A stretch of 64,000 nt of DNA, from NCBI RefSeq assembly GCF_000421845.1, contig NZ_ATXU01000009.1, forward strand, positions 62,001-126,000. The letters run 5' to 3'. Below are positions 1 to 64,000 of the stretch, one piece after another. A program made the position numbers and the translations under genes. Source of the stretch: Leucobacter chironomi DSM 19883. GTDB lineage: Bacteria > Actinomycetota > Actinomycetes > Actinomycetales > Microbacteriaceae. Each line of letters starts with the position of its first letter. The first letter of the stretch is position 1. The notes below the pieces were generated by a model. It had not been told where the DNA came from. It was given only the letters and a program-made list of their open reading frames with translations, and made no database searches.

Positions 1-141
1 TTCGGCGCTCGCAGGCGCCGCGGCGCCGACGAACCTCCCCGGGTCACGACCGGGCCGGAACCGACGGGGAGCACCCCGTCACCCGATCCCGCGGGCACCG
101 TCGCCGCGCGGGGCGCACACACGAAGGAGAATCGATCATGA
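1..141 (+). CDS. possible 3' end of an upstream transport gene (partial)
   Basis: Frame 1 is open from the first base and ends in a TGA at 139-141 that overlaps the ATG of the next gene as ATGA, the usual sign of translational coupling. The 46 visible residues are charged and proline-rich with no domain, as in the cytoplasmic tail of a membrane permease. Because the next gene is a sugar-binding lipoprotein, an ABC permease is the natural guess, but nothing in the residues proves it. The stretch could equally be an untranslated leader that happens to be open. Confidence 0.35.
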   Translation, partial: FGARRRRGADEPPRVTTGPEPTGSTPSPDPAGTVAARGAHTKENRS

Positions 142-1343
142 AACGATCGCTGAGCATTACGGCGAGCCTCGTCGGCGCGGCATCGCTGATCCTGCTGGCG
201 GGGTGCACCACCGATCCATCGGTGGAGACCCCGGCGGAGGAGACCAGCGAGGAGACCTCGTCGGCCGAGTGGTTCGACCAGGAGCTCTTCGACAAGCAGA
301 ACGCCGAGCGCTCGGTCGTGCCCGAAGGGCCCGCCGAGCAGCCGTACCTGCAGACCATCAACGCCGAGATGCGCGATACCGCGGAGTACGCCTCCGAGGG
401 GGCGAAGAAGCTGTGCTTCGCGAATGCCTCGATCTCGAACCCGTGGCGGCAGACCGGCTGGATCACGATGAACGAGCAGCTGAAGGTGCTGCAGGAGTCG
501 GGCGCGTTCTCCGAGATGGAGACGCGTGACGCGAAGGACAGCGACGACACCCAGATCGCCGACATCGACTACTTCATCGCCGAGGGCAACTGCGACGGCT
601 TCATCATCTCGCCGAACTCCACGGCCGCGATGACACCCGCCGTGGAGCGCGCCTGCGCGACCGGCAAGCCCGTCGTGGTCTTCGACCGCGGCGTCCAGAC
701 CGACTGCGCCGTCACGTTCATCCACCCGATCGGCGGCTTCGCCTGGGGCATCGACACCGCCGAGTTCCTGATCGACAACCTCGAGAAGGGCGACAAGGTC
801 GTCGCGCTGCGCATCCTGCCCGGCGTCGACGTGCTCGAGCAGCGCTGGGCCGCGGCCGACAAGCTGTTCGACGAGGCCGGCATCGAAGCGGTCGACTACT
901 TCACCGGAGCCGACCCCGCCGAGATCAAGAAGATCATCTCCGACGAGCTCGCGAAGGGCGACGTGCAGGGCATCTGGATGGATGCCGGCGACGGCGCGGT
1001 CGCGGCGATCGAAGCCTTCGAGGACGCCGGCAAGCCCTACCCGGTGATGACCGGCGAGGACGAGCTGAGCTTCCTGCGCAAGTGGAAGGACACGGGCCTC
1101 ACCGGCCTCGCCCCCGTCTACTCCAACTTCCAGTGGCGCACCCCGCTGCTCGCGATGGAGAAGATCTTCGCCGGTGAGCAGGTGCCGACCGAGTGGGTGC
1201 TGCCGCAGAGCCCCATCACCGCGGAAGAGCTCGACGACTACCTGAAGCGCAACGAGGGCATGCCCGACGGCCACTACGCGAAGTTCGGCGGCGAGGATCT
1301 GCCGGGCTACCCGCAGGTCTGGCAGGATCGGGTCATCCCCTAG
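138..1343 (+). CDS. sugar ABC transporter substrate-binding lipoprotein
   Basis: Extracellular lipid-anchored receptor that captures a sugar or polyol for an ABC importer whose other subunits would lie upstream. The N-terminus has a lipoprotein signal (MKRS, hydrophobic stretch, lipobox LAGC with Cys23) followed by an acidic Ser/Thr linker. The rest reads as a periplasmic-binding-protein fold of the ribose/galactose type (Peripla_BP_4), with segments such as GNCDGFIISPNST, GKPVVVFDRGV and GIWMDAGDG that form the two-lobed Rossmann-like domains. The 401-residue length is slightly long for the family. A strong AAGGAG lies 9 bases before the ATG. The downstream epimerases and aldo/keto reductase suggest a carbohydrate or inositol-like ligand; the exact substrate is not readable. 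Confidence 0.85.
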   Translation: MKRSLSITASLVGAASLILLAGCTTDPSVETPAEETSEETSSAEWFDQELFDKQNAERSVVPEGPAEQPYLQTINAEMRDTAEYASEGAKKLCFANASISNPWRQTGWITMNEQLKVLQESGAFSEMETRDAKDSDDTQIADIDYFIAEGNCDGFIISPNSTAAMTPAVERACATGKPVVVFDRGVQTDCAVTFIHPIGGFAWGIDTAEFLIDNLEKGDKVVALRILPGVDVLEQRWAAADKLFDEAGIEAVDYFTGADPAEIKKIISDELAKGDVQGIWMDAGDGAVAAIEAFEDAGKPYPVMTGEDELSFLRKWKDTGLTGLAPVYSNFQWRTPLLAMEKIFAGEQVPTEWVLPQSPITAEELDDYLKRNEGMPDGHYAKFGGEDLPGYPQVWQDRVIP

Positions 1344-1358
1344 GCCATGCGGTAGCCC

Positions 1359-1455
1359 GCGGGAGCAGGCCTCTCGGAGACTCGGGCAAGGGATCCCCGC
1401 GTGTCGCTGACGCGCCACGCGAACCTTGATACGTCTCCGAGAGACCTGCTCCCGC
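1359..1455 (+). repeat. large imperfect inverted repeat (23-bp arms) between binding protein and epimerase genes
   Basis: The arms 1359-1381 and 1433-1455 match at 22 of 23 positions when one is reverse-complemented; each carries the core CTCTCGGAGAC. A 51-base interior holds a smaller hairpin (CGCGTG ... CACGCG). An 11-base direct repeat CTCGGGCAAGG occurs at 1381-1391 and again at 1480-1490 next to the ribosome site of the following gene. No T-tract follows. It could be an RNA processing or stability structure that uncouples binding-protein expression from the downstream enzymes, or a small mobile palindrome. Confidence 0.75.
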
Positions 1456-1499
1456 TGGACACCAGGCCGGCATGAGCAGCTCGGGCAAGGAGGAACGAT

Positions 1500-2372
1500 A
1501 TGCGGCGACAGCTCGGAGTCAACACCTGGGTGTGGGCCTCGCCCCTCGACGATGACGCGCTCGCCGGTATCGCCCGGGAAGCGCGGGGGATCGGCTATGA
1601 ACTGCTCGAACTGCCCGTCGAGTCGCCCGGCGACTGGTCGCCGGCGCTCGCCACCGAGCGGCTCGCCGCGCTCGACATGGACGCGCGGGTGGTCGGCGCG
1701 ATGGGCGAGGGCCGAGACCTGCTCGACGACGCGCTGCGCGAGGGCACTCAGCACTATCTGCGGCACTGCGTCGATGCGGCGGTCGCGGTCGGGTCGCCCA
1801 CCGTCGCGGGCCCCTTCACCGCCCGCACGGGCCGCGTCTGGCGCATGAGCGCCGGTGAGCGCGCGGTCGCGGTCGAGACGCTGCGCGAAGCGCTGCGGCC
1901 CGTCGCCGACTACGCCGCCGAGCGCGGCGTGACGCTCGCCATCGAGCCGCTCAACCGCTACGAGACGAGCCTCGTCAACACGGTCGCTCAGGCGCTCGAC
2001 GCCCTGGAGCCGCTGCTCGGATCGGGCGTCGGGCTCGCCCTCGACGCCTACCACCTCAATATCGAGGAGCGCTCGCCGGCGGCGGCGATCCGCGCCGCCG
2101 GATCCCACCTCGTCGTGATGCAGGTGTGCGGCAACGATCGCGGGCCCGCCGGCCCTGACCACACCGACTGGCCCGCGATCCTCGACGCCCTCGACGACGT
2201 CGGCTACGCCGGGCCCCTCACGCTCGAGAGCTTCACCGGCGACAACGACACCATCGCCACGGCGGCGTCGATCTGGCGCCCTCTCGCCGAGAGCCAGCAC
2301 GAGCTCGCCCGCATCACCTTCGATTTCCTCACCGAGCTGCAGCAGCGAAGGAGCCCCCGACATGACGCATGA
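1500..2372 (+). CDS. sugar phosphate isomerase/epimerase (tagatose-3-epimerase-like TIM barrel)
   Basis: Cytoplasmic TIM-barrel protein of the xylose-isomerase-like AP-endonuclease-2 superfamily, 290 residues, the usual size. Metal-ligand segments are visible in order: AIEPLNRYETS (Glu), LALDAYHLNIEE (Asp and His) and LTLESFTGDND (Glu), the pattern of ketose 3-epimerases. It probably moves an epimer or keto centre on the sugar imported by the preceding binding protein. An AAGGAGG at 1487-1493 precedes the ATG. Its 3' end overlaps the next gene by 11 bases, implying one operon. The actual sugar cannot be read from sequence. Confidence 0.82.
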   Translation: MRRQLGVNTWVWASPLDDDALAGIAREARGIGYELLELPVESPGDWSPALATERLAALDMDARVVGAMGEGRDLLDDALREGTQHYLRHCVDAAVAVGSPTVAGPFTARTGRVWRMSAGERAVAVETLREALRPVADYAAERGVTLAIEPLNRYETSLVNTVAQALDALEPLLGSGVGLALDAYHLNIEERSPAAAIRAAGSHLVVMQVCGNDRGPAGPDHTDWPAILDALDDVGYAGPLTLESFTGDNDTIATAASIWRPLAESQHELARITFDFLTELQQRRSPRHDA

Positions 2373-3378
2373 CGCATCGCATCCCGTCACCCTGTTCACC
2401 GGCCAGTGGGCCGACCTGCCCTTCGAGGAGGTGGCCCGGCTGGCCGCGGAATGGGGCTACGACGGGCTCGAGATCGCCGCCTCCGGCGACCACCTCGATC
2501 TGGCCCGCGCCGACGAAGACGATGCCTACCTGCGGTCGCGGCTCGAGATCCTCGACCGCCACGGCCTGCGCGTGTGGGCGATCTCCAACCACCTCGCCGG
2601 GCAGGCCGTCTGCGACGACCCCATCGACTTCCGGCATCAGGCGATCGTGCGCCCCTACGTGTGGGGCGACGGCGACCCTGAGGGGGTGCGGCAGCGCGCA
2701 GCCGAGGACATGCAGCGCGCCGCCCGCGTCGCCCGCAAGCTCGGCGCCGACGTCGTCACGGGCTTCACCGGGTCGAAGATCTGGCCCTACGTGGCGATGT
2801 TCCCACCCGTGCCGGCCGAGGTCATCGACGAGGGTTACGAGGATTTCGCGCGGCGGTGGAACCCGATCCTCGACGTCTTCGACTCCGAGGGGGTGCGGTA
2901 CGCGCACGAGGTGCACCCCTCCGAGATCGCCTACGACTACTGGACGACAGTGCGCGCGATCGAAGCGATCGACCACCGGCACGCGTTCGGCATCAACTGG
3001 GATCCGAGCCATCTCGTGTGGCAGGGCATCGACCCGATCGGTTTCATCGTCGACTTCGCCGACCGCATCTGCCACGTCGACTGCAAGGACACGCGGCTGC
3101 GGCCGCCCACGGGGCGCTCGGGCATCCTCGGGTCCCATCTGCCGTGGGGCGACCCGCGTCGCGGCTGGGACTTCGTCTCCACCGGGCACGGCGACACGCA
3201 CTGGGAGGACGGGTTCCGGGCACTCGCGTCGATCGGCTACGCCGGCCCGATCTCGATCGAGTGGGAGGACGCCGGCATGGATCGACTGCACGGCGCCGCC
3301 GAAGCTGTCGGGCGCATCCGCTCGCTGCTCTGGAAGCGCCCCGAGGCCGCCTTCGACTCGGCGTTCTCGAACCAGTAG
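2362..3378 (+). CDS. second sugar phosphate isomerase/epimerase family protein
   Basis: Another TIM-barrel protein of the AP-endonuclease-2-like superfamily (338 residues), not a close copy of its neighbour. Key segments are EVHPSEIAYDY, GINWDPSHLVWQG, VDCKDTRLR and the C-terminal ISIEWEDAGMD, which supply the acidic and histidine metal ligands. Related actinobacterial proteins sit in inositol or sugar-acid catabolic operons beside oxidoreductases. The ATG at 2362 was chosen because AAGGAG lies about 8 bases upstream and an alternative ATG at 2369 is in another frame. Translation is probably coupled to the preceding epimerase. Confidence 0.8.
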   Translation: MTHDASHPVTLFTGQWADLPFEEVARLAAEWGYDGLEIAASGDHLDLARADEDDAYLRSRLEILDRHGLRVWAISNHLAGQAVCDDPIDFRHQAIVRPYVWGDGDPEGVRQRAAEDMQRAARVARKLGADVVTGFTGSKIWPYVAMFPPVPAEVIDEGYEDFARRWNPILDVFDSEGVRYAHEVHPSEIAYDYWTTVRAIEAIDHRHAFGINWDPSHLVWQGIDPIGFIVDFADRICHVDCKDTRLRPPTGRSGILGSHLPWGDPRRGWDFVSTGHGDTHWEDGFRALASIGYAGPISIEWEDAGMDRLHGAAEAVGRIRSLLWKRPEAAFDSAFSNQ

Positions 3379-3465
3379 CGCCCGGCGACGCACGCCGTCA
3401 TCTGCGGGTGCGGTCGAGGCTCCGCTGCTAGCGTCGGTGGCGTATCGATCGAAGGAGACCCCACT

Positions 3466-4434
3466 ATGACCGCACCCGCTCGCACCCGCATCGGCTCGTC
3501 CGACATCGAGATCTCCGCGCTCGCCCTCGGCGGCAACGTGTTCGGCTGGACGGCCGACCGGGCGACCTCGTTCGATGTGCTCGACGCGTTCCTCGCGGGC
3601 GGCGGCGACTTCGTCGACACGGCCGACGGGTACTCGCACTGGGCGCCGGGCAACGGCGGCGGGGAGTCCGAGACGATCATCGGGGAGTGGATCGCCGCCC
3701 GCGGCAACCGCGACGATGTGGTGCTCGCCACGAAGGTGTCGACCCACCCGCAGTTCCAGGGCCTCGCCGCCGGCACCGTGCGCGCCGCGGCGGACGCCTC
3801 CCTGCAGCGCCTGCAGACCGACCGCATCGACCTCTACTACGCGCACTTCGACGACGCCGAGACCCCGCTCGAGCAGACCGTCGAGGCGTTCTCCGCGCTC
3901 GTCGACGCCGGCAAGGTGCGTGCGATCGGGGTCTCCAACTACACGGCCGAGCGGGTGGCCGAGTGGTTCCGCATCGCCCGCGAGGGCGGGTACCACCTGC
4001 CCGTCGCCCTGCAGCCCCACTACAACCTCGTGGAGCGCGAGTTCGAGACGAACGGCTTGCGCGATGCAGCCGAGCGCGAGCGCCTCGCGGTGTTCCCCTA
4101 CTTCTCGCTCGCGAAGGGCTTCCTCGCCGGGAAGTACCGCGACACCGCCGACGCGGCCGCACCCGGGGCGAGCCCGCGCGCGGGCGACGCGGTCTCCTAC
4201 CTCGACGACCGCGGCCGCGCCGTGCTCGCGGAGCTCGACGAGGTCGCGGCGGCGCACGATGCGCCGGTGGCGGCCGTCTCGCTCGCGTGGCTGCGCGCCC
4301 AGTCCACGGTGGCGGCGCCGATCGCGAGCGCGCGCAGCACGGGGCAGCTGACGGCGCTCCTCGCCTCGCTCACGCTCGAACTCACCGGCGACGAGCTGGG
4401 CCGGCTCGCGGCCGCCTCCGACGGAGGCCGATGA
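3466..4434 (+). CDS. aldo/keto reductase
   Basis: NAD(P)H-dependent oxidoreductase with the AKR TIM barrel, 322 residues. The N-terminal signature LALGGNVFGW, the catalytic Asp and Tyr in FVDTADGYSHW, the Lys in LATKVSTHP and the His in DLYYAHFDD form the expected tetrad. The substrate-loop segment AIGVSNYTAE and the C-terminal cofactor region VAAPIASARS are also typical. It has its own AAGGAGA ribosome site and an 87-base gap in front, so it may start a new transcript, although the context suggests a role in the same sugar pathway. The stop overlaps the next start as ATGA. Confidence 0.88.
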   Translation: MTAPARTRIGSSDIEISALALGGNVFGWTADRATSFDVLDAFLAGGGDFVDTADGYSHWAPGNGGGESETIIGEWIAARGNRDDVVLATKVSTHPQFQGLAAGTVRAAADASLQRLQTDRIDLYYAHFDDAETPLEQTVEAFSALVDAGKVRAIGVSNYTAERVAEWFRIAREGGYHLPVALQPHYNLVEREFETNGLRDAAERERLAVFPYFSLAKGFLAGKYRDTADAAAPGASPRAGDAVSYLDDRGRAVLAELDEVAAAHDAPVAAVSLAWLRAQSTVAAPIASARSTGQLTALLASLTLELTGDELGRLAAASDGGR

Positions 4435-4880
4435 GGATCTGGTCGATCCACCCCCGGCACCTCGACCGCATGGGGCTGCTGGCCTGCTGGCGCGAGACGC
4501 TGCTCGCGCAGGCCGTGCTCGCCGGCCGCACCCGCGGCTACCGCACCCATCCGCAGCTGGAGCGGTTCCGGGCGCAGGCCGATCCGCTCGCCGCGGTGGG
4601 CGCCTACCTCGGGGTTGTCGCTGCGGAGGCGGCGGATCGGGGCTATCGCTTCGATGCGGGGCGGATCCTGCAGCCGACGCCGGTCGCCGAGTTCGGTGCG
4701 GCGATTCCGGTCGCGCGCGGGCAGCTCGACTACGAGTGGGAGCATCTCGGCCGCAAGCTGCACGAGCGCAGCCCGGAGGACGCTGCGCGCTGGGAGGATG
4801 CCGGTGAGCCGAGCGCCCACCCGCTCTTCAGCGTGGTGCCCGGCGGTATCGAATCGTGGGAGCGCCCCGCGGCGCCTTGA
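4431..4880 (+). CDS. pyrimidine dimer DNA glycosylase/endonuclease V-like family protein
   Basis: A 149-residue protein starting MRIWSIHPRHLDRMGL. The N-terminal RIWSIHP and the run LLACWRETLLAQAVL, followed by GYRTHPQLERFRA and YEWEHLGRKLHER, match the small Pyr_excise (T4 endonuclease V-like) family often annotated in actinobacteria. It is probably a DNA-repair or DNA-binding protein, but biochemical activity of the bacterial members is poorly established. It overlaps the aldo/keto reductase by ATGA and so is translationally coupled to it, which looks like chance operon packing rather than shared function. Confidence 0.65.
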   Translation: MRIWSIHPRHLDRMGLLACWRETLLAQAVLAGRTRGYRTHPQLERFRAQADPLAAVGAYLGVVAAEAADRGYRFDAGRILQPTPVAEFGAAIPVARGQLDYEWEHLGRKLHERSPEDAARWEDAGEPSAHPLFSVVPGGIESWERPAAP

Positions 4881-4909
4881 TCGGGCGGCGCGGGTGGGAG
4901 AATGGGGCG

Positions 4910-5596
4910 GTGAGTCAGCTTCCGGATCCCGAACACCTCAGCGCCCCCGAGACCGCGGCCGATCCGCACCCGGAGCGCACCACGGCGGGCGTCGGCCCGT
5001 GGCCGGGAGGCCGCGACGCGTGGCCCGCCGGCGAGCACTACGACCCCGAACTGCTCGAGCACGGCGACACCCGCAACGTGATCGATCGCTACCGCTACTG
5101 GCGCATGGAGGCGATTGTGGCGGATCTCGACGAGCACCGGCATCCGTTCCACGTGGCGATCGAGAACTGGCAGCACGACATGAACATCGGTTCGATCGTG
5201 CGCAGCGCCAACGCCTTCGCCGCGGACACGGTGCACATCGTCGGCCGCCGCCGGTGGAACAAGCGGGGCGCGATGGTCACCGACCGCTACCAGCACGTGG
5301 TGCACCGGCCCGACGTGGCGGCGCTCGTCGAGTGGGCGCGCGAGGAGGGGATCCCGATCATCGCGATCGACAACGTGCCAGGCTGCGTGCCCATGGAGAC
5401 CTTCGAGTGGCCCGAGCGCTGCGTGATGCTGTTCGGTCAGGAGGGGCCGGGGCTCACGGCCGAGGCGATTGCGGCGGCGCAGGCCGTGGTCGAGATCACT
5501 CAGTACGGGTCGACCCGCTCGATCAACGCGAGCGCGGCAGCCGCCGTCGCCATGTTCTCATGGGTGGGGCAGCACTCCCCCCTGCGCCCGCGCTGA
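4910..5596 (+). CDS. SpoU-family rRNA/tRNA methyltransferase
   Basis: SPOUT-superfamily 2'-O-ribose methyltransferase of 228 residues using S-adenosylmethionine and forming a trefoil knot. Motif 1 is NIGSIVRSANAF, motif 2 is MLFGQEGPGL and motif 3 is YGSTRSINASAAAAVAMF, containing the conserved Arg, Glu and Asn-x-Ser signature. I chose GTG 4910 because GGGAG lies 9-10 bases upstream, whereas earlier in-frame starts have no ribosome site. The N-terminal 60 residues are a variable extension. The target RNA position is unknown. It faces the ABC-2 exporter convergently across a palindromic repeat. Confidence 0.85.
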   Translation: MSQLPDPEHLSAPETAADPHPERTTAGVGPWPGGRDAWPAGEHYDPELLEHGDTRNVIDRYRYWRMEAIVADLDEHRHPFHVAIENWQHDMNIGSIVRSANAFAADTVHIVGRRRWNKRGAMVTDRYQHVVHRPDVAALVEWAREEGIPIIAIDNVPGCVPMETFEWPERCVMLFGQEGPGLTAEAIAAAQAVVEITQYGSTRSINASAAAAVAMFSWVGQHSPLRPR

Positions 5597-5650
5597 GCCC
5601 CCCTCTCCAGATCTATCCCCGAGCCCCCGAGCCCCCGAGCCCTCGAGCCC

Positions 5651-5737
5651 CCGCAGCTCAGGGCGTGGATCGCAGCTCAGGCGGAGAAACTCGGCGAGAA
5701 GCTCCGCTTGAGCTGCGATCCACGCCCTGAACTGCGG
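5651..5737. repeat. dispersed palindromic repeat, copy A
   Basis: Two 36-base arms, 5651-5686 and 5702-5737, agree at 34 of 36 positions as an inverted repeat around a 15-base loop. Each arm contains two tandem units beginning GCAG(C/T)TCA followed by a GTGGATC core. Clearly related copies lie at 20901-20983 and 22973-23094. It sits between convergent genes and, as RNA, would form a very stable hairpin, so it may double as a two-way terminator. It resembles REP/BIME-like elements; no transposase is present in the window. Confidence 0.85.
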
Positions 5738-5759
5738 TGAGGGGGCGGATCGCGGGGCC

Positions 5760-6614
5760 TTAGACCACGTCGCGTCTCCAGCGCAGCAGCCAGCCGGCCG
5801 CCACGGCCACCACCGCGTACGCGACGAGCACGGCGAGGCCGGCCCAGATGCCGAGTGCGCTCGATCCCTGCGGCACCGAGGGGTCGAGCGACGAGAGGCT
5901 GCTCATCACACTCGCCCCCACGAACGAGTCGGTCGCCGCCCCGGGCAGGAACTTCGCGATCTGCGCGCTCCACTCCCAGAACTGCGCGCCGGTTCGCAGC
6001 AGCGGTTCGACGAACTGGGTGAATACGAGCGCGATGACGATGGCGATGGCCTGGTTGCGCACGAGCACGCCGATCCCGAACCCGATGACGGCCCAGATGC
6101 CGAGCGCTGCGAGCACGCGCCCGATCACCGCCCAGGTCTCGCCCGAGCCGAGCATCGGGTCGCCGCCCGTTGCGGCCGTCACGCCCGCGCCCGCGCCGAC
6201 CGCGCCGAGAAGGCCGGCGGCCCCGAGCAGCACGCCGAAGACGATCAGCACGGCGGTCTTGCTCAGCAGCACGAGGCCGCGTCGCGGTTCGAGCGTGAAG
6301 GTGAGCCCGAGCGTGCGGTGCCGCAGCTCGCCCGTCGCCGTGAGTGCGCCGAGCAGCAGCGGGACGACGTATCCGAAGGTCGAGACCGAGGAGTAGACCA
6401 TGTTGGCGGCGCTCTGCGCCGGCAGCTGCGGCGCTCCGGCTCCGGCTCCGGCTCCGGCGAGCATGTCGCCCATCGCGCTGAACATGAACGCGAACATCGA
6501 CGCGATCATTGCGGAGTAGGCCGCGATGACGATCGCCAGAATCCACCACAGCTTGGTGGAGAGCACCTTGCGCCACTCGGAGGAGAGGCTGCGTACGACG
6601 CGCGAGTCGCTCAT
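5760..6614 (-). CDS. ABC-2 type transporter permease
   Basis: Integral membrane subunit of a two-gene ABC exporter, 284 residues with about six membrane helices (for example WWILAIVIAAYSAMIASMFAF near the N-terminus and VLVAYAVVAVAAGWLL near the end). The region GELRHRTLGLTFTLEPRR between helices 2 and 3 is the conserved coupling segment of ABC-2 permeases of the NatB/antibiotic-export type. Its ATG overlaps the stop of the ATPase gene by 4 bases. Between helices it carries a Gly/Ala-rich loop (GAGAGAGAPQ). The exported substrate is unknown. Confidence 0.85.
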   Translation of the reverse strand: MSDSRVVRSLSSEWRKVLSTKLWWILAIVIAAYSAMIASMFAFMFSAMGDMLAGAGAGAGAPQLPAQSAANMVYSSVSTFGYVVPLLLGALTATGELRHRTLGLTFTLEPRRGLVLLSKTAVLIVFGVLLGAAGLLGAVGAGAGVTAATGGDPMLGSGETWAVIGRVLAALGIWAVIGFGIGVLVRNQAIAIVIALVFTQFVEPLLRTGAQFWEWSAQIAKFLPGAATDSFVGASVMSSLSSLDPSVPQGSSALGIWAGLAVLVAYAVVAVAAGWLLRWRRDVV

Positions 6615-7573
6615 CGCGCACCTCCTTCGGAGTCGGCGGGGGTCGATGCAGGGGTGTCGGTCGGCGGGTTCGCGTCGCCGTCCTCGATGAGTTCGAGGAA
6701 GCTCTGCTCCAGCTCGCTCTCCTCGACGCTCAGGTGGGAGAGCGCGATGCCGGCGTCGAGCGCGATCTCCCCGACCGCGGCGGGTTCGAATCCGCTCACG
6801 CGCATCGTCTCGCCCCGCACGCCGTGCACCTGGGCGCCCGCCTGCTGCAGCGCCTGCGCGAGACCGGGCCGATCTGCCGCCGAGACGAGCACGGTGCGCT
6901 CGCCGTCGCCGCGCTGCAGTTCGGCCAGGGTGCCCGCGAAGGCGAGTTCGCCGCGGCGGATCACCACGACGTCGTCGACGGTCTGCTGCACTTCGCTCAG
7001 CAGGTGCGACGACAGCAGCACGGTCTTGCCCTCGCTCGCGAGGTGCTGCAGGAAGAGGCGGATCCAGCGGATGCCCTCGGGGTCGAGGCCGTTGATGGGC
7101 TCGTCGAGGAGGAGCACCTGGGGGTCTCCGAGCAGGGCCGCCGCGAGGGAGAGTCGCTGGCGCATGCCGAGAGAGTAGGTGCCCGTCTTGCGGTCGGCCG
7201 CGCCTTCGAGGCCGACGAGCGCGAGTTTCTCGTCGACGCGTGCGGCGGGCACGCCGATGGCGCGTCGCACGATGTCGAGGTCCGCCCGTCCTGTGTGGGC
7301 GGGGTGGAAGTTGGCGGAGAGCGCCGATCCCACGGTGAGCGCCGGGTGATCCAGCGCGGTGTAGGGCGTGCCGCCGATGCTGGCCGTGCCGGAGTCGGGG
7401 CGCAGGAGCCCGAGCACCATGCCGAGCGTGGTGGTCTTGCCCGAGCCGTTCGGGCCGAGGAAGCCGGTGACGCGGCCCGGCTGTGCGGTGAAGCTGAGGT
7501 CGTGCACGGCCTGCACGCTGCCGAAGCGCTTCGAGAGGTGCGCGACCTCTACGGGTATGGCCTGCTGGGTCAT
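6611..7573 (-). CDS. ABC transporter ATP-binding protein
   Basis: Cytoplasmic ATPase driving the neighbouring ABC-2 permease; 320 residues with a C-terminal extension after the nucleotide-binding domain, as in the CcmA/NatA group. Walker A is GPNGSGKTT (about residues 39-47), signature YSLGMRQRLSLAA, Walker B VLLLDEPINGLDP, and the H-loop SSH. All catalytic residues are intact. It is the first gene of the operon; a GAGAGGGG ribosome site lies just before the ATG, and a long palindrome overlapping the likely promoter sits immediately upstream at 7592-7630. Confidence 0.9.
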   Translation of the reverse strand: MTQQAIPVEVAHLSKRFGSVQAVHDLSFTAQPGRVTGFLGPNGSGKTTTLGMVLGLLRPDSGTASIGGTPYTALDHPALTVGSALSANFHPAHTGRADLDIVRRAIGVPAARVDEKLALVGLEGAADRKTGTYSLGMRQRLSLAAALLGDPQVLLLDEPINGLDPEGIRWIRLFLQHLASEGKTVLLSSHLLSEVQQTVDDVVVIRRGELAFAGTLAELQRGDGERTVLVSAADRPGLAQALQQAGAQVHGVRGETMRVSGFEPAAVGEIALDAGIALSHLSVEESELEQSFLELIEDGDANPPTDTPASTPADSEGGAR

Positions 7574-7591
7574 GGATCCCCTCTCGTCACT

Positions 7592-7630
7592 GACGCCAAT
7601 AACTCTATATGAAGTAGAACTATTGGCGCC
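7592..7630 (-). promoter_or_regulatory. operator-like palindrome over the promoter of the ABC-2 operon
   Basis: Arms GACGCCAATA (7592-7601) and TATTGGCGCC (7621-7630) are inverted repeats with 9 of 10 matches around 19 bases. On the minus strand a TATAGA -10 candidate (7609-7604) lies inside the loop, with the upstream arm over the -35 position. A dimeric repressor bound here would block transcription of the exporter. No regulator gene is in the operon, so the protein that binds is unknown. Confidence 0.55.
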
Positions 7631-7697
7631 AGGTGCGCGTGGGAGTGGACTGCGGGGAAGCAGGGACAGGGACAGGGGCAGGAGGGCAGGGTGGGGG

Positions 7698-8864
7698 TTA
7701 GTGGCCGCCGCCGGTGTAGGGGCCGAGCTCGGCGAGGCGCTGCATGTGCTCGGCGAGCGCGAAGCGCGGATCCACCGTGTTCTCCTCGCCCTGCACCAGC
7801 TGCGCGGCCCACTCGCCGAGCTGCGGCGAGAACTTGAAGCCGTGACCCGAGAGCCCCGTGATGGTGACGACGCGATCCGTGCGGTCGACCACCGGCAGGC
7901 GGTCGGGCGTGTAGGCGCAGTGGTGCACGCTCTCGCGCACCGGCTCGGGGTTCACGCCGTCGAAGAGCTCGGCGGCGCGCTGGCCGATGCGGATCAGCTC
8001 CTCACGGGTGTGATGCGTCGGCACCTCGGAGACGTCGCGGAACACCGGCCACTCGGGGTTCGTGCAGGCCTTGAATGCGTAGCCGTCGAAGCTGGGCGCG
8101 CCGAAGAAGTGCACGGCACCCGCGTCGCGCAGGAACGCCGGGAACTTCGCGGGCACGAACGCCTCGGGATCCTTCGGCATGAACCAGGTGAGCCCCAGCA
8201 CCTGCATGCGGAGCAGCTCGTTCAGCTGCGGGCGCAGGCGCGTCGACCACGAGCCCGACGCGATCACGACGGTGCCCGCGAGCCAGGCGCCCTGCGTGGT
8301 GCGCACGACGACGCCGTCGGCGCGCTCCTCGATGTCGATCACGGGGGTGTTGAAGAAGAGTCGTGCGCCGTTCTGCTCGGCGAGGTCGAGCGCGCTCATC
8401 ACGGCCACCTCGGGGCGCAGCCCGCCGCCGTGCTCATCGAGCAGCGCGATGTCGTCGTCGTTCACGATGTGCTGCGGGTACTCGGCGCGCAGCTCCTCGT
8501 TCGAGAGCACGCGGTGGGGGATGTCGAACTCGCGCACGTTGGCCATCGCAACCTCGAGGTCGGGGAAGCCCTCGGGCGCGATCGAGAGGCAGCCGACCTC
8601 GGAGTAGATGTCGCGGCCCGACTCCGCCTCGAGCTCGCGCCACAGCGCGCGCGAGCGCTGGATCATCTTCACGTAGGTGCCGCCCTCGTGCACCGCGGTG
8701 CGGAACACCCGCGTCTCGCCCGCGTAGGAGCCGTGCGAGTGCACCCGGCCGTACTGTTCGATGCCCACGACGTCGAGGCCCTCGCGCTTGCTCAGCTGCC
8801 ACAGCGCCATCGCGCCCACGGCGCCGGCGCCGACCACGACCACATCGGTCTTCTGCAGATCCAT
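7698..8864 (-). CDS. FAD-dependent amine oxidase of the sarcosine / N-methyl-tryptophan oxidase family
   Basis: Flavoprotein of 388 residues that oxidises a secondary or primary amine with release of peroxide. The FAD-binding motif VVVVGAGAVGAMAL is at the N-terminus; the segment HGSYAGETRVFRTA is the substrate-side loop characteristic of monomeric sarcosine oxidase and N-methyltryptophan oxidase. Cys316 in HHCAYTPDRLP is at the place of the cysteine that binds FAD covalently in this family, and SGHGFKFSPQLGE is the C-terminal flavin-contact motif. It lies 103 bases downstream of an ornithine-cyclodeaminase-like gene and shares its TetR-controlled promoter. The substrate (for example a methylated amino acid or an arylamine) is inferred only by family. 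Confidence 0.82.
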   Translation of the reverse strand: MDLQKTDVVVVGAGAVGAMALWQLSKREGLDVVGIEQYGRVHSHGSYAGETRVFRTAVHEGGTYVKMIQRSRALWRELEAESGRDIYSEVGCLSIAPEGFPDLEVAMANVREFDIPHRVLSNEELRAEYPQHIVNDDDIALLDEHGGGLRPEVAVMSALDLAEQNGARLFFNTPVIDIEERADGVVVRTTQGAWLAGTVVIASGSWSTRLRPQLNELLRMQVLGLTWFMPKDPEAFVPAKFPAFLRDAGAVHFFGAPSFDGYAFKACTNPEWPVFRDVSEVPTHHTREELIRIGQRAAELFDGVNPEPVRESVHHCAYTPDRLPVVDRTDRVVTITGLSGHGFKFSPQLGEWAAQLVQGEENTVDPRFALAEHMQRLAELGPYTGGGH

Positions 8865-8967
8865 TCGATCCTCTTCCGTTCTGCCGCCCCGCCCGGCGGA
8901 GCGTGCTTCTGTGCTGGGGTGGGCCCTGCCGCTCCGCGCCCGGTGCGGTCGGCGGGGCGATCGGGCG

Positions 8968-10116
8968 TCAGGCCAGGGCGGGCTTGTCCCAGAGCTTCAG
9001 CTTCGTGCCGATGCCGCGCTCGACGGCGTTGCGGTAGACGCGCGTCGCCCAGGCGACGTCCTCGACGGGCATGCCGCCGACCGAGTAGATGAAGACCTCG
9101 TCGTCGCTCGTGCGGCCGCGGGTGTCGCCCTCGATGATCTCGCCGAGATCCTCGAACTGCTCGGGGGCCATGCGGCCGTCGCGCACGCGGTCGACGAGGG
9201 CCATGCCCCAGATGCCGACGGTGTCGTGGGCGTTGCCGGGCAGCTCGGCGCCCCAGGCCTCGTAGATGCTGCGGGCGTCGGCGACGTGGCGGGCGCGCTG
9301 CACGAGGCTCTCCTCGAGCGCGAGGTGCGCCGAGCAGAGCACGAGCGCGCCGGGCTTCACCCATTCGTCGGCGACGTAGGGGTAGTGCTCCACGCCCGAG
9401 GGGCTCGGGATCGCGATGCTCACGATGTCGGCGCCCTCGACCGCGCCCTGCAGCGAGTCGACCTGTTCGATGGTGGTGATGCCGGGGAAGTTCTCGCGCA
9501 CCCAGCCGATGTAGGCGTCGATGCTGCCCTGGCTGCGGCCGAACACCTTGACGGTGTCGATGCCGGGGCGCACGGCGACGAGCGCTTCGAGCGAGGTGCG
9601 GTTCATGGGGCCGGGGCCGGCGATGCCGACGACCTTCGCGTCTTCGCGGGCGAGGTAGCGGGCGCCGACGCCCGGGATCGCGCCGGTGCGGTAGGCGCTC
9701 AGCAGGTTCGCCGACATGTGGGCGAGGGGCGCGCCCGTGTCCTTGTCGTTGAGCGTGAACATGAGGATCGAGCGGGGCAGGCCGATCTTGCGGTTCTCGA
9801 CGTTCGAGCCGTACCACTTGCAGCCGGCGGTCTGGAAGCTGCCGCCGAGGTAGGCGGGCATCGCCATGAAGCGGCGGTCCGGTCCGTCGAGCGGCATGCC
9901 CTCGAAGGGCGACTCCTGGGGGAAGTAGATCTGCGCGCCGTGCAGATCGTTCTCGACGCCCGCCATGCGGTAGTCGCCGCGCTTGAAGTCGACGAGCATC
10001 TCGCTCATCGTGTCGACGCAGGCGGCCATGTCGGTGACGCCGGCAGCGATCATGTCGGGCTCGCTCAGGTAGAGGAACTCGATGGTGGTGTCGGGTGCGT
10101 TCTGGGTGTCAGGCAC
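8968..10116 (-). CDS. ornithine cyclodeaminase/mu-crystallin family protein (tyramine-oxidase-subunit-B-like)
   Basis: A 382-residue NAD(P)-binding protein of the ornithine cyclodeaminase/mu-crystallin family, with the dinucleotide motif VVGIAGPGPMNRTSLEAL and the substrate-side segments CKWYGSN and TGAIPGVGARYLA. Members of this subgroup are commonly labelled tyramine oxidase subunit B, though true cyclodeaminase or imine reductase activity is equally possible. I place the start at GTG 10116: AAGGGA lies 9 bases before it, and the longer TTG start at 10146 would fall inside the -10 box of its promoter. It is the first gene of an operon with the downstream FAD oxidase, suggesting it processes the imine made by that enzyme. 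Confidence 0.78.
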   Translation of the reverse strand: MPDTQNAPDTTIEFLYLSEPDMIAAGVTDMAACVDTMSEMLVDFKRGDYRMAGVENDLHGAQIYFPQESPFEGMPLDGPDRRFMAMPAYLGGSFQTAGCKWYGSNVENRKIGLPRSILMFTLNDKDTGAPLAHMSANLLSAYRTGAIPGVGARYLAREDAKVVGIAGPGPMNRTSLEALVAVRPGIDTVKVFGRSQGSIDAYIGWVRENFPGITTIEQVDSLQGAVEGADIVSIAIPSPSGVEHYPYVADEWVKPGALVLCSAHLALEESLVQRARHVADARSIYEAWGAELPGNAHDTVGIWGMALVDRVRDGRMAPEQFEDLGEIIEGDTRGRTSDDEVFIYSVGGMPVEDVAWATRVYRNAVERGIGTKLKLWDKPALA

Positions 10117-10145
10117 GACGGTGTGTCCCTTCGGTCGGTAGCGCA

Positions 10146-10174
10146 AGCCTAGAACTATCCAAATGGATAGTCAA
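10146..10174 (-). promoter_or_regulatory. promoter with embedded TetR-type operator for the amine oxidase operon
   Basis: On the minus strand TTGACT (10174-10169) and TAGGCT (10151-10146) are separated by exactly 17 bases, a near-consensus housekeeping promoter. The spacer holds a perfect inverted repeat, ACTATCCA and TGGATAGT with a 2-base centre (10154-10171). A dimeric repressor here would directly occlude RNA polymerase; the TetR gene lies immediately upstream and is the obvious candidate. Transcription would start near 10139, giving a leader of about 23 bases before the GTG at 10116. Confidence 0.8.
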
Positions 10175-10234
10175 GTGTAGATTTCGGATGCGCGACACGA
10201 CTGGACCGGTGCGGCGGTGCGGTCGAGCGAAGGC

Positions 10235-10774
10235 TCAGCCCGCGATGCTCGCCTCGATGAGTGCGCGGATCCGTCGCACGGCCGGCGCGGGATCCTCGGG
10301 GGCGACGAGCTGCTTGAACACGATGCCGTCGAGGGCGAACCAGATCAGCTCGGTGAGCTCGGAGTCGTCGACGCCGATCCGGTGCAGCTGCCGCGAGATC
10401 GCCTCGCGGTACGCCTGGAAGTGCCGCTCGGCGAGCGGGCGCAGTTCGGGCCGCCGCCGCGACTCCAGCAGCAGCTCGTACTGGAACGACTGGATGCCGG
10501 CCTCGCGATCCGCGAGCGATTCGATGCCGTCGGCGAACTCCTGCGCGGTGAGCCCGCTGCTCAGCATGTTCGAGCCGCGCAGGCTCTCATCGATGGCGTA
10601 CTCCATCGCCTCGGCGATGAGCTGATCCCGCGTGCCGAAGTGGTGCCGCACCAGTCCGTGCGACACCCCGGCCTCGGCGGCGACGGCCCGATAGGTCAGC
10701 GCGCGCAGCCCGCCCTCGGCGACGACCACGACGGTGGCGCGCAGCAGGGCGGAGCGCCCGGAGACATCCTTCAT
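10235..10774 (-). CDS. TetR/AcrR family transcriptional regulator
   Basis: DNA-binding regulator of 179 residues. The N-terminal helix-turn-helix reads AVAAEAGVSHGLVRHHFGTRDQLI, the standard TetR recognition region with the HFGT turn. The C-terminal ligand-binding half is all-helical without obvious signature. It sits directly upstream of, and on the same strand as, the cyclodeaminase/FAD-oxidase operon, and a perfect palindrome is centred in that operon's promoter, so local repression relieved by an amine substrate or product is likely. It probably has its own promoter in the 146-base gap shared with the divergent DNA-repair gene. Confidence 0.88.
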   Translation of the reverse strand: MKDVSGRSALLRATVVVVAEGGLRALTYRAVAAEAGVSHGLVRHHFGTRDQLIAEAMEYAIDESLRGSNMLSSGLTAQEFADGIESLADREAGIQSFQYELLLESRRRPELRPLAERHFQAYREAISRQLHRIGVDDSELTELIWFALDGIVFKQLVAPEDPAPAVRRIRALIEASIAG

Positions 10775-10920
10775 GCTGACGAGCGTAGCGAACGGGCGCC
10801 CCGCGGATGCGCGCGGCGGGCCGGGCGATCACCGGCACCGCTCTTCGATCGGGGTGCGAGCCGCACTGCGATGTCCGATTTCCGCGTGCGCGCGCAGCCC
10901 GGGAGCGGAACAATGGATCC

Positions 10921-12483
10921 GTGCCCACGGAAACCGCAGCTCCCGCCCTCGACTTCGACGCCTGTTACCGCGCCGCGTCGGGCCGCGACGGGCGCTGGGA
11001 CGGGCGCGTCTACCTCTGCGTCACGAGCACGGGCATCTACTGCCGGCCCTCGTGCCCTGCGCGCAAGCCCCGCCCGGAGAACTGCCGCTTCCTGCCGAGC
11101 GCGGCGGCGTGCGTCGCCGCGGGATTCCGCGCCTGCAAGCGCTGCCGGCCCGACGCGCTGCCCGGCACTCGCGACTGGGATGCGCGCGGCGACCTCGTCG
11201 CACGGGCCGTGCGCCGCATCCGCGACGGCGCAGTCGACGCCGTCGGGGTCGCCGGCCTCGCCGCCGAGCTCGCCGTGAGCGAGCGTCACCTGCGCCGCAT
11301 GCTCCTGCACGAGATCGGGGCGACCCCGCTGCAGCTCGCCCGCACGCGGCGGGCGCACGCCGCACGATCCCTCATCGAGCAGACGGACCTGCCGCTCGCC
11401 GACATCGCCTTCGCGGCCGGGTTCGGCAGCGTGCGGCAGTTCGGCGACTCGATGCGCGAGGAGTTCGGGATCGCGCCCTCCCGGCTGCCGCGGCCCGGCG
11501 CCGGCGGCGCGGATCCCGCCGACGGCGCCGACGGCTCCGGCGGTGCCGCCTCCGACGAACGCCCCCGGCTCGCGCTGCGGCTGCGCACCCGCGCACCGTT
11601 CGCGGTGTCGGCGATCCGCGCGTTCCTCGTGGCGCACGCCGTGCCCGGCCGCGACCGCGTCGACGCCGACGGCGCGACCGCGCACGCGATCGACGTGCCT
11701 GGCGGCACCGCGGTCGCGCGCATCGACTGGGGCGGAGTGCCGTCGGATGCTGGGCGCACGGCGGCCGCGACGGTGGGGATCCCGATCCTGCTCTCCCTGC
11801 CCGGTCTGAGCGACACCATGCCCGCGATCCAAGCAGTGCGGCGCCTGCTCGACCTCGACGCCGACCCTGCGCAGGTGGCGGACGCGCTCGACGGCGATCC
11901 GCTGCTGCGCGCCCTGCTGGCCGCCCGGCCGGGCCTGCGGCTGCCGGGGGCCAGGGACGCGGCCGAGTTCGCGCTCGGCACGGTGCTCGGCCAGCAGGTC
12001 TCGCTCGCCGCGGCGCGCACACTGCAGGGGCGGCTCGCAGCGGCCTTCCCCGACGAGGCCGCAGGCGCGGCGCCGGGCTTCCACCCGAGGCCGAGCGCCG
12101 AACGCGTCGCCGGAACCGGCGCCGACGAGCTGCGGGCGCGGCTCGGCCTGACCCGTGCTCGCGCTGAGACGCTGCGGGCGCTCGCCGCCGCGATCGCGGG
12201 AGGGCTGGATCTCGGCCCGGGCGCCGACCGCGAGCGCGCCAGGCGCGAACTGCTCGCGATCCGCGGCATCGGCCCCTGGACCGTCGAGCTGATCGCGATG
12301 CGAGCGCTCGGCGACCCCGACGCCTTCCCCGCGGGAGATCTGATCCTGCGCCGTGCGCTCGACGTGCGCGGCGACCGCGAGGCCGTGCGCCTCGCCGAAC
12401 CCTGGCGGCCGTTCCGCGGCTACGCCACGCAGCACCTCTGGGCCGACTTCCTCGAATCGGCCGCACGAAAGGAACCGAGATGA
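10921..12483 (+). CDS. Ada-like regulator fused to AlkA-type 3-methyladenine DNA glycosylase
   Basis: A 520-residue alkylation-repair fusion. Residues about 10-80 form the Ada zinc domain with Cys41, Cys45, Cys72 and Cys75 (CRPSC and CKRC), where the family accepts a methyl group from DNA phosphotriesters. An AraC-type helix-turn-helix region follows (DIAFAAGFGSVRQFGDSM). After a Gly/Ala linker come an AlkA N-terminal domain and the HhH-GPD glycosylase fold: LGQQVSLAAAR, hairpin IRGIGPWTVELIAM, and catalytic Asp473 in FPAGD. It should sense methyl damage, activate repair genes and excise alkylated bases. GTG 10921 was preferred because the Ada domain begins right after it; the ribosome site (GGGAG) is distant. 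It overlaps ogt by 4 bases. Confidence 0.9.
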   Translation: MPTETAAPALDFDACYRAASGRDGRWDGRVYLCVTSTGIYCRPSCPARKPRPENCRFLPSAAACVAAGFRACKRCRPDALPGTRDWDARGDLVARAVRRIRDGAVDAVGVAGLAAELAVSERHLRRMLLHEIGATPLQLARTRRAHAARSLIEQTDLPLADIAFAAGFGSVRQFGDSMREEFGIAPSRLPRPGAGGADPADGADGSGGAASDERPRLALRLRTRAPFAVSAIRAFLVAHAVPGRDRVDADGATAHAIDVPGGTAVARIDWGGVPSDAGRTAAATVGIPILLSLPGLSDTMPAIQAVRRLLDLDADPAQVADALDGDPLLRALLAARPGLRLPGARDAAEFALGTVLGQQVSLAAARTLQGRLAAAFPDEAAGAAPGFHPRPSAERVAGTGADELRARLGLTRARAETLRALAAAIAGGLDLGPGADRERARRELLAIRGIGPWTVELIAMRALGDPDAFPAGDLILRRALDVRGDREAVRLAEPWRPFRGYATQHLWADFLESAARKEPR

Positions 12484-13019
12484 GCACCGCACCCCTGGCC
12501 CGCACCGTCGTCGACATCGCAGGCCACCCGTTCCACGCGATCTGGACCCCCGAAGACGGCGCCCTGCGCGCCGCCGGTTTCGCGACCGACGACGACCCGG
12601 AGGCCGGGAGCCTCGCGCAGCGGCTGGCCCGACTCGATCCCGGAATGGCGGATCGCGGCATCGCCCCGGCCGCTGGCGACGAGTTCGGGATCGCCGCGGC
12701 CCTGCGGGCCTACGCCGACGGCGACCTTGCCGCGATCGACGGCCTGCGCGTCGCCCAGCCGGAGACCCCCTTCAGAGGCGAGGTGTGGCGGGCGCTGCGC
12801 GCGGTGCCCGCGGGCCGGGCCGTGACCTACACCGAGCTGGCGGAGCTCGCCGGCCGGCCGACGGCGGTGCGAGCGGCGGCGTCGGGGTGCGCGAACAACC
12901 TCGTCGCACTCGTCGTGCCCTGCCACCGGATCGTGCGCACCGACGGCGGCCTCGGCGGCTACCTCTTCGGCACCCCCGTGAAAGAGGCCCTGCTGCGACA
13001 CGAAGGCGCGATTCTCTGA
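12480..13019 (+). CDS. ogt: methylated-DNA-[protein]-cysteine S-methyltransferase
   Basis: Suicide repair protein that moves the methyl group of O6-methylguanine or O4-methylthymine to its own cysteine. The 179-residue protein has the active-site motif VPCHRIV with acceptor Cys148 and the preceding DNA-recognition helix AVRAAASGCANNLVALV; the N-terminal domain is variable. The arginine-finger position is within the helix. Its ATG overlaps the stop of the Ada-AlkA fusion (ATGA), so the two repair activities are made together and probably induced together by methylation damage. Confidence 0.92.
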   Translation: MSTAPLARTVVDIAGHPFHAIWTPEDGALRAAGFATDDDPEAGSLAQRLARLDPGMADRGIAPAAGDEFGIAAALRAYADGDLAAIDGLRVAQPETPFRGEVWRALRAVPAGRAVTYTELAELAGRPTAVRAAASGCANNLVALVVPCHRIVRTDGGLGGYLFGTPVKEALLRHEGAIL

Positions 13020-13062
13020 GAGGCGTCCCGACCAGGCCTCCCAGTAATTCGGAGCCGGCACG

Positions 13063-13132
13063 TATTTCGGATACGCGCACGGCGTGTTCGTCCGAGATAG
13101 CCGTGAGCCCCGACGCCGGGGACTTCTCACGG
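13063..13132 (+). terminator. two consecutive hairpins after ogt
   Basis: The first pairs TATTTCGGA (13063-13071) with TCCGAGATA (13091-13099), one mismatch, plus an inner ACGC/GCGT. The second pairs CCGTGAG (13101-13107) with CTCACGG (13126-13132) and an inner CCCCG/CGGGG. Neither ends in a T-run, so termination is inferred from position between ogt and the leaderless Maf promoter. The phrase ATTTCGGAT also occurs near 10179 but is too short to call a repeat. Confidence 0.4.
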
Positions 13133-13137
13133 GTGCG

Positions 13138-13143
13138 TAGGCT
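13138..13143 (+). promoter_or_regulatory. -10 box of a leaderless promoter for maf
   Basis: TAGGCT ends 6 bases before the ATG at 13150, so transcription should start at or next to the start codon. No Shine-Dalgarno sequence is present in the intervening bases. No clear -35 is seen. The same arrangement occurs upstream of 31381, 58398 and 21080. Confidence 0.6.
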
Positions 13144-13149
13144 GGTCGC

Positions 13150-13797
13150 ATGCGCTTGTACCTCGCTTCGACGTCCCCGGCCCGGCTCTCGGTTCTGCGG
13201 GGGGCGGGCATCGAGCCGATCTGCTTCTCGCCGGAGGTCGACGAGGATGCGGCGATCGCCGCGCGCGAGGCCGAGCTGGGCCGCGCGCTCAGCGCCCCGG
13301 AGTTCACCGAGTACCTGGGCCGTCTCAAGGCCGAGGATGTGGTGCGCCGTCACGGCGACGAGATCGACGGGCTGGTGCTGGGCGGCGACTCGATGTTCCT
13401 GCTCGACGGGGAGATCCTCGGCAAGCCCCACGAGCCCGAGGTCGCTCTCGCCCGGGCGAAGCACCACCGCGGGCGCGCCGGTGTGCTGCACTCGGGCCAC
13501 TGGCTCATCGATCACACGGGCGGCGAAGCGCGCGGCGCGGCAGGATCCGTCGACACCGCACGGGTGGAACTGTCGGCCGATCTCGCTGACGCCGAGCTGG
13601 AGGCGTACGTCGCGACGGGGGAACCGCTCGAACTGGCGGGCGGCTTCGCGATCGACGGCCTTGCGGGCGCGTTCATCGAGCGCATCGAGGGGGCGCCGAG
13701 CTGCGTGATCGGCCTGTCGCTGCCGGCGCTGCGCGGTCTCGTGATCGAGCTCGGGCACTCGTACCCGGCGCTCTGGTCGTCGCCCGCGGGGGAGTAG
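13150..13797 (+). CDS. maf: Maf family nucleotide pyrophosphatase
   Basis: House-cleaning enzyme that hydrolyses non-canonical or excess nucleoside triphosphates (typically dTTP/UTP or modified pyrimidines) to monophosphates. The 215 residues open with LASTSPARLSVLRGAGI, then EILGKP with the catalytic GGDSM segment, and close with GEPLELAGGFAIDGLAG and FIERIEGAPSCVIGLSLP, all signatures of the family. It lies 130 bases after ogt with its own leaderless promoter. The location next to alkylation repair is in keeping with nucleotide-pool sanitation, though probably not co-regulated. Confidence 0.92.
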   Translation: MRLYLASTSPARLSVLRGAGIEPICFSPEVDEDAAIAAREAELGRALSAPEFTEYLGRLKAEDVVRRHGDEIDGLVLGGDSMFLLDGEILGKPHEPEVALARAKHHRGRAGVLHSGHWLIDHTGGEARGAAGSVDTARVELSADLADAELEAYVATGEPLELAGGFAIDGLAGAFIERIEGAPSCVIGLSLPALRGLVIELGHSYPALWSSPAGE

Positions 13798-13842
13798 GTC
13801 TCCGCCGGATCCGCCCCGCGACCTCGTTCGCGCGCCGCGCCG

Positions 13843-15537
13843 CTACCGGCGTGCGAGCAGCGCCACCGTGAGCGTCGCGATCACGGTGCCGTTGGTGAGG
13901 TCGACTCCGAGGAGCTCTTCGATCAGCGCGAGCCGCTGGTAGAACACCGATCGCGACAGCCGCGCCCGCTGCGCCGCGAGCGACCGGTTCGTGGGGTGCT
14001 CCAGGTAGGCGCGCAGCACCCGCAGCAGGTCCCCGCTGTGGCCCGCGCCGCTGGTGGCGTCGTGCTCGATGATGGGCCCCAGGGTCTCGGCGGCGAACTC
14101 CTGCACCTCTGGCAGAGCGGCAAGGCCGCGCACCAGGTAGGCGAGCGGCTGCCGCTCGGCCTGCTGCACGGTGACGCGGCCGGTGCCCCCGGCGGGCTCC
14201 AGCTCGCCGGCTGCCCGCACCTGTTCGAGCGACGAGATCAGCCCGCGCACGCGCCGGCCGGCCGAGCCCAGACCGAGGTGGGCCCGCCAGGCGGCTGGCA
14301 CGGTCGACGGCAGCAGTGCGTCGAGTTCGTGGGCGAGGCGCGATGCGAGCGGGGGCGCGGATCCCTCGGCGCCGTGCAGCCGCGCGTCGTCGGGCGGAAA
14401 CGAGAGCAGGGCGATCAGGGCCGCGCCGCGGCGCCGCGTCGTCGCGGCCGCGTCGTCGCTGGCATCGTCGTGGGCGAGGATCACCCGGCCCTGCTGCCCC
14501 ACGGCTCGCCGCAGAGCCGTGGCGAGCATGGCGTGCTCGAGGGAGGCGTCGCCGCCGAAGTCGCCGACGCCGCGCAGCGTCGCGCCGATCAGCAGCCGAC
14601 CCGAGACCGGCAGGCCGGCGGCGGCGAGCTGCACGGCGAGCTCCTCGTCGCGGCGGTAGCGGCCGCCGAGCAGCACGTCGAACAAGTGCTTCGAGGAGAG
14701 CTGCAGCCACTGCCCGCCCTCCGGGTCGGCGAGCCTGCCGAGCGCCAACGCGAATGCGCCGAGCTCGAGCACGGTGCGCCGTCCCGCCGGGTGCTCGGGG
14801 CCGGGCAGCGCGATGAGCCGGCCCCAGCGCCGGCCCTGCGCCTCGACCGGCACGCGCTCCCAGCCGTCGAGCGGGGTGAAGTCGGCGCCGTCGGCGTCGG
14901 CCCACGGCGCGAGCGGGTGGGGGATCCCGGCGGCGGGCGATCCGCCCTCCGTCCCCGTACCTGTGCCGTCGGCCCGTCCGGCCCAGGCGACCACGCGGCG
15001 AGAGGAGTCTTCGAGTACGACGGCGGTGCCGAGGGTGTCAGCGAGCCGTTCGATCACGTAGTCGACGGGGCTGCGGTTGAGTCCCAGCTCGGTGAGCATC
15101 GCGTGCACCTCGGCGCGGGCCGCGAGGGCTTCGGTCTGCGCTGCGAGGATGCGCTGGTGCACCCGCTGCGTGATCTGCACGAAGCGCACCTCGTGGTGCA
15201 GCGCGATGAGGGGGATGCCGTGCTCTTCGCAGACGGCGCGCAGCGGCGCCGGCGGTTCGGTGAAGAAGCGTCCGAGTTCGATCACCACGGCGGCGGGGCC
15301 GGTGTCGATGAGTGCGGCCGAGAGCCGCGCGAGCTCGTCGCCCTCGCGGGGCCAGCCGGCGCCCGTGGTGAGCACGAGCTCGCCGCCGTCGAGCAGGCCG
15401 ACCGCGGCCGAGCCTGCGACGACGTGCGCCCAGCGGATCTCACGATCGAGGCCCTGCGCGCCCGCGATGAGCTCGGGGTCGCCGGCCTGCACTTCGGCCA
15501 GGGCGAGTGCGTCGGCGACGCTGATCAGATCCGACAT
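13843..15537 (-). CDS. PucR/CdaR family transcriptional regulator
   Basis: A 564-residue activator or repressor. The N-terminal part (VADALALAEVQAGDPELIAG ... GGELVLTTGAGW) is the PucR purine-catabolism-type sensor domain, the middle is a GGDEF-like CdaR region, and the C-terminus has the PucR helix-turn-helix DLLRVLRAYLEHPTNRSLAA with FYQRLALIEELLGVDL. I chose the ATG at 15537 because GAGAGAGG lies 6 bases upstream on the minus strand; the longer start at 15582 overlaps a TACAAT -10 candidate (15588-15583). It is transcribed away from the dehydrogenase/aminotransferase genes and probably controls them. Confidence 0.85.
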   Translation of the reverse strand: MSDLISVADALALAEVQAGDPELIAGAQGLDREIRWAHVVAGSAAVGLLDGGELVLTTGAGWPREGDELARLSAALIDTGPAAVVIELGRFFTEPPAPLRAVCEEHGIPLIALHHEVRFVQITQRVHQRILAAQTEALAARAEVHAMLTELGLNRSPVDYVIERLADTLGTAVVLEDSSRRVVAWAGRADGTGTGTEGGSPAAGIPHPLAPWADADGADFTPLDGWERVPVEAQGRRWGRLIALPGPEHPAGRRTVLELGAFALALGRLADPEGGQWLQLSSKHLFDVLLGGRYRRDEELAVQLAAAGLPVSGRLLIGATLRGVGDFGGDASLEHAMLATALRRAVGQQGRVILAHDDASDDAAATTRRRGAALIALLSFPPDDARLHGAEGSAPPLASRLAHELDALLPSTVPAAWRAHLGLGSAGRRVRGLISSLEQVRAAGELEPAGGTGRVTVQQAERQPLAYLVRGLAALPEVQEFAAETLGPIIEHDATSGAGHSGDLLRVLRAYLEHPTNRSLAAQRARLSRSVFYQRLALIEELLGVDLTNGTVIATLTVALLARR

Positions 15538-15575
15538 CCGCTGCCTCTCTCGCACCCCGTCCACTGCGGTGCATT

Positions 15576-15685
15576 CGAACATATTGTATGGGAAACGGTC
15601 GAAATGCGGATGGAGTGCGGGTGGCCGGCGAGAATCACCGCTGAAATACTTGAGTCAATCGTGTTCGGGTATGCCGAACATATTG
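15576..15685. promoter_or_regulatory. divergent regulatory region with repeated CGAACATATTG sites
   Basis: The 11-base word CGAACATATTG occurs exactly at 15576-15586 and 15675-15685. The second copy is joined to a perfect inverted repeat, GTTCGG (15663-15668) and CCGAAC (15674-15679), around GTATG. A TACAAT -10 candidate for the PucR gene overlaps the first copy. This is the expected layout for a regulator controlling both its own gene and the catabolic genes starting at 15707. Confidence 0.55.
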
Positions 15686-15706
15686 ATCGATTCGAGAGGA
15701 ACGCGG

Positions 15707-17191
15707 ATGGCACTCATCCCTCACATCATCGGCGGCGAGAAGGTCGAGACGGCCGAGCGCACCCAGCCGGTGTTCAACCCGGCCACCGGCGAGCAGCAGC
15801 ACGAGCTCGCCATCGCCTCCGCCGCAACCGTCGAGCAGGCCATCGCCGCCGCCCAGGCCGCGCTGCCGATGTGGCGCAAGACCAGCCTCACCAAGCGCGC
15901 CGACGTGTTCTTCAACCTGCGCCAGCTGCTCAAGCAGCGCACCCCCGAGCTCGCCGCGATCGTCACCAGCGAGCACGGCAAGGTGCTCTCGGACGCCGCG
16001 GGCGAGATCGCGCGCGGCCTCGAGAACGTCGAGTTCGCCTCGGGCCTCCTGCACCTGCTGAAGGGCGAGCGCGACGAGCAGGTCTCGACCGGCGTCGACG
16101 TGCACTCGATCAAGCAGCCGGTGGGCGTGGTCGCGGCGATCACCCCGTTCAACTTCCCGGTCATGGTGCCGCTCTGGATGATCGCCTCGGCGATCGCCTG
16201 CGGCAACACTGTCGTGCTGAAGCCCTCTGAGCGCGACCCCTCCGCCTCCGTCTTCATCGCCGAGCTGTTCCGCGAGGCGGGCCTGCCCGACGGCGTGCTC
16301 AACGTCGTGCACGGTGACAAGGTCGCCGTCGACACGCTGCTCGACAGCCGCGACGTGAAGGCGATCTCCTTCGTGGGCTCGACCCCCATCGCCAGGTACA
16401 TCTACGAGCGCGCGGCTGCGAACGGCAAGCGCGTGCAGGCCCTCGGCGGCGCCAAGAACCACATGATCGTGATGCCCGACGCCGATCTCGACGGGGCCGC
16501 CGATGCCGCGGTCTCCGCCGCGTACGGCTCGGCCGGCGAGCGCTGCATGGCCGTCTCGGTCGTCGTGGCTGTCGGCGGCGTCGGCGACGAGCTCGTCGCC
16601 AAGATCGCCGAGCGCATGGAGAAGCTCCAGATCGGCGACGGCACCGATCCCGCGTCCGAGATGGGTCCGCTCATCACCGCCGAGGCGAAGGCCCGCGTCG
16701 AGTCGTACGTCGCCGGCGCCGCGGCCGAGGGTGCGACCGTGGTCGTCGACGGCCGCGAGGCCGAGTTCGAGGGCAACGGCTTCTTCACTGGCGTCTCGCT
16801 CATCGACCACGTCAAGACCGACAGCAAGGTCTACCTTGAGGAGATCTTCGGGCCGGTGCTCGCGGTCGTGCGCGTCGACACCTACGAAGAGGGCGTGCAG
16901 CTCATCAACGATCACCAGTTCGGCAACGGCACCGCGATCTTCACCCGCGACGGCGGCGTCGCCCGCCAGTTCGAGTTCGAGGTCGAGGCCGGCATGGTCG
17001 GCATCAACGTGCCGATCCCGGTTCCCGTCGGCTCGTTCTCGTTCGGCGGCTGGAAGGACTCGCTCTTCGGCGACGCCCACATCTACGGCCCCGAGTCGAT
17101 CCACTTCTACACCCGCTCCAAGGTGGTGACCACGCGCTGGCCCAAGCCGGAGCAGTCGAAGGTCGACCTCGGATTCCCCAGCAACAGCTGA
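15707..17191 (+). CDS. mmsA: CoA-acylating methylmalonate-semialdehyde dehydrogenase
   Basis: NAD- and CoA-dependent enzyme converting methylmalonate or malonate semialdehyde to propionyl-CoA or acetyl-CoA plus CO2. The 494 residues have the N-terminal HIIGGEKVE, the substrate segment ITPFNFPVMVPLWM, the nucleotide turn FVGSTPIARYIYERA and the catalytic cysteine in GSAGERCMAVSVVV, which is the MmsA/IolA form of the ALDH active site. The cofactor motif EEIFGPVLAVVR is also present. The start has AGAGGA upstream. Together with the class III aminotransferase that follows, it fits beta-alanine (malonate semialdehyde) or related breakdown. Confidence 0.9.
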   Translation: MALIPHIIGGEKVETAERTQPVFNPATGEQQHELAIASAATVEQAIAAAQAALPMWRKTSLTKRADVFFNLRQLLKQRTPELAAIVTSEHGKVLSDAAGEIARGLENVEFASGLLHLLKGERDEQVSTGVDVHSIKQPVGVVAAITPFNFPVMVPLWMIASAIACGNTVVLKPSERDPSASVFIAELFREAGLPDGVLNVVHGDKVAVDTLLDSRDVKAISFVGSTPIARYIYERAAANGKRVQALGGAKNHMIVMPDADLDGAADAAVSAAYGSAGERCMAVSVVVAVGGVGDELVAKIAERMEKLQIGDGTDPASEMGPLITAEAKARVESYVAGAAAEGATVVVDGREAEFEGNGFFTGVSLIDHVKTDSKVYLEEIFGPVLAVVRVDTYEEGVQLINDHQFGNGTAIFTRDGGVARQFEFEVEAGMVGINVPIPVPVGSFSFGGWKDSLFGDAHIYGPESIHFYTRSKVVTTRWPKPEQSKVDLGFPSNS

Positions 17192-17198
17192 GGTCTCG

Positions 17199-17228
17199 GG
17201 GGCGAGGGCGGTGACCCGCCCTCGCCCC
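17199..17228 (+). terminator. hairpin terminator after mmsA
   Basis: A perfect 13-bp stem, GGGGCGAGGGCGG (17199-17211) with its complement at 17216-17228, closes a TGAC loop and is followed by TTCCCTC. It probably reduces read-through from mmsA into the aminotransferase gene. Confidence 0.7.
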
Positions 17229-17288
17229 TTCCCTCTCCGGGATCCCGGATCCCGACGCTCGAAATCATCACGTGAAATAAGGAATCAG

Positions 17289-18680
17289 ATGACCGACTTC
17301 ATCGACCTGAACGGTGCGGAGCAGAACTTCGGCGACACCGACGCGCAGCGCGAGGTGCGCCAGAACGACCGCGACTACGTCTTCCACTCCTGGTCGGCGC
17401 AGGCCCAGATCAACCCGCTGCCGGTAGCCAAGGGCGAGGGTGTGCGTTTCTGGGACTACGACGGCACCGAGTACCTCGACTTCTCGGCTCAGCTCGTGAA
17501 CCTCAACCTCGGTCATCAGCACCCCGGTCTCGTGAAGGCGATCCAGGATCAGGCCGGCCGTCTCGCGACGATTCAGCCGGCGATGGCGAACGACGTGCGC
17601 GGCGAGCTCGCCAAGCGCATCGTCGAGCACTCCTTCGAGGGCGCCCGCTCGGTGTTCTTCACCAACGGCGGCGCCGACGCCAACGAGTACGCGGTGCGCA
17701 TGGCCCGCCACCACACCGGTCGCCAGAAGGTGCTCGCCCGCTACCGCTCGTACCACGGCTCGACCGCCACCGCGATCACCCTCACGGGCGAGCCCCGCCG
17801 CTGGGCCAACGGCACCCCCGATGCCGGCGTCGTGCACTTCTTCGGCCCCTACCCCTACCGCTCGGAGTTCCACGCCGAGACCCCGGAGCAGGAGACCGAG
17901 CGCGCGCTGCAGCACCTCGAGCACACCATCCAGCTCGAAGGCCCCGACACCATCGCGGCCATCATCCTGGAGAGCGTCACCGGCACGAACGGCATCCTGG
18001 TGCCCACCCCGGGCTACCTCGAGGGCGTGCGCGAGCTCTGCGACCGCTACGGCATCGTGATGATCTGCGACGAGGTCATGGCCGGATTCGGGCGCACCGG
18101 CGAGTGGTTCGCGTTCCAGGCCTTCGGCGTCACCCCGGACCTCGTCACCTTCGCGAAGGGTGTCAACTCGGGCTACGTGCCTCTCGGCGGCGTCGTCATC
18201 TCGGAGCCGATCCACGACACCTTCGCGGATCGCCCGTTCCCCGGCGGCCTCACCTACAGCGGACACCCCCTCGGAGCCGCCGCGGGCGTCGCCACTTTCG
18301 ATATCTTCGAGGAGGAGCAGATCCTGGAGCGCGTGCGCGACCTCGGGGAGCGCGTGGTCGGCCCGCGCCTGCGCGAGCTCGCCGAGAAGCACCCGTCGAT
18401 CGGCGAGGTGCGCGGCAAGGGCCTGTTCTGGGCGCTCGAGCTGGTGCTCGACCGCGAGACCCGCGAGCCGCTCGTGCCGTTCAACGCGGCCGGTGCGGCG
18501 GCGGCGCCGTTCAACGCGGTCGTCGCGGCCTGCAAACAGGCCGGCCTGTGGCCGTTCGCCGCGGGCAACCGCCTGCAGATCGCCCCGCCGCTGATCATCA
18601 GCGAGGAGGATCTGGTGACGGGCCTCGACATCATCGACGAGGCGCTGAACGTCGCCGACGGCTACTACACCGGAAAGTAG
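17289..18680 (+). CDS. class III PLP-dependent aminotransferase (omega-amino acid type)
   Basis: Pyridoxal-phosphate enzyme of 463 residues that transfers an amino group from a terminal amine to pyruvate or 2-oxoglutarate. Visible are the PLP phosphate segment FFTNGGADANEYAVRMAR, YRSYHGSTATAITLTG, ICDEVMAGFGRTGEWFAF with the PLP-ring aspartate, and the Schiff-base lysine in TFAKGVNSGYVPLGG. The GVNSGY form resembles taurine-pyruvate and beta-alanine-pyruvate aminotransferases. AAGGAA lies just before the ATG. Between an acylating semialdehyde dehydrogenase and a second ALDH, it most likely opens catabolism of beta-alanine, GABA or taurine-like amines; the substrate is undecided. Confidence 0.85.
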   Translation: MTDFIDLNGAEQNFGDTDAQREVRQNDRDYVFHSWSAQAQINPLPVAKGEGVRFWDYDGTEYLDFSAQLVNLNLGHQHPGLVKAIQDQAGRLATIQPAMANDVRGELAKRIVEHSFEGARSVFFTNGGADANEYAVRMARHHTGRQKVLARYRSYHGSTATAITLTGEPRRWANGTPDAGVVHFFGPYPYRSEFHAETPEQETERALQHLEHTIQLEGPDTIAAIILESVTGTNGILVPTPGYLEGVRELCDRYGIVMICDEVMAGFGRTGEWFAFQAFGVTPDLVTFAKGVNSGYVPLGGVVISEPIHDTFADRPFPGGLTYSGHPLGAAAGVATFDIFEEEQILERVRDLGERVVGPRLRELAEKHPSIGEVRGKGLFWALELVLDRETREPLVPFNAAGAAAAPFNAVVAACKQAGLWPFAAGNRLQIAPPLIISEEDLVTGLDIIDEALNVADGYYTGK

Positions 18681-18702
18681 CCCCCACTCAGTGAGCGCCC
18701 GA

Positions 18703-18735
18703 GCGGTGCAGCGGTCACGACGGCCGCTGCACCGC
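18703..18735 (+). terminator. strong hairpin between the aminotransferase and ALDH genes
   Basis: GCGGTGCAGCGG (18703-18714) pairs perfectly with CCGCTGCACCGC (18724-18735) over 12 bases. There is no T-run. A TATATT -10 candidate follows at 18743-18748, so the ALDH gene may have its own promoter directly after this attenuator-like hairpin. Confidence 0.55.
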
Positions 18736-18770
18736 TGAGGCGTATATTCGACCTACACAGAAGGAGCATC

Positions 18771-20147
18771 ATGGCCAAGTACCGAGTGCAGAATCCCGCG
18801 ACGGGTGAGATCGTCGAGACCTTCGACAGCGCCACCGACGCCGACATCGAGGCCGCCGTCGCGAGTGCCGACGCCGTCTACCGCGAGTGGCGCGAGAAGA
18901 GCGTGCAGGAGCGCGCCGTCGTGGTGAAGCGCGCCGCAGAGATCTTCGAGGAGCGCAAGGACGAGCTCGCGACGATCATCGCCACCGAGATGGGCAAGTC
19001 GTACGCCGAATCGGTCGACGAGGTCGAGTTCGCGCGCGACATCATCGAGTACTACGCGGTGCACGGCCCGAGCCTCATCACCGACTACGAGATCCCGAGC
19101 ACGATCCCCGGCAAGGCCTACGTCGAGCACCGCTCGATCGGCGTGCTGCTCGGCGTGATGCCGTGGAACTTCCCCTACTACCAGGTGGCCCGCTTCGCGG
19201 CGCCGAACCTGCTGCTGGGCAACACGATCCTGCTCAAGCACGCCGACATCTGCGCGCGGTCGTCGCTCACGATGCAGGAGATCTTCGAGCAGGCCGGCGT
19301 GCCCGTCGGCGGCTATCAGAACGTGTTCGCCTCGCACGACCAGATCGCGTCGATGATCGCCGATCCCCGCGTGCAGGGCGTCTCGCTGACGGGCTCGGAG
19401 CGCGCGGGCGCGATCATCGGTGCGCAGGCCGGCCAGCATCTGAAGAAGTGCGTGCTGGAGCTCGGCGGCATCGACCCGATGGTGGTGCTCGACAGCGACA
19501 ACGTCGCGGCGACCGCGGCGGAGGCCTGGAACTTCCGCGTCTACAACGGCGGTCAGGTCTGCAACTCCAACAAGCGCCTGATCGTGATGGACGACATCTA
19601 CGACGAGTTCGTGGCCGAGCTCGCGAAGCTCGCCGAGGGCCTCGTGCCCGGCGACCAGCTGAACCTCGCCGAGGGCGAGTTCGCTCCGCTGTCGACGCGC
19701 ACCGCAGCCGAGACCGTCGACGCGCAGGTGCGGAAGGCCGTCGCCGAGGGCGCGACCCTCGTCGCCGGCGGCGTGCTGTCGGAGGGCCCGGCGGCCTACT
19801 ACTCGCCGGCCGTGCTCACGGGAGTGCCCCGCGACTCGGAGTCGTATCGCGAGGAGATCTTCGGCCCTGTCGCCACCGTGTACCGGGTGTCGAGCGACGA
19901 AGAGGCGCTCGAGCTCGCGAACGACTGCGATCTGGGGCTCGGCGGCTCGGTCTTCTCGACCGACGAGGCACGCGCCGCTCGGGTGGCCTCGCAGCTCGAG
20001 GTGGGCATGTCGCACGTGAACACCATCGCAGCGGAGGCTGCCGAGATCCCCTTCGGCGGTGTGAAGCGCTCGGGCTTCGGCCGCGAGATGGGCCCGCTCG
20101 GCATCGGCGAGTTCGCGAACAAGCGCCTCTTCTTCGTGGCGGCGTAA
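18771..20147 (+). CDS. gabD: NAD(P)-dependent succinate-semialdehyde dehydrogenase-like ALDH
   Basis: Aldehyde dehydrogenase of 458 residues, the length of the compact GabD group. It carries GVMPWNFPYYQVARF (cofactor site), VSLTGSERAGAIIG (nucleotide turn), the general-base glutamate in VLELGGIDPMVV, and the nucleophile in YNGGQVCNSNKRLIV. EEIFGPVATVYRV and the C-terminal PFGGVKRSGFGREMG complete the family. It would oxidise succinate semialdehyde or a short-chain aldehyde produced by the preceding aminotransferase. An AGAAGGAG ribosome site precedes the ATG. A clear terminator ends the gene. Confidence 0.82.
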   Translation: MAKYRVQNPATGEIVETFDSATDADIEAAVASADAVYREWREKSVQERAVVVKRAAEIFEERKDELATIIATEMGKSYAESVDEVEFARDIIEYYAVHGPSLITDYEIPSTIPGKAYVEHRSIGVLLGVMPWNFPYYQVARFAAPNLLLGNTILLKHADICARSSLTMQEIFEQAGVPVGGYQNVFASHDQIASMIADPRVQGVSLTGSERAGAIIGAQAGQHLKKCVLELGGIDPMVVLDSDNVAATAAEAWNFRVYNGGQVCNSNKRLIVMDDIYDEFVAELAKLAEGLVPGDQLNLAEGEFAPLSTRTAAETVDAQVRKAVAEGATLVAGGVLSEGPAAYYSPAVLTGVPRDSESYREEIFGPVATVYRVSSDEEALELANDCDLGLGGSVFSTDEARAARVASQLEVGMSHVNTIAAEAAEIPFGGVKRSGFGREMGPLGIGEFANKRLFFVAA

Positions 20148-20181
20148 GCGGTCGAGAAGACGCGCCCGCGGGTGCGGTGAA

Positions 20182-20208
20182 GGGGGCGGGATCGGTGATC
20201 CCGCCCCC
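20182..20208 (+). terminator. rho-independent terminator after gabD
   Basis: GGGGGCGGGATC (20182-20193) pairs perfectly with GATCCCGCCCCC (20197-20208) around GGT and is followed by TTT. It ends the 15707-20147 catabolic block. Confidence 0.85.
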
Positions 20209-20283
20209 TTTCGGCGTTCCCGGACGGCGGATCGCGATCCGCCGTGACGAATCGTCGGCCCGGTCGCGGGCCAGTGGCTCTGC

Positions 20284-20808
20284 TCAGCGGCCGGGAGCGG
20301 TATCCGTGTCCGGACCGTGCTCATCGGTGTAGCTGCCGGGACCGTGATGGTGGCCGTTGGTGCCGGGAACGGGATCCGGGCCGGCGCCGTGCTGGTCGGT
20401 GTAGGCGCCGGGGCCCTCCTCGACGGCCTGCGCTTCCATGTAGGAGAACTCGATGATGTTGCCGTCGGGGTCCTGCATGCTGCGCTGGTACATGAAGCCG
20501 TAGTCCTGCGGAGCGCCGTTCTCGGTGCCGCCGGCGGTGAGGCCGGCTTCGACCGTCGAGTCGACGTGCGCGCGGGAGTCCCGGCTCAGCGCCACGATCA
20601 CCTGCGCGCTCTCGCGCGGGTCGGCGAGGGGCTTGTCGGTGAACTGCGCGAAGTGCTCGCGGGTGAGCATCATGAAGAAGGTGCGGTCGTCCCAGACGAC
20701 GCAGGCGGCGTTCTCGTCGGTGAACATCGGATTGATGTCGCAGCCGAGCGCCGTGTAGAAGGCCTTGCTGCGGTCGAGGTCGGTGGTGGTCAGATTGACG
20801 AAGATCAT
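20284..20808 (-). CDS. VOC family (glyoxalase-like) protein with His-rich duplicated tail
   Basis: A 174-residue vicinal-oxygen-chelate fold protein; the first ~130 residues hold MIFVNLTTTDLDRSKAFYTALG, VWDDRTFFMMLTREHFAQF and QDPDGNIIEFSYME, typical of lactoylglutathione-lyase-like proteins of unknown substrate. The start at 20808 has GAGGAG upstream; a longer in-frame start at 20874 has none. The C-terminal ~45 residues are unusual: GPGAYTDQHG and GPGSYTDEHG are an imperfect duplication separated by a linker containing GHHHG, which could bind metal. It is transcribed alone, tail to tail with gabD. Confidence 0.75.
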   Translation of the reverse strand: MIFVNLTTTDLDRSKAFYTALGCDINPMFTDENAACVVWDDRTFFMMLTREHFAQFTDKPLADPRESAQVIVALSRDSRAHVDSTVEAGLTAGGTENGAPQDYGFMYQRSMQDPDGNIIEFSYMEAQAVEEGPGAYTDQHGAGPDPVPGTNGHHHGPGSYTDEHGPDTDTAPGR

Positions 20809-20900
20809 GGGAGGCTCCTCTGGCTCGTTCGTCGTCGGTGCTGCCAGCCTGCAGGGAACGCCTGCGTGCGTCAAGGGTGCGCGGCGGATCGCGGGCGGAC

Positions 20901-20983
20901 GCAGTTCGGGCAGTGGATCGCAGCTCAGACTGAGGTTTTCCGCAGAATCGACCTCCTGAGCTGCGATCTCCGGTCTGAACTGC
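20901..20983. repeat. dispersed palindromic repeat, copy B
   Basis: The left arm starts GCAGTTCGGGCAGTGGATCG at 20901 and the right arm ends CTGAACTGC at 20983. They pair imperfectly around a loop containing TTTTCCGCAGAATCGA. Shared words with copy A (GTGGATCGCAGCTCAG) and copy C show common origin. Unlike A and C, this copy lies between divergent genes, so a terminator role cannot explain it. Confidence 0.75.
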
Positions 20984-21037
20984 GCAGGCTTTCTGGGCGG
21001 GGGGGGAACGGGTGGGGTTGGGGGGCGGCGGTCGCGA

Positions 21038-21072
21038 TTTGCATAGCTTGGCTATGCAAATGGGCGTATAGT
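21038..21072 (+). promoter_or_regulatory. MarR operator and -10 box of a leaderless promoter
   Basis: TTTGCATAGC (21038-21047) and GCTATGCAAA (21051-21060) form a perfect 10-base inverted repeat around TTG. Seven bases later TATAGT (21067-21072) is a good -10 box, and a GTG follows 7 bases after it at 21080. The operator covers the -35 region, the standard place for MarR autorepression. Confidence 0.75.
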
Positions 21073-21079
21073 GGTCGCT

Positions 21080-21541
21080 GTGGTTGAAGAGAATGAGAAG
21101 AACGCATCGGGTCTCGATGCGCTTGCGCTTGAACTGACACGCACCAGCGGCCGCTTCGCGCGCATCGCGGGGCGCACGGCCGGGGTGGGCTACTCCCTGG
21201 TGGCCTGGCGCGTGCTCGCCGACCTCGAGCAGTCCGGCTCGGCGCGGGTCAGCGAACTCGCGCAGCAGCAGCGCGTGGCGCAACCCTCCATGACCGGGCT
21301 CGTGCAACGGCTCGAGCACGAGGGCTGGGTCGACCGCAGCCCCGACCCCGATGACGGCCGCGCCTCCCGCGTGGCCATCACCGAGCAGGGGAGGGCCGCC
21401 CTCGATGAATACCGGCGCATCGCCGCCGACCGAGTGCGACCCCACCTCGGCGAACTCTCCGACTTCGACCGCGCCACGCTCGCCCGAGCGGTCGAGCTGA
21501 TGCAGCAGCTGAGCGAGCGGATCGGCGACCCGCGGGCCTGA
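21080..21541 (+). CDS. MarR family transcriptional regulator
   Basis: Dimeric winged-helix regulator of 153 residues. RVSELAQQQRVAQPSMTGLVQRLEHEGW is the recognition helix region and SPDPDDGRASRVAITEQGRAAL is the wing with the conserved Asp-Asp-Arg pattern. GTG 21080 is chosen over GTG 21071, because the latter overlaps the TATAGT -10 box; the message is then leaderless. The adjacent MFS gene, in the same reading frame and only 45 bases away, is the likely target together with the regulator itself. Confidence 0.88.
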   Translation: MVEENEKNASGLDALALELTRTSGRFARIAGRTAGVGYSLVAWRVLADLEQSGSARVSELAQQQRVAQPSMTGLVQRLEHEGWVDRSPDPDDGRASRVAITEQGRAALDEYRRIAADRVRPHLGELSDFDRATLARAVELMQQLSERIGDPRA

Positions 21542-21586
21542 TCCGCACCCGCCACCATCACAACCCGTCCACCCCGAGGAGCCATC

Positions 21587-22936
21587 ACGTCCACCGTCAC
21601 CGATTCCACCACCAGCACCGGATCCACCCCCGGCACCGGGCCCACCACGGCCGAGCCGGCCCCCGTCCGCAAGGCCTCGATCCTGCGTCAGCCGACCGCC
21701 GTGTGGGCGATCGCCTTCGCCTGCGCCATCTCCTTCATGGGCATCGGCCTCGTCGACCCGATCCTGCCGGCCATCAGCCACGAGCTGGGCGCGAGCGCCA
21801 GCCAGACCATGCTGCTCTTCACGAGCTACCTCTTCATCACGGGCATCGCGATGTTCTTCACGAGCTGGGTCTCCGGGCGCATCGGCGTGCGCTGGACGCT
21901 CGTGGCGGGCCTCGTGCTGATCGTGCTCTTCGCCGCACTCGCCGGCGCCTCCGGCACCGTCGACGAGATCATCGGCTTCCGGGCGGGCTGGGGGCTCGGC
22001 AACGCCCTCTTCATCTCGACCGCGCTCGCCGCGATCGTCGGTGCCGCCTCGGGCGGATCGCGCCAGGCGATCGTGCTCTACGAGGCGGCCCTCGGCGTCG
22101 GCATGGCGATCGGCCCGCTCGTGGGCGGCGCCCTCGGATCCGTCTCATGGCGGGGCCCCTTCTTCGGCACCGCCGTGCTCATGGCCGTCGCGCTGCTCGC
22201 GATCCTGGTGCTGCTGCGCACCCCGAAGCAGAGCGCCGAGCAGCGCGCCGCGGCCCGCGCCGCACGGCCCTCGCTCGTCGCCGGGTTCACGGCCCTCCGC
22301 GACCCCGCCCTGCTCGCACTCAGCGGCGTCGCGTTCTTCTACAACTTCGGCTTCTTCGTGCTGCTCGCCTACAGCCCCTACCCGATGGAGGCCGCAGCGA
22401 AGGCCGCGGGCGCGGAGGCCTTCGGCGCCCACGAACTGGGGTTGGTCTTCTTCGGCTGGGGCCTCGCGCTCGCGCTCACCTCGGTGCTCGTCGCCCCCGT
22501 GCTCACCCGCCGCTTCGGCTTGCGGCCGGTGCTGTTCACGATGCTCGGCGGCCTCACCGTCTGCCTCGCGCTCCTCGGCGTCTTCGTGCACTCGCTGCCG
22601 GGGCTCGTGACCGTCGTGGTCGTGAGCGGTCTGCTGCTCGGCGTGATGAACACCGCGCTGACGGAGGCCGTGATGGAGGCGACCGAGCTGCCGCGCAACG
22701 TGGCCTCCTCCACGTACTCCGCCGTGCGCTTCGTGGGCGGCGCGATCGCGCCCGCCGTGGCCGGGCCGATCGCCGAGGCCCTCGGCGCTCCGGCGCCCTA
22801 CTGGCTCGGGGCCGCGTCGCTCGTGGTGTCGATCATCGTGCTCGCGAGCGTCGGCCATCTGCTGCACCGGGTGGGTGCGCCGCACGAGACCGCGGAGGAA
22901 GAAGCCGCCGCGATCTCCACGGGCGACGCGGCGTAG
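21587..22936 (+). CDS. MFS drug-efflux-type transporter with a non-canonical start
   Basis: Membrane exporter with about twelve helices; motif A-like GRIGVRWTLVAG follows helix 2 and GAALGVGMAIGPLVGG-like sequence (YEAALGVGMAIGPLVGGALG) forms helix 5, as in DHA1 drug/H+ antiporters. The coding frame is open from the MarR stop onwards. The first ATG/GTG/TTG codon is GTG 21701, inside helix 1 and with no ribosome site. GAGGAG at 21576-21581 instead points to ACG at 21587, which would give a normal Ser/Thr-rich cytoplasmic N-terminus (449 residues). Either ACG initiates, or an ATG has mutated, or the protein is the shorter 411-residue form. Confidence 0.75.
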   Translation, partial: TSTVTDSTTSTGSTPGTGPTTAEPAPVRKASILRQPTAVWAIAFACAISFMGIGLVDPILPAISHELGASASQTMLLFTSYLFITGIAMFFTSWVSGRIGVRWTLVAGLVLIVLFAALAGASGTVDEIIGFRAGWGLGNALFISTALAAIVGAASGGSRQAIVLYEAALGVGMAIGPLVGGALGSVSWRGPFFGTAVLMAVALLAILVLLRTPKQSAEQRAAARAARPSLVAGFTALRDPALLALSGVAFFYNFGFFVLLAYSPYPMEAAAKAAGAEAFGAHELGLVFFGWGLALALTSVLVAPVLTRRFGLRPVLFTMLGGLTVCLALLGVFVHSLPGLVTVVVVSGLLLGVMNTALTEAVMEATELPRNVASSTYSAVRFVGGAIAPAVAGPIAEALGAPAPYWLGAASLVVSIIVLASVGHLLHRVGAPHETAEEEAAAISTGDAA

Positions 22937-22972
22937 GGGCGCGATCCGCCCTCGCCCGCGGGTGCCGCTCAG

Positions 22973-23094
22973 GCAGTGGATCGCAGTTCAGGCGGAGATT
23001 TCTCGTGAAATTCGACCGTCTGAACTGCGATCCACTGCTTGAACTGCGATCCACTGCGTGAACTGCGGCCCGCTGCTTGAACTGCGGCCCGCAG
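22973..23094. repeat. dispersed palindromic repeat, copy C, with a 19-bp tandem array
   Basis: The left part (AGGCAGTGGATCGCAGTTCA from about 22970) is inverted against TGAACTGCGATCCACTGCT at 23021-23039. That 19-base unit is then repeated with change at 23040, 23059 and 23078, giving four units with period 19. The loop (GGCGGAGATTTCTCG ... ) resembles the loops of copies A and B. It lies between convergent MFS and FMN-reductase genes. Confidence 0.85.
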
Positions 23095-23111
23095 ACCCCG
23101 CGACCGCCTCG

Positions 23112-23810
23112 CTAGCGGCCGCCGGTCGCGAGGCGCATGAGGTCGGTGCTGAGGTCGATGCCGACTTCGGCGCCGCCCGCGCTGCCGAAGGAGTGCTGGT
23201 ATCCGCTCCACGCCTCGTCGCGCACCGTGGCCCGGAAGCCGCCCGAGACGAGGGCGAGCAGTTCGGCGGCGGCGCGGTCGATCCGCTTGCCGAGGTCGCC
23301 GCTGTTCCAATCCTCGGGTGCCGCGAACAGCGCAGTGGGCGCCGTGATGGTGCGCAGGTACGCGAACAGGCCGCGCAGCTGGTCGTCGACCACGAGCGCG
23401 TGGCGGGCGCTGCCGGCGGTGGCGGCGAGCACGACGGGCGTGCCGATGAGCAGATCGTTGTCGAGCACTTGGAAGAACGAGGTGAACAGTCCGCTCGGGC
23501 CGGCCTTGTAGACCGGGGTCGAGACGACGAGGGCGTCTGCGTCGCGCAGCACGTCGCTCGCCTGCTGCAGCTCGGGGGAGACGTGCCGGGAGACGAGCGC
23601 CGTCGTGATGTCCTGCGCGAGGGTGCGGAGGTCGATGAAGCGCAGCTGCAGTGCGAGACCGCGCGACGCTGCGAGCGTCGCGGCGCGGTCGGCGATGCGG
23701 TTCGCGAGCATCGAGGTGGTGGAGGGGTCGCTCGTGCCGGCGCTGACGATCGCGAGCGTGCGGGGTTCGGGGTCGGTGCTGGAGTGGCGGGTGTCGATGG
23801 GGTGCAGCAT
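23112..23810 (-). CDS. NAD(P)H-dependent FMN reductase, CE1759 family
   Basis: Flavodoxin-like reductase of 232 residues that supplies reduced FMN. TLAIVSAGTSDPSTTSMLANRI is the phosphate-binding loop region of FMN and LVVSTPVYKAGPSGLFTSFF is the second flavin contact, as in the CE1759-type partners of luciferase-like monooxygenases. It is the last gene of an operon beginning with such a monooxygenase at 25548 and containing a MarR gene, so it almost certainly feeds reduced flavin to that enzyme. Confidence 0.85.
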   Translation of the reverse strand: MLHPIDTRHSSTDPEPRTLAIVSAGTSDPSTTSMLANRIADRAATLAASRGLALQLRFIDLRTLAQDITTALVSRHVSPELQQASDVLRDADALVVSTPVYKAGPSGLFTSFFQVLDNDLLIGTPVVLAATAGSARHALVVDDQLRGLFAYLRTITAPTALFAAPEDWNSGDLGKRIDRAAAELLALVSGGFRATVRDEAWSGYQHSFGSAGGAEVGIDLSTDLMRLATGGR

Positions 23811-23880
23811 GGGGGCTCCTGGTGCGTCAGGGAAGTGGCTGGTTCGGGTGGTGTCGCGCGGGCGCGGGTCGTCGGCGGGC

Positions 23881-24336
23881 TCAGGCGTCCCGACGCGGCT
23901 GCTCGGCGATGCGGCGGCAGAGCTCGCGCAGCTCGCGCATCTCGTCGGGCGAGAGTGCGGCGCCGAGCTCGCGCCCGACGCTCTTCGCGTGCGCCCGCCC
24001 GATCTCCCGCTGCACGCGTGCGCCCTCCTCGGTGAGCGAGATGCGCACGGCGCGTCCGTCGTCCGGGTCGGTCTCGCGGTGCAGCAGGCCGCGGGTCGTG
24101 AGACGGTCGATCATGCGCGAGAGGGCCGGCTGGCTGAGCAGCACGCCGTCCTGGATCTCGCAGAGGCGCAGCGGCCCGTCGCTCTTCGAGAGCGTGTAGA
24201 GCACGTCGTACTCTCGCATGCCCGCTTCATCCCACATGTCCTCCGCCGCGAACAGCGCTGTGAGGCGCGCGTGGGCGGTCATGAGCGACTCCCAGGCCTC
24301 GTTGGCGAGCCTGAGGTCGATGCGTTCGGTGCGCAT
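23881..24336 (-). CDS. MarR family transcriptional regulator
   Basis: A 151-residue winged-helix regulator: LRLCEIQDGVLLSQPALSRMIDRL is the recognition region and RETDPDDGRAVRISLTEEGARV the wing. It lies between the luciferase-like monooxygenase and its FMN reductase on the same strand, 24 bases after the former. An inverted repeat embedded in the operon promoter (25578-25597) is its likely operator, giving autoregulation of the whole set in response to an unknown aromatic or electrophilic ligand. Confidence 0.88.
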   Translation of the reverse strand: MRTERIDLRLANEAWESLMTAHARLTALFAAEDMWDEAGMREYDVLYTLSKSDGPLRLCEIQDGVLLSQPALSRMIDRLTTRGLLHRETDPDDGRAVRISLTEEGARVQREIGRAHAKSVGRELGAALSPDEMRELRELCRRIAEQPRRDA

Positions 24337-24360
24337 GGGGTTCTCCGATCGAGGGGCGGA

Positions 24361-25548
24361 TCAGCGGAGGCCGAAGCTCGCGCCCGGTGCTGCGGCGCTG
24401 TCGAGGTAGGGCGATCCGCCCGTCACGTTATCACCGCGGTTCGCGCGGGGCCGCGGCTGCCGCGGCGCCTCGTCGCCGTACTTGGCGCGTACGAGGCTGG
24501 CGTGGCTGGGGGCTTCGGGTGCTTCCGGGTCTCGTCGTGCGGCGAGCTCGCGGCGCAGCACGGGCACGACCTCCTCGCCGAGCAGGTCGAGCTGCTCGAG
24601 CACCGTCTTCAGGGGAAGGCCCGCGTGGTCGATGAGGAACATCTGGCGCTGGTAATCGCCGAAGATCTCGCGGAACGAGAGGGTCTTGTCGATGACCTCC
24701 TGGGGGCTGCCGACGGAGAGCGGGGTCTGGCTCATGAAGTCCTCCATGCGGGGACCGTGGCCGTAGACGGGCGCCTCGTCGAAGTAGGGGCGGAAGCCGG
24801 TGATGGCGTCCTGCGACTTCTTCGCGATGAAGGCCTGGCCGCCGAGCCCCACGATGGCCTGCTTGGCCGTCCCGTGCCCGTAGTGCTCGTAGCGCTCGCG
24901 GTAGAAGTTGATGAGGCGCAGCGAGTGCTCGCTCGGGGCGAAGATGTGGTTGGAGAAGAAGCCGTCGCCGTAGTAGGCCGCCTGCTCGGCGATCTCGGGG
25001 GTGCGGATCGAGCCGTGCCACACGAAGGGGGGCACGTCGTCGAGGGGGCGCGGGGTGCTCGTGAAGCCCTGCAGCGGCGTGCGGAAGTTGCCCTCGAAGT
25101 CGACGACGTCTTCGCGCCACAGCCGGTGCAGCAGGTTGTAGTTCTCGAGTGCGAGCGGCAGGGCGCTGCGGATGTCCTTGCCGAACCACGGGTAGACGGG
25201 CGCGGTGTTGCCACGGCCGAGCATGAGGTCCATGCGGCCCCCGGCGAGGTGCTGCAGCATCGCGTACTCCTCTGCGATGCGCACCGGGTCGTTCGTGGTG
25301 ATGAGCGTGGTGCTGGTGCTGAGCTTCAGCCTGTCGGTCTGCGCCGCGAGGTAGGCGAGGAAGGTGGTCGGGGTGGAGGAGAAGAACGGCGGGTTGTGGT
25401 GCTCGCCGATGGCGAAGACATCGAGTCCCACCTCTTCGGCGTGCTTCGCGATGGTGGCGAGGCCTTGAATGCGCTCCGCCTCGCTGGGGGTTTCGCCGCT
25501 GACCGGGTCGCGGGTCACGTCGCTGACCGAGAAGATCCCGAATTCCAT
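24361..25548 (-). CDS. LLM class flavin-dependent oxidoreductase, CE1758 family
   Basis: Luciferase-like monooxygenase with a TIM barrel, 395 residues, using FMNH2 made by the partner reductase. Typical segments are MEFGIFSVSDVT, FAIGEHHNPPFFSSTP, STSTTLITTNDPVRIAEEYAMLQHL, GRMDLMLGRGN and FFSNHIFAPSEH. The C-terminal ~45 residues are a polar, Arg/Ala-rich extension. ATG 25548 has GGAG upstream; a longer start at 25593 would lie inside the promoter. The two-component pairing with a CE1759-type reductase suggests oxygenation of a small, possibly toxic, organic molecule. Confidence 0.87.
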   Translation of the reverse strand: MEFGIFSVSDVTRDPVSGETPSEAERIQGLATIAKHAEEVGLDVFAIGEHHNPPFFSSTPTTFLAYLAAQTDRLKLSTSTTLITTNDPVRIAEEYAMLQHLAGGRMDLMLGRGNTAPVYPWFGKDIRSALPLALENYNLLHRLWREDVVDFEGNFRTPLQGFTSTPRPLDDVPPFVWHGSIRTPEIAEQAAYYGDGFFSNHIFAPSEHSLRLINFYRERYEHYGHGTAKQAIVGLGGQAFIAKKSQDAITGFRPYFDEAPVYGHGPRMEDFMSQTPLSVGSPQEVIDKTLSFREIFGDYQRQMFLIDHAGLPLKTVLEQLDLLGEEVVPVLRRELAARRDPEAPEAPSHASLVRAKYGDEAPRQPRPRANRGDNVTGGSPYLDSAAAPGASFGLR

Positions 25549-25576
25549 GGGGGGCTCCGTTTCTATCGTTGCGCCA

Positions 25577-25597
25577 ATTATATGCGCTTGCATGTAA
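25577..25597 (-). promoter_or_regulatory. promoter -10 and operator of the LLM operon
   Basis: On the minus strand a perfect TATAAT (25582-25577) overlaps an inverted repeat, TTATATGC (25578-25585) and GCATGTAA (25590-25597), with 7 of 8 matches. A MarR dimer bound here would cover the -10 box. A weak -35 (GTTAGA) lies 16 bases upstream. Confidence 0.65.
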
Positions 25598-25658
25598 ATC
25601 TAACGCGGATCGCGGAGGGATATTCCCGGGGTCTCGGGTGGATCTCCGGACGGCTCGC

Positions 25659-25698
25659 TTGACGCGCGCGGATCCTCATTTTAGACTGACTAGTCAGT
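25659..25698 (+). promoter_or_regulatory. promoter and TetR-type operator of the ABC ATPase/YhgE operon
   Basis: TTGACG (25659-25664) and TAGACT (25682-25687) are spaced by 17 bases. The perfect 14-base palindrome ACTGACTAGTCAGT (25685-25698) covers the end of the -10 and the predicted start site. The TetR gene at 28842, two genes downstream, is the likely ligand-responsive repressor. Confidence 0.8.
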
Positions 25699-25732
25699 TT
25701 AAGAATTTGAGTATCGAATCGACAGGAGCGAC

Positions 25733-26497
25733 GTGAGCACCACCGAAACCGTCGTCATCGCGGCAGCAGCCGGCGAGGATCGCGCACCGCGCGGATCCGC
25801 CTCCAGCCACGCCCCCGCACCCGCAGGCGAACCCGCACACGGCCCCAGCACCGTCGAGCTGCGAGCCGCGCACATTCGCGGCCCCCGCGGCCCCGTCTGC
25901 GGGCCCCTCACCGTGACGAGCCGCACCCCCGTCACCGTCGTTCTGGGCTCGCGCGGCAGCGGACGCACCTCGCTGCTGCTCGCCATCGCCGGCCGCATGC
26001 AGCTGAACGGCGGATCGCTCGCCACACTCGGCGCCACCGAACCGGCCGAGATCCGCCGCCTCACCGGCGTCGTCGGCTTCGAAGCCGTCGACGCGCTCGA
26101 ACCCTCCGTCACGCTCGCCGCCACACTGCGCGAGCGCCTCGGCTGGGCACTGCCCTGGTACCGGCGCACCCCGCGCATCACCCCGCAGCTCGCCCGCGAA
26201 CTGCTCGCCGACGCATTCGGCGACCTCGAGCAGCCCGACCCCGCGCTGCTCGTGCGCGACCTCGCCCCGGCCGAAGAGATGCTCGTGCGCGTCGCCCTCG
26301 CCCTCATCGAGCAGCCTCGGCTGCTCGTCGTCGACGACTTCGATGCCCTCCGCGACCCGGCCGATCGGGTGCTCGTCGCCGAACGGCTCAGCGACCTCGC
26401 GCAGCGAGGGATCCGCATCGTCGCCGCGACCAGCGATCCCGGCGATGCCGCGCTGTTCGCGGCAGCCGCGCCCGCTCCCACCCTCATCGAGCTCTGA
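25733..26497 (+). CDS. degenerate ABC-type ATP-binding protein paired with YhgE
   Basis: A 254-residue P-loop protein that looks like an ABC nucleotide-binding domain with altered catalytic motifs. Walker A is GSRGSGRTS, with Arg78 where lysine is expected; the signature LSGGQ is replaced by LAPAEEM; Walker B reads LLVVDDFDAL with Asp in the place of the catalytic Glu. The N-terminal 40 residues are Ala/Pro-rich. It precedes a YhgE/Pip gene by 34 bases in the same operon. It may bind nucleotide without normal ABC hydrolysis, acting as a regulatory partner of the membrane protein. I cannot say whether the Arg is typical of its subfamily. Confidence 0.75.
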   Translation: MSTTETVVIAAAAGEDRAPRGSASSHAPAPAGEPAHGPSTVELRAAHIRGPRGPVCGPLTVTSRTPVTVVLGSRGSGRTSLLLAIAGRMQLNGGSLATLGATEPAEIRRLTGVVGFEAVDALEPSVTLAATLRERLGWALPWYRRTPRITPQLARELLADAFGDLEQPDPALLVRDLAPAEEMLVRVALALIEQPRLLVVDDFDALRDPADRVLVAERLSDLAQRGIRIVAATSDPGDAALFAAAAPAPTLIEL

Positions 26498-26531
26498 GCG
26501 GCCGCGCGCCGCAGCAGCAGAAGGAACCCCC

Positions 26532-28763
26532 ATGTCACTGTTCACCCGCAGCACCGAGCTGAAGCGCTTCCGCCAGGGCACCCTGCCGAAGATCGCCCTC
26601 GGCGTGCTGCTCGTCATCCCCCTCATCTACGGCGCCCTCTACCTGTGGGCGTTCTGGGCACCCACCGACCACCTCGACAAGCTGCCCGTCGCGATCGTCA
26701 ACCTCGACGAACCCGCGGCGAAACCCGACGGCTCCCAACTCGCCGCCGGCGACGACGTGCTCGAACAGTTGCAGGAAGGAGGAGACCTCGACTGGCAGCC
26801 GCTCGACGCCGACGCGGCAGCGCGCGCCGTCGGCGACGGCGACGTCTACTTCTCCGTCACCATCCCGCGCGACTTCTCCAGCACTCTCGCAGGCCTGCAG
26901 GACGACCCCAAGGCCGGGCAGATCGAAGTCGTCTACAACGACAACAACTCCTTCCTCGCCTCGACCCTCGGCAAGCAGGCCATGGTGCAGCTGCGCGATG
27001 CCGTGGGCGAGACCGCCACCCAGACCGCGGCCGAGCAGGTGCTCGTGGGCGTCGAGAAGCTGAGTGACGGCACCCGCAAAGCCGCCGACGCGGCCGGCAC
27101 CCTCGAAACCGGCACCGCGCAGGTGGCAGCAGGCAGCAGCAAGCTCAGCGCCGGCCTCGGCGAACTCGCCGAGGGCACCGCGCAGATCTCGGCGAAGTCG
27201 CCCGAACTCGTCGCCGGCACCCAGCGGCTCGCCAGCGGAGCCGATCGCGCCCGTGACGGCAGTGCGCAGCTCAGCGCCGGGGCCGGCACGCTCGCGTCGA
27301 AGACCGCCGAGCTGGCGACGGGCAGCCAGGCCCTCGCCGACGGTACTCACACGCTCGTGGGCGCGGGCACGAACCTCGCCGACGGCGCGAGCTCGCTCTC
27401 AGACGGGCTCTCCCAGCTCAGCGCCGGTGCGGCGCAGCTCGACTCCGCGGCAGCCACGGCATCGAGCGGCGCCGCGGGCGTGAGCGCCGGTGCGGCGCAG
27501 CTCGCCACGGGCGCCGAGAACATCGCAGCGCTCGCCGCCGCGAACCCGGCGATGACACTCGCAGAACTCGACGCCGCGCTGCAGTCGCGCGGCACCTCGC
27601 TCCAGGCCTTTGCCGCCGGTGCGGGCCAGGTCCGTGACGGGTCCGCGCAGCTCGCCGACGGCACGACGCAGATTGCCGGTGGTGCCGCTGTTCTCAACGC
27701 CTCGCTGCAGCAGGCCTCCGGCGGTGCGCAGCTGCTCGCGGACGGCGCCGGTCAGCTGCGCGACGGGATCTCCCAGCTCGACGAGAAAACAGGCCTGCTC
27801 AGCACGGGTGCCGCCCAGCTCTCCGGCGGCGCTACCACCCTCGCCTCGAAAAGCGGGGAGCTCGCGAGTGGTGTGCAGCAGCTGTCGGACGGTGCGGGCG
27901 CGCTCGCTTCGAAGACGCCCGAACTCGCTGCCGGCGCCCAGAAGCTCGACGCCGGCGCGCAGCAGGCGAGCGAGAAGTCGCAGCAGCTCGCCGAAGGGGC
28001 CGGCAAGGTCGACGATGGTGCCGGAACCTTCGCGGAGCAGCTCGCCGACGGCGCCGCCGAAGCCCCCGACTTCGCCCCGGGCCAGGGCGACCGCATCGCC
28101 GAGACCATGGCGGCCCCGGTCGAGCTCGCCGAGCACACCGAGAACGAGGTGCAAGGCTTCGGTGAGGGCTTCGCCCCGTTCTTCATCGCGCTCGCCTCGT
28201 TCGTCGGGGCGCTCATCACCTGGCTGATTCTGCGGCCGCTGCCGCGCCGCCCGCTCGCCTCGAACGTGTCGGGTCTGCGGTCCGTGCTCACCGGCTTCTG
28301 GCCGGCTGCGCTCATCGGCGTCGGTCAGGTGGCCATCATGATGCTCGTGCTGGTGTTCGGCATCGGCATGCGCCCCGCGCACTGGATGGGCATGGCCGCG
28401 TTCATGCTGCTCGTCACCCTCGCCTTCCTGGCGCTGCAGCAGATGTTCATCGCGCTGCTCGGCACCGCGACCGGCCGGGTGGTGAGCCTTGTGCTGCTGA
28501 TGCTCATGCTGTCCTCGTCGGGCGGCACCTACCCGGTCGAGACGACGCCCGCGTTCTTCCAGGCGCTGCACCCGTTCATGCCCGCCTCCTACGTGGTCGA
28601 GGGGCTGCGGCAGCTGATCGGCGGCGGCATCGACGCGCGGTTCTGGGGTTCGCTGCTCGTGATGGTCGGCGTGCTCGTCGGCTCGCTCGCGATCAGCGCA
28701 GTGGCGGCTCGACGGCAGAAGATGTGGACGATCAAGCGTCTGCACCCGGAGCTCGCGATCTGA
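26532..28763 (+). CDS. YhgE/Pip domain membrane protein
   Basis: A 743-residue membrane protein. One N-terminal helix (KIALGVLLVIPLIYGALYLW) is followed by a large extracytoplasmic part, and about five C-terminal helices form an ABC-2-like membrane domain from roughly residue 550. The middle (about residues 180-520) is an Ala/Gly-rich coiled-coil array of repeats of the type LxxGAxxLxxG, longer and more regular than the rest. The family includes phage-infection protein and EsaA/YueB, exposed proteins used by phages or by type VII secretion. Here it is preceded by a degenerate ABC ATPase and followed by a TetR gene. The cargo or function is unknown. Confidence 0.85.
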   Translation: MSLFTRSTELKRFRQGTLPKIALGVLLVIPLIYGALYLWAFWAPTDHLDKLPVAIVNLDEPAAKPDGSQLAAGDDVLEQLQEGGDLDWQPLDADAAARAVGDGDVYFSVTIPRDFSSTLAGLQDDPKAGQIEVVYNDNNSFLASTLGKQAMVQLRDAVGETATQTAAEQVLVGVEKLSDGTRKAADAAGTLETGTAQVAAGSSKLSAGLGELAEGTAQISAKSPELVAGTQRLASGADRARDGSAQLSAGAGTLASKTAELATGSQALADGTHTLVGAGTNLADGASSLSDGLSQLSAGAAQLDSAAATASSGAAGVSAGAAQLATGAENIAALAAANPAMTLAELDAALQSRGTSLQAFAAGAGQVRDGSAQLADGTTQIAGGAAVLNASLQQASGGAQLLADGAGQLRDGISQLDEKTGLLSTGAAQLSGGATTLASKSGELASGVQQLSDGAGALASKTPELAAGAQKLDAGAQQASEKSQQLAEGAGKVDDGAGTFAEQLADGAAEAPDFAPGQGDRIAETMAAPVELAEHTENEVQGFGEGFAPFFIALASFVGALITWLILRPLPRRPLASNVSGLRSVLTGFWPAALIGVGQVAIMMLVLVFGIGMRPAHWMGMAAFMLLVTLAFLALQQMFIALLGTATGRVVSLVLLMLMLSSSGGTYPVETTPAFFQALHPFMPASYVVEGLRQLIGGGIDARFWGSLLVMVGVLVGSLAISAVAARRQKMWTIKRLHPELAI

Positions 28764-28773
28764 GGCGCGCGAT

Positions 28774-28826
28774 CACCCCGCCGCCGCGATCCTGTCGTTC
28801 GCGGGATCGGGCACGGCGGCGGGGTG
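28774..28826 (+). terminator. long hairpin between yhgE-like gene and tetR
   Basis: CACCCCGCCGCCG (28774-28786) pairs perfectly with CGGCGGCGGGGTG (28814-28826), and an inner CGATCC/GGATCG extends the stem. No T-run follows. It ends 15 bases before the TetR ATG, so it may terminate or attenuate read-through and could mask the regulator's ribosome site. Confidence 0.6.
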
Positions 28827-28841
28827 CGAGAGGATAGGACC

Positions 28842-29411
28842 ATGGCACGGGTGAACACGAAGCAGCTCATCACCGAGGCGGCGGTTCGCGTCGCCGCGCA
28901 GCAGGGGATCAGCGGTGCGTCGATGGATCAGATCGCCGAGGCCGCGGGAGTGGCGAAGGGCAGCCTGTACTACAACTTCTCGTCGAAGGACGCGATCTTC
29001 GAGCAGGTGATGCGCGACGGCTTCGAACGGCTCGGGGCCGCGGTCGACGAGGCGCGATCGCAGGCGGCGGGCGACCCGGCTCGCCTGCCGCGCGCGGTCG
29101 CCGCCGCCACCCTCGAGACCCTTCGGGGCAACCTCGACCTCGCCAAGCTCATGGCGTCCGAGATCTTCCGCACCGACCGGGCGTGGGCGGGCGCGATGGA
29201 GCTCGCCCGCTCCTCGGTCGTGGTGCGCTACCGAGACGTGCTGCGCGAGGCCGAAGCGGCGCGGGGCGGCCCCCGTGCGAGCGAGGAGATCACCGAGACC
29301 GCGGGCGCAGCCTTCTTCGGCGCGCTCGCGGGCGCCTGCCTCGACTGGCTCCTGTTCCGCCGCGATCAGAGCGTCGACCAGGTGCTCGACCAGGTGCTGC
29401 GCGGCTACTGA
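28842..29411 (+). CDS. TetR/AcrR family transcriptional regulator
   Basis: A 189-residue regulator with the helix-turn-helix ISGASMDQIAEAAGVAKGSLYYNFSSKDAIFEQV, a textbook TetR recognition region. The C-terminal domain is all-helical (FRTDRAWAGAMELARSS). AGAGGA sits about 7 bases before ATG 28842; an earlier in-frame start adds only six residues and has no ribosome site. The perfect palindrome in the promoter at 25685-25698 upstream of the degenerate ATPase/YhgE pair makes those genes, and itself by read-through, the probable targets. Confidence 0.87.
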   Translation: MARVNTKQLITEAAVRVAAQQGISGASMDQIAEAAGVAKGSLYYNFSSKDAIFEQVMRDGFERLGAAVDEARSQAAGDPARLPRAVAAATLETLRGNLDLAKLMASEIFRTDRAWAGAMELARSSVVVRYRDVLREAEAARGGPRASEEITETAGAAFFGALAGACLDWLLFRRDQSVDQVLDQVLRGY

Positions 29412-29460
29412 GGTCGACACCGAGGGTCGCGAGCGGCCCTCTCCGCCGCCCGGTCAGAGG

Positions 29461-29940
29461 CTAGCCGCTCCGAGACTGCGGCGTGCTTTCGCCGCCGTCG
29501 TGCGGGTGGGAGACGGGCGAGAGCCGTGCGGGCAGCTCGTAGACCCGCGAGTCGAGGGTGGCGATCTGCGCTGACAGGCGATCGTCGATTCGTGCTACTT
29601 GACCCGAAAGACGAGTGTCGAGCTCGCCGACTCGTGCGTCGAGCTTGCTGATCTGCGTGCCGAGGTTCGTCTCCACCTGGTCGATCCGGGTGTGGAGGTT
29701 CGTTTCGACTTGGTCGATCCGGGTGTGGAGGTTCGTTTCGACTTGGTCGATCCGGGTGTGGAGATCCGTCTCGACCTTGTCAATCCGCGCGCCGAGATTC
29801 GTATCGACCCCGTCTACGCGTGAGCCGAGGGCCTGGAACTGCGCCCCGACTCTCAGCTCGATGCGACGCACCGCGCCGAGTAGTGCCGTGAGAATGCTGA
29901 GGACGCCGAGCACGACGGTGATCAGTGTGGCGAAGTCCAT
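29461..29940 (-). CDS. membrane-anchored coiled-coil protein with 11-residue repeats
   Basis: A 159-residue protein I do not recognise. One N-terminal membrane helix (MDFATLITVVLGVLSILTAL) is followed by a long helix whose central part repeats the 11-residue unit IDQVETNLHTR three times almost exactly, with more diverged units before and after (IDKVETDLHTR, VDGVDTNLGAR, LDARVGELDTR). Such hendecad repeats make a right-handed coiled coil, as in apolipoprotein-like or Laminin-like bacterial proteins. GGAG lies 8 bases before the ATG. Nothing nearby indicates a partner; it stands alone between a convergent TetR gene and the aminotransferase. Confidence 0.7.
   Translation of the reverse strand: MDFATLITVVLGVLSILTALLGAVRRIELRVGAQFQALGSRVDGVDTNLGARIDKVETDLHTRIDQVETNLHTRIDQVETNLHTRIDQVETNLGTQISKLDARVGELDTRLSGQVARIDDRLSAQIATLDSRVYELPARLSPVSHPHDGGESTPQSRSG
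29678..29776 (-). repeat. 33-bp tandem repeat inside the coiled-coil gene
   Basis: The word TGGTCGATCCGGGTGTGGAG recurs at 29678, 29711 and 29744, an exact 33-base period equal to 11 codons. Near identity of the copies at the DNA level, beyond what protein sequence needs, points to recent expansion by slippage or recombination, and hence likely length variation between strains. Confidence 0.9.
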
Positions 29941-30108
29941 GTCAGTTGCTCCAAACCCGCACGGCTTGAGACTGAAGAGTTGTCACCGATACTAGTCAGC
30001 ATTCTGCTCCGCGTGGCCGGAGGGGTGTGATTGTGAGCAACTCGGTCGTTTCGGCGCTGATTCGAGACCTGTGGGCGGAGTGCCCGCCCGCGCAGCGCGG
30101 CGGATGCG

Positions 30109-30150
30109 CGAAGGGCCGGTCGGGATCGCGTGATCCAGACCGGCCCTTCG
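30109..30150. terminator. bidirectional hairpin terminator downstream of the aminotransferase
   Basis: CGAAGGGCCGGTC (30109-30121) pairs perfectly with GACCGGCCCTTCG (30138-30150), and GGATC/GATCC continues the stem to a GCGT tetraloop. It lies 29 bases beyond the stop of the minus-strand aminotransferase. Confidence 0.75.
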
Positions 30151-30178
30151 GCTCTGAGGGGCGGTGGCCCCGCAGGCG

Positions 30179-31381
30179 CTACTCGGAGAGCAGCGCCTGG
30201 ATGCGGCGCACGCCCTCGACGAGCGCCTCGTCGCCCAGCGCATAGCTGAAGCGCAGGTATCCCGAGGGGCCGAACGCCTCGCCGGGAACCGCGGCGACCT
30301 CGGCCTCGGAGAGGATCAGGTCGGCCAGCTCGAGCGACGTCGTCGGGGTGACGCCGCGGATCTCGCGGCCGAGCGCACCGGTCACGTCGACGTAGGCGTA
30401 GAAGGCGCCCTCCGGCGTGGGGCAGTTGAAGCCGGGCACGCGGTTCAGCTCTTCGACGATGAGCTTGCGGCGGCGGTCGAAGGCGAGTCGCATCTGCTCG
30501 ATCGGTTCCTGGGAACCGGTGAGCGCTGCGATGGCCGCGCGCTGCGCAATGTTGTTGACGTTCGAGCAGAGGTGCGACTGCAGGTTCGCCGCGCCCTTCA
30601 TGACGTCGGCCGGCCCGACCATCCAGCCCAGGCGCCAGCCTGTCATCGCGTAGGTCTTCGCCACGCCGTTCACGAGGATCGTGCGGTCCTGCAGGGCCGG
30701 CACGGCCTCGACGATCGACACGGCGCGCACGCCGTCGTATACAAGGTTCTGGTAGATCTCGTCGGCGACGACCCATAGGCCGTTCGCCTCCGCCCACTCA
30801 CCGATCGCCCGAGTCTCCTCGGGGGAGTAGACGGCGCCCGTCGGGTTGGAGGGGGACACGAAGAGCAGCACCTTGGTGCGCTCCGTGCGGGCCGCTTCGA
30901 GCTGTTCGACGGTCACCTTGTAACCCTGATCCGCGCCGGCGAACACCTCGACGGGCACGCCGTCGGCGAGCTGGATCGCCTCGGGGTAGGTGGTCCAGTA
31001 CGGGGCGGGGACGAGCACCTCGTCGCCCGGATCGAGCAGCACCTGGAACGACTGGTAGACGGCCTGCTTGCCGCCGTTCGTCACGATCACCTGCGAGGCG
31101 GGCACATTCCAGCCCGAGTCGCGCGCGGTCTTCGCGGCGATCGCCTCGCGCAGCTCGGGCAGGCCCGTGGCGGCGGTGTAGCGGAAGTTCTTCGGGTCGT
31201 CGAGCGCTGCGCGGGCGGCGTCGACGATGTGCTCGGGGGTGGCGAAATCGGGCTCGCCTGCGGCGTAGCTGATCACGGGGCGGCCCTCGGCCTGGAGGGC
31301 CTTCGCCTTGGCGTCGACCTTGAGGGTCGCGGACTCGGCGATAGCGGCGATCTTCTTCGAAAGACGGGAGGTAGTGGTCAC
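30179..31381 (-). CDS. pyridoxal phosphate-dependent aminotransferase (AspC type)
   Basis: Class I/II aminotransferase of 400 residues, probably aspartate aminotransferase linking oxaloacetate and 2-oxoglutarate pools. It shows [13 protein letters not shown] at the N-terminus, [15 protein letters not shown] with the substrate-contact Asn, [13 protein letters not shown], and the PLP lysine in [14 protein letters not shown]; the C-terminal FSYALGDE holds the carboxylate-binding region. The GTG at 31381 is chosen because a TAGGCT -10 box (31394-31389) stands 7 bases before it, giving a leaderless message; longer in-frame reading would cross the promoter and tRNA. Location next to secE-nusG is common in actinobacteria. 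Confidence 0.88.
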
Positions 31382-31388
31382 CTGGACA

Positions 31389-31394
31389 AGCCTA
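31389..31394 (-). promoter_or_regulatory. -10 box of leaderless promoter for the aminotransferase
   Basis: TAGGCT on the minus strand is followed by 7 bases and then GTG 31381, with no ribosome site between. The -35 region is not recognisable. Confidence 0.6.
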
Positions 31395-31529
31395 CCCGCT
31401 GAAGGATGCCGGGAGCGGTGTCTCGGAGGGGGATCCCAGGTCGTGGCGGGCCGATCGGGCGCCGCGCCCGTCGCCGCGCACCGGGTCGGCGGCGAGGTGG
31501 CGCCGGGTCGGCGGCGAGGCGGCGCCGGT

Positions 31530-31558
31530 TCGACAAGCGGGGTCGGATCGCGTAGAGT
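31530..31558 (+). promoter_or_regulatory. promoter for tRNA-Trp and secE
   Basis: TCGACA (31530-31535) and TAGAGT (31553-31558) are 17 bases apart and point toward the tRNA. A small hairpin (GGTGA/TCACC, 31566-31582) lies in the transcribed leader. Confidence 0.6.
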
Positions 31559-31629
31559 GATCCACGGTGATTGACTTTCACCAAAATTTCTTATGCCCGC
31601 AGGGCAGACGGTGAGAGTCGCAATCCCAT

Positions 31630-31702
31630 AGGGCGGTGGCGCAATTGGTAGCGCAGCGGTCTCCAAAACCGCAGGTTGCAGGTTCGAGTCCTGTCCGCCC
31701 TG
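31630..31702 (+). tRNA. tRNA-Trp (anticodon CCA)
   Basis: A full cloverleaf of 73 bases: acceptor stem AGGGCGG with CCGCCCT, D-arm GCGC/GCGC, anticodon stem GCGGT/ACCGC closing the loop CTCCAAA with anticodon CCA, T-arm GCAGG/CCTGT with loop TTCGAGT, discriminator G. The 3' CCA is encoded at 31703-31705. The order tRNA-Trp, secE, nusG, rplK, rplA is the standard actinobacterial arrangement. Confidence 0.97.
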
Positions 31703-31756
31703 CCACATCCCGCTCGGGGCGAGAGCCCCGGACGGGTGGATCGAAAGGACACGCGA

Positions 31757-32032
31757 GTGAGCAGCAGTGAAGTCGAGGAGAGCGGCGGCGGCCTGGTCGA
31801 GCGCGCCAAGGCTGATCGCGCTGCGAAGCGCAACTGGTTCAGCCGGATCGTCCTGTTCATCCAGCAGGTGATCGCCGAGCTGAAGAAGGTCGTCACTCCG
31901 ACCCGCAAGGAGCTCATCAACTTCACCCTCGTGGTGATCGCGTTCGTCCTGATCATGATGGGCCTCGTGTGGGTGCTCGATCAGGCCTTCGGCTGGGTGA
32001 CCGTCTTCATCTTCGGCACGCCGCTCGCCTGA
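31757..32032 (+). CDS. secE: preprotein translocase subunit SecE
   Basis: Small essential subunit of the SecYEG channel, 91 residues. A polar N-terminus leads to the amphipathic helix [20 protein letters not shown], whose KKVxxPTRKEL is the family signature, then a single membrane helix [23 protein letters not shown] 31757 has GAAAGGA upstream. It lies just after tRNA-Trp and 55 bases before nusG and is probably transcribed with both. Confidence 0.95.
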
Positions 32033-32087
32033 CCTGCGGGCCGGTGAGCGTCCGATCCCGAACCCCGATCAAGGAAAGCAAGAGCAG

Positions 32088-32888
32088 ATGACGAGCGAGA
32101 ACAACAACCCCGAGGCCGAGCTCGACGCGGCGCTCGACGCCCTGGTGCAGTCGACCGACCCGGTCGCCGACGCCGCGGTGGAGGATGCGCTCGACATCGA
32201 CAGCGCCGAGGAGGCGGCTGCGGCTGCCAACGCGATCGTCGACGAAGAGGTCGAGGAGGAGGCCGAGTCGGCCGAGGATCCCTACAAGGCCTTCAAGAAG
32301 GACCTGCGCCGCCGCCCGGGCAAGTGGTTCGTGATCCACACCTACGCCGGCTACGAGCGCAAGGTGAAGTCGAACCTCTGGAACCGTCGCGAGACCATGG
32401 GTGCCGTGGATGACATCTACGAGATCCAGGTCCCCATGGAAGAGGTCATGGAGGTCAAGAACGGCCAGCGCAAGATGGTGACGCGCGTGCGCATCCCCGG
32501 CTACGTGCTCGTTCGCATGAACCTCACCGAGACCACCTGGTCGGTTGTGCGTCACACCCCCGGTGTGACCGGCTTCGTCGGCAACGCCCACAACCCGGTG
32601 CCGCTGCGCCTCAACGAGGCGTTCGAGATGCTCAAGAGCACCGTCGAGTTCGAGCCGGCCGCGGCCGCAAAGGGCAAGGCCGCAGCGAACGCCGCCGCGC
32701 AGGGCAACGTCGAGATCGACTTCGAGATCGGCGAGACCATCACCATCAAGTCGGGCTCCTTCGAGGGTCTGCCCGGCACGATCAGCGAGATCAACCCCGC
32801 CGCGGGCAAGCTCACGGTGCTCGTCTCGCTCTTCGAGCGCGAGACCCCGGTCGAGCTCAGCTTCGACCAGGTCACGAAGATGGTCTGA
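32088..32888 (+). CDS. nusG: transcription termination/antitermination factor NusG
   Basis: RNA-polymerase-binding elongation factor, 266 residues. The first ~70 residues form the acidic, Ala/Glu-rich extension common in actinobacteria. The NGN domain starts at [19 protein letters not shown] and contains [16 protein letters not shown] and [12 protein letters not shown]; the KOW domain at the C-terminus holds [19 protein letters not shown]. An AAGGAAAGC ribosome site precedes the ATG. It is followed by a hairpin terminator before the L11-L1 transcript. Confidence 0.96.
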
Positions 32889-32903
32889 TCCACGGCTTCT
32901 CCT

Positions 32904-32935
32904 GCGAAGGGCTCCGCTCCGGCGGGGCCCTTCGC
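32904..32935 (+). terminator. hairpin terminator after nusG
   Basis: GCGAAGGGC (32904-32912) pairs with GCCCTTCGC (32927-32935), followed by GCGTTTC. It separates nusG from the ribosomal-protein transcript. Confidence 0.7.
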
Positions 32936-33043
32936 GCGTTTCCCGGCCCTCTCTCGCCTCGCCGGTCCGGTCGTCGGTCCGGCTCGCCACCGATGGCGTG
33001 CGGGTCGCGGAGAGCGCGGGGTGCGGGATCGGGGCGGATCCGC

Positions 33044-33174
33044 TAGACTTGTCTGGTTTGCGTCTTCGCGCGTCTCATGGCGCGCGCGACGCAGGCGGAC
33101 ACCGCACTCCGGACCGGCCGGGGAACGCGGGAGAGCACGCGCAACCGCGCGGGTTCGATCGAAAGGAAACAATC
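33044..33174 (+). promoter_or_regulatory. promoter and long leader of rplK-rplA
   Basis: TAGACT at 33044-33049 is a good -10 box, giving a leader of about 118 bases. Its first part folds as GCGTC-TTC-GCGCG ... CGCGC-GC-GACGC (about 33061-33093). In many bacteria L1 represses its own operon by binding a leader hairpin that mimics its rRNA site; whether this structure is such a site cannot be decided here. No clear -35 is seen. Confidence 0.55.
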
Positions 33175-33606
33175 ATGGCAAAGGCCAAGAAGGTTACCGG
33201 TCTGATCAAGCTTCAGATCGCAGCCGGCGCCGCCAACCCGGCACCCCCCGTGGGTCCCGCGCTGGGTCAGCACGGCGTCAACATCATGGAGTTCTGCAAG
33301 GCCTACAACGCGGCCACGGAATCCCAGCGCGGCAACATCGTGCCCGTCGAGATCACGGTCTACGAGGATCGCTCGTTCACCTTCGTGCTCAAGACCCCTC
33401 CGGCAGCCGAGCTGCTGAAGAAGGCGGCTGGCGTGCAGAAGGGCTCCGGCACCCCCCACACCGTCAAGGTGGCGAAGGTCACCGCCGAGCAGGTCCGCGC
33501 GATCGCCGAGCAGAAGCAGGCCGATCTCAACGCGAACGACCTCGATGCAGCATCGAAGATCATCGCCGGCACCGCCCGCTCCATGGGCATCACGGTCGAA
33601 GGCTAA
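33175..33606 (+). CDS. rplK: 50S ribosomal protein L11
   Basis: Protein of the GTPase-associated centre of the large subunit, 143 residues as usual. The N-terminal domain contains [21 protein letters not shown] and [13 protein letters not shown] with the flexible proline hinge; the C-terminal rRNA-binding domain includes [13 protein letters not shown] and [27 protein letters not shown] precedes the ATG. It is 12 bases before rplA. Confidence 0.97.
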
Positions 33607-33618
33607 GGGGTAGGACAC

Positions 33619-34308
33619 ATGGCACAGAAGTCGAAGGCGTACCGCGCCGCTGCCGAGAAGATTCAGGCAGACAAGTTCTACACTCCCGCCGAGGCCGTGG
33701 CCCTGGCGAAGGAGACCGGTTCCACCAAGACCGACTCGACCGTCGAGGTCGCCGTCAAGCTCGGTGTGGATCCCCGCAAGGCCGACCAGATGGTGCGCGG
33801 CACCGTCAACCTGCCCCACGGCACCGGCAAGACCGCGCGCGTCATCGTGTTCGCGGTGGGCGCTGCTGCTGAGGCAGCCATCGCCGCCGGCGCCGACGAG
33901 GTGGGCGGCGACGAGCTGATCGAGAAGGTGGCCGCAGGCTACACCGACTTCGATTCGGCAGTCGCGACCCCCGAGCTCATGGGCAAGGTCGGTCGTCTGG
34001 GCAAGGTGCTCGGCCCCCGTGGTCTGATGCCGAACCCCAAGACCGGCACCGTGACCCCCAACACGGCGAAGGCCGTCGAGGAGATCAAGGGCGGCAAGAT
34101 CGAGTTCCGCGTCGACAAGCACGCCAACGTGCACTTCATCGTCGGCAAGGCCTCGTTCTCGGCTGAGCAGCTCACCGACAACATCACCTCGGTGCTCGAG
34201 GAGATCTCGCGTCTCAAGCCGTCGTCGGCCAAGGGCAAGTACGTGCAGAAGGGCGCCGTTTCGACGACCTTCGGCCCGGGCATCCCGCTCGACGTCTCCG
34301 GCCTGTAA
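33619..34308 (+). CDS. rplA: 50S ribosomal protein L1
   Basis: Stalk-base protein of the large subunit, 229 residues. [15 protein letters not shown] starts the protein; [20 protein letters not shown], the signature [19 protein letters not shown] and the C-terminal [16 protein letters not shown] are all present. It also often acts as the translational repressor of the L11-L1 operon. A strong terminator follows directly. Confidence 0.97.
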
Positions 34309-34327
34309 GGCTTCGCCCTCGGGCTGC

Positions 34328-34366
34328 GCCGCCCCCGCTCTTCTCGGAGAGCGGGGGCGGCGTTTT
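34328..34366 (+). terminator. rho-independent terminator after rplA
   Basis: GCCGCCCCCGCTCT (34328-34341) pairs perfectly with AGAGCGGGGGCGGC (34348-34361) around TCTCGG and is followed by GTTTTCGTT. Confidence 0.9.
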
Positions 34367-34462
34367 CGTTGTGCCGGCTTCTTTCCGACACCTGTCGGCG
34401 GAGGCCGTGATCGTGCTTTAGCATGGTGCATATGTTTCAGAGGGCGGCGAACGTGATCGGTC

Positions 34463-35599
34463 ATGGCTGACGCGGCCGCGATCAGCCCCCCGCGCATCTC
34501 GGGCTTCAACTACGTTCAGCCGCTCGGTTCGGGCGGCTTTGCGCATGTGTACCAGTACGAGCAGAACATGCCGCGGCGCATGGTCGCCGTGAAAGTGCTC
34601 ACCGGCAGCGAGCGCGCCGGGGCGATCGTCGCTTCGAACGAGGAGCGGTCGGCCTTCGAGGCCGAGGCCGACGCGATGGCGCGGCTGTCGAGCCACCCCT
34701 CCATCGTGTCGATCTTCGCGGCGAGCATCTCGAGCGACGGGCACCCCTATATTGCGATGGAGTTCTGCCCGGAGTCGTTCCGGCACCGGTCCAACGGCAA
34801 CCCCATCCCGCTCGACGAGGTGCTCGATGCGGGGGTGCGCCTGGCGGGCGCCCTGGAGACCGCGCACCGCTCGGGGATCCTGCACCGCGACATCAAGCCC
34901 TCGAACGTGCTGCTCGCGACGACCGGCCGGCCGGTGCTGGCCGACTTCGGCATCGTGTCGCTGCGCGGCCAGATGCGCGGGGCGGGCACGAGCGAGGCGA
35001 TGTCGATCCCGTGGGCGGCGCCCGAGGTGATCGAACGCACCACGGCGGGCACTCCCGCGAGCGAGGTGTGGTCGCTCGCGGCCACGCTCTACACCTTCGC
35101 GGCGGGCCGCTCGCCGTTCTCGCGCGAGAGCGGCACGAAGGACACGCGCAAGGCGATGAGCGCGCGCATCGTGCGCGCCGCCTACACTCCCGTGCCCGGC
35201 GCGCAGGGGTACGAGGCCTTCGACGGGGTGATGGCGGCGGCGATGACGAAGCAGCCGGAGCGGCGCTTCGCCTCGATGCAGCAGTTCGGCGAGGCCCTGC
35301 AGCAGTTGCAGCGGCTGTACGGCTACGACGTGACGCCGCTCGATGTGGTGCGCCAGGAGTGGATGCCGCAGACCGCCCCGGCGGCGGGGGTGCGGGGACC
35401 GGTGGTCTCCAGCGTGCGGCCCGAGGGGCGTGCGAGTCGGCGTGCGGATCTCGAACGGGATCGCGCAGCGGCTGCCGGCCCCCGCAGTGCGCGCGGTGAG
35501 CGCGGCACGGTGCTGCGGCCGGTGCTGATCGGCGCGGGCTCGGCGGTGGGCGTGCTGCTGGTGGCGGTGGCGCTGTTCGCCCTGGTGGGCGGTCGCTGA
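34463..35599 (+). CDS. membrane-anchored serine/threonine protein kinase
   Basis: Hanks-type kinase of 378 residues with a complete catalytic set: glycine loop LGSGGFAHVY (21-30), Lys44 in VAVKVL, catalytic loop HRDIKPSN (141-148, Asp143), DFG at 161-163 and APE at 186-188. A disordered Arg/Ala-rich stretch leads to one C-terminal membrane helix (about 354-375) ending five residues from the C-terminus, so there is no extracellular sensor domain. It heads an eight-gene block with a phosphatase and an FHA protein, and its stop shares one base with the start of the giant protein gene (TGATG). It is probably the writer of a local phospho-threonine circuit. The ribosome site is weak. Confidence 0.92.
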   Translation: MADAAAISPPRISGFNYVQPLGSGGFAHVYQYEQNMPRRMVAVKVLTGSERAGAIVASNEERSAFEAEADAMARLSSHPSIVSIFAASISSDGHPYIAMEFCPESFRHRSNGNPIPLDEVLDAGVRLAGALETAHRSGILHRDIKPSNVLLATTGRPVLADFGIVSLRGQMRGAGTSEAMSIPWAAPEVIERTTAGTPASEVWSLAATLYTFAAGRSPFSRESGTKDTRKAMSARIVRAAYTPVPGAQGYEAFDGVMAAAMTKQPERRFASMQQFGEALQQLQRLYGYDVTPLDVVRQEWMPQTAPAAGVRGPVVSSVRPEGRASRRADLERDRAAAAGPRSARGERGTVLRPVLIGAGSAVGVLLVAVALFALVGGR

Positions 35600-38500
35600 T
35601 GGCACGCGGAGGCCGCTCGCCGGGCCGTCGATCGCGCCTGATCACCTGGATCTCTGGGGCCGCAGCGCTGGCGATGATCGCGACGATCGCGGTGGTGGCG
35701 GCGGGTTACGACGCCCGTGAGACTCCGCGCGAGGAACCCGCCGTGTGGGCGATGCGCGGCTCCGGCCAGTACGCGCGCGTGAACACGCTCACTGGCGAGA
35801 TCGACACGGTGCGCCGGGTCGACGATCCGAGCGGCGTGCTGCAGTCGGGATCGCGCGGCGCCGTGCTGAGTCACGGCGACGGCCGCATCTGGGGCATCGA
35901 TCCGACGATGCCGCGCGACCTCATCGAAGACGGCGGATCTGCGCAGCCGGAAGGCGAAGCCGAGACGGCGGCCTCGGCGCCGTCCGGCGAGGCGGCGGCG
36001 TCCCGCACCCCGGAGGGCACCCGCGATACGCTGGCATCGGGCGACGCGGTGCTCTTCCGCACGGCGGACGGGGACGTGTTCCTGTCGCGCTTCGGCGAGG
36101 GCGCCGAGCGCGGCCTCTCGGATCCGGTGTTGCTCGATCCGCTCGCCGACGTCGAGACGGAGGCCGAGGATCAGGAGCCGGGCGGCACGTCGGAGGAGAA
36201 CCCGGGCTTCTCGTCGAGCGCCGTCGCGCTCGATGAGCAGGGGCGGGCGTTGCTGTTCTCGGCGGAGACCCGCGAGCTGCGCTGGTACGACATCGAGCGC
36301 GAGCGCTTCACGCGAAGCGAGAAGGCTCCCGAGGGTGTGCCCGGTGAGGGCGTGCAGCTCGCGATCGTGGACGGCCGATGGGTGCTGTTCGACGCGGAGT
36401 CCGGTCGCCTCTGGTGGGAGGGAGCCGAGCGGCCGGTCGAGTTCGACGCCGGCGCCGGCGCGCTGCTGCAGGCGTCGAGCACGGACGGCGCCGAAGCGCT
36501 CGTGGCCGATGGATCCGGTCTCTGGGGCGTGACGGCGCAGCGCGCAGAACGCCTCGAAGAGGCCGACGGCGTCCCGGTGCAGCCGATCGAGTTGGCGGGC
36601 GTGCGCTATGCGGCGTGGCTGGGCCAGAACGGCGCGCGGCTGTGGTCGTCGGCGGAGGGCGCCGCGCCGCTCGAACTCGACGGGGCGGTGGACATGCCCG
36701 GGCAGCCGGACCCGGTGTTCCGCTCGAACGGCACGAGCGCGCTGCTCTCCGAGCAGGTCACGGGCATGATGTGGACGCTGCCGGAGGGCCGGCTGATCCC
36801 CGTCGAGCAGTGGTCGCTCGTCGACCCGCCGAAGGAGCGCAGCGGTGCGGTGGTCGTCGACGACGTCACCGAGCAGGAGCCGCCCGTGGCGGTCTCCGAC
36901 GAGTTCGGCGTGCGAGCCGGTGAGCCGGCGCCGCTGCCGGTGCTGCTCAACGACTTCGATCCGAACCGCAAGGACGTGCTCACGATCGTCTCGGAGGGGC
37001 TCGCGGCAGACCTGCCGGAGTCGTTCGGCACGGTCTCGATGATCACTGATGCGCAGTCGCTCGTGGTGCAGCCGAGCCCGGACGCGAAGGGCACGGCGAC
37101 GTTCAGCTACCGGGTCACCGACGGCGTGCTCACCTCGGAGCCCGCCACCGTCACCCTGACCGTCGTCGGCGACGACACGAACACCGCCCCCCAGTGGTGC
37201 CCGGTGCAGGGTTGCCAGCGGGCGTGGCCGAGCCCCGAGCTCGCGCCTGGGGGCACCCTGGTGCTGCCGATCCTGGAGGGCTGGGTCGACCCCGACGGCG
37301 ATCCGATGATGCTGGAATCCGCCGAGCCCGCGAACCCGGGCGACCCGGTGCGGGCCCTCGTCACCGCAGACGGCCGCCTGGCGCTGCGCCACACCGACCC
37401 CAACGCGCCCGACAGCGACGTGGCGGTGCGGGTGACGGTCGCCGACTCGCGCGGCGAGCGGACCGAGCGCGAACTGAGCGTGCAGATCCGCAGCAATGCG
37501 CAAGCGGAGATGGCCGCCATCGCCGCGACGGCCCAGGTGAATGCGCCGCTGGCGGTACGCCCGCTGTCGCGCATCGTGGGCGGCTCCGGATCATACGCCC
37601 TGGTCGACGCGAGCGTGCAGACGGGGTCGGCGACCGCGGCGGTCAACGCCGGGGCCGGCACGATCGAGGTCACGGCGAAGGAGCCGGGGGTGACCGTCAT
37701 CGCGCTGACGGCGCGCGACACGGGGACCGAGGCCGAGATCTCGGGCACGCTGCGCGTCACCGCGGTCGAGGCGCGGCCGAAGCTCGGTCTGCCGCCTCTG
37801 CGCGCCTTCGTGCGCCCCCTCGCCGACACCACCGTCGACGTGCTCGACGCTGTGCCCGGCGCGAACGGCCGCGCCCTCGTGGTGCGGGCCGCGAACGTGG
37901 TGGATGGCGAGCTGCGCGCCGACGTGATCGAGCACGCGCGGGTGCGGGTCTCCGGCAGCACCCCCGACGGCGCCCCCGGTCGCATCGGAGCGGCCGACGT
38001 GTCGGTGGCCGAGGGCGTCGACACCGCGGTGGGGCGTCTGACCGTCTTCCAGGTGCCGGACACCGGCTCGGTCGGTGCGATCGCCGTGGCCGACGCCGCG
38101 ACGGTGCGCGCGGGGGCGGTCGCCGACATCCCCGTGCTCGAGAACGATGTGGCGCCGCCCGGGCAGCGCCTCGTGCTGCACCCCGAGGTGGGCGGTTCCG
38201 GCGCGAAGGGCGAGCTCGCCTTCGCCTCCGGCAACACGCTGCGCTACCTCGCGCCGACCGAGCCCGGCACCTACACGCTCAGCTACACCACGTACAGCGC
38301 GAGCTCGCCCGAGGCGAGCGACGTGGGGCAGGTGCGGGTGACCGTGCTGCCGCGCGACGGCAACCGCGCCCCCCAGCCGCGCACGCTCACCGTCAGGCTC
38401 GCGCCCGGCGAGCGCGCCACCGCGCAGGTGCCGCTCTCCGGGGTCGACCCCGACGGCGACCGCGTGCGTCTGACCGGGGTGAGCGCGTCGGACGACGCTC

Positions 38501-41500
38501 AGGTCTCGGCGACGCTCTCGCCCCGCAGCTCGGCCGTGCAGGTGGAGGCGTCGAAGAAGGCCGAGCCGGGACTGCGCATGATGCAGTACGCCGTGCGCGA
38601 CGAGTTCGGCGGCACGGCCGAGGGTCGTCTGCGCGTGATCGTCACCGAGGCCGACCCCGCAGGCGGTGCGCCGATCACCTACAGCGACTACGTGCGTCTC
38701 GCGAAGGGGGCGGACGAGCCTGCTGTGGTGCGTCCCCTCGACAACGACATCGACCCCGCGAACGGCGAGCTCGAACTGCTCGAGGTGGTGCCCAACGTGC
38801 CGGGCGGCCGGGAGTCGCCGCAGTATCGCGCCCTGCTCGAACGCCTCGACACCTCGGAGCTCGACCAGGGCCGGGTTGCGGTGCGGGGCGGCGACGATCT
38901 CGGCACTGTCTCGTATCGGTACACGGTGCGCTCGTCGAAGAGCACGAGCACGGCCGACGGGCTGATCGTGGTGCAGGTGTCGGCGCGCGTGGGTCAGCAG
39001 GCGCCCACCGTGATGGACACCGTGCTTTCGGCGAGGGACCGCGCCGAGCTGGAGCGCGGCGGCGTCGACGTGGTCACCGACCGCGTCTACTGGGCGGCCG
39101 GCGATGCGCGCTCGCTGCAGATGACGGTGTGGGGCTCCGCGGCGGATCGCTTCTCCTCGAGAGGGAACCGGATCGTCGGCGAGTACCGCGCCGAGGGCGA
39201 CCTGGTGCCCTTCAAGCTCTCCGGGGTCGATCTCACCGGGCAGGAGGTCGAGTCGTTCGGCTTCCTGGTGGTGCCGCCCCTCGACGAGCTGCGGCTGACG
39301 CTCAAGCCCGGCCTCGCGCCCATCAGGGTCGACGAGGGCAAGTCCGTCGATGTGGCGCTCGCCGACGTCGTCGATCTCGCGGCGGGCGATGAGGCCGAGT
39401 TCAAGGTCGGGGCGTTCCCGACGCAGCGCGCCCAGGCGAGCTGCTCGGCGAAGGACGCGACGGGACTCAGCTATGCGGCGGGCAAAGAGCCCCCCTGGGT
39501 CGACACCTGCGTCGTCTCGGTGAAGCTCACCGAGCAGAGGGCGTGGACCCACCTCGCGCTGCCCGTCGAGATCGTGCCGAACTCGCCGGTCGCCGAGTTG
39601 GAGACGCTCACCCGCACGGTCGCGCCCGGCGCCTCTGAGACGATCAACCTGCTCGACATGGTGCGCTGGCAGGGCGGCCGCGAGGGCAAACCGGGCGATC
39701 TGAGGTTCAGCGTGAGCGGCGGCGGGGGCAGCTTCGAAGTGGTGCCCTCCGGCCAGCAGCTGAGCGTCACGGCCCGCGCGGATGCGGTGCCGGGCGGCCA
39801 GGACGCGCTGGTGGTCACGGTCTCGGGCGCCGGCGAGAGCCAGGCGCCGCTCACACTGCGCGTGGGCGAGGCCGCGAAGGACACTCCGCGCGGTGCCACC
39901 GTGCAGCTGAACTGCACGGTGGGGTCGAGCTGTCAGGCGGCGCTCATCGGCGCGCCGGGCGAGCACGATCCCTTCGCGGGCAAGAGCGGCGGCGGGCTGA
40001 AGCTGGAGGCCGTCTCGGGCGGATCGTGCGCCGTGGGAACGTTCCAGGCCACGGGGGGCTCGGTGACGGTCGACTGGCCGAACGGTGCGAAGGGCGCCGG
40101 CGGCAAGTGCACGGCATCGTTCACCGTGCGCGACGCTCAGAACCGCACCGGCGAGGGCGTCATCGAGCTCGACGCGCAGGGCGTGCCGCGCCCGCCGGCC
40201 GCGATCTCGGCGGTCTCCTACACCTCGAACTCGGTGACACTCCGGGTGACGCTCAGCGGCGAGGCCTCGCACCCTGCGACCGAGGGCGTGCGCCTGCGGA
40301 TGGACGGAGCGGGGCATCCGGCCAGTTGCAGCGGATCTGGCGCCTCCTACGACTGCGTGGTGAGCGGCCTCGCCAACGGCGAGAAGCACAGCTTCACCGC
40401 GGTGGCCTTCAACTCGGTGGGCGAATCGGAGCCGACCGCGAACGCCGCCCCGGCCTGGGCGTACGAGCGGCCCGAGCAGCCGCGGGTCGACGCGAAGCAG
40501 GTCTCGGCGGAGTCGCCGGACACCGGCACGGTGAGGCTGGATATCGCCGGCAAGGCGGGCACGAGCGGGTTCCGGATCGTGACGCCCGCCGGCACGACGA
40601 CTCTGAGCGGGCAGAGCGGCACCGCGAGGATCGCGAGCCTGCCCGTCGGCGGGGCCGAGATCTCGGTCGTGCCGCTGAGCGCGCACGAACCCCCGAGCGG
40701 CGACTCCGCGGAGGGGTCGAACTGGGTCGACACCGTGCCGGTGACGGGGCGGCCCATCGTCTCGATCACGGCGGGGAGCTCGGAGCAGGGCAGCAGCCAG
40801 GCGACGGTGATCGTGACCGTCGATTCGCGCGGCGCCCCCGAGGCGAGGTGGGGTGTGAGCACGGGCGGCGGCTGCAGCCCGAGCACCTCCGGCGACGGCG
40901 GCACGAAGTCCGTGACGGGCACGGCCTACCACCCGCTCGAGGTGACGGCCTGCGCCGAGAACAAGTGGGGGGCCGCCCTCACCACCGCCTCGGTGGTCGT
41001 CAACGTCGGCGGCACGCCTCCGCCGCCCGTGGTCGAGTCGGGGTACACGATCCGCACGACCCCCACGGTGTCAGGATCGGTCGCGAGCTACGACTTCGCC
41101 GCAGGCCCGACAGTGTCGGCGAACGCGGGCCACACCCTCGACTTCCGCGTGAACGGTGCGAGCGTCGGCGGCGCCTTCCCCGCGACGGTGACGGCCGGTT
41201 CCGCCTACAGCGTCGCGCAGTGCAAGAACGGGGTGTGCTCCGAGGCGGTCTCCATCACCGGCAATGCGCCCGGCCCCGTGACCGTCGATCTCAGCGGCTG
41301 CATTCCCTCCACCGCCACCACGGCGGAGCTGCGCGCCCGCATCTCCGAGCATGCTCGCTCCTCGGGCTTGCCGAGCTTCGATCACGCCGCCGGCACGCTC
41401 ACCGTGAACTGGATGGGGCCATACGAGAACCTCGGCATGCTGACTGCTTCGGTCTGCGCCGAGCCGGATCCGGAGCCGCCCCCGGGCCCCGAAAGCCCCT

Positions 41501-41502
41501 GA
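35599..41502 (+). CDS. giant membrane-anchored Ig-like/fibronectin-III repeat protein
   Basis: A 1967-residue protein with a short basic N-terminus and one membrane helix (about residues 14-36, ISGAAALAMIATIAVVAAGY), the rest outside the cell. Residues ~45-410 look like a beta-propeller-type region. A series of cadherin-like (tandem-95) repeats follows, marked by LLNDFDPN, VDPDGDPMMLES, VLENDVAPPG, VDPDGDRVRLTG and LDNDIDPANGELELL. A fibronectin-III-like domain (AISAVSYTSNSVTLRV, VSGLANGEKHSFTAVAFNS) and further beta domains end in a Pro-rich tail. There is no LPxTG or lectin motif. Acidic DxDxD loops suggest calcium binding. It is the largest product of the kinase-FHA locus and probably its surface effector or sensor. 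Confidence 0.85.
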   Translation: MARGGRSPGRRSRLITWISGAAALAMIATIAVVAAGYDARETPREEPAVWAMRGSGQYARVNTLTGEIDTVRRVDDPSGVLQSGSRGAVLSHGDGRIWGIDPTMPRDLIEDGGSAQPEGEAETAASAPSGEAAASRTPEGTRDTLASGDAVLFRTADGDVFLSRFGEGAERGLSDPVLLDPLADVETEAEDQEPGGTSEENPGFSSSAVALDEQGRALLFSAETRELRWYDIERERFTRSEKAPEGVPGEGVQLAIVDGRWVLFDAESGRLWWEGAERPVEFDAGAGALLQASSTDGAEALVADGSGLWGVTAQRAERLEEADGVPVQPIELAGVRYAAWLGQNGARLWSSAEGAAPLELDGAVDMPGQPDPVFRSNGTSALLSEQVTGMMWTLPEGRLIPVEQWSLVDPPKERSGAVVVDDVTEQEPPVAVSDEFGVRAGEPAPLPVLLNDFDPNRKDVLTIVSEGLAADLPESFGTVSMITDAQSLVVQPSPDAKGTATFSYRVTDGVLTSEPATVTLTVVGDDTNTAPQWCPVQGCQRAWPSPELAPGGTLVLPILEGWVDPDGDPMMLESAEPANPGDPVRALVTADGRLALRHTDPNAPDSDVAVRVTVADSRGERTERELSVQIRSNAQAEMAAIAATAQVNAPLAVRPLSRIVGGSGSYALVDASVQTGSATAAVNAGAGTIEVTAKEPGVTVIALTARDTGTEAEISGTLRVTAVEARPKLGLPPLRAFVRPLADTTVDVLDAVPGANGRALVVRAANVVDGELRADVIEHARVRVSGSTPDGAPGRIGAADVSVAEGVDTAVGRLTVFQVPDTGSVGAIAVADAATVRAGAVADIPVLENDVAPPGQRLVLHPEVGGSGAKGELAFASGNTLRYLAPTEPGTYTLSYTTYSASSPEASDVGQVRVTVLPRDGNRAPQPRTLTVRLAPGERATAQVPLSGVDPDGDRVRLTGVSASDDAQVSATLSPRSSAVQVEASKKAEPGLRMMQYAVRDEFGGTAEGRLRVIVTEADPAGGAPITYSDYVRLAKGADEPAVVRPLDNDIDPANGELELLEVVPNVPGGRESPQYRALLERLDTSELDQGRVAVRGGDDLGTVSYRYTVRSSKSTSTADGLIVVQVSARVGQQAPTVMDTVLSARDRAELERGGVDVVTDRVYWAAGDARSLQMTVWGSAADRFSSRGNRIVGEYRAEGDLVPFKLSGVDLTGQEVESFGFLVVPPLDELRLTLKPGLAPIRVDEGKSVDVALADVVDLAAGDEAEFKVGAFPTQRAQASCSAKDATGLSYAAGKEPPWVDTCVVSVKLTEQRAWTHLALPVEIVPNSPVAELETLTRTVAPGASETINLLDMVRWQGGREGKPGDLRFSVSGGGGSFEVVPSGQQLSVTARADAVPGGQDALVVTVSGAGESQAPLTLRVGEAAKDTPRGATVQLNCTVGSSCQAALIGAPGEHDPFAGKSGGGLKLEAVSGGSCAVGTFQATGGSVTVDWPNGAKGAGGKCTASFTVRDAQNRTGEGVIELDAQGVPRPPAAISAVSYTSNSVTLRVTLSGEASHPATEGVRLRMDGAGHPASCSGSGASYDCVVSGLANGEKHSFTAVAFNSVGESEPTANAAPAWAYERPEQPRVDAKQVSAESPDTGTVRLDIAGKAGTSGFRIVTPAGTTTLSGQSGTARIASLPVGGAEISVVPLSAHEPPSGDSAEGSNWVDTVPVTGRPIVSITAGSSEQGSSQATVIVTVDSRGAPEARWGVSTGGGCSPSTSGDGGTKSVTGTAYHPLEVTACAENKWGAALTTASVVVNVGGTPPPPVVESGYTIRTTPTVSGSVASYDFAAGPTVSANAGHTLDFRVNGASVGGAFPATVTAGSAYSVAQCKNGVCSEAVSITGNAPGPVTVDLSGCIPSTATTAELRARISEHARSSGLPSFDHAAGTLTVNWMGPYENLGMLTASVCAEPDPEPPPGPESP

Positions 41503-41579
41503 CCGCCGGCCGCTCACCGAGATCCACCTGCCGCACCGCCACCCGCGCCCGCCCCGTCCGCAACACGAAGGAACCCAAG

Positions 41580-42581
41580 ATGACACCTCAGCCGAACCTC
41601 GCGGCCGCCGCCACGATCGGCCCCATCACCGATGAGCGGGCCCGCTGGGCCAGCGACGCCGTGCGCACCGTCGCCGACGCCATCGAGGTGGCGATCCAGG
41701 GCAAGCGCCGCGTGATCGAGCTGGTCGTCGCCACCGCGATCGCGGGCGGGCACGTGCTGCTCGAGGACGTGCCGGGCACCGGCAAGACCGCTCTCGCCCG
41801 CGCGCTGGCGAAGACGATGCACGGCACCTCGTCGCGCATCCAGTTCACCCCCGATCTGCTGCCGGGCGACGTGACCGGCATCACGGTCTACGACCAGAAG
41901 CAGGGCATCTTCGAGTTCCACGCCGGGCCGATCTTCGCGAACGTGGTGCTGGCCGACGAGATCAACCGGGCGAGCCCGAAGACCCAGTCGGCGCTGCTCG
42001 AGGTGATGGAGGAGCACCAGGTCACGGTCGACGGTCAGACGCACCGCGTGGGCGACCCCTTCCTCGTGATCGCCACGCAGAACCCCGTCGAGCAGGCGGG
42101 CACCTACCGGCTGCCCGAGGCCCAGCTCGACCGCTTCATGATCAAGACCTCGATCGGCTACCCCGACGAGGCGGCCATGATGCGCATCCTGCAGCAGATC
42201 GCCGGCACCCCGGAGGTGCCGGCCGTGATGAACGTGGGCACGCTCTCCCAGCTGCAGCAGTTCTCGCGCGCCGTCTCGGTGAGCCCGCTCATCGCGTCCT
42301 ACGTCTCCGAGCTCGTCGAGGCCAGCCGTCGTGCCGGCGAGGTGCGTCTCGGCGCGAGCGTGCGCGGTGCGCTCTCGCTCGTGCGCATGGCGTCGGCGTG
42401 GGCGCTCGTCTCGGGTCGCCCCTACATCACGCCCGACGATGTGCGCGAGCTCGCCATCCCGGTGCTCGCCCACCGTCTCGTGCTCGAGCCCGAGGCCGAG
42501 TTCGAAGGGGTGACGGCCGAGGCCGTGATCGGCCGGATCCTCATCGACACCCCTGTGCCGCAGGAGAACGGCACGGCGTGA
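41580..42581 (+). CDS. MoxR family AAA ATPase
   Basis: AAA+ chaperone-like ATPase of 333 residues. Walker A is EDVPGTGKTALAR, Walker B NVVLADEINRASPKTQSALLE, sensor 1 VIATQNPVEQAGTYRLPEAQLDRF, and sensor 2 lies in the C-terminal helical lid (RLGASVRGALSLVRMA). MoxR proteins work with DUF58/VWA partners to activate or assemble other proteins; here the DUF58 gene follows with a GTGA overlap. AAGGAA precedes the ATG. It lies 77 bases after the giant surface protein gene and may be required for its assembly or activity. Confidence 0.93.
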   Translation: MTPQPNLAAAATIGPITDERARWASDAVRTVADAIEVAIQGKRRVIELVVATAIAGGHVLLEDVPGTGKTALARALAKTMHGTSSRIQFTPDLLPGDVTGITVYDQKQGIFEFHAGPIFANVVLADEINRASPKTQSALLEVMEEHQVTVDGQTHRVGDPFLVIATQNPVEQAGTYRLPEAQLDRFMIKTSIGYPDEAAMMRILQQIAGTPEVPAVMNVGTLSQLQQFSRAVSVSPLIASYVSELVEASRRAGEVRLGASVRGALSLVRMASAWALVSGRPYITPDDVRELAIPVLAHRLVLEPEAEFEGVTAEAVIGRILIDTPVPQENGTA

Positions 42582-43963
42582 GCGACGAGAGTACCCGGGG
42601 TCGCCTGTTCCGCACCGCGACGCGCGGGATGCGGCATACGCGGGGCACCCGGACGGCGTCGCGTCTCGGCGAGACGCGCACCTCGACGCGGGCGCTGGAT
42701 CCGGTGCAGCGGCGCCGTGTCGTCGCGCGCCGGTGGTGGCGGCGCACGCGCCGCCGGGCGGGCCGTGCCTGGCGGGGAGTGACGCAGGCCGTCACCCCGC
42801 TGGGCTGGTTCGTGCTCGCGCTGACGGCGAGCGGTGCGGTGCTGGGGGTCGCGTTCTCGTGGATCGAGGCGTGGTTCGCCGCGGTGGTGGGCGGGCTGCT
42901 GCTCGTCATCGCCGCCCCGTTCCTGGTGGGCAGCCGCGCCTATCGCGTGCGGCTCCTGCTCGACCGGCGCAGTGTCACGGTGGGCGGTGAGGTGCAGGTG
43001 CGGGTGATCGTCGAGAACGGCGGATCCCGGCCCGCGCTGCCCGCAGTGGCCGAGCTGCCCGTGGGACCGGCGCTGCGGGAGCTCACGGTGCCGTTCATCG
43101 GGCCGGGAGCCTCGGTGGAGCTGCCGGTGCGGGTGCCGGCTGCACGGCGGGGCGTAGTGCCGGTGGGGCCGCTCACCGTGGCCCGCCGCGACCCCGTCGG
43201 GCTGCTGCGGCGCGAGGTGACCTGGCCGGAGCGGCATCTCGTGCACGTGCATCCCGCGATCGCCGTGCTGCCGCCGAACTCCGCGGGGCTCGTGCGCGAT
43301 CTCGAGGGCACGTCGAGCCGACGGCTCACCGACTCAGACCTCTCGTTCTACGCGGTGCGCGAGTACGCCCGCGGCGACGCCATGCGGCACGTGCACTGGA
43401 AGTCGACGGCCAAGACGGGCACGCTCATGGTGCGGCAGTACGAGGAGTCGCAGACGGCCCGGGTCGCCGTGCTCTTCGATGCGATCCGCGAGGAATACCA
43501 GAACGACGACGAGTTCGAGCTGGCGGTGAGCGTCGCGGCGTCGATCTCGGTGCAGGCGGTGCGGGAGGGGCGGGAGCGCTTCGTCGCATCGGCGTGGGCG
43601 CCGGGCCGGGTTCGGCCCAGCATCGATGGTCTCGAGGAGCTGCCGTCGCGCGACCCGCAGCAGCTGCTCGACGCGTGGGCGGAGCTGGAGGCGGCGCCCG
43701 ACGGGGTGCCGTTCGAAGCGCTCGCCCGAGGGCTCGCGCAGTCCCGTCGCCCGCTGTCGATCGTGGCGATCGTGACGGGGTCCGGCGCCGATCTCGCGCG
43801 GATCCGTCGGGCTGCCGTCGCGTTCGCCCCCGACGTGCAGGTGCTCGCGGTGCGCTGCGATCTGCACGCCGAGCCGCGCGCGCAGCGCATCGATCCGCTC
43901 ACCGTGTTCACCGTCGGCGCCCTCGGTGATCTGCCCCAGCTGATGGTCAGGGGTGCGCGGTGA
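42578..43963 (+). CDS. DUF58 domain-containing membrane protein
   Basis: A 461-residue partner of MoxR. The first ~70 residues are extremely Arg-rich and cytoplasmic; two membrane helices follow (LGWFVLALTASGAVLGVAF and AWFAAVVGGLLLVIAAPFLV). Then come an Ig-like beta region (VTVGGEVQVRVIVENGG ... GVVPVGPLTVARRDPVGL) and the DUF58 core FYAVREYARGDAMRHVHWKSTAKTG with the invariant RxYxxGDxxRxIxWK pattern, inside a VWA-like fold. GTG 42578 overlaps the moxR stop by 4 bases, and its own stop overlaps the next gene in the same way, so stoichiometric expression is likely. Confidence 0.9.
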   Translation: MSDESTRGRLFRTATRGMRHTRGTRTASRLGETRTSTRALDPVQRRRVVARRWWRRTRRRAGRAWRGVTQAVTPLGWFVLALTASGAVLGVAFSWIEAWFAAVVGGLLLVIAAPFLVGSRAYRVRLLLDRRSVTVGGEVQVRVIVENGGSRPALPAVAELPVGPALRELTVPFIGPGASVELPVRVPAARRGVVPVGPLTVARRDPVGLLRREVTWPERHLVHVHPAIAVLPPNSAGLVRDLEGTSSRRLTDSDLSFYAVREYARGDAMRHVHWKSTAKTGTLMVRQYEESQTARVAVLFDAIREEYQNDDEFELAVSVAASISVQAVREGRERFVASAWAPGRVRPSIDGLEELPSRDPQQLLDAWAELEAAPDGVPFEALARGLAQSRRPLSIVAIVTGSGADLARIRRAAVAFAPDVQVLAVRCDLHAEPRAQRIDPLTVFTVGALGDLPQLMVRGAR

Positions 43964-46407
43964 CGGCGGATCGCGCGGCGGTCCGAGCCGTCTGGGGCGC
44001 GCTGGCCGCCGCGCTGGCTCTCGCGCTCGGAGTGTGGGCGGCTTGGCCGATCTACCGCACGCCCTGGCTGTGGGCGGTGGCGGCCGCGGCGCTGATCCTC
44101 GGCACCGGGATCGCGTGGCTGCGGGAGCGGCTGCGCTGGGGTGCGGTGGTGCTCGCCGCGGTGGCGCTGGGCGTCTTCGCGCTCACGGTCGTGCCGGTCG
44201 CGGTGCCGGAGGCGATGCCGGGGGCGCACGGCGGCGGTCTGCTGCGGGGCCTGCTCGACGGTCTCGCGGCCGTCGCGCTGGGCTGGAAGCAGCTGCTCAC
44301 GCTGACCCTGCCCGTCGGCAGCTATCGCACGGTGCTCGTGCCCGCCTATGTGGTCTTCCTGCTCACGGCGCTGCTCGTGGGGATCCTCGCCCGGCGCAGT
44401 GCTCGCGCGGCGGTCTTCGCCGCCGCCCCGATGCTCGCGCCGGTCGCCTTCGGTACCGTCTTCGGGGCGTCGCAGCTGAGCGCACCGCTGCACCTCGGGG
44501 CGTTCACGGTCGTCGCGCCCCGCGAGATCGGCCTGTGGCTGGCCGCGGCGACGGTCGCCGCGATCTGGGTGGCGCTGGTCTCGGGCGAGGAGCGCCGGGC
44601 GGCGCTCAGGCTCGGTCGCGCCGCCGACGGTGCGGTGCGCAGCCGGGGCGGGGCGCTGCGCCCCCTCGTCGGGGGCGGCATCGTGGTGCTCGCCCTCTTC
44701 GCCGGCGGTGCGCTCGCGCCCGTGCTCGACGCCGACGCTCGCGCGGTGCCGCGCGACCGCATCGATCCCGAGCTGGTGGTGCGCGAGCGCCCGAGCCCGC
44801 TGGCCGACTACCGCAGCTCGAAGCGCGACGACGCCCTCGACGCCCCGCTCTTCTCGGTGTCGTCTTCGGGGGCGCTGCCGGAGCGGCTGCGCCTCGCCGT
44901 GCTCGACGCCTACGACGGCGTCGACTTCCACGTGGGCGAGGCCGCGGCGGGCCGCTTCACCCGGTTCCCGAGCGGGGCCGGCGTGACCGACCCCGCCCGG
45001 GTCTCGGTGCGCGTCGAGGAGGGCTACTCGGACATCTGGGCGCCCACGGCCCCGCTCGGCAGCCCGCCGGTGTTCGCGGGCCCGCGCGCCGATGCGCTCG
45101 CGGATGCCTTCTACGTGAACCGCGAGACGGGCGGCGCGATCGCCGTGCCGGGTGCCGGCGCATCCTCCGCCGGGCTCGCCGCGGGCGACGGCTACACGGC
45201 CGAGATGCAGACCTCCGCAGACCCGGGCCTCGATCGCATCGGCGAGCCCGGCGCCCCGCGCTTCGACGTCGAGACCGCGCCGGAGCTCGGGGCGTGGATC
45301 GATCGCCAGCAGCAGCCGGGCGACGCCGCAGGCCTCGCCGAGCTCATCGAGCGGCTGCGCCAGCGCGGCTACCTCAGCCACTCGATGAGCGACACCGAGG
45401 GCGAGCGCCTGTGGCTGGAGCGGCTGGGCGAGCGGTACGGCACCGTCTTCGAGTCGAGCGCCGGCGGGCACTCCCTGTCCCGCATCGAGCGGCTCTTCGA
45501 GCAGCTCAACACCCAGCAGTCCGCCGCGGGGGAGTCGGCTTCGACGGCGCAGCTCGTCGCGGGGGTCGGCGACGACGAGCAGTTCGCGACGGCTGCGGCG
45601 CTCATCGCGCGCGCACTCGGCTACGACGCGCGGGTGGTGGTCGGGGTGCGCCTCGGCGATGCGGATCGCGGCGTCGACGGCGTCCCCGCCTGCGAGGCCG
45701 AGTGCACGGGCGAGCATCTCGCGGCCTGGATCGAGGTGCGCGGCGACCGCGGCGAGTGGGTGCCGTTCGACGTGACCCCGCAGCTCGAGCAGCGCCCCGA
45801 GCGTCTGGAGCAGGGCGAGCAGCTGCCCGAGTTCCCGACGACGCCGGAGGAGCGCGACGCTCGGGAGGCGGATCCGCCGGTGGGTCTCGGGGATCAGGGC
45901 GAGAGCGACGATCCCGACGACCCCGCCCGGGGCGAGTCGGCGCTGTGGCCCGTGGTGCGCGCCGTGGGGCTGTCTCTCGCGGCCCTGCTGCTGCTCGCGG
46001 CCCCGCTGCTGTTCCTGCCCCTCGCGAAGCGGGTGCGGGCGCGTCGCCGGCGCACGGAGCGGGTGCCCGAGTTGCGCGCACTCGGCGCCTGGGCGGAGAT
46101 GCTGGATCGCGCTCGCGACGCCGGCGTGCCGGTGCCGGCGAACGCGGCTCGCAGCGAGGTCGCGGCGGTGCTGGGCACGGCGCCCGCGCGGTGGGCCGCC
46201 GCTCAGGCGGATCGCGCGGTGTTCTCGCCGATCGGCATCGACCCCGGTACCGTCGAGCAGCTGTGGGCGGCGGCGGACGCCGACCGGGCGGAACGGACGG
46301 CGGGGATGACCGTGTTCGCCAGGCTGCGCGCGGCGTACTCGCTGCGCTCGTACGGAATCGGAGCGGGGCAGCGCAGCGCGGCGCCCCGGGGAAGCGAGCA
46401 GGGATGA
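43960..46407 (+). CDS. transglutaminase-like membrane protein (TgpA type) lacking the catalytic cysteine
   Basis: An 815-residue protein with about seven N-terminal membrane helices, a large extracellular transglutaminase-like domain and one C-terminal helix (VRAVGLSLAALLLLAAPLLFLP) before a cytoplasmic tail. This is the TgpA architecture that accompanies MoxR and DUF58. The fold segment GDDEQFATAAALIARALGYD matches the usual G-x-C-E-x-F-A active-site helix, but Asp539 stands where the nucleophilic Cys belongs. The other triad members, His586 (GEHLAAWIEV) and Asp604 (VPFDVTP), remain. It is therefore probably a non-enzymatic scaffold or binding domain. Overlaps of 4 bases link it to both neighbours. 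Confidence 0.85.
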   Translation: MTADRAAVRAVWGALAAALALALGVWAAWPIYRTPWLWAVAAAALILGTGIAWLRERLRWGAVVLAAVALGVFALTVVPVAVPEAMPGAHGGGLLRGLLDGLAAVALGWKQLLTLTLPVGSYRTVLVPAYVVFLLTALLVGILARRSARAAVFAAAPMLAPVAFGTVFGASQLSAPLHLGAFTVVAPREIGLWLAAATVAAIWVALVSGEERRAALRLGRAADGAVRSRGGALRPLVGGGIVVLALFAGGALAPVLDADARAVPRDRIDPELVVRERPSPLADYRSSKRDDALDAPLFSVSSSGALPERLRLAVLDAYDGVDFHVGEAAAGRFTRFPSGAGVTDPARVSVRVEEGYSDIWAPTAPLGSPPVFAGPRADALADAFYVNRETGGAIAVPGAGASSAGLAAGDGYTAEMQTSADPGLDRIGEPGAPRFDVETAPELGAWIDRQQQPGDAAGLAELIERLRQRGYLSHSMSDTEGERLWLERLGERYGTVFESSAGGHSLSRIERLFEQLNTQQSAAGESASTAQLVAGVGDDEQFATAAALIARALGYDARVVVGVRLGDADRGVDGVPACEAECTGEHLAAWIEVRGDRGEWVPFDVTPQLEQRPERLEQGEQLPEFPTTPEERDAREADPPVGLGDQGESDDPDDPARGESALWPVVRAVGLSLAALLLLAAPLLFLPLAKRVRARRRRTERVPELRALGAWAEMLDRARDAGVPVPANAARSEVAAVLGTAPARWAAAQADRAVFSPIGIDPGTVEQLWAAADADRAERTAGMTVFARLRAAYSLRSYGIGAGQRSAAPRGSEQG

Positions 46408-47258
46408 GCGGGGCGCCGAACGCGCGGGCCGAGGGGCGACCCCCGGTGATCGAGGCTGCGATGAGCACGGACACCGGCCTGCGCCGCGCCGTCAACGAGG
46501 ATCTGGCGCTCGCGCAGGAGCCGGTGTTCGTGGTGGCCGACGGCATGGGCGGTCACTCGGCCGGAGACCTTGCGAGCGCCGCCGCGATCGGCGCCTTCGC
46601 CGAGCTGGCACGGCTCGGAGGCACCCGGCGGTTGGCGATCGCCGACGTGGATGCGGCGCTCGAGGCGGCCCGCCGCGCGGTCGATGTGATCTCGCAGGAG
46701 GCCGAGCGCGGAGCGGGCTGCACCCTGACGGGCGCCGTGCTCGTGGAGCACGACGGGGAGCCGTACTGGTACGTGATCAACGTGGGCGATTCGCGGGTCT
46801 ACCAGCACCGGGGCGGCAGCCTCGCCCAGATCACCGCGGATCACTCGCTGTACGCCGAGCTCACGGCGGCGGGGCACGCCGACGCGGCGACCGCGCCGCG
46901 CAACGTGATCACGAGGGCGCTCGGCTCGGATGACGCCCGCCACGACGGCTGGCTGCTGCCCCCGCGCACCGGCCTGCGCCTGCTGATCTGCTCGGACGGG
47001 CTCACTTCCGAGCTCGCCGATGAGGAGCTGCGAGCCGTGCTCACGGAGGGCGGCCGGGTCGGCGCGGTGGCCGAGGATCTGGTGCGCCGGGCCTGCGCGG
47101 CCGGCGGCCGCGACAACGTGACCGTGGTAGTGGTGGACACGATCTCGGACGGGCGCTCGCCGGGGCCGGCGGAGGAGCCGCTGCCGCAGCCCGAGGACAC
47201 GGACGACGACGAGGTGGACGAGAACACGCTCGAGGTGACGAGGCCGGTGACGGAATGA
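46404..47258 (+). CDS. PP2C-type serine/threonine protein phosphatase
   Basis: Metal-dependent phosphatase of 284 residues, expected to reverse the action of the kinase at 34463. Motifs in order: TGLRRAVNEDL, VFVVADGMGGHSAGD (metal-binding Asp and Gly), INVGDSRVYQHR, LLICSDGLTSEL and GGRDNVTVVVV, with all metal-ligand aspartates kept. The last 35 residues are acidic and disordered and include threonines near the end (ENTLEVTRPVTE). There is no membrane helix. It overlaps the transglutaminase-like gene and the next gene by ATGA on both sides. Confidence 0.93.
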   Translation: MSGAPNARAEGRPPVIEAAMSTDTGLRRAVNEDLALAQEPVFVVADGMGGHSAGDLASAAAIGAFAELARLGGTRRLAIADVDAALEAARRAVDVISQEAERGAGCTLTGAVLVEHDGEPYWYVINVGDSRVYQHRGGSLAQITADHSLYAELTAAGHADAATAPRNVITRALGSDDARHDGWLLPPRTGLRLLICSDGLTSELADEELRAVLTEGGRVGAVAEDLVRRACAAGGRDNVTVVVVDTISDGRSPGPAEEPLPQPEDTDDDEVDENTLEVTRPVTE

Positions 47259-47821
47259 CGGACGAGACTGAGCGCGCCGACGGCACGATCGACGCCGACG
47301 ACACCCTCTCGGTGCCGCGGAGCGGGGGACTGGGCGGGCCCGGGGCTGCTGCGGGCGTTGGCGCCGAGCCGGATGATGCGACGGTGGTGGTGCGGCGTGC
47401 GGCTGCGGCCGAGCCGGATGATGCGACGGTGGTGGTGCGGCGTGCGGCTGCGGCCGAGCCGGATGATGCGACGGTGGTCGTGCCGCGCCGCCGCGACCCG
47501 CGTCCACCTGCACCTGCAGCTGCACCCGTGCCCGTGCCCGAGGAGGACGCGGCGCGTCCGTGGAACGGCGTCGCTCTGACACGGGTGTACGGTCCGCGCA
47601 GTGCCCGGCATCGGGCCGAGCGGGCGGGCATCGACGAGGTGCAGCAGCGCGTCGGCGCTCCTCCCGGGGCCGGGGCCGACGCGCTGCCCGAACGCGCCCT
47701 CCTGCCGTCCCTCGCCCGACGCGCGCGCCGATCCCGCATCGTCACGCTCTCCGCCTACGCCGCGACGGTCGCGCTGTCGCTGCTCGGCCTGTGGGGGGTG
47801 GCCCGCCTGGCGTTCGGCTGA
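47255..47821 (+). CDS. small membrane protein with three 15-residue threonine repeats
   Basis: A 188-residue protein I do not recognise from a named family. The cytoplasmic N-terminal half carries three near-identical copies of AEPDDATVVVRRAAA (about residues 37-77), each with one threonine in an acidic-then-hydrophobic-then-basic setting. A Pro-rich linker, a basic region (RSARHRAERAG ... LARRARRSR) and a single membrane helix at the C-terminus (IVTLSAYAATVALSLLGLW) follow. The same kind of motif, LDRTIVVPR, precedes the FHA domain of the next protein. I infer that the repeats are kinase sites recognised by the FHA reader. Coupled to PP2C by ATGA. Confidence 0.7.
   Translation: MTDETERADGTIDADDTLSVPRSGGLGGPGAAAGVGAEPDDATVVVRRAAAAEPDDATVVVRRAAAAEPDDATVVVPRRRDPRPPAPAAAPVPVPEEDAARPWNGVALTRVYGPRSARHRAERAGIDEVQQRVGAPPGAGADALPERALLPSLARRARRSRIVTLSAYAATVALSLLGLWGVARLAFG
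47366..47485 (+). repeat. 45-bp in-frame tandem repeat
   Basis: The word GAGCCGGATGATGCGACGGT recurs at 47366, 47411 and 47456, a 45-base period. The first two units are identical at DNA level; the third diverges after GTGGTCGTG. Each unit encodes one DDATVVV threonine site, so copy number sets the number of putative phosphosites. Confidence 0.9.
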
Positions 47822-47932
47822 GCCCGCGCGAGCCCGTCGCGGGCGGGCGCGGACCTTTGCGTCGCGGCACGGCCACGGATATCGTTGTGCAGAGCTGATG
47901 CCGCAACTCTCGCGTCCGGAAAGCAGGAGCAC

Positions 47933-49450
47933 ATGCCCTCGACCACCCTGAGCCCCGACGTCCTCCCGGTCATCGGGACGACGTATGCGCCCGCTCCCCT
48001 CCTGGGGCCCGCGGTGCTGTTCGCGCTCGGCGTCTGGTCGCTCGTCGTCATCGGCTTCTACATCTGGTACCTGTGGTCGCTGTCGCGCCTGTTCCCGTTC
48101 ATCGGGCTGCCGTCGGGACACGGCTGGATCCCGGTCTGGAACCAGTGGCAGCTCGTGCAGCGGGGTGGCCTGCCCGGCTGGCTCGTGCTCCTCGGCTTCG
48201 TGCCGGGCCTCGGCATCGTGGTCTGGGTGGTCTCGGTGATCGCCATTCACCGCATCAACGTCGAGCACGGCAAGGGCGGCGGCTTCACCGTGCTGGGTGC
48301 GCTGCTGCCGCCGGTGTGGGCGATGCAGCTCGCCCGCTCGATCGAGGAGAACGGCGGCGGCTACGCGGCGATGCCGGTCGCAAGCGGCTCCTACGCCTCC
48401 CCGGCCGGGTATGCCCCGCATGGTGCGGTGCCGCAGGCGCCCGCCTATGCACCGCAGCCTCCGGCGCCGCAGCCTCCGGCGCAGCCGTGGCAGGCCCCCG
48501 ACGCGCCGCAGCCCCAGGCCGCGGCACCCGCCCCGGTCGCCCCCGCCGCCCCCGCCGAGCAGCCCGACGCCCTCGCGCGGCTGTTCGCCGAACCGCAGGA
48601 GCAGCCGCAGTCGGACGGCCAGCCGCTGCCCGGTAGCGAGTGGGGATTCAGCCGCACCACCGAGGGCGACTACCAACGGCTCGCGCAGGAGGGCTATCAG
48701 CAGCGCCCGGCGCCGACCCTCGGCGTCGAGGAGCCGGTGCGCCCCTTCGCGTGGCCCGGCATCGACGAGTCGAACCCTCCGCCCGCCCCGCCTGCGGCTC
48801 CGCCCGCCCCGCCGATGCCGCCGGTGTCCTCGGCCCTGCCCGCGCCTGCGATGCCGCCGGTGCCGCCCGCCGCCGCGCTGCCGTCGGTTCCCGCGCCGGT
48901 GGTCGCTCCCGCACCGCAGCCCCCGCAGCAGGAGTCGTTCACGACCCATCGCCCATCGATCTTCGACTCGAACTCCGCGTCGGCCCCCCACGCCGACACC
49001 GAGACGGCGCGCTCGCAGGCGGTAGCACCCGCTCCGGCGGCTCCCGAGGTCGTCGCGGCGGCGGCTGCGGAGGCCGGGCCCGCGCCCGATGACGCCGAGC
49101 TCGACCGCACCATCGTGGTGCCCCGCCCCTCCCGCTGGGGGCTCGAGCTGCCCGACGGCGACGTGCTCGAGCTGCGCGGCGACGACGTCGTGGTGGGGCG
49201 CAAGCCCGAGGCGAAGAACGGCAGCACGGTGCTGCAGATCGCCGATCCGACGCGCACGCTCTCGAAGTCGCACGCCCGCCTGCGCCGCGTCGACGGCTTG
49301 TGGACGATCGAAGATCTCGACTCCACCAACGGTGTCGCCCTCGTCGACGAACTGGGCGAGCAGGTGCCGCTCGAAGCCGGCCGAGAGAACCCGGTCACCG
49401 AGCGGCTCGTGCTCGGCACCCTCGAGGTGACGCTGCGCCGCGTCTCCTGA
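47933..49450 (+). CDS. FHA domain membrane protein with DUF5684-like N-terminus
   Basis: A 505-residue phosphothreonine reader. The N-terminal ~130 residues have three or so membrane helices with WIPVWNQWQLVQRGGLPGW between them, resembling the DUF5684 membrane module. A 240-residue Pro/Ala/Gln-rich linker follows, then the FHA domain at about 400-505: VVVGRKPEAKNGS, LSKSHARLRRVDG and LDSTNGVAL carry the Arg, Ser-x-x-His and Asn residues that bind phosphothreonine. Just before the domain, ELDRTIVVPRPSRWG looks like a kinase site similar to the repeats in the previous protein, permitting intramolecular switching. ATG 47933 has AGGAG upstream; a 111-base gap precedes it. Confidence 0.9.
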   Translation: MPSTTLSPDVLPVIGTTYAPAPLLGPAVLFALGVWSLVVIGFYIWYLWSLSRLFPFIGLPSGHGWIPVWNQWQLVQRGGLPGWLVLLGFVPGLGIVVWVVSVIAIHRINVEHGKGGGFTVLGALLPPVWAMQLARSIEENGGGYAAMPVASGSYASPAGYAPHGAVPQAPAYAPQPPAPQPPAQPWQAPDAPQPQAAAPAPVAPAAPAEQPDALARLFAEPQEQPQSDGQPLPGSEWGFSRTTEGDYQRLAQEGYQQRPAPTLGVEEPVRPFAWPGIDESNPPPAPPAAPPAPPMPPVSSALPAPAMPPVPPAAALPSVPAPVVAPAPQPPQQESFTTHRPSIFDSNSASAPHADTETARSQAVAPAPAAPEVVAAAAAEAGPAPDDAELDRTIVVPRPSRWGLELPDGDVLELRGDDVVVGRKPEAKNGSTVLQIADPTRTLSKSHARLRRVDGLWTIEDLDSTNGVALVDELGEQVPLEAGRENPVTERLVLGTLEVTLRRVS

Positions 49451-49454
49451 GCGC

Positions 49455-50951
49455 CTAGCGCCGCGTGCTCGCGGTGATCATCGCGCCGGCGTCGGTGAAC
49501 TCCCGCTCGATCTCCTCGTCGCGGGTGTAGGTGGCGAGGCTCACCGCGACCGCGACGAGCATGGCGAGTGCGAAGGCGGGCAGCAGCTCGTAGAGCCCGG
49601 TGCCGAGGAGCGGCCACACGAAGACGCCGACCGCGCCCGACACCATGCCCGCGAGCGCACCCCAGTTGGTGAGCCGGCGCCAGTAGAGGCTCAGCAGCAC
49701 GATCGGCCCGAATGCGGCGCCGAAGCCGGCCCAGGCGAACGCCACGAGGCCGAGGATCGTGTCGTTCGGGGTGATCGCGAGCAGGGCGGCGATCAGCGCG
49801 ACGAGCAGCACGCCGCCGCGGCCGAGTACCACGAGCGTCTTCTGGCTCGGCGGCGACTTCTTCACGGCGCGGTAGATGTCCTCGACGAGCGCCGAGGAGC
49901 AGACGATGAGCTGGCTCGACAGCGTGCTCATGATGGCCGCGAGCACCGAGGCGAGCACGAGCCCCGACACGAGCGGGTGCAGCAGCGTCTGCGACAGCAG
50001 CAGCACCACGGTCTCGGGGTTCTGCGGTGCGTCGCCGAACTTGTCGAAGTAGGCGATGCCGACGAGGCCCGCGCTCACGGCTCCGAGCAGCGACACGAAC
50101 TGCCAGCTGGTGCCGATGCGGCGGGCGCTCGCGGCGTCGCGCGTGCTGCGCAGCGCCATGAAGCGCACGATGATGTGCGGCTGGCCGAAGTACCCGAGGC
50201 CCCAGGCGAGGCCCGAGATCACGATGAGGGCGGCCGCCCCCGCCCCGAGCTCGGAGCCGCCGAAGATCGCGAGGTTGCCGGCCCCGACGGTCTCGACGAG
50301 GGCGGCGGTCTCGCTGAAGCCGCCGATGTTCACGATCGCCACGATGGGCACGATCACGAGCGCCGTCACCATCATGAGGCCCTGCACGACGTCGGTGAGC
50401 GAGGCGCCGAGGAAGCCCCCGAACAGCGTGTACGCGAGCGTCACGACGGTCACGAGCACCATGCCCACGAGGTAGTCGCCGCCGAAGGCGCTCTCGAAGA
50501 AGATGCCGCCGGCGACCATGCCGGACGAGGCGTAGAGCGTGAAGAACACGAGGATGATGATGCTCGCCACGCTGCGCAGCAGGCGCGAGCGGTCGCGCAG
50601 CCGGTTCTCGAAGAAGCTCGGGATGGTGATCGAGTTGCGGGAGACCTCGGTGTAGGCGCGCAGCCGCGGAGCGACGAGGCGCCAGTTGAGGTAGGAGCCG
50701 ATGAGCAGGCCGACCGCGATCCAGCCCTCGATGAGACCCGTGGCGTAGATCGCTCCGGGCAGGCCCATGATGAGCCAGCCCGACATGTCCGACGCCCCCG
50801 CGCTCAACGCGGCGACCCACGGCGGCAGCCCGCGGCCCGCGAGCATGTAGCCCTCGTGGTCGCTCGTCCTGCGGAAGGCCACGTAGCCGATGAACAGCAT
50901 GAGCGCGAAGTAGAGCCCGAGGGCGGTGTAGAGGAAAGCCTGGTCGGACAT
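49455..50951 (-). CDS. putP: sodium/proline symporter
   Basis: Sodium:solute symporter family protein of 498 residues with about 13 membrane helices. SAGASDMSGWLIMGLPGAIY in helix 2 is the sodium-site region typical of PutP, and GLAWGLGYFGQPHIIVRFMA and ALVEDIYRAV are further PutP hallmarks. It imports proline for the bifunctional dehydrogenase encoded just upstream on the same strand. AGAAAGGGA precedes the ATG. Its stop is only 4 bases from the stop of the convergent FHA gene, with no terminator between. Confidence 0.92.
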   Translation of the reverse strand: MSDQAFLYTALGLYFALMLFIGYVAFRRTSDHEGYMLAGRGLPPWVAALSAGASDMSGWLIMGLPGAIYATGLIEGWIAVGLLIGSYLNWRLVAPRLRAYTEVSRNSITIPSFFENRLRDRSRLLRSVASIIILVFFTLYASSGMVAGGIFFESAFGGDYLVGMVLVTVVTLAYTLFGGFLGASLTDVVQGLMMVTALVIVPIVAIVNIGGFSETAALVETVGAGNLAIFGGSELGAGAAALIVISGLAWGLGYFGQPHIIVRFMALRSTRDAASARRIGTSWQFVSLLGAVSAGLVGIAYFDKFGDAPQNPETVVLLLSQTLLHPLVSGLVLASVLAAIMSTLSSQLIVCSSALVEDIYRAVKKSPPSQKTLVVLGRGGVLLVALIAALLAITPNDTILGLVAFAWAGFGAAFGPIVLLSLYWRRLTNWGALAGMVSGAVGVFVWPLLGTGLYELLPAFALAMLVAVAVSLATYTRDEEIEREFTDAGAMITASTRR

Positions 50952-51052
50952 CGTCGTCCCTTTCTCTGGATGGATGGGGGAGCCTCGCGGGTGGATCCGA
51001 ACCTGCGTCTACTCTCGCACACTCCCGGTGGGGCGGATCCGGTGACCCGGGG

Positions 51053-51087
51053 CCCTCGCCTCTCGGCCGCGGGCCGGGAGGCGAGGG
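51053..51087 (-). terminator. hairpin terminator downstream of putA
   Basis: The 16-base arms 51053-51068 and 51072-51087 (CCCTCGCCTC core) pair at 15 of 16 positions around a 3-base loop, directly after the putA stop. It should limit read-through into putP, which therefore may use its own promoter. Confidence 0.7.
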
Positions 51088-51094
51088 CGACGCG

Positions 51095-54000
51095 TCAGAG
51101 GAGGTCCTCCGCGAGGCGGCTCGGGGTGCCGAAGCGATGGGCGGTGATCGAGACCGCCTGCTCGCGCAGGTGCGGCAGCATCTCGACCCGGCCGGCCGAG
51201 ACGACCTCGCCGCCGTAGACCGCGATGTCGGGGCTGCCGGCTGCGGCGTGGAAGACCTCGGCGACCTCTCGCTCGCGGGAATCGCCGGCGACCACGCGGA
51301 TCCGCGCGCCCGCGTGCGGGCCGTCCATCGCGGCGAGGTCGCGCACGCGATCCTTCCACGCCTCGTCGTCCTCGAAGTGCAGCTCGACGCGCGCGCCGAC
51401 GAGGGCGGTGATGACGGGCTGCGGCAGTGCGACCGGCGTGCTCACGACGGGCGGGGCTCCGGCTGCGACACCCGCCGCGATGGCGCGCACGGAGCGGTGC
51501 AGGGGCGCGTCGGCGGTGAGGCGGATCGTGACCGGCGCCGGACGGTAGCGCAGCACGTTGCGCTCGACGCCCAGCTGCGAGGCGTCGCGCGCGATCCCGA
51601 ACTCGTCGTCAAAGGCCGCGGCGTCGGATCCGAGCGCGGCGCGCAGCCACGCGACCTCTGCGGCGGCACCCGGTCGCCGGGTCACGGCCTGCTCGAAGGC
51701 GCGCAGCAGCGGCGCCGCAGACGGGCGTGGGGCGCGCAGCTCGCCGGACACGGGGGCGTCGGCCCATTCGCCGAGGCCGTGCAGATAGTTCGGGCCGCCG
51801 GCCTTCGTGCCGGCGCCGATCGCCGACTTCTTCCACCCGCCGAACGATTGCCGGCGCACGATGGCGCCCGTGATGCCGCGGTTGACGTAGAGGTTGCCCG
51901 CCTCGGTGCGGTCGAGCCAGCGCTCGACCTCGGTGCGGTCGAGCGAGTGCAGGCCGCTCGTCAGGCCGTAGTCGATCTCGTTCACGATGTCGATCGCCTC
52001 GTCGAGGGACTTCGCGGTCATGATGCCGAGGATCGGGCCGAAGTACTCGGTGAGGTGGAACTCCGACCCGCGCTGCACACCGTCGCGCACGCCGGGGCTC
52101 CACAGCTTGCTCGCGCCGTCGCGGTCGCGCGCGAGCGGGCTGTCGCTCTCGACGGGCTTCGGCTCGACGAGCCAGGTCTCGCCCGGCCCGAGCACGGTGA
52201 GACCGCGCAGCAGCTTGCCGGTGGGCGCGGAGATGACCGGGCCCATCTGCGTCTCGATCCGTTCCGGGGTGCCCACCCGGAGCGAGCGCACGGCGTCGAG
52301 CAGCTGGCCGCGGAAGCGCTTCGAGCTCGCGACCGAACCGACCAGGATCACGAGCGAGGCGGCCGAGCACTTCTGGCCGGCGTGCCCGAACGCCGACTGG
52401 GCGACGTCCCGCGCAGCGAGGTCGAGGTCGGCGTCGGGGGTGACGATGATCGCGTTCTTGCCGCTCGTCTCCGCGAGGATCGGCACATCGCGGCGCAGCT
52501 CGCGGAACGCGACGGCGGTCTCGTAGGCCCCGGTGAGGATCACCCTGTCGATGCGCGGATCGGCCACCAGTTTCGAAGCGAGTCCGCGATCCGCGAACTG
52601 CACGAGCTGCAGCACCTCGCGGGGCACCCCCGCCTCCCACAGCGCCTCCACCATCACCGCGCCGGAGCGTGCCGAGTTCGAGGCCGGTTTGATGACCACC
52701 GAGGAGCCGGCGGCGAGTGCGGAGAGCACGCCGCCGGCGGGGATCGCCACCGGGAAGTTCCACGGCGGGATCACGGCGATGAGCCGCTTCTGGCGGTAGA
52801 CGGCGCCGTCGACCTGTTCGAGCAGCTGGCCGAGCATCGCGTAGTAGTTCGCGAAGTCGATGGCCTCGCTCACCTCGGGGTCGCCCTGGTCGAGGGTCTT
52901 GCCGCACTCGGCGCCCATCACCTCGAGCAGCTCGGCCCGGCGCGCCTCCAGACGCTCGCCCGCGCGGACGAGGATGCGGGCGCGCTCGTCGGCGCCGAGG
53001 GCCTGCCAGGCGTCGGCGGCGGAGACACCGCGCTCGATCACCGTGTCGAGGGCGGCCGCGTCGCCGATGCGGGACGACTCGACGAGAGCCTCGCCCAGCT
53101 GCGATCCGGCCATGCGCTCGGCGATGCCGCGGCCCCACTCGCGGTTCCCCGGCAGATCCGGGTCGGTGTCGGGCGCGTTCTCGAATTCGCCGCGACGGCC
53201 CGCGGCGACGCGCGCCTCCACGCGCGCCTCGGCGCGGGCTTCGTCGAAGCGCCGGCGATCCTGCCGCCGGTTCGGAAGCGGCACGGCGGAGGATCCGGGG
53301 GAGTCGTCTTCGGCGATGGCCGCGAGCGCGTCGAGAGAGGCGAGGAAGCGCTGCTTCTCCCGCTCGAACAGGGCCTCGTCGTCGTGCAGCTCGAACACCG
53401 CCGACATGAAGTTCTGCTGGCTCGCCCCCTCTTCGAGACGGCGGATCAGATACGCGATCGCGACGTCGAACTCCTCGGGGTGCACCACCGGGGTGTAGAG
53501 CAGCAGCGACCCCACCTCGCGCTTCACCGCCTCGGCCTGGCCGGTCGCCATGCCGAGCAGCATCTCGAACTCGACACCGTCGGCGGCCCCGCGCTCCTTC
53601 GCGAGCAGCCAGGCGAGCGCCACGTCGAAGAGGTTGTGCCCGGCGACGCCGATCCGCACGTTCCGCACTCGCTCCGGGGTGAGCGCGTAGTCGAGCACGG
53701 CCTTGTAGCTCGTGTCTGATTCCTGCTTGCTGCCCCAGGTGGCGGCGGGCCAGCCGTGGATCGCGGCGTCCACCTGCTCCATCGGCAGGTTCGCGCCCTT
53801 CACGACGCGCACCTTGATGGGCGCGCCCCCGGCGGAGACGCGGCGCGCGGCCCACTCCTGCAGATCCACCATGGCGCCGAGGGCGTCGGGCAGATAGGCC
53901 TGCAGCACGATGCCGGCCTCGAGCCCCGTGAACTCGGGGCGTTCGAGGATGCGCTTGAACACGGCGACGGTGAGGTCGAGATCCTTGTACTCCTCCATGT

Positions 54001-54676
54001 CGAGGTTGATGAACTTCTTCGGGCTCGCGGCGTTCGCCCGCTCGAAGAGCGGCACGAGCTGGTGCTCGATGTGGGCGACCGCCTCGTCGAAGGCCCAGTG
54101 GTTGTGCGGCGCGACCGTGGACGACACCTTGATCGACACGTAGTCGACGTCGGCGCGGCCGAGCAGGCGATGCGTGCCGGCGAGGCGCCGCTCGGCCTCG
54201 TGCTCGCCGAGGATGGCCTCGCCGAGGAGGTTGATGTTGAGCCGCACCCCGTCGCGCTTGATCTTCGAGATGGCGGCGCCGAGCTTCGCGTCGCTCGCGT
54301 CGATGATGAGGTGGCTCACCATCTGGCGCAGCACCCGGCGGGCGATCGGCACGACGACCCCGGGCAGGGGCTTCGCCAGGGCGCCGCCCAACCCGATCGC
54401 GCCGCGCATCGGCGCGGGCAGGAACCTCGGCGCGAGCGGGGTGAGCTCGTGCAGCTTCTTCGCGGCCGCACCGAGATCCTCCGGCCGCACCACCCCGTCG
54501 ACGAAGCCGACGGTGAAGTCGAGGCCGTTCGGGTCGCGCAGCACGCCCGCGAGTCGGGCAGCGGAGGCGTCGACTGGGAACTCGGCGGCCTCGCGCAGCC
54601 AGCGCCGCACGAGCGCGATGGCGGGTTCGGCGAGATCCTGGGGGCGGGCGACGGTGTCCGCGGTGCGACTGCTCAC
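51095..54676 (-). CDS. putA: bifunctional proline dehydrogenase / L-glutamate gamma-semialdehyde dehydrogenase
   Basis: An 1193-residue enzyme that oxidises proline to glutamate in two steps on FAD and NAD. The proline dehydrogenase barrel fills the first ~480 residues (INLLGEAILGEHEAERRL, DYVSIKVSS, INLDMEEYKDLDLTV, VRVVKGANLPMEQVD, RIGVAGHNLFDVALAWLLA). The ALDH domain follows (VIPPWNFPVAIPAGG, ILTGAYETAVAFREL, AETSGKNAIIV, and the catalytic Cys in GHAGQKCSAASLVIL). A C-terminal domain of ~200 residues is of unassigned role; no N-terminal ribbon-helix-helix is present, so it is not self-regulating. GTG 54676 is preferred because AAAGG precedes it. A divergent LysR gene probably controls it. 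Confidence 0.93.
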   Translation of the reverse strand: MSSRTADTVARPQDLAEPAIALVRRWLREAAEFPVDASAARLAGVLRDPNGLDFTVGFVDGVVRPEDLGAAAKKLHELTPLAPRFLPAPMRGAIGLGGALAKPLPGVVVPIARRVLRQMVSHLIIDASDAKLGAAISKIKRDGVRLNINLLGEAILGEHEAERRLAGTHRLLGRADVDYVSIKVSSTVAPHNHWAFDEAVAHIEHQLVPLFERANAASPKKFINLDMEEYKDLDLTVAVFKRILERPEFTGLEAGIVLQAYLPDALGAMVDLQEWAARRVSAGGAPIKVRVVKGANLPMEQVDAAIHGWPAATWGSKQESDTSYKAVLDYALTPERVRNVRIGVAGHNLFDVALAWLLAKERGAADGVEFEMLLGMATGQAEAVKREVGSLLLYTPVVHPEEFDVAIAYLIRRLEEGASQQNFMSAVFELHDDEALFEREKQRFLASLDALAAIAEDDSPGSSAVPLPNRRQDRRRFDEARAEARVEARVAAGRRGEFENAPDTDPDLPGNREWGRGIAERMAGSQLGEALVESSRIGDAAALDTVIERGVSAADAWQALGADERARILVRAGERLEARRAELLEVMGAECGKTLDQGDPEVSEAIDFANYYAMLGQLLEQVDGAVYRQKRLIAVIPPWNFPVAIPAGGVLSALAAGSSVVIKPASNSARSGAVMVEALWEAGVPREVLQLVQFADRGLASKLVADPRIDRVILTGAYETAVAFRELRRDVPILAETSGKNAIIVTPDADLDLAARDVAQSAFGHAGQKCSAASLVILVGSVASSKRFRGQLLDAVRSLRVGTPERIETQMGPVISAPTGKLLRGLTVLGPGETWLVEPKPVESDSPLARDRDGASKLWSPGVRDGVQRGSEFHLTEYFGPILGIMTAKSLDEAIDIVNEIDYGLTSGLHSLDRTEVERWLDRTEAGNLYVNRGITGAIVRRQSFGGWKKSAIGAGTKAGGPNYLHGLGEWADAPVSGELRAPRPSAAPLLRAFEQAVTRRPGAAAEVAWLRAALGSDAAAFDDEFGIARDASQLGVERNVLRYRPAPVTIRLTADAPLHRSVRAIAAGVAAGAPPVVSTPVALPQPVITALVGARVELHFEDDEAWKDRVRDLAAMDGPHAGARIRVVAGDSREREVAEVFHAAAGSPDIAVYGGEVVSAGRVEMLPHLREQAVSITAHRFGTPSRLAEDLL

Positions 54677-54753
54677 GGCTGACCTTTCTCGGGGGCGCGG
54701 TGCGCGCGGGAACGGAAGTGCTTGCTCGGCCAGTGTGGGCCGATACAAGCGTG

Positions 54754-54769
54754 AAGTACAGCGGTACTT
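54754..54769. promoter_or_regulatory. palindromic site between putA and the LysR gene
   Basis: AAGTAC (54754-54759) and GTACTT (54764-54769) form a perfect inverted repeat around AGCG in the 217-base divergent region. LysR proteins usually bind such dyads between their own gene and the target. A TATTGT at 54800-54805 is a possible -10 for the LysR gene. Confidence 0.45.
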
Positions 54770-54893
54770 TTTGCCGGGTAACATGAAGCTGATCTGAACT
54801 ATTGTCGTGGCTCGCCGTCGCACGAGCCGCCCCGGCCCCTCGTACGTGCGCGGAGATCCGCCGGCATCCGATCCTCACCCCAGAAAGGCCGCC

Positions 54894-55808
54894 ATGCTCG
54901 AGATGAAGCGCCTGCGCCTCCTCTGGGAACTGCACGCCCGGGGCACCGTCGCAGCCGTGGCCGAGGCCCTCAACTACAGCCCCTCGGCCGTGTCGCAGCA
55001 GCTCGCGGTGCTCGAACGAGAAGCCGGCGCCCGACTGCTGCGGCGCACGGGGCGCACCCTCGAACTCACCCCAGCCGGCGAGGTGCTCGTAGCCGAGACC
55101 GCAGAGCTGCTCGCCGGGCTCGAACGAGCGGAGGCCGCCCTGCACCGCGTGCGCGAAGAGGTCACCGGCACGATCCGGGTCGCCGCGTTCCAGACCGCGA
55201 TGCTCTCGGTGCTGCCCGGCGCGCTGCGACGACTGCGCGAGCAGTACCCCGGGCTGCGGGTCGAAGTGGTGCAGTACGAGCCGGGCGCCGCGCTGCAGGA
55301 GACATGGATCCGCAGCTTCGACCTCGTCGTCGCCGAGCAGTACCCCGGCCACGCCGCCCAGCATCTCCCGGGGCTCGACAGGCAGCCCCTCACCAGCGAC
55401 CCGATCCGCCTCGCCGTGCCGCCCCGCGGCGCCGGAGACCCCCGCTTCGACCGCGCCCGCGGCATCGAAGACCTCGCCGAGCTGCCCTGGGTGATGGAGC
55501 CCCAGGGCGCCGCCACCCGGCACTGGGCGGAGCAGGCCTGCCGCACCGCAGGCTTCGAACCCGACGTGCGCTACGAGACCGCCGACCTGCAAGCCCACAT
55601 CGGCTTCATCGAATCGGGAAACGCGGTCGCCCTGCTCCCCGGCCTCGTGCACGTCGGCTCGCAGCCGCGGCTGCGACTGATCGAACTGCCGGATCGTCCC
55701 CACCGCACCGTCTTCACCGCCGCCCGCGCCTCGCAGGGCCGGCACCCCGCGCTCGCCGCCGTGCGGGAAGCGCTCGCCGCGGAGGCCGCGCAGCTGCCGT
55801 TCGAGTGA
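54894..55808 (+). CDS. LysR family transcriptional regulator
   Basis: A 304-residue regulator. The N-terminal winged helix-turn-helix is GTVAAVAEALNYSPSAVSQQLAVLEREAGARLLRR-like, and the substrate-binding domain starts at TGTIRVAAFQTAMLSVLPGAL with FDLVVAEQYPG and ESGNAVALLPGLV further on. AGAAAGG precedes the ATG. It is transcribed away from putA, the classic position for a LysR regulator of its divergent neighbour, so proline-responsive control of putA is likely but not demonstrated by sequence. Confidence 0.88.
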   Translation: MLEMKRLRLLWELHARGTVAAVAEALNYSPSAVSQQLAVLEREAGARLLRRTGRTLELTPAGEVLVAETAELLAGLERAEAALHRVREEVTGTIRVAAFQTAMLSVLPGALRRLREQYPGLRVEVVQYEPGAALQETWIRSFDLVVAEQYPGHAAQHLPGLDRQPLTSDPIRLAVPPRGAGDPRFDRARGIEDLAELPWVMEPQGAATRHWAEQACRTAGFEPDVRYETADLQAHIGFIESGNAVALLPGLVHVGSQPRLRLIELPDRPHRTVFTAARASQGRHPALAAVREALAAEAAQLPFE

Positions 55809-55907
55809 GCCTCAGTTATGCAAGCGCCGAGAGTCTCAGCGCGTTCAGCTTCGCGAGCGTAAGGTGGTGCTGTCGGTATCCGACGCCCACCCGAGGAAGG
55901 GAGCTGC

Positions 55908-56603
55908 ATGAAGGTCGTCAGCTACAACCTGCGCAAGAACCGGGCCGTCACCGAGATCGGTGCGCTGGCGGATGATCACGAGATCGACGTGCTCTGCCTG
56001 CAAGAGGCGGAAGCGGTCGCCCTGCCGGCGCACCTCGGGCACATGTCGCTCGTGCACGCCACCGAGCGCAACCGCCTCGGGCTCGCGATGTACGTGCGAG
56101 AGGATCGGTTCTTCGCGCGATCGGCGCACACCTTCCAGCTCAAGAAATCGCTGCACGACCGCCTGCTCGCGCCCGCCCACGAGCGACTGCTGGGCGCGCG
56201 CCTGCACGACTCCGAGACGAGCCGCGACTTCGTGGTCGCGTCGTTCCACGCCGCCCCGCTCACCGCGCTGAACTCGCTGCGACGGCACCAGATCCACGCC
56301 GCCCTCGGAGAGCTGCGCGCACTCGGCCCGGGGCTGCCCGCGCTCATGGTGGGCGACTACAACTACCCCGTCTTCAAGGGTCGCCTCGACACCGAGATGC
56401 GCGACCACGGCTACGAGCTGAGCCTGAGCGACAAGCGCACCTACACCCGCTACAAGATGTTCCGGGGGCACTTCGACTTCGCGACCTCGTCGGGCATCGA
56501 CATCTCGAGCGTGCGCACCCTCGACCGCGGCCTCTCCGACCACCTGCCCATCATGGTGTCGGCGGCGCTGCGAGAGGACTCCCGGGTGCCCGTCCCCGCG
56601 TAG
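55908..56603 (+). CDS. endonuclease/exonuclease/phosphatase family protein
   Basis: A 231-residue member of the DNase I-like superfamily. Motifs: VVSYNLRKN, VLCLQEAEAV (metal Glu), VVASFHAAPLTALNSLRR (His), LMVGDYNYPVFKG (Asp-x-Asn) and LDRGLSDHLPIMV (Asp-His), so the catalytic set is complete. It has no signal peptide. GAAGGGAG lies just before the ATG. Possible roles are DNA repair, nucleic acid degradation or phosphoester hydrolysis; the compact size gives no further hint. Confidence 0.82.
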   Translation: MKVVSYNLRKNRAVTEIGALADDHEIDVLCLQEAEAVALPAHLGHMSLVHATERNRLGLAMYVREDRFFARSAHTFQLKKSLHDRLLAPAHERLLGARLHDSETSRDFVVASFHAAPLTALNSLRRHQIHAALGELRALGPGLPALMVGDYNYPVFKGRLDTEMRDHGYELSLSDKRTYTRYKMFRGHFDFATSSGIDISSVRTLDRGLSDHLPIMVSAALREDSRVPVPA

Positions 56604-56675
56604 GGGTTTCGCGGGCGCGGGCTGCTTGCTTCTGCCTGCCTGCCTGCCTCTGTCCCTACCCCCCTCCCGCAGCTC

Positions 56676-56747
56676 ACCCCCGTCGAAAGGCGGATAACGC
56701 AGGAACTCCCGCGCGGAGAGCTGTGAAATCCGCCTCTCGGCGGGGGT
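56676..56747. repeat. palindrome between convergent genes, possible cousin of the dispersed repeat
   Basis: Arms 56676-56695 and 56728-56747 pair at 18 of 20 positions around a 32-base loop, and the left arm is preceded by CCGCAGCTCA as in copy A. The rest of the sequence differs from copies A-C, so kinship is uncertain. It may act as a two-way terminator. Confidence 0.55.
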
Positions 56748-56789
56748 GCTGGGGGCTCAAGGGGGGGGCAGGGGCTTGGGGCTTGGGGG

Positions 56790-57515
56790 TCAGGCTTGAG
56801 TGGCGAGGTGCGCCGGGACCTCGGCGACCGAGCCGAGCAGCGCCGTGTACGGCTGCCCCTCGAAAGCCGGCCGGTCGAGCTTGCCCGAGAGCACGCCGAT
56901 CGTGATCGCCGCGCCCGCGTTCGCGCCGGCCTGCACGTCGACGGCGGTGTCGCCGGCGACCAGCACCTCGGCGACCGCGAGCGTGCCGGTGAGCTCCATG
57001 GCGCGGTGGATCATGTACGGCGCGGGCCGCCCGGCGGCCACCTCGTCGCCGCAGACGAGCGCGTCGACGACCGTGCCCGCAGCGCCGTCGTGCTCGGCGG
57101 GCGCCGCGGCCGGCTCGCCGACGGTCCAGCCGAGCTGATCGAGAATGCCCTCGGCCACGTCGCGCGAGAACCCGGTGGTGAGCGCGACCCGCACGCCGGA
57201 GGCGCGGAGAGCTGCGATCGCCTCGGGCACCCCGGCGATCGGGATCGGGGGCCGGGCGGTGTAGAGCTCGTCGAGGATGGCGCGGAACCTGTCGAATGCG
57301 GCGTCGACCCGGTCGGCTGGCTGCAGCGGATCGCCGCCGCCGAGCTCGATGAGCGCGGTGATGGCGGCCCGCTTCTCGGTGCCCATCCACGTCTGCAGGT
57401 CGGCGGGGGAGACCGGCACCCCGGTCTCCTCGACCGCGAGGCGCAGCGCGTCGTAGACGGCGCCGCCGTCGTCGATGGTGGTGCCGGCCATGTCGAAGAC
57501 GGCGAGAGTGATCAT
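56790..57515 (-). CDS. phosphonatase-like HAD hydrolase (PhnX-like)
   Basis: A 241-residue HAD enzyme of the PhnX-like clade, expected to split the C-P bond of phosphonoacetaldehyde or a close relative. Hallmarks are visible: nucleophile motif FDMAGTTID (Asp8, Ala10), Lys48 in the cap (WMGTEKRAAI) in the position of the Schiff-base lysine, VALTTGFSR (motif 2), Arg instead of the usual Lys in CGDEVAAGRPAPYM, and VLVAGDTAVDVQAGANAG (motif 4). This clade is known to occur with FAD oxidoreductases and PhnCDE rather than with the PhnW aminotransferase, exactly as here. It lies after the GntR gene on the same strand order. Confidence 0.88.
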   Translation of the reverse strand: MITLAVFDMAGTTIDDGGAVYDALRLAVEETGVPVSPADLQTWMGTEKRAAITALIELGGGDPLQPADRVDAAFDRFRAILDELYTARPPIPIAGVPEAIAALRASGVRVALTTGFSRDVAEGILDQLGWTVGEPAAAPAEHDGAAGTVVDALVCGDEVAAGRPAPYMIHRAMELTGTLAVAEVLVAGDTAVDVQAGANAGAAITIGVLSGKLDRPAFEGQPYTALLGSVAEVPAHLATQA

Positions 57516-57563
57516 GCGGGTGCTCCTGGTGGATCGGGGTTGGGGTCTGGGCGTGGGAGGAAT

Positions 57564-57583
57564 CGGGGCCGAACAGGGCCCCG
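57564..57583 (-). terminator. hairpin between gntR and the hydrolase gene
   Basis: CGGGGCC (57564-57570) pairs with GGCCCCG (57577-57583) around GAACAG, within the 103-base gap. It is short and lacks a T-run; a partial attenuator is possible. Confidence 0.4.
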
Positions 57584-57618
57584 CTCCCGCGGAGAGGGGC
57601 GCAGGACGCGTCGGAGCG

Positions 57619-58398
57619 TCAGAGGGCGCGGTCGAAGAGATCGACGTCGGCGCTGCCGGCCTGGCGCGTCAGCGGGGTGCGGTGCTCGGCGCTGTTCTCG
57701 ACCACGAAGGTGGCCATCGCCGGCAGGTAGCGGTCGTCGGCGGTCTCGATGACTGTGCCGAGCACGTCGTAGGCGAGGCGGCGCACGCGCAGCAGGGGCG
57801 CCCCGGGTTGCACGTGCAGCTGCTCGACCTCGAGAGGGTGGGCCGCGACGGCGTCGATCACGTGGCGGGCGCGCACGGGCACCACGCCGGCGGTGCACAG
57901 CGTCTGGTAGATGCTGCCGCCGTCGAGGTCGGCCGAGAGCAGATGCCTGCCGATCTCGTACGGGAAGAGCGATCGTTCGAGCATGGCGGGCTTGCCGTCG
58001 AGCAGTCGCAGCCGGATGATCTCGACGACCGGGGTGTCGGGTTCGATCTGCAGCTCGCGCGAGATGTCCTCGGTCGCCGGGCGCCGGCTCGCCTCGATGA
58101 CGCGCTGGCCCGGCACGAGCCCCAGCTCGCGGGCCCACTCGGTGAACGACATGAAGGTGTCGAACGACTGCGCGGGCGCGGTGCGCTGCACGCGGGGCGG
58201 CGCCCCGCGCCGGCCGCTGATCATGCCCTCGGCGCGCAGCGCCGCCAGCGCCTGGCGCACAGGGCCGCGCGAGGTGCCGAACTCGGCGACGAGCGATTTC
58301 TCGCTGGGCACGCGGTCGCCGGGCTGCCAGACGCCGGTGCGGATGCGGTGCACCATCTCGGCGTACAGCCGTGCGTGGAGCGGTGAGCTGTCGGTCAT
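57619..58398 (-). CDS. GntR family regulator with UTRA domain
   Basis: A 259-residue regulator. The winged HTH is GVWQPGDRVPSEKSLVAEFGTSRGPVRQALAAL, and the C-terminal UTRA ligand domain (VVEIIRLRLLDGKPAMLERSLFP ... GAPLLRVRRLAYDVLGTVIE) is of the HutC/PhnF type that senses small anions such as phosphonates. A TAGGCT -10 box lies 6 bases before the ATG, so the transcript is leaderless. It sits between the hydrolase it precedes and the divergent FAD oxidoreductase, and probably represses both sides until phosphonate is present. Confidence 0.88.
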   Translation of the reverse strand: MTDSSPLHARLYAEMVHRIRTGVWQPGDRVPSEKSLVAEFGTSRGPVRQALAALRAEGMISGRRGAPPRVQRTAPAQSFDTFMSFTEWARELGLVPGQRVIEASRRPATEDISRELQIEPDTPVVEIIRLRLLDGKPAMLERSLFPYEIGRHLLSADLDGGSIYQTLCTAGVVPVRARHVIDAVAAHPLEVEQLHVQPGAPLLRVRRLAYDVLGTVIETADDRYLPAMATFVVENSAEHRTPLTRQAGSADVDLFDRAL

Positions 58399-58404
58399 GC
58401 GGTC

Positions 58405-58410
58405 AGCCTA
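58405..58410 (-). promoter_or_regulatory. -10 box of leaderless gntR promoter with adjacent dyads
   Basis: TAGGCT (58410-58405) is followed by GACCGC and ATG 58398. Directly upstream is the dyad ACAAGTTGT, and AGTTGT recurs near 58525 before the divergent gene next to GTAATGATTAC, another small dyad; these are candidate GntR sites in the 165-base divergent region. Confidence 0.55.
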
Positions 58411-58563
58411 CAAGTTGTCTGTACTAGTCGGAATGCTCGCCGATGACCGCTGGGTGAACGGGTAGTGACGATCTCCGGTCGCTCCATGGCGCACCGTGAA
58501 CGCTTGAAGAACACCGCAGCGAAAAGTTGTAATGATTACTTTCGAGGCTTCACCATCGAAGTC

Positions 58564-59685
58564 ATGACCTCCTCGCACTCCGCACCGCACGTCGTGATCG
58601 TCGGCGCCGGCATCGTCGGCCTCGGCCACGCCGTCGCCGCGCTCGACGCCGGCTGCCGCGTGACCGTGATCGAACAGGACGCCGCCGCGGTGCTCGCGAG
58701 CGTGCGCAACTTCGGCCACGTCTGCACGTCTGCCCAGGCGGGCGAGCTGGGCGAACTCGCACTCGAGGCGAATCCGATCTGGCTCTCGCTCGTCGAGCGC
58801 GCGGGCGTAGAGGCGCGCCGATCCGGCACCCTCGTCGTGGCCCGATCGGCCGCCGAGGAAGCGGTGCTGCACGAGTTCTTCGCCGAGCGGGCCCCCGAGG
58901 GCGCGCGGCTCGTGACCGGCGCCGAGGCGGGCGCGCTGCTGCGGATCCCGGATCCCTCCCGGCTGCGCGCCGGAGCGCTGCTGCCCGCCGACCTCACCGC
59001 CGACCCCCGCTCCGCGGTGGCGCGCATCGCCGCCTGGGTCGACGCCCACGAGCGCGGCGAGGTGCGATTCTCGACCGCGGTGCGCGAGGTGCGCGAGGGC
59101 GCGGTGGAGACGAGCCGAGGGCGGATCGACGCCGACCACGTGGTGGTCGCGGCCGGCCACCTCGTCGGCCGGCTCTTCCCCGGGATCGCCGAGCAGGGCC
59201 GCGTGCAGGAGTGCGCGCTGCAGATGATGCGCGTGCGCGCCCCGCGCGAGATGGGGCTCGGCCCCGCCGTGCTCACCGGAACCTCGATGCTGCGCTACGG
59301 CGCCTTCGCCGGCCCCGCCGCCGAGGCGCTGCGCGCCGAGATCCGCGCCTCCCGACCCGAACTGCTCGAGATCGACGCCAACGTGATGTTCACCCAGCAG
59401 GCCGACGGCACGCTGCTCGTGGGCGACTCACACGCGAGCCACGACACCGCGCCGCCGTTCCTCGACGAGCGCTGGTCGCAGATCCTGCTCGACGAGACGG
59501 CCGCGCTGCTCGACACACCGCGCCTCGACGTGCTCGCACGCTGGCAGGGCCTCTACGCCACGAGCGGCGAGCAGGACATCCTGCGCGCGGCCCCGGCCCC
59601 GGGCGTCTCCGTGGTCGCCGTGACCACGGGCGTCGGCATGACCGTGGGCCTCGCCCTGGGCGCCCGCACCATCGCCACCCTCTAG
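58564..59685 (+). CDS. FAD-dependent oxidoreductase of phosphonate clusters (TIGR03364 type)
   Basis: A 373-residue DAO-family flavoprotein. VVIVGAGIVGLGHAVAALDAG is the FAD-binding fold and VIEQDAAAVLASVRNFGHVC follows; the ends LARWQGLYATSGEQDI and VAVTTGVGMTVGLALGARTI form the C-terminal flavin contacts. This clade is known for linkage to PhnX-like hydrolases and phosphonate transporters, and a role in oxidising 2-aminoethylphosphonate or an N-methyl or hydroxy derivative to the aldehyde substrate of the hydrolase is the accepted proposal. ATG 58564 begins the conserved fold; its ribosome site is weak. Confidence 0.85.
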   Translation: MTSSHSAPHVVIVGAGIVGLGHAVAALDAGCRVTVIEQDAAAVLASVRNFGHVCTSAQAGELGELALEANPIWLSLVERAGVEARRSGTLVVARSAAEEAVLHEFFAERAPEGARLVTGAEAGALLRIPDPSRLRAGALLPADLTADPRSAVARIAAWVDAHERGEVRFSTAVREVREGAVETSRGRIDADHVVVAAGHLVGRLFPGIAEQGRVQECALQMMRVRAPREMGLGPAVLTGTSMLRYGAFAGPAAEALRAEIRASRPELLEIDANVMFTQQADGTLLVGDSHASHDTAPPFLDERWSQILLDETAALLDTPRLDVLARWQGLYATSGEQDILRAAPAPGVSVVAVTTGVGMTVGLALGARTIATL

Positions 59686-59753
59686 ACCACCCGCCGGTCG
59701 ATCGCGACCGGCGGTCGGACCTTCACACCGCACCACACACCACAAGGAGAATC

Positions 59754-60665
59754 GTGAAGAAGACCACCATCCTCGCCGCCTCGGCGGTCGCGCTGCTGGG
59801 CCTCGGCCTCACCGCATGCTCGGCCCCGGCCGACGCGGCATCGGGCGAGGCGTCCGCCACCTGCCCCGACGGCAAGATCCGCTTCGGCATCCTGCCCTAC
59901 GAGGACCCCGAGTCGCTCGAGCCCGCCTACCAGGTGCTCGCCGAAGCGCTCTCCGAGAAGCTCGACTGCCCCGTTGAGGTGAGCATCACCGAGGACTACG
60001 CGGCCGAGGTGCTCGCGATGGAGAACGATCAGCTCGAGATCGCCCAGTTCGGCCCGCTCGGCTTCGTGTTCGCCAACGAGCGCGCCGGTGCCACCGCGAT
60101 GGTCTCCTTCGGCGACGCCGAGGGCCAGCCCACCACCTACACGGGCGGCATCTGGGTGCCGAAGGATTCGCCCGTGCAGTCCCTCGAGGATCTGAAGGGC
60201 AAGACCCTCGCCCTCGGCAGCCCCGGCTCGACCTCCGGTGACGCCCTGCCGATGTCGGCGCTCGTCGACGCCGGCATCGACGAGGACGTGCAGTGGGACT
60301 ACGCGGGCGGCCACCCCGAGGCGCTGCTCGCACTCGCGAACGGCACCGTCGACGCGGCCCAGATCAACTCGCAGACGCTCGCGACCGCGCTTTCCGAGGG
60401 CACCTTCGACACCTCGAAGTTCCGCCAGGTCTGGGAGTCGGATCCGATCCCGAACGACCCGATCACCGTGCGCAAGAACCTGCCCGAAGAGTTCCAGACC
60501 GCCGTCAAGGAAGCCCTGCTGAGCCTCGACGCCGCCGACGTGGCGAAGGTCAGCGCCTTCCTCGGCGTCGATCCCGCGGGCCCGCTGATCGAGGTCGACA
60601 ACAAGACCTACCAGCCGCTGTTCGACCTCGCCGACACCATGGGTCTCACCGAGGCCGACGTCTGA
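59754..60665 (+). CDS. phnD: phosphonate ABC transporter substrate-binding lipoprotein
   Basis: Lipid-anchored receptor of 303 residues. Signal peptide with lipobox LTAC (Cys22), then the PhnD-type periplasmic fold: [60 protein letters not shown] and the Ser/Thr-rich anion-binding turn STSGD. A perfect AAGGAGA precedes the GTG. Its stop and the start of the ATPase share one base (TGATG), so the uptake genes form one operon with the FAD oxidoreductase. Confidence 0.9.
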
Positions 60666-61456
60666 TGAGCGCCGTCACCGTGCTCGGAACCCCCGCCCAG
60701 ACGCAGACGGGCGGCACCGCAGAGGTGCTGCTCGACGTGCGAGCCATCTCCAAGAGCTTCGGCGACCGCGTCGTGCTCAGGGACATGAGCATGCGCGTGC
60801 ATGCGGGAGAGGTGGTCGCGTTCCTCGGAGCCAACGGCTCGGGCAAGTCGACCACTCTGCGCGCGGTGAACGGCCTCATCGAGGCGGACTCAGGCGACAT
60901 CACGATCGCCGGAGTCCGCCTGACCGAGGCGAGCGCGCAGCGCCGCGCCGAGGCCCGCCGCACCGCGGCCACCGTGTTCCAGAAGATCCACCTGGTGCAG
61001 CGCCGCACAGTGCTGCAGAACGTGTGCGCCGGCGGCTTCTCGCGGCTGTCGGCGTGGCGCTCGCTGCCCCCGCTCTTCCCGCGCGCGCTGAAGGAGGAGG
61101 CCATGGCCTGCCTCGACCGTGTGGGTCTCGCGGATCGCGCCCACGACCGCGCCGGCAGCCTCTCCGGCGGCCAGCAGCAGCGGGTGGCCATCGCCCGGGC
61201 GCTCTGCCAGCGGCCGCGCATGATCCTCGCCGACGAGCCCGTCTCGGCCCTCGACCCCAGGGCGGCCGACGACGTGATGAGCCTGCTCCACGAGCTCGCC
61301 GTCGAGGAGAACCTCGGCGTCGCCGCCGTGCTGCACCAACCCCACCTGGCGCGCAGCTACGCGCACCGGGTGATCGGCCTGCGCGACGGAGCCCTCGTCT
61401 TCGACGCCCCTACCGCCGACATCGATGACATCGAGCTCGCCTCGCTGTACCTCTGA
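60665..61456 (+). CDS. phnC: phosphonate ABC transporter ATP-binding protein
   Basis: ATPase of 263 residues with Walker [11 protein letters not shown]-loop [17 protein letters not shown] (the phosphonate-importer form), signature [15 protein letters not shown], Walker [14 protein letters not shown] and H-loop VLHQP. All catalytic residues are intact. The sequence [16 protein letters not shown] with the [18 protein letters not shown] insertion is typical of PhnC. It works with the single permease encoded 9 bases downstream. Confidence 0.92.
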
Positions 61457-61464
61457 GGAACCCC

Positions 61465-62307
61465 GTGACTGATACGCTCACCCCCGCCCTCCGCGAGCCC
61501 CGCTCCGAAGACCACATCCCCGTGCCGCGCGATCCGAAGGCCCCGTACCGGGCCGGATCCTGGACCGCGATCATCGTGGTGCTCGTGGTGCTGCACCTGC
61601 TCGCGTTCTCGGCCACCGACTTCCACCCCGCCAAGCTCGTCACCGGGGCGCAGGGCATGGTGAACTTCCTGGCCGAAGCGATCCCGCCGGACCTCAGCGG
61701 GGAGGTGCTGCAGAAGGGCCTCGAAGGCGCGCTCACCACGCTCTGGATCGGCCTGCTCGGCACCACGATATCGGTGCCCTTCGCGCTGCTGCTCGCCGTG
61801 CTCGGCGCGCGCACCACCGCGCCCAACGCCTTCGTCTACCAGATCGCTCGCGGCATCCTCTCGTTCTTCCGCGCGGTGCCCGACATCGTCTTCGCTCTCA
61901 TCTTCGTGACGGCCGTCGGCCTCGGCCCCTTCGCCGGTGTGCTCGCGCTCATCTGCCACAACACCGGTGTGATGGGCAAGCTCTGGTCGGAGGCGATGGA
62001 AGACATCGACCCCGGCCCCGAACAGGCCCTGCGCACGGCCGGCGCCAGTCGCTGGCAGGTGGTCGCGAACGCGACGATCCCGACCGTGCTGCCGCAGCTG
62101 ACCGGCCTGCTGCTCTATCGCTTCGACGTGAACGTGCGCTCCTCGCTCGTGCTCGGTCTCGTAGGCGCCGGCGGCATCGGCCTGCTCATCAACAAGGCGA
62201 TCAAGACCTTCCAGTTCGACGAGATGCTCACCTACCTCATCATCATCCTCGTGGTGATCGTGGCGGTCGATCTCGCCTCGGGCTGGATCCGCAAGCGGCT
62301 GCAGTAG
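61465..62307 (+). CDS. phnE: phosphonate ABC transporter permease
   Basis: Membrane permease of 280 residues with about six helices. The binding-protein-dependent transport signature is EAMEDIDPGPEQALRTAGASRWQVV, containing the EAA loop that contacts PhnC. FFRAVPDIVFALIFVTAVGLGPFAGVLAL and GLVGAGGIGLLINKAIKTFQ are standard PhnE helices. Only one permease gene is present, so it probably forms a homodimer. GTG 61465 follows GAGGAA closely. Confidence 0.9.
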   Translation: MTDTLTPALREPRSEDHIPVPRDPKAPYRAGSWTAIIVVLVVLHLLAFSATDFHPAKLVTGAQGMVNFLAEAIPPDLSGEVLQKGLEGALTTLWIGLLGTTISVPFALLLAVLGARTTAPNAFVYQIARGILSFFRAVPDIVFALIFVTAVGLGPFAGVLALICHNTGVMGKLWSEAMEDIDPGPEQALRTAGASRWQVVANATIPTVLPQLTGLLLYRFDVNVRSSLVLGLVGAGGIGLLINKAIKTFQFDEMLTYLIIILVVIVAVDLASGWIRKRLQ

Positions 62308-62369
62308 CCCCGGATCCGCCCCTCCCGACACTCCGCAGCATCCGACGCCCGTACAAGGAGATACACCCC

Positions 62370-64000
62370 ATGTCGCCCAGATCCATCCGTCGCGCCGCGC
62401 AGCGGCCCGGCCGCGCCGTCGCGGGAGGAGCGCTGCTCGCGCTCGCCGGCGGCCTGCTCGTCGCCCCCGCGGTCGCCGCGCCGGCCGCCGCCCTCGCACC
62501 CCCGTACACGCAGGACTTCGAAACCGCCGTCGCGCCGGGCCAGGCGCCCGACGGCTGGGCCGTCGAGAGCGCGAACACCGCGGGCATGCGGGCCGGCTGG
62601 GAGGGGTGGACCTTCCACACGCCCGCCGAGGTCGTCTCGGCCTTCGGCAACAGCGGCGACCGCGGCAGCTTCGCCAAGGGGCAGGGCCTCGTCGCCGTCG
62701 TGCACTCCGACAGCAACCGCCCCACCACCGGCACCTTCGACTCGACGCTGTGGGCGCCCGCCTACGCCGTCGATCCCGGCGCCGAAGCGGTGAGCGTGAG
62801 CTTCGACAGCCACTACAAGCAGGGGCAGGCGCCGCAGGAGGCGAAGCTGCTCGCCAGCATCGACGGCGGCGCCCCCGTGGTCGTCGAGGCCTTCGCCGCG
62901 AACCGCCTCAACCAGGCCCACGCCTTCTCGATCGACGTGCCGGCGGGCGCGCAGAGCGTGCGGTTCGGGTGGCAGTACCTGAAGAGCAGCAACAACTGGT
63001 TCTGGATGATCGACAACGTGTCGATCGCCGAAGCCGCCCCGGCCGACCGCACCCCCGTCGTGACCTCGCTCGCGAAGCCGGTCGCGACGCCCGGCTCGCG
63101 CATCACGGTCTCGCTGAGCGGGCTGCGGGCGGGCCAGCAGCTCGCCGCAGTGCTCGGCGAAGGCGACACCGCCGCGCCGGTCGCCGGGATCCCCGCCGCC
63201 GGAGCCGACGGCACCGTCTCCTTCGAGGTCGCGATCGCGGCCGAGCAGCCGCAGGCCGTACTGCCGCTCGCCATCTCCGGCGACGGGGTGACGCCGGTCT
63301 CGATCCCGGTCACCGTGCTCTCGGAGATCGCAGAGGCCACCGCCACCACCGAGCCGCAGCTGTGGTGGGACGGATTCGACGGCACCAGCGGGGCCTGGAC
63401 CGCCGAGGGCGGCTGGGACTTCCTCACGCGTCAGCAGGTGGTCGACGCGTACGGCCTCGACCGCCGCCACACCTTCACCCGCGCCTCCGGCGTGATCGCG
63501 GTCGCCGAGGCGAAGAACGCCGCTTTCGACGGCGCGCTCGCCGCGGCCCCGATCGCGGTCGAGGGCGGGTCCGAGCTCGAGCTGCGCTTCGACAGCCACT
63601 TCCGCGTGCGGGGCGGCGGATCCCACACCGGCATCGTCGCCGTGAAGTTCGACACCGGCGAGACCGTCGAGCTGCGCACGATCACCGCTGAGGAGGAGTC
63701 GGCGCAGCCTCGCCTGCCCCTCGCCGTGCCGGCCGCGGCGACCCGCGCGACCGTCGTGTTCGACTACACCGCGCCCGCCGGCGGCGGCTCGTGGATGATC
63801 GACGACGTGCAGCTCGTGACCCCGCTCGCGCCGCTCGCCGACGGCGCCGAGCCCGAGGCCATCGTCGACGTCTTCAGCGACGTGCAGGGCGCGAACGCGA
63901 AGCTGCAGAACCAGGTGCTCCCCGGCTTCCGCAACCTGCCGGGCGGTCGCGCCGACACCGTGATCTCGAACGGCGACCTCACCGGCAACGGCACGACCGG
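62370..64000 (+). CDS. secreted metallophosphoesterase with jelly-roll domains (partial, cut by window end)
   Basis: Exported protein of which 543 residues are visible. A basic N-terminus and hydrophobic stretch (GGALLALAGGLLVAPAVAAP) form a Sec signal peptide. Two choice-of-anchor-J-like beta domains follow, each with PYTQDFETA or LWWDGFDGT at the start and FWMIDNVSIAE or SWMIDDVQLV at the end. At about residue 505 a metallophosphoesterase domain begins: VDVFSDVQG and VISNGDLTGNG supply the first metal ligands. AAGGAG precedes the ATG. Placed after phnDCE, it probably releases phosphate or phosphonate from extracellular esters. Catalytic core not seen in full. Confidence 0.8.
   Translation, partial: MSPRSIRRAAQRPGRAVAGGALLALAGGLLVAPAVAAPAAALAPPYTQDFETAVAPGQAPDGWAVESANTAGMRAGWEGWTFHTPAEVVSAFGNSGDRGSFAKGQGLVAVVHSDSNRPTTGTFDSTLWAPAYAVDPGAEAVSVSFDSHYKQGQAPQEAKLLASIDGGAPVVVEAFAANRLNQAHAFSIDVPAGAQSVRFGWQYLKSSNNWFWMIDNVSIAEAAPADRTPVVTSLAKPVATPGSRITVSLSGLRAGQQLAAVLGEGDTAAPVAGIPAAGADGTVSFEVAIAAEQPQAVLPLAISGDGVTPVSIPVTVLSEIAEATATTEPQLWWDGFDGTSGAWTAEGGWDFLTRQQVVDAYGLDRRHTFTRASGVIAVAEAKNAAFDGALAAAPIAVEGGSELELRFDSHFRVRGGGSHTGIVAVKFDTGETVELRTITAEEESAQPRLPLAVPAAATRATVVFDYTAPAGGGSWMIDDVQLVTPLAPLADGAEPEAIVDVFSDVQGANAKLQNQVLPGFRNLPGGRADTVISNGDLTGNGTT

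Follow-up and report, generated by a model that had tools for sequence, protein, structure and literature searches.

What might a Ser/Thr kinase, a PP2C phosphatase and an FHA protein be doing in one gene cluster with a MoxR ATPase and a giant surface protein? The question is raised by a stretch of 64,000 nucleotides from Leucobacter chironomi DSM 19883, hereafter the window, in which all eight genes of such a cluster are present on the plus strand between positions 34463 and 49450. They follow one another in the order Ser/Thr kinase, 1967-aa surface protein, MoxR, DUF58, TgpA-like protein, PP2C, a small tail-anchored protein (gene 7) and FHA protein (Table 1). The families had been named in an initial annotation of the window, and Pfam supports all of them but the small protein. 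With the likely starts of MoxR (ATG 41580), DUF58 (GTG 42578) and FHA (ATG 47933), overlaps of 1, 4, 4, 4 and 4 bases are obtained at five of the seven junctions, so that the earlier description of most junctions as overlapping by 1-4 bases holds; the giant protein and MoxR are separated by 77 bp, the small protein and FHA by 111 bp. The overlaps suggest that the operon is read as one transcript. Upstream lie the ribosomal genes rplK and rplA, identified with Pfam, from which the operon is set apart by a terminator-like hairpin. When two stretches were scanned with a sigma-70 consensus, no promoter came out, such a scan being uninformative in a high-GC actinobacterium. A role in anti-phage defence was considered and rejected, as PADLOC yields kinase models of a generic kind and a single weak match to AAA, and nothing else.

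Table 1. Features of the operon and its upstream border, in window coordinates.
Feature	Position	Strand	Support or description
Intrinsic-terminator-like hairpin	34326..34363	+	17-pair stem, T-rich tail; 3' of rplA
Ser/Thr kinase, 378 aa	34463..35599	+	Pfam Pkinase 4e-36
Giant surface protein, 1967 aa	35599..41502	+	Pfam Big_9 4e-29
Beta-propeller domain, residues 39-425 of giant protein	35713..36873	+	AlphaFold2 and Foldseek
Ig/FN3-like C-terminal region, residues 1545-1967 of giant protein	40231..41499	+	AlphaFold2 and Foldseek
MoxR AAA+ ATPase, 333 aa	41580..42581	+	Pfam AAA_3 5e-64
DUF58 protein, 461 aa, two predicted TM helices	42578..43963	+	Pfam DUF58 7e-10, TM scan
TgpA/Tgm-like membrane protein, 815 aa, eight predicted TM helices	43960..46407	+	Transglut_core 3e-11, TM scan
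GDDEQFA motif, D539 at transglutaminase catalytic Cys position	45568..45588	+	alignment
AAWIE motif, A588 at transglutaminase catalytic His position	45721..45735	+	alignment to PDB 6g49
PP2C-type phosphatase, 284 aa	46404..47258	+	Pfam PP2C_2 5e-10
Small tail-anchored protein (gene 7), 188 aa	47255..47821	+	predicted C-terminal TM helix 162-180
45-bp tandem repeat, 2.8 copies	47363..47487	+	encodes threonine motif array: Thr 43, 58, 73
FHA protein, 505 aa	47933..49450	+	Pfam DUF5684 2e-9, FHA 4e-6
Cis motif DAELDRTIVVPR, Thr393	49091..49126	+	array-type motif just upstream of FHA domain

The locus is almost certainly an operon of the PFNA family. The PFNA operon of Bifidobacterium is described as pkb2-fn3-aaa-atp-duf58-tgm-prpC-hypothetical-fha (PMC8430577). 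In the papers on PFNA, it is held to be limited to bifidobacteria and to serve probably in sensing the human immune system, while its genes 6 and 8 (PP2C, FHA) are present just in some bifidobacteria. The initial annotation knew of no function described for this combination of genes. To take the combination as undescribed would be wrong, for an operon with these eight positions has already been published as PFNA. Content and order of the eight positions agree with those of Bifidobacterium longum, gene 7 excepted. BLAST pairs the other seven window proteins with homologues at the corresponding places of the B. longum cluster: the kinase (38% identity, E 5e-61), the giant protein (24% identity over 1383 aligned columns, E 3e-42), MoxR (56%, E 1e-111), DUF58 (32%, E 1e-67), the TgpA-like protein (27%, E 2e-33), PP2C (E 6e-26) and the FHA protein (E 5e-7). 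The comparison genome was taken as B. longum from a B. longum primer, also present in two further genomes of the family, together with an FN3 protein of 1994 aa, the length published for GT15.

Several proteins differ between the two operons. The giant protein has 1994 aa in B. longum against 1967 here, and the FHA protein is a 210-aa protein with no predicted TM helix in B. longum, whereas it is membrane-bound and 505 aa long here. Gene 7 of B. longum (the BLGT_RS02790 position) encodes a 171-aa LRV_2 protein, in place of the tail-anchored protein with a motif array found here. Since this B. longum protein is of another kind and without a predicted TM helix, not all PFNA operons carry the array.

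The array itself consists of three DDATVVV motifs. The small membrane protein with repeated threonine motifs that had been reported earlier is thus present, its repeats being encoded by 45-bp tandem repeats. It has no Pfam, NCBIfam or PADLOC match and no BLAST match in the B. longum cluster, and a sequence search gave matches in just 4 of 198 genomes of the order, its own genome included. Since a sequence search alone finds so little, gene 7 was sought in the relatives by position and C-terminal TM helix, the candidates being ORFs with such a helix that adjoin PP2C, TgpA or FHA. The first picking also favoured ORFs overlapping a gene-7 profile, a preference that might have selected for the motif; when it was rerun without the profile, every pick and count was unchanged. 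Candidates were obtained in 98 of 140 loci, the others being cut off, without the gene or missed by the rule, and the Bifidobacteriaceae loci (L118-L123) gave none by this rule.

The strict form of the array motif, acidic-T-[VR]-[VL]-x-x-R, a pattern set after the sequences had been seen, was observed 302 times in 89 non-redundant gene-7 proteins as against 17.4 ± 3.8 times in shuffles. At least two strict motifs occur in 69 of the 89 (1.5 expected), and one protein has as many as ten. Motif density is 18 per 1000 aa in gene 7 and 0.1-0.9 in eight other protein segments. The motif is absent in its loose form from 10 and in its strict form from 12 of the 89; a Leucobacter group, often without a PP2C match too, is among the motif-less proteins, and in L190 and L203 there are repeats missed by the pattern (Glu or another residue at +1 or +2).

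A motif of the same type is found in the FHA protein, which is built of an N-terminal membrane part with DUF5684, a proline-rich linker and a C-terminal FHA domain. Near the FHA domain, the loose form of this cis motif occurs in 105 of 113 relatives (22.4 ± 4.1 expected) and the strict form in 91 (4.8 ± 2.1 expected), the bifidobacterial L119 being among the 22 FHA proteins that lack the latter. Array and cis motifs of the same locus score 15.7 in similarity, against 12.5 in shuffled pairings; locus-specific coevolution of the two was rejected, there being no excess over relatedness (Wilcoxon p = 0.87). The arrangement resembles the FHA switches of the GarA/OdhI type, in which a threonine motif likewise lies beside the FHA domain and could fold back once phosphorylated. 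GarA is reported to use its FHA domain to bind a phosphothreonine of its own (PMC5448819). Unlike in GarA and OdhI, the FHA protein here is membrane-anchored and paired with a second protein bearing several motif copies; binding and inhibition of TCA/glutamate enzymes are a further mark of the GarA/OdhI type.

The gene-7 array is likely to be both a substrate of the kinase and a ligand of the FHA protein. Such an array with a similar FHA cis motif looks new, and it gives an orphan gene without a family match a concrete and cheaply testable ligand hypothesis. The arrays and the similar motif beside the FHA domain also speak for the earlier proposal that threonine phosphorylation is central to the system; the phosphorylation itself we infer, as we do FHA binding, competition and output through MoxR. 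It is rather unlikely that the repeats serve instead as docking sites for the kinase or phosphatase, or as a flexible acidic spacer, and that the FHA protein binds no motif but its own. Gene 7 does adjoin PP2C in many loci, and in some, e.g. L080, L081 and L135, the motif is lost from gene 7 while the FHA cis motif is kept. Against this stand a pattern that is common to array and cis motifs and rare elsewhere in the cluster, and the arrays kept by Microbacterium loci such as L154, L159 and L163, which are among the many of that genus with no PP2C match in the stretch examined.

The operon as a whole is best explained, on balance, as a membrane phospho-threonine switch that controls a MoxR/pseudo-transglutaminase surface assembly. 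The tail-anchored kinase and the PP2C would together set the phosphorylation of threonine motifs on two membrane proteins, of which the gene-7 protein would offer several in a row and the FHA protein one beside its own FHA domain. The phosphorylated array would recruit the FHA protein and cluster it at the membrane, and binding of the FHA domain to its own motif, in the manner of a GarA-like latch, might compete with the array. The phospho-state may then gate the MoxR-DUF58-TgpA machine, which would assemble, display or remodel the giant propeller/Ig surface protein; in this machine, the ectodomain of the TgpA-like protein probably serves as a binding domain rather than as a transglutaminase. 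That the switch acts on a MoxR-driven surface assembly is the more tentative part, somewhat short of even in our estimate, and the earlier proposal that this assembly displays the giant protein, or senses through it, is likewise tentative. A bolder form of the proposal, to be taken as speculative, sees a conserved actinobacterial device for counting phospho-threonines: tandem DNA duplication could change the number of motif copies, the balance of array and FHA latch would set the amount of clustered reader, the pseudo-transglutaminase MoxR machine displaying the propeller/Ig protein would be the output, and the immune-sensing operon of bifidobacteria would be a host-adapted branch.

The motifs of kinase, phosphatase and FHA domain, earlier noted as intact, are so both here and in the alignments of nearly all relatives. 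Kinase K44, D143, N148 and the DFG motif are intact in 121 of 121 non-gapped rows, PP2C D46, D198 and D237 in every non-gapped row, and the Gly-Arg, Ser, His and Asn-Gly of the FHA domain in 119-120 of 120. These signalling proteins could, with a probability that we consider low, form a second unit that acts mainly on other targets, MoxR, DUF58, the TgpA-like protein and the giant protein being envelope machinery that merely shares the operon with kinase, PP2C, array and FHA protein. Such a division would fit the six loci of one family (L105-L110) whose core is not preceded by the kinase, the loci in which PP2C and gene 7 are shifted in position or missing, and the eleven substrates outside the operon reported for Pkb2, the PFNA kinase. 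It fits less well with the kinase being the first gene in 118 of 126 loci chosen by a TgpA match, with the FHA and kinase genes of L245 and L247, which lie beyond the order, remaining near the core, and with the report that Pkb2 of B. longum phosphorylates MoxR.

Is the switch then a sensor of host immunity, as published for the bifidobacterial operon? Leucobacter, Agromyces, Microbacterium, Leifsonia, Cryobacterium and Demequina are mainly environmental genera, and the operon core is found in records of all of them. Among 126 loci for which upstream DNA is available, all chosen by a TgpA match, 118 have the five core genes in order (112 of 120 without six near-duplicates), and the random gene distribution in relatives that would have spoken against the initial annotation is not seen. 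TgpA matches were obtained in 113 of 198 genomes of one set and 49 of 60 of another. Sixty loci were hand-picked among genomes with such a match, favouring strong matches and long contigs, and a further 80 were the best-scoring 80 of at least 536 relatives among 593 stretches; both sets are conditional on the TgpA match and lean to Microbacteriaceae. That the operon occurs across many Microbacteriaceae and in Demequina, and partly outside the order as well, suggests an envelope function that is older and independent of a host. The operon is probably a general envelope signalling system, and its environmental occurrence gives easier organisms for the study of PFNA-type operons.

The kinase leads in the same direction. 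It has a predicted C-terminal TM helix (residues 354-372), and because the protein ends about 6 residues past it, the window kinase is without an ectodomain; 134 residues follow the helix in B. longum, so that the extracellular sensory region of the PFNA kinase is missing here. At most 15 residues follow the helix in 105 of 121 loci by TM scan, and an ectodomain is thus usually lacking. Two Pfam fn3 matches are found in the giant protein of B. longum and none in that of the window. A sensor in which the FN3 protein binds cytokines and the kinase perceives host signals is therefore very improbable as the general role of the operon, even though a C-terminal FN3 fragment of B. longum is reported to bind TNF-alpha in vitro and FN3 to have a role in adhesion, and positive selection has been reported in bifidobacterial PFNA genes.

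The giant protein of the window starts with a signal anchor and a beta-propeller, followed by Big_9 Ig-like repeats and an Ig/FN3-like C-terminal tandem. The AlphaFold2 model of the propeller (55 sequences) has a mean pLDDT of 91.1, and Foldseek matches it, among others, to BamB, YncE, NirF and the propeller of an archaeal surface layer (E about 3e-8 to 2e-7). The C-terminal model (mean pLDDT 95.7) is nearly all beta, with Ig/FN3 tandems as top Foldseek matches at E 6e-8 and weaker and with low whole-length TM-scores. The usual lack of a kinase ectodomain and the propeller start of the giant protein look new. A MoxR ATPase, a partner and a propeller-bearing protein in one operon are also known from the MoxR-vWA ternary systems described by Kaur et al. 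2020 (PMC7159879). In those systems the propeller forms one protein with the vWA component, whereas here it belongs to the giant protein. DUF58 has been linked to vWA proteins (PMC12067865); the DUF58 protein here has no other Pfam match, and the bpMoxR profile scores far below AAA_3 on MoxR. Assignment to the ternary system of Kaur et al. was rejected, as the architecture differs.

The TgpA-like protein resembles TgpA of Pseudomonas aeruginosa in being a membrane protein with an extracytoplasmic transglutaminase-like domain (PMC3507681), and its ectodomain matches PDB 6g49, the structure of that TgpA, at a profile E of 4e-8. TgpA of P. aeruginosa keeps its catalytic triad and is reported to be active, whereas the family here is without the Cys and His. 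At the catalytic Cys position, Cys is found in 0 of 141 sequences, with D538, E540 and Q541 invariant; at the His position, His is found in 1 of 141, with W590 and E592 invariant. The activity given in the annotation of the PFNA papers, that of a transglutaminase or protease, is hardly credible and was rejected: the Pfam transglutaminase-like domain, the 6g49 match and the triad Asp retained in 127 of 141 sequences would suit an enzyme, but a new invariant D-x-E-Q motif stands in place of the catalytic residues, and the Tgm of B. longum also lacks the aligned Cys and His. The loss of both residues from the so-called transglutaminase, as shown by the alignment, looks new, and it corrects the functional label "transglutaminase" in the PFNA literature.

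By gene calls and Pfam, the eight genes of the cluster were found as the initial annotation had listed them. No described function was known there for the combination; the combination itself is already published, as passages of PMC8430577, PMC6803598 and PMC10688814 give the same order (pkb2, fn3, aaa-atp (MoxR), duf58, tgm, prpC, hypothetical, fha) for the bifidobacterial PFNA operon. Judged from its sequence, the cluster is a PFNA-type operon. The genome G286 was taken as B. longum because it carries a primer that PMC4928817 gives for this species (present in 3/189 genomes of that family) and because the giant protein of its cluster has 1994 aa, the length stated for B. longum GT15 in sections of the PFNA papers. 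In BLAST against this cluster, matches were obtained for the kinase (38% identity, E 5e-61), the giant protein (24%, E 3e-42), MoxR (56%, E 1e-111), the DUF58 protein (32%, E 1e-67), the TgpA-like protein (27%, E 2e-33), PP2C (34%, E 6e-26) and the FHA protein (35%, E 5e-7); gene 7 gave none. The kind of operon is, then, already known; what is new is the gene 7 variant, a host range much wider than published and a corrected Tgm label.

At position 7, the PFNA operon of B. longum encodes an LRV_2 repeat protein (14632-15147 of locus L213, in operon orientation), which the PFNA papers list as "hypothetical", whereas gene 7 of the present cluster has no family match in the family and profile databases searched. 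The N-terminal part of its protein carries three DDATVVV copies, encoded on 45-bp tandem repeats, and its C-terminal end is a predicted TM helix, in agreement with the small membrane protein with repeated threonine motifs described initially. Candidates in relatives, chosen for their position and for a TM helix at the C-terminus, were found at 98/140 loci; the set remained unchanged without the gene-7 profile as a tie-breaker. The strict motif requires an acidic residue at most three positions before T, [VILRFHM] at +1, [VILAMF] at +2 and R within +3 to +6. By this pattern, which was defined only after inspection of the sequences, 302 motifs are counted in 89 non-redundant gene-7 proteins, against 17.4 expected from 300 residue shuffles (sd 3.8, maximum 28); repeated without the tie-breaker, the count was 302 against 17.5. 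At least one strict motif is present in 77/89 proteins and at least two in 69/89 (1.5 expected), and the density is 18 per 1000 residues, as compared to 0.12-0.91 in eight other protein segments. The loose motif, i.e., the strict one minus the R requirement, is absent from ten of the 89 proteins, and two more lack the strict motif; near-variants occur at L190 and L203. In eight Leucobacter loci (L080, L081, L084, L135, L137, L140, L142, L143), the gene-7 proteins have no array. No PP2C match was obtained in five of these eight (L084, L137, L140, L142, L143), L084 and L143 being near-duplicates.

An array-like motif, the cis motif, also lies beside the FHA domain of the FHA protein. Counted from 70 residues before to 25 after the start of the FHA segment as defined here, the loose form was observed at 105 of the 113 loci where TgpA is followed downstream by an FHA domain, against 22.4 in shuffles (sd 4.1, maximum 35). 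Since a few of these matches lie inside the domain or are poor, the count was redone with the strict motif, reaching to residue 12 of the segment, and gave 91/113 against 4.8 (sd 2.1, maximum 10). The B. longum protein has DWDSTVLSS, a loose match, at this position. The FHA binding residues, reported as intact, are kept in 119-120 of 120 rows. Within a locus, array and cis motif are more alike than when paired at random (15.67 vs 12.47, sd 0.47, 65 loci). Locus-specific coevolution is not supported, as a cis motif is matched no better by the array of its own locus than by the arrays of the three nearest relatives (p = 0.87); the pattern common to array and cis motif is therefore a code of the whole lineage.

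The kinase motifs are likewise intact, with the catalytic residues kept in 121/121 non-gapped rows. At most 15 residues follow its TM helix in 105/121 loci and more than 80 in 12/121, all among the distant loci L111-L124. Parts of the PFNA papers propose the Pkb2 ectodomain as its sensor; with short tails in 105/121 loci, such a sensor is therefore not general.

The anatomy of the cluster points to a membrane phospho-threonine switch. Both the array protein and the FHA protein would be targets of the kinase and PP2C, and the FHA domain would bind the motifs once these are phosphorylated, either in trans or in cis. The state of the array/FHA complex may control MoxR-DUF58-TgpA, which would then pass control to the giant protein. 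The literature supports single steps to a limited extent: passages of the respective papers report that Pkb2 phosphorylates PFNA MoxR (PMC8430577), that GarA binds its own phosphothreonine (PMC5448819) and that an archaeal FHA-vWA pair interacts (PMC6509490). That the phospho-switch reaches MoxR and the giant protein is our inference.

For the TgpA-like protein (Tgm), the Cys register is based on the three residues that precede the aligned block without a gap and on the catalytic Cys positions of TG2 and TgpA. In this register, the Cys column never contains Cys (D, S, E, A, Q or G stand there in 141/141 sequences); His is kept in 1/141 and Asp in 127/141 at their columns. The Cys site is replaced by a G-D-x-E-Q motif (Gly in 140/141, other motif residues invariant), which is also present in bifidobacterial sequences. 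The TgpA-like protein nevertheless has matches among transglutaminases (PDB 6g49 at E 4e-8 and, weakly, human TG2 at E about 0.1). In the giant protein, an N-terminal signal anchor is followed by a predicted propeller (pLDDT 91), whose top Foldseek matches include BamB and a surface-layer propeller from an archaeon, while its C-terminal region, predicted as nearly all beta (pLDDT 95.7), resembles Ig/FN3 tandems in the model.

The 140 relative loci were fetched by TgpA match in two sets (60 + 80). Conserved order, proposed initially as a check, is seen: kinase, giant protein, MoxR, DUF58 and TgpA follow in order at 118/126 of these TgpA-chosen loci with enough upstream DNA, and at 112/120 without near-duplicates, the exceptions being L105-L110, L114 and L117. 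Hosts include Leucobacter, Mycetocola, Agromyces, Microbacterium, Leifsonia, Cryobacterium, Glaciihabitans and Demequina. Outside the taxonomic order, the giant protein, MoxR, DUF58 and TgpA occur together in 4/6 loci fetched (L245-L248), and L249 and L250 gave no giant-protein match. The PFNA-type operon, which the PFNA papers describe for bifidobacteria only, is not confined to them. In the open-licence PMC literature, no PFNA description outside bifidobacteria was found, save a remark in a passage of PMC12067865 on the resemblance of the mycobacterial moxR operon to PFNA. The best TgpA matches listed, in a scan with the TgpA alignment, are mostly Leucobacter records (48-68% identical), and 35/36 other Leucobacter genomes have a match, the sole miss being 72% complete. 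In L105-L110, which belong to one family, the kinase does not precede the core, and the gene after PP2C encodes a 654-816 aa protein, unlike gene 7.

Of the seven junctions, most of which were described initially as overlapping by 1-4 bases, five do so; the other two are gaps.

Features of the cluster and its surroundings
Feature	Position	Strand	Remark
Gap, 77 bp			before MoxR gene
Gap, 111 bp			before FHA gene
tRNA-Trp, nusG, rplK, rplA	31630-34308		directly upstream of cluster; nusG/rplK/rplA by Pfam
Strong terminator-like hairpin	34326-34363		between rplA and cluster
Sodium:solute symporter gene	49455-50951	-	downstream, converges on operon
Fused proline dehydrogenase/aldehyde dehydrogenase gene	51095-54823	-	downstream, converges on operon

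The symporter and fused dehydrogenase likely serve proline uptake and breakdown. Ribosomal protein L1 lies near the cluster at 24/140 relative loci, within the fetched stretches: same-genus L065-L084 minus L066 (19/20), the Leucobacter records L130, L131, L138 and L140, two of which come from the genomes of L072 and L074, and the actinomycete bin L128. The chromosomal place is therefore conserved within the genus. Genome-wide, the window's own genome has one DUF58, four kinase, three PP2C_2 and six FHA matches; thus, the cluster owns its set beside others. Elsewhere in this genome, two further kinases are grouped within 8 kb (G000:C7:76772-84584) with one PP2C_2 match and two FHA matches, probably as the standard PknA/PknB-PstP-FHA cluster. 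In the same-genus locus L075 (about 2766-11982, in operon orientation), both the giant-protein and the DUF58 match are broken up into several frames, through either decay or sequencing error.
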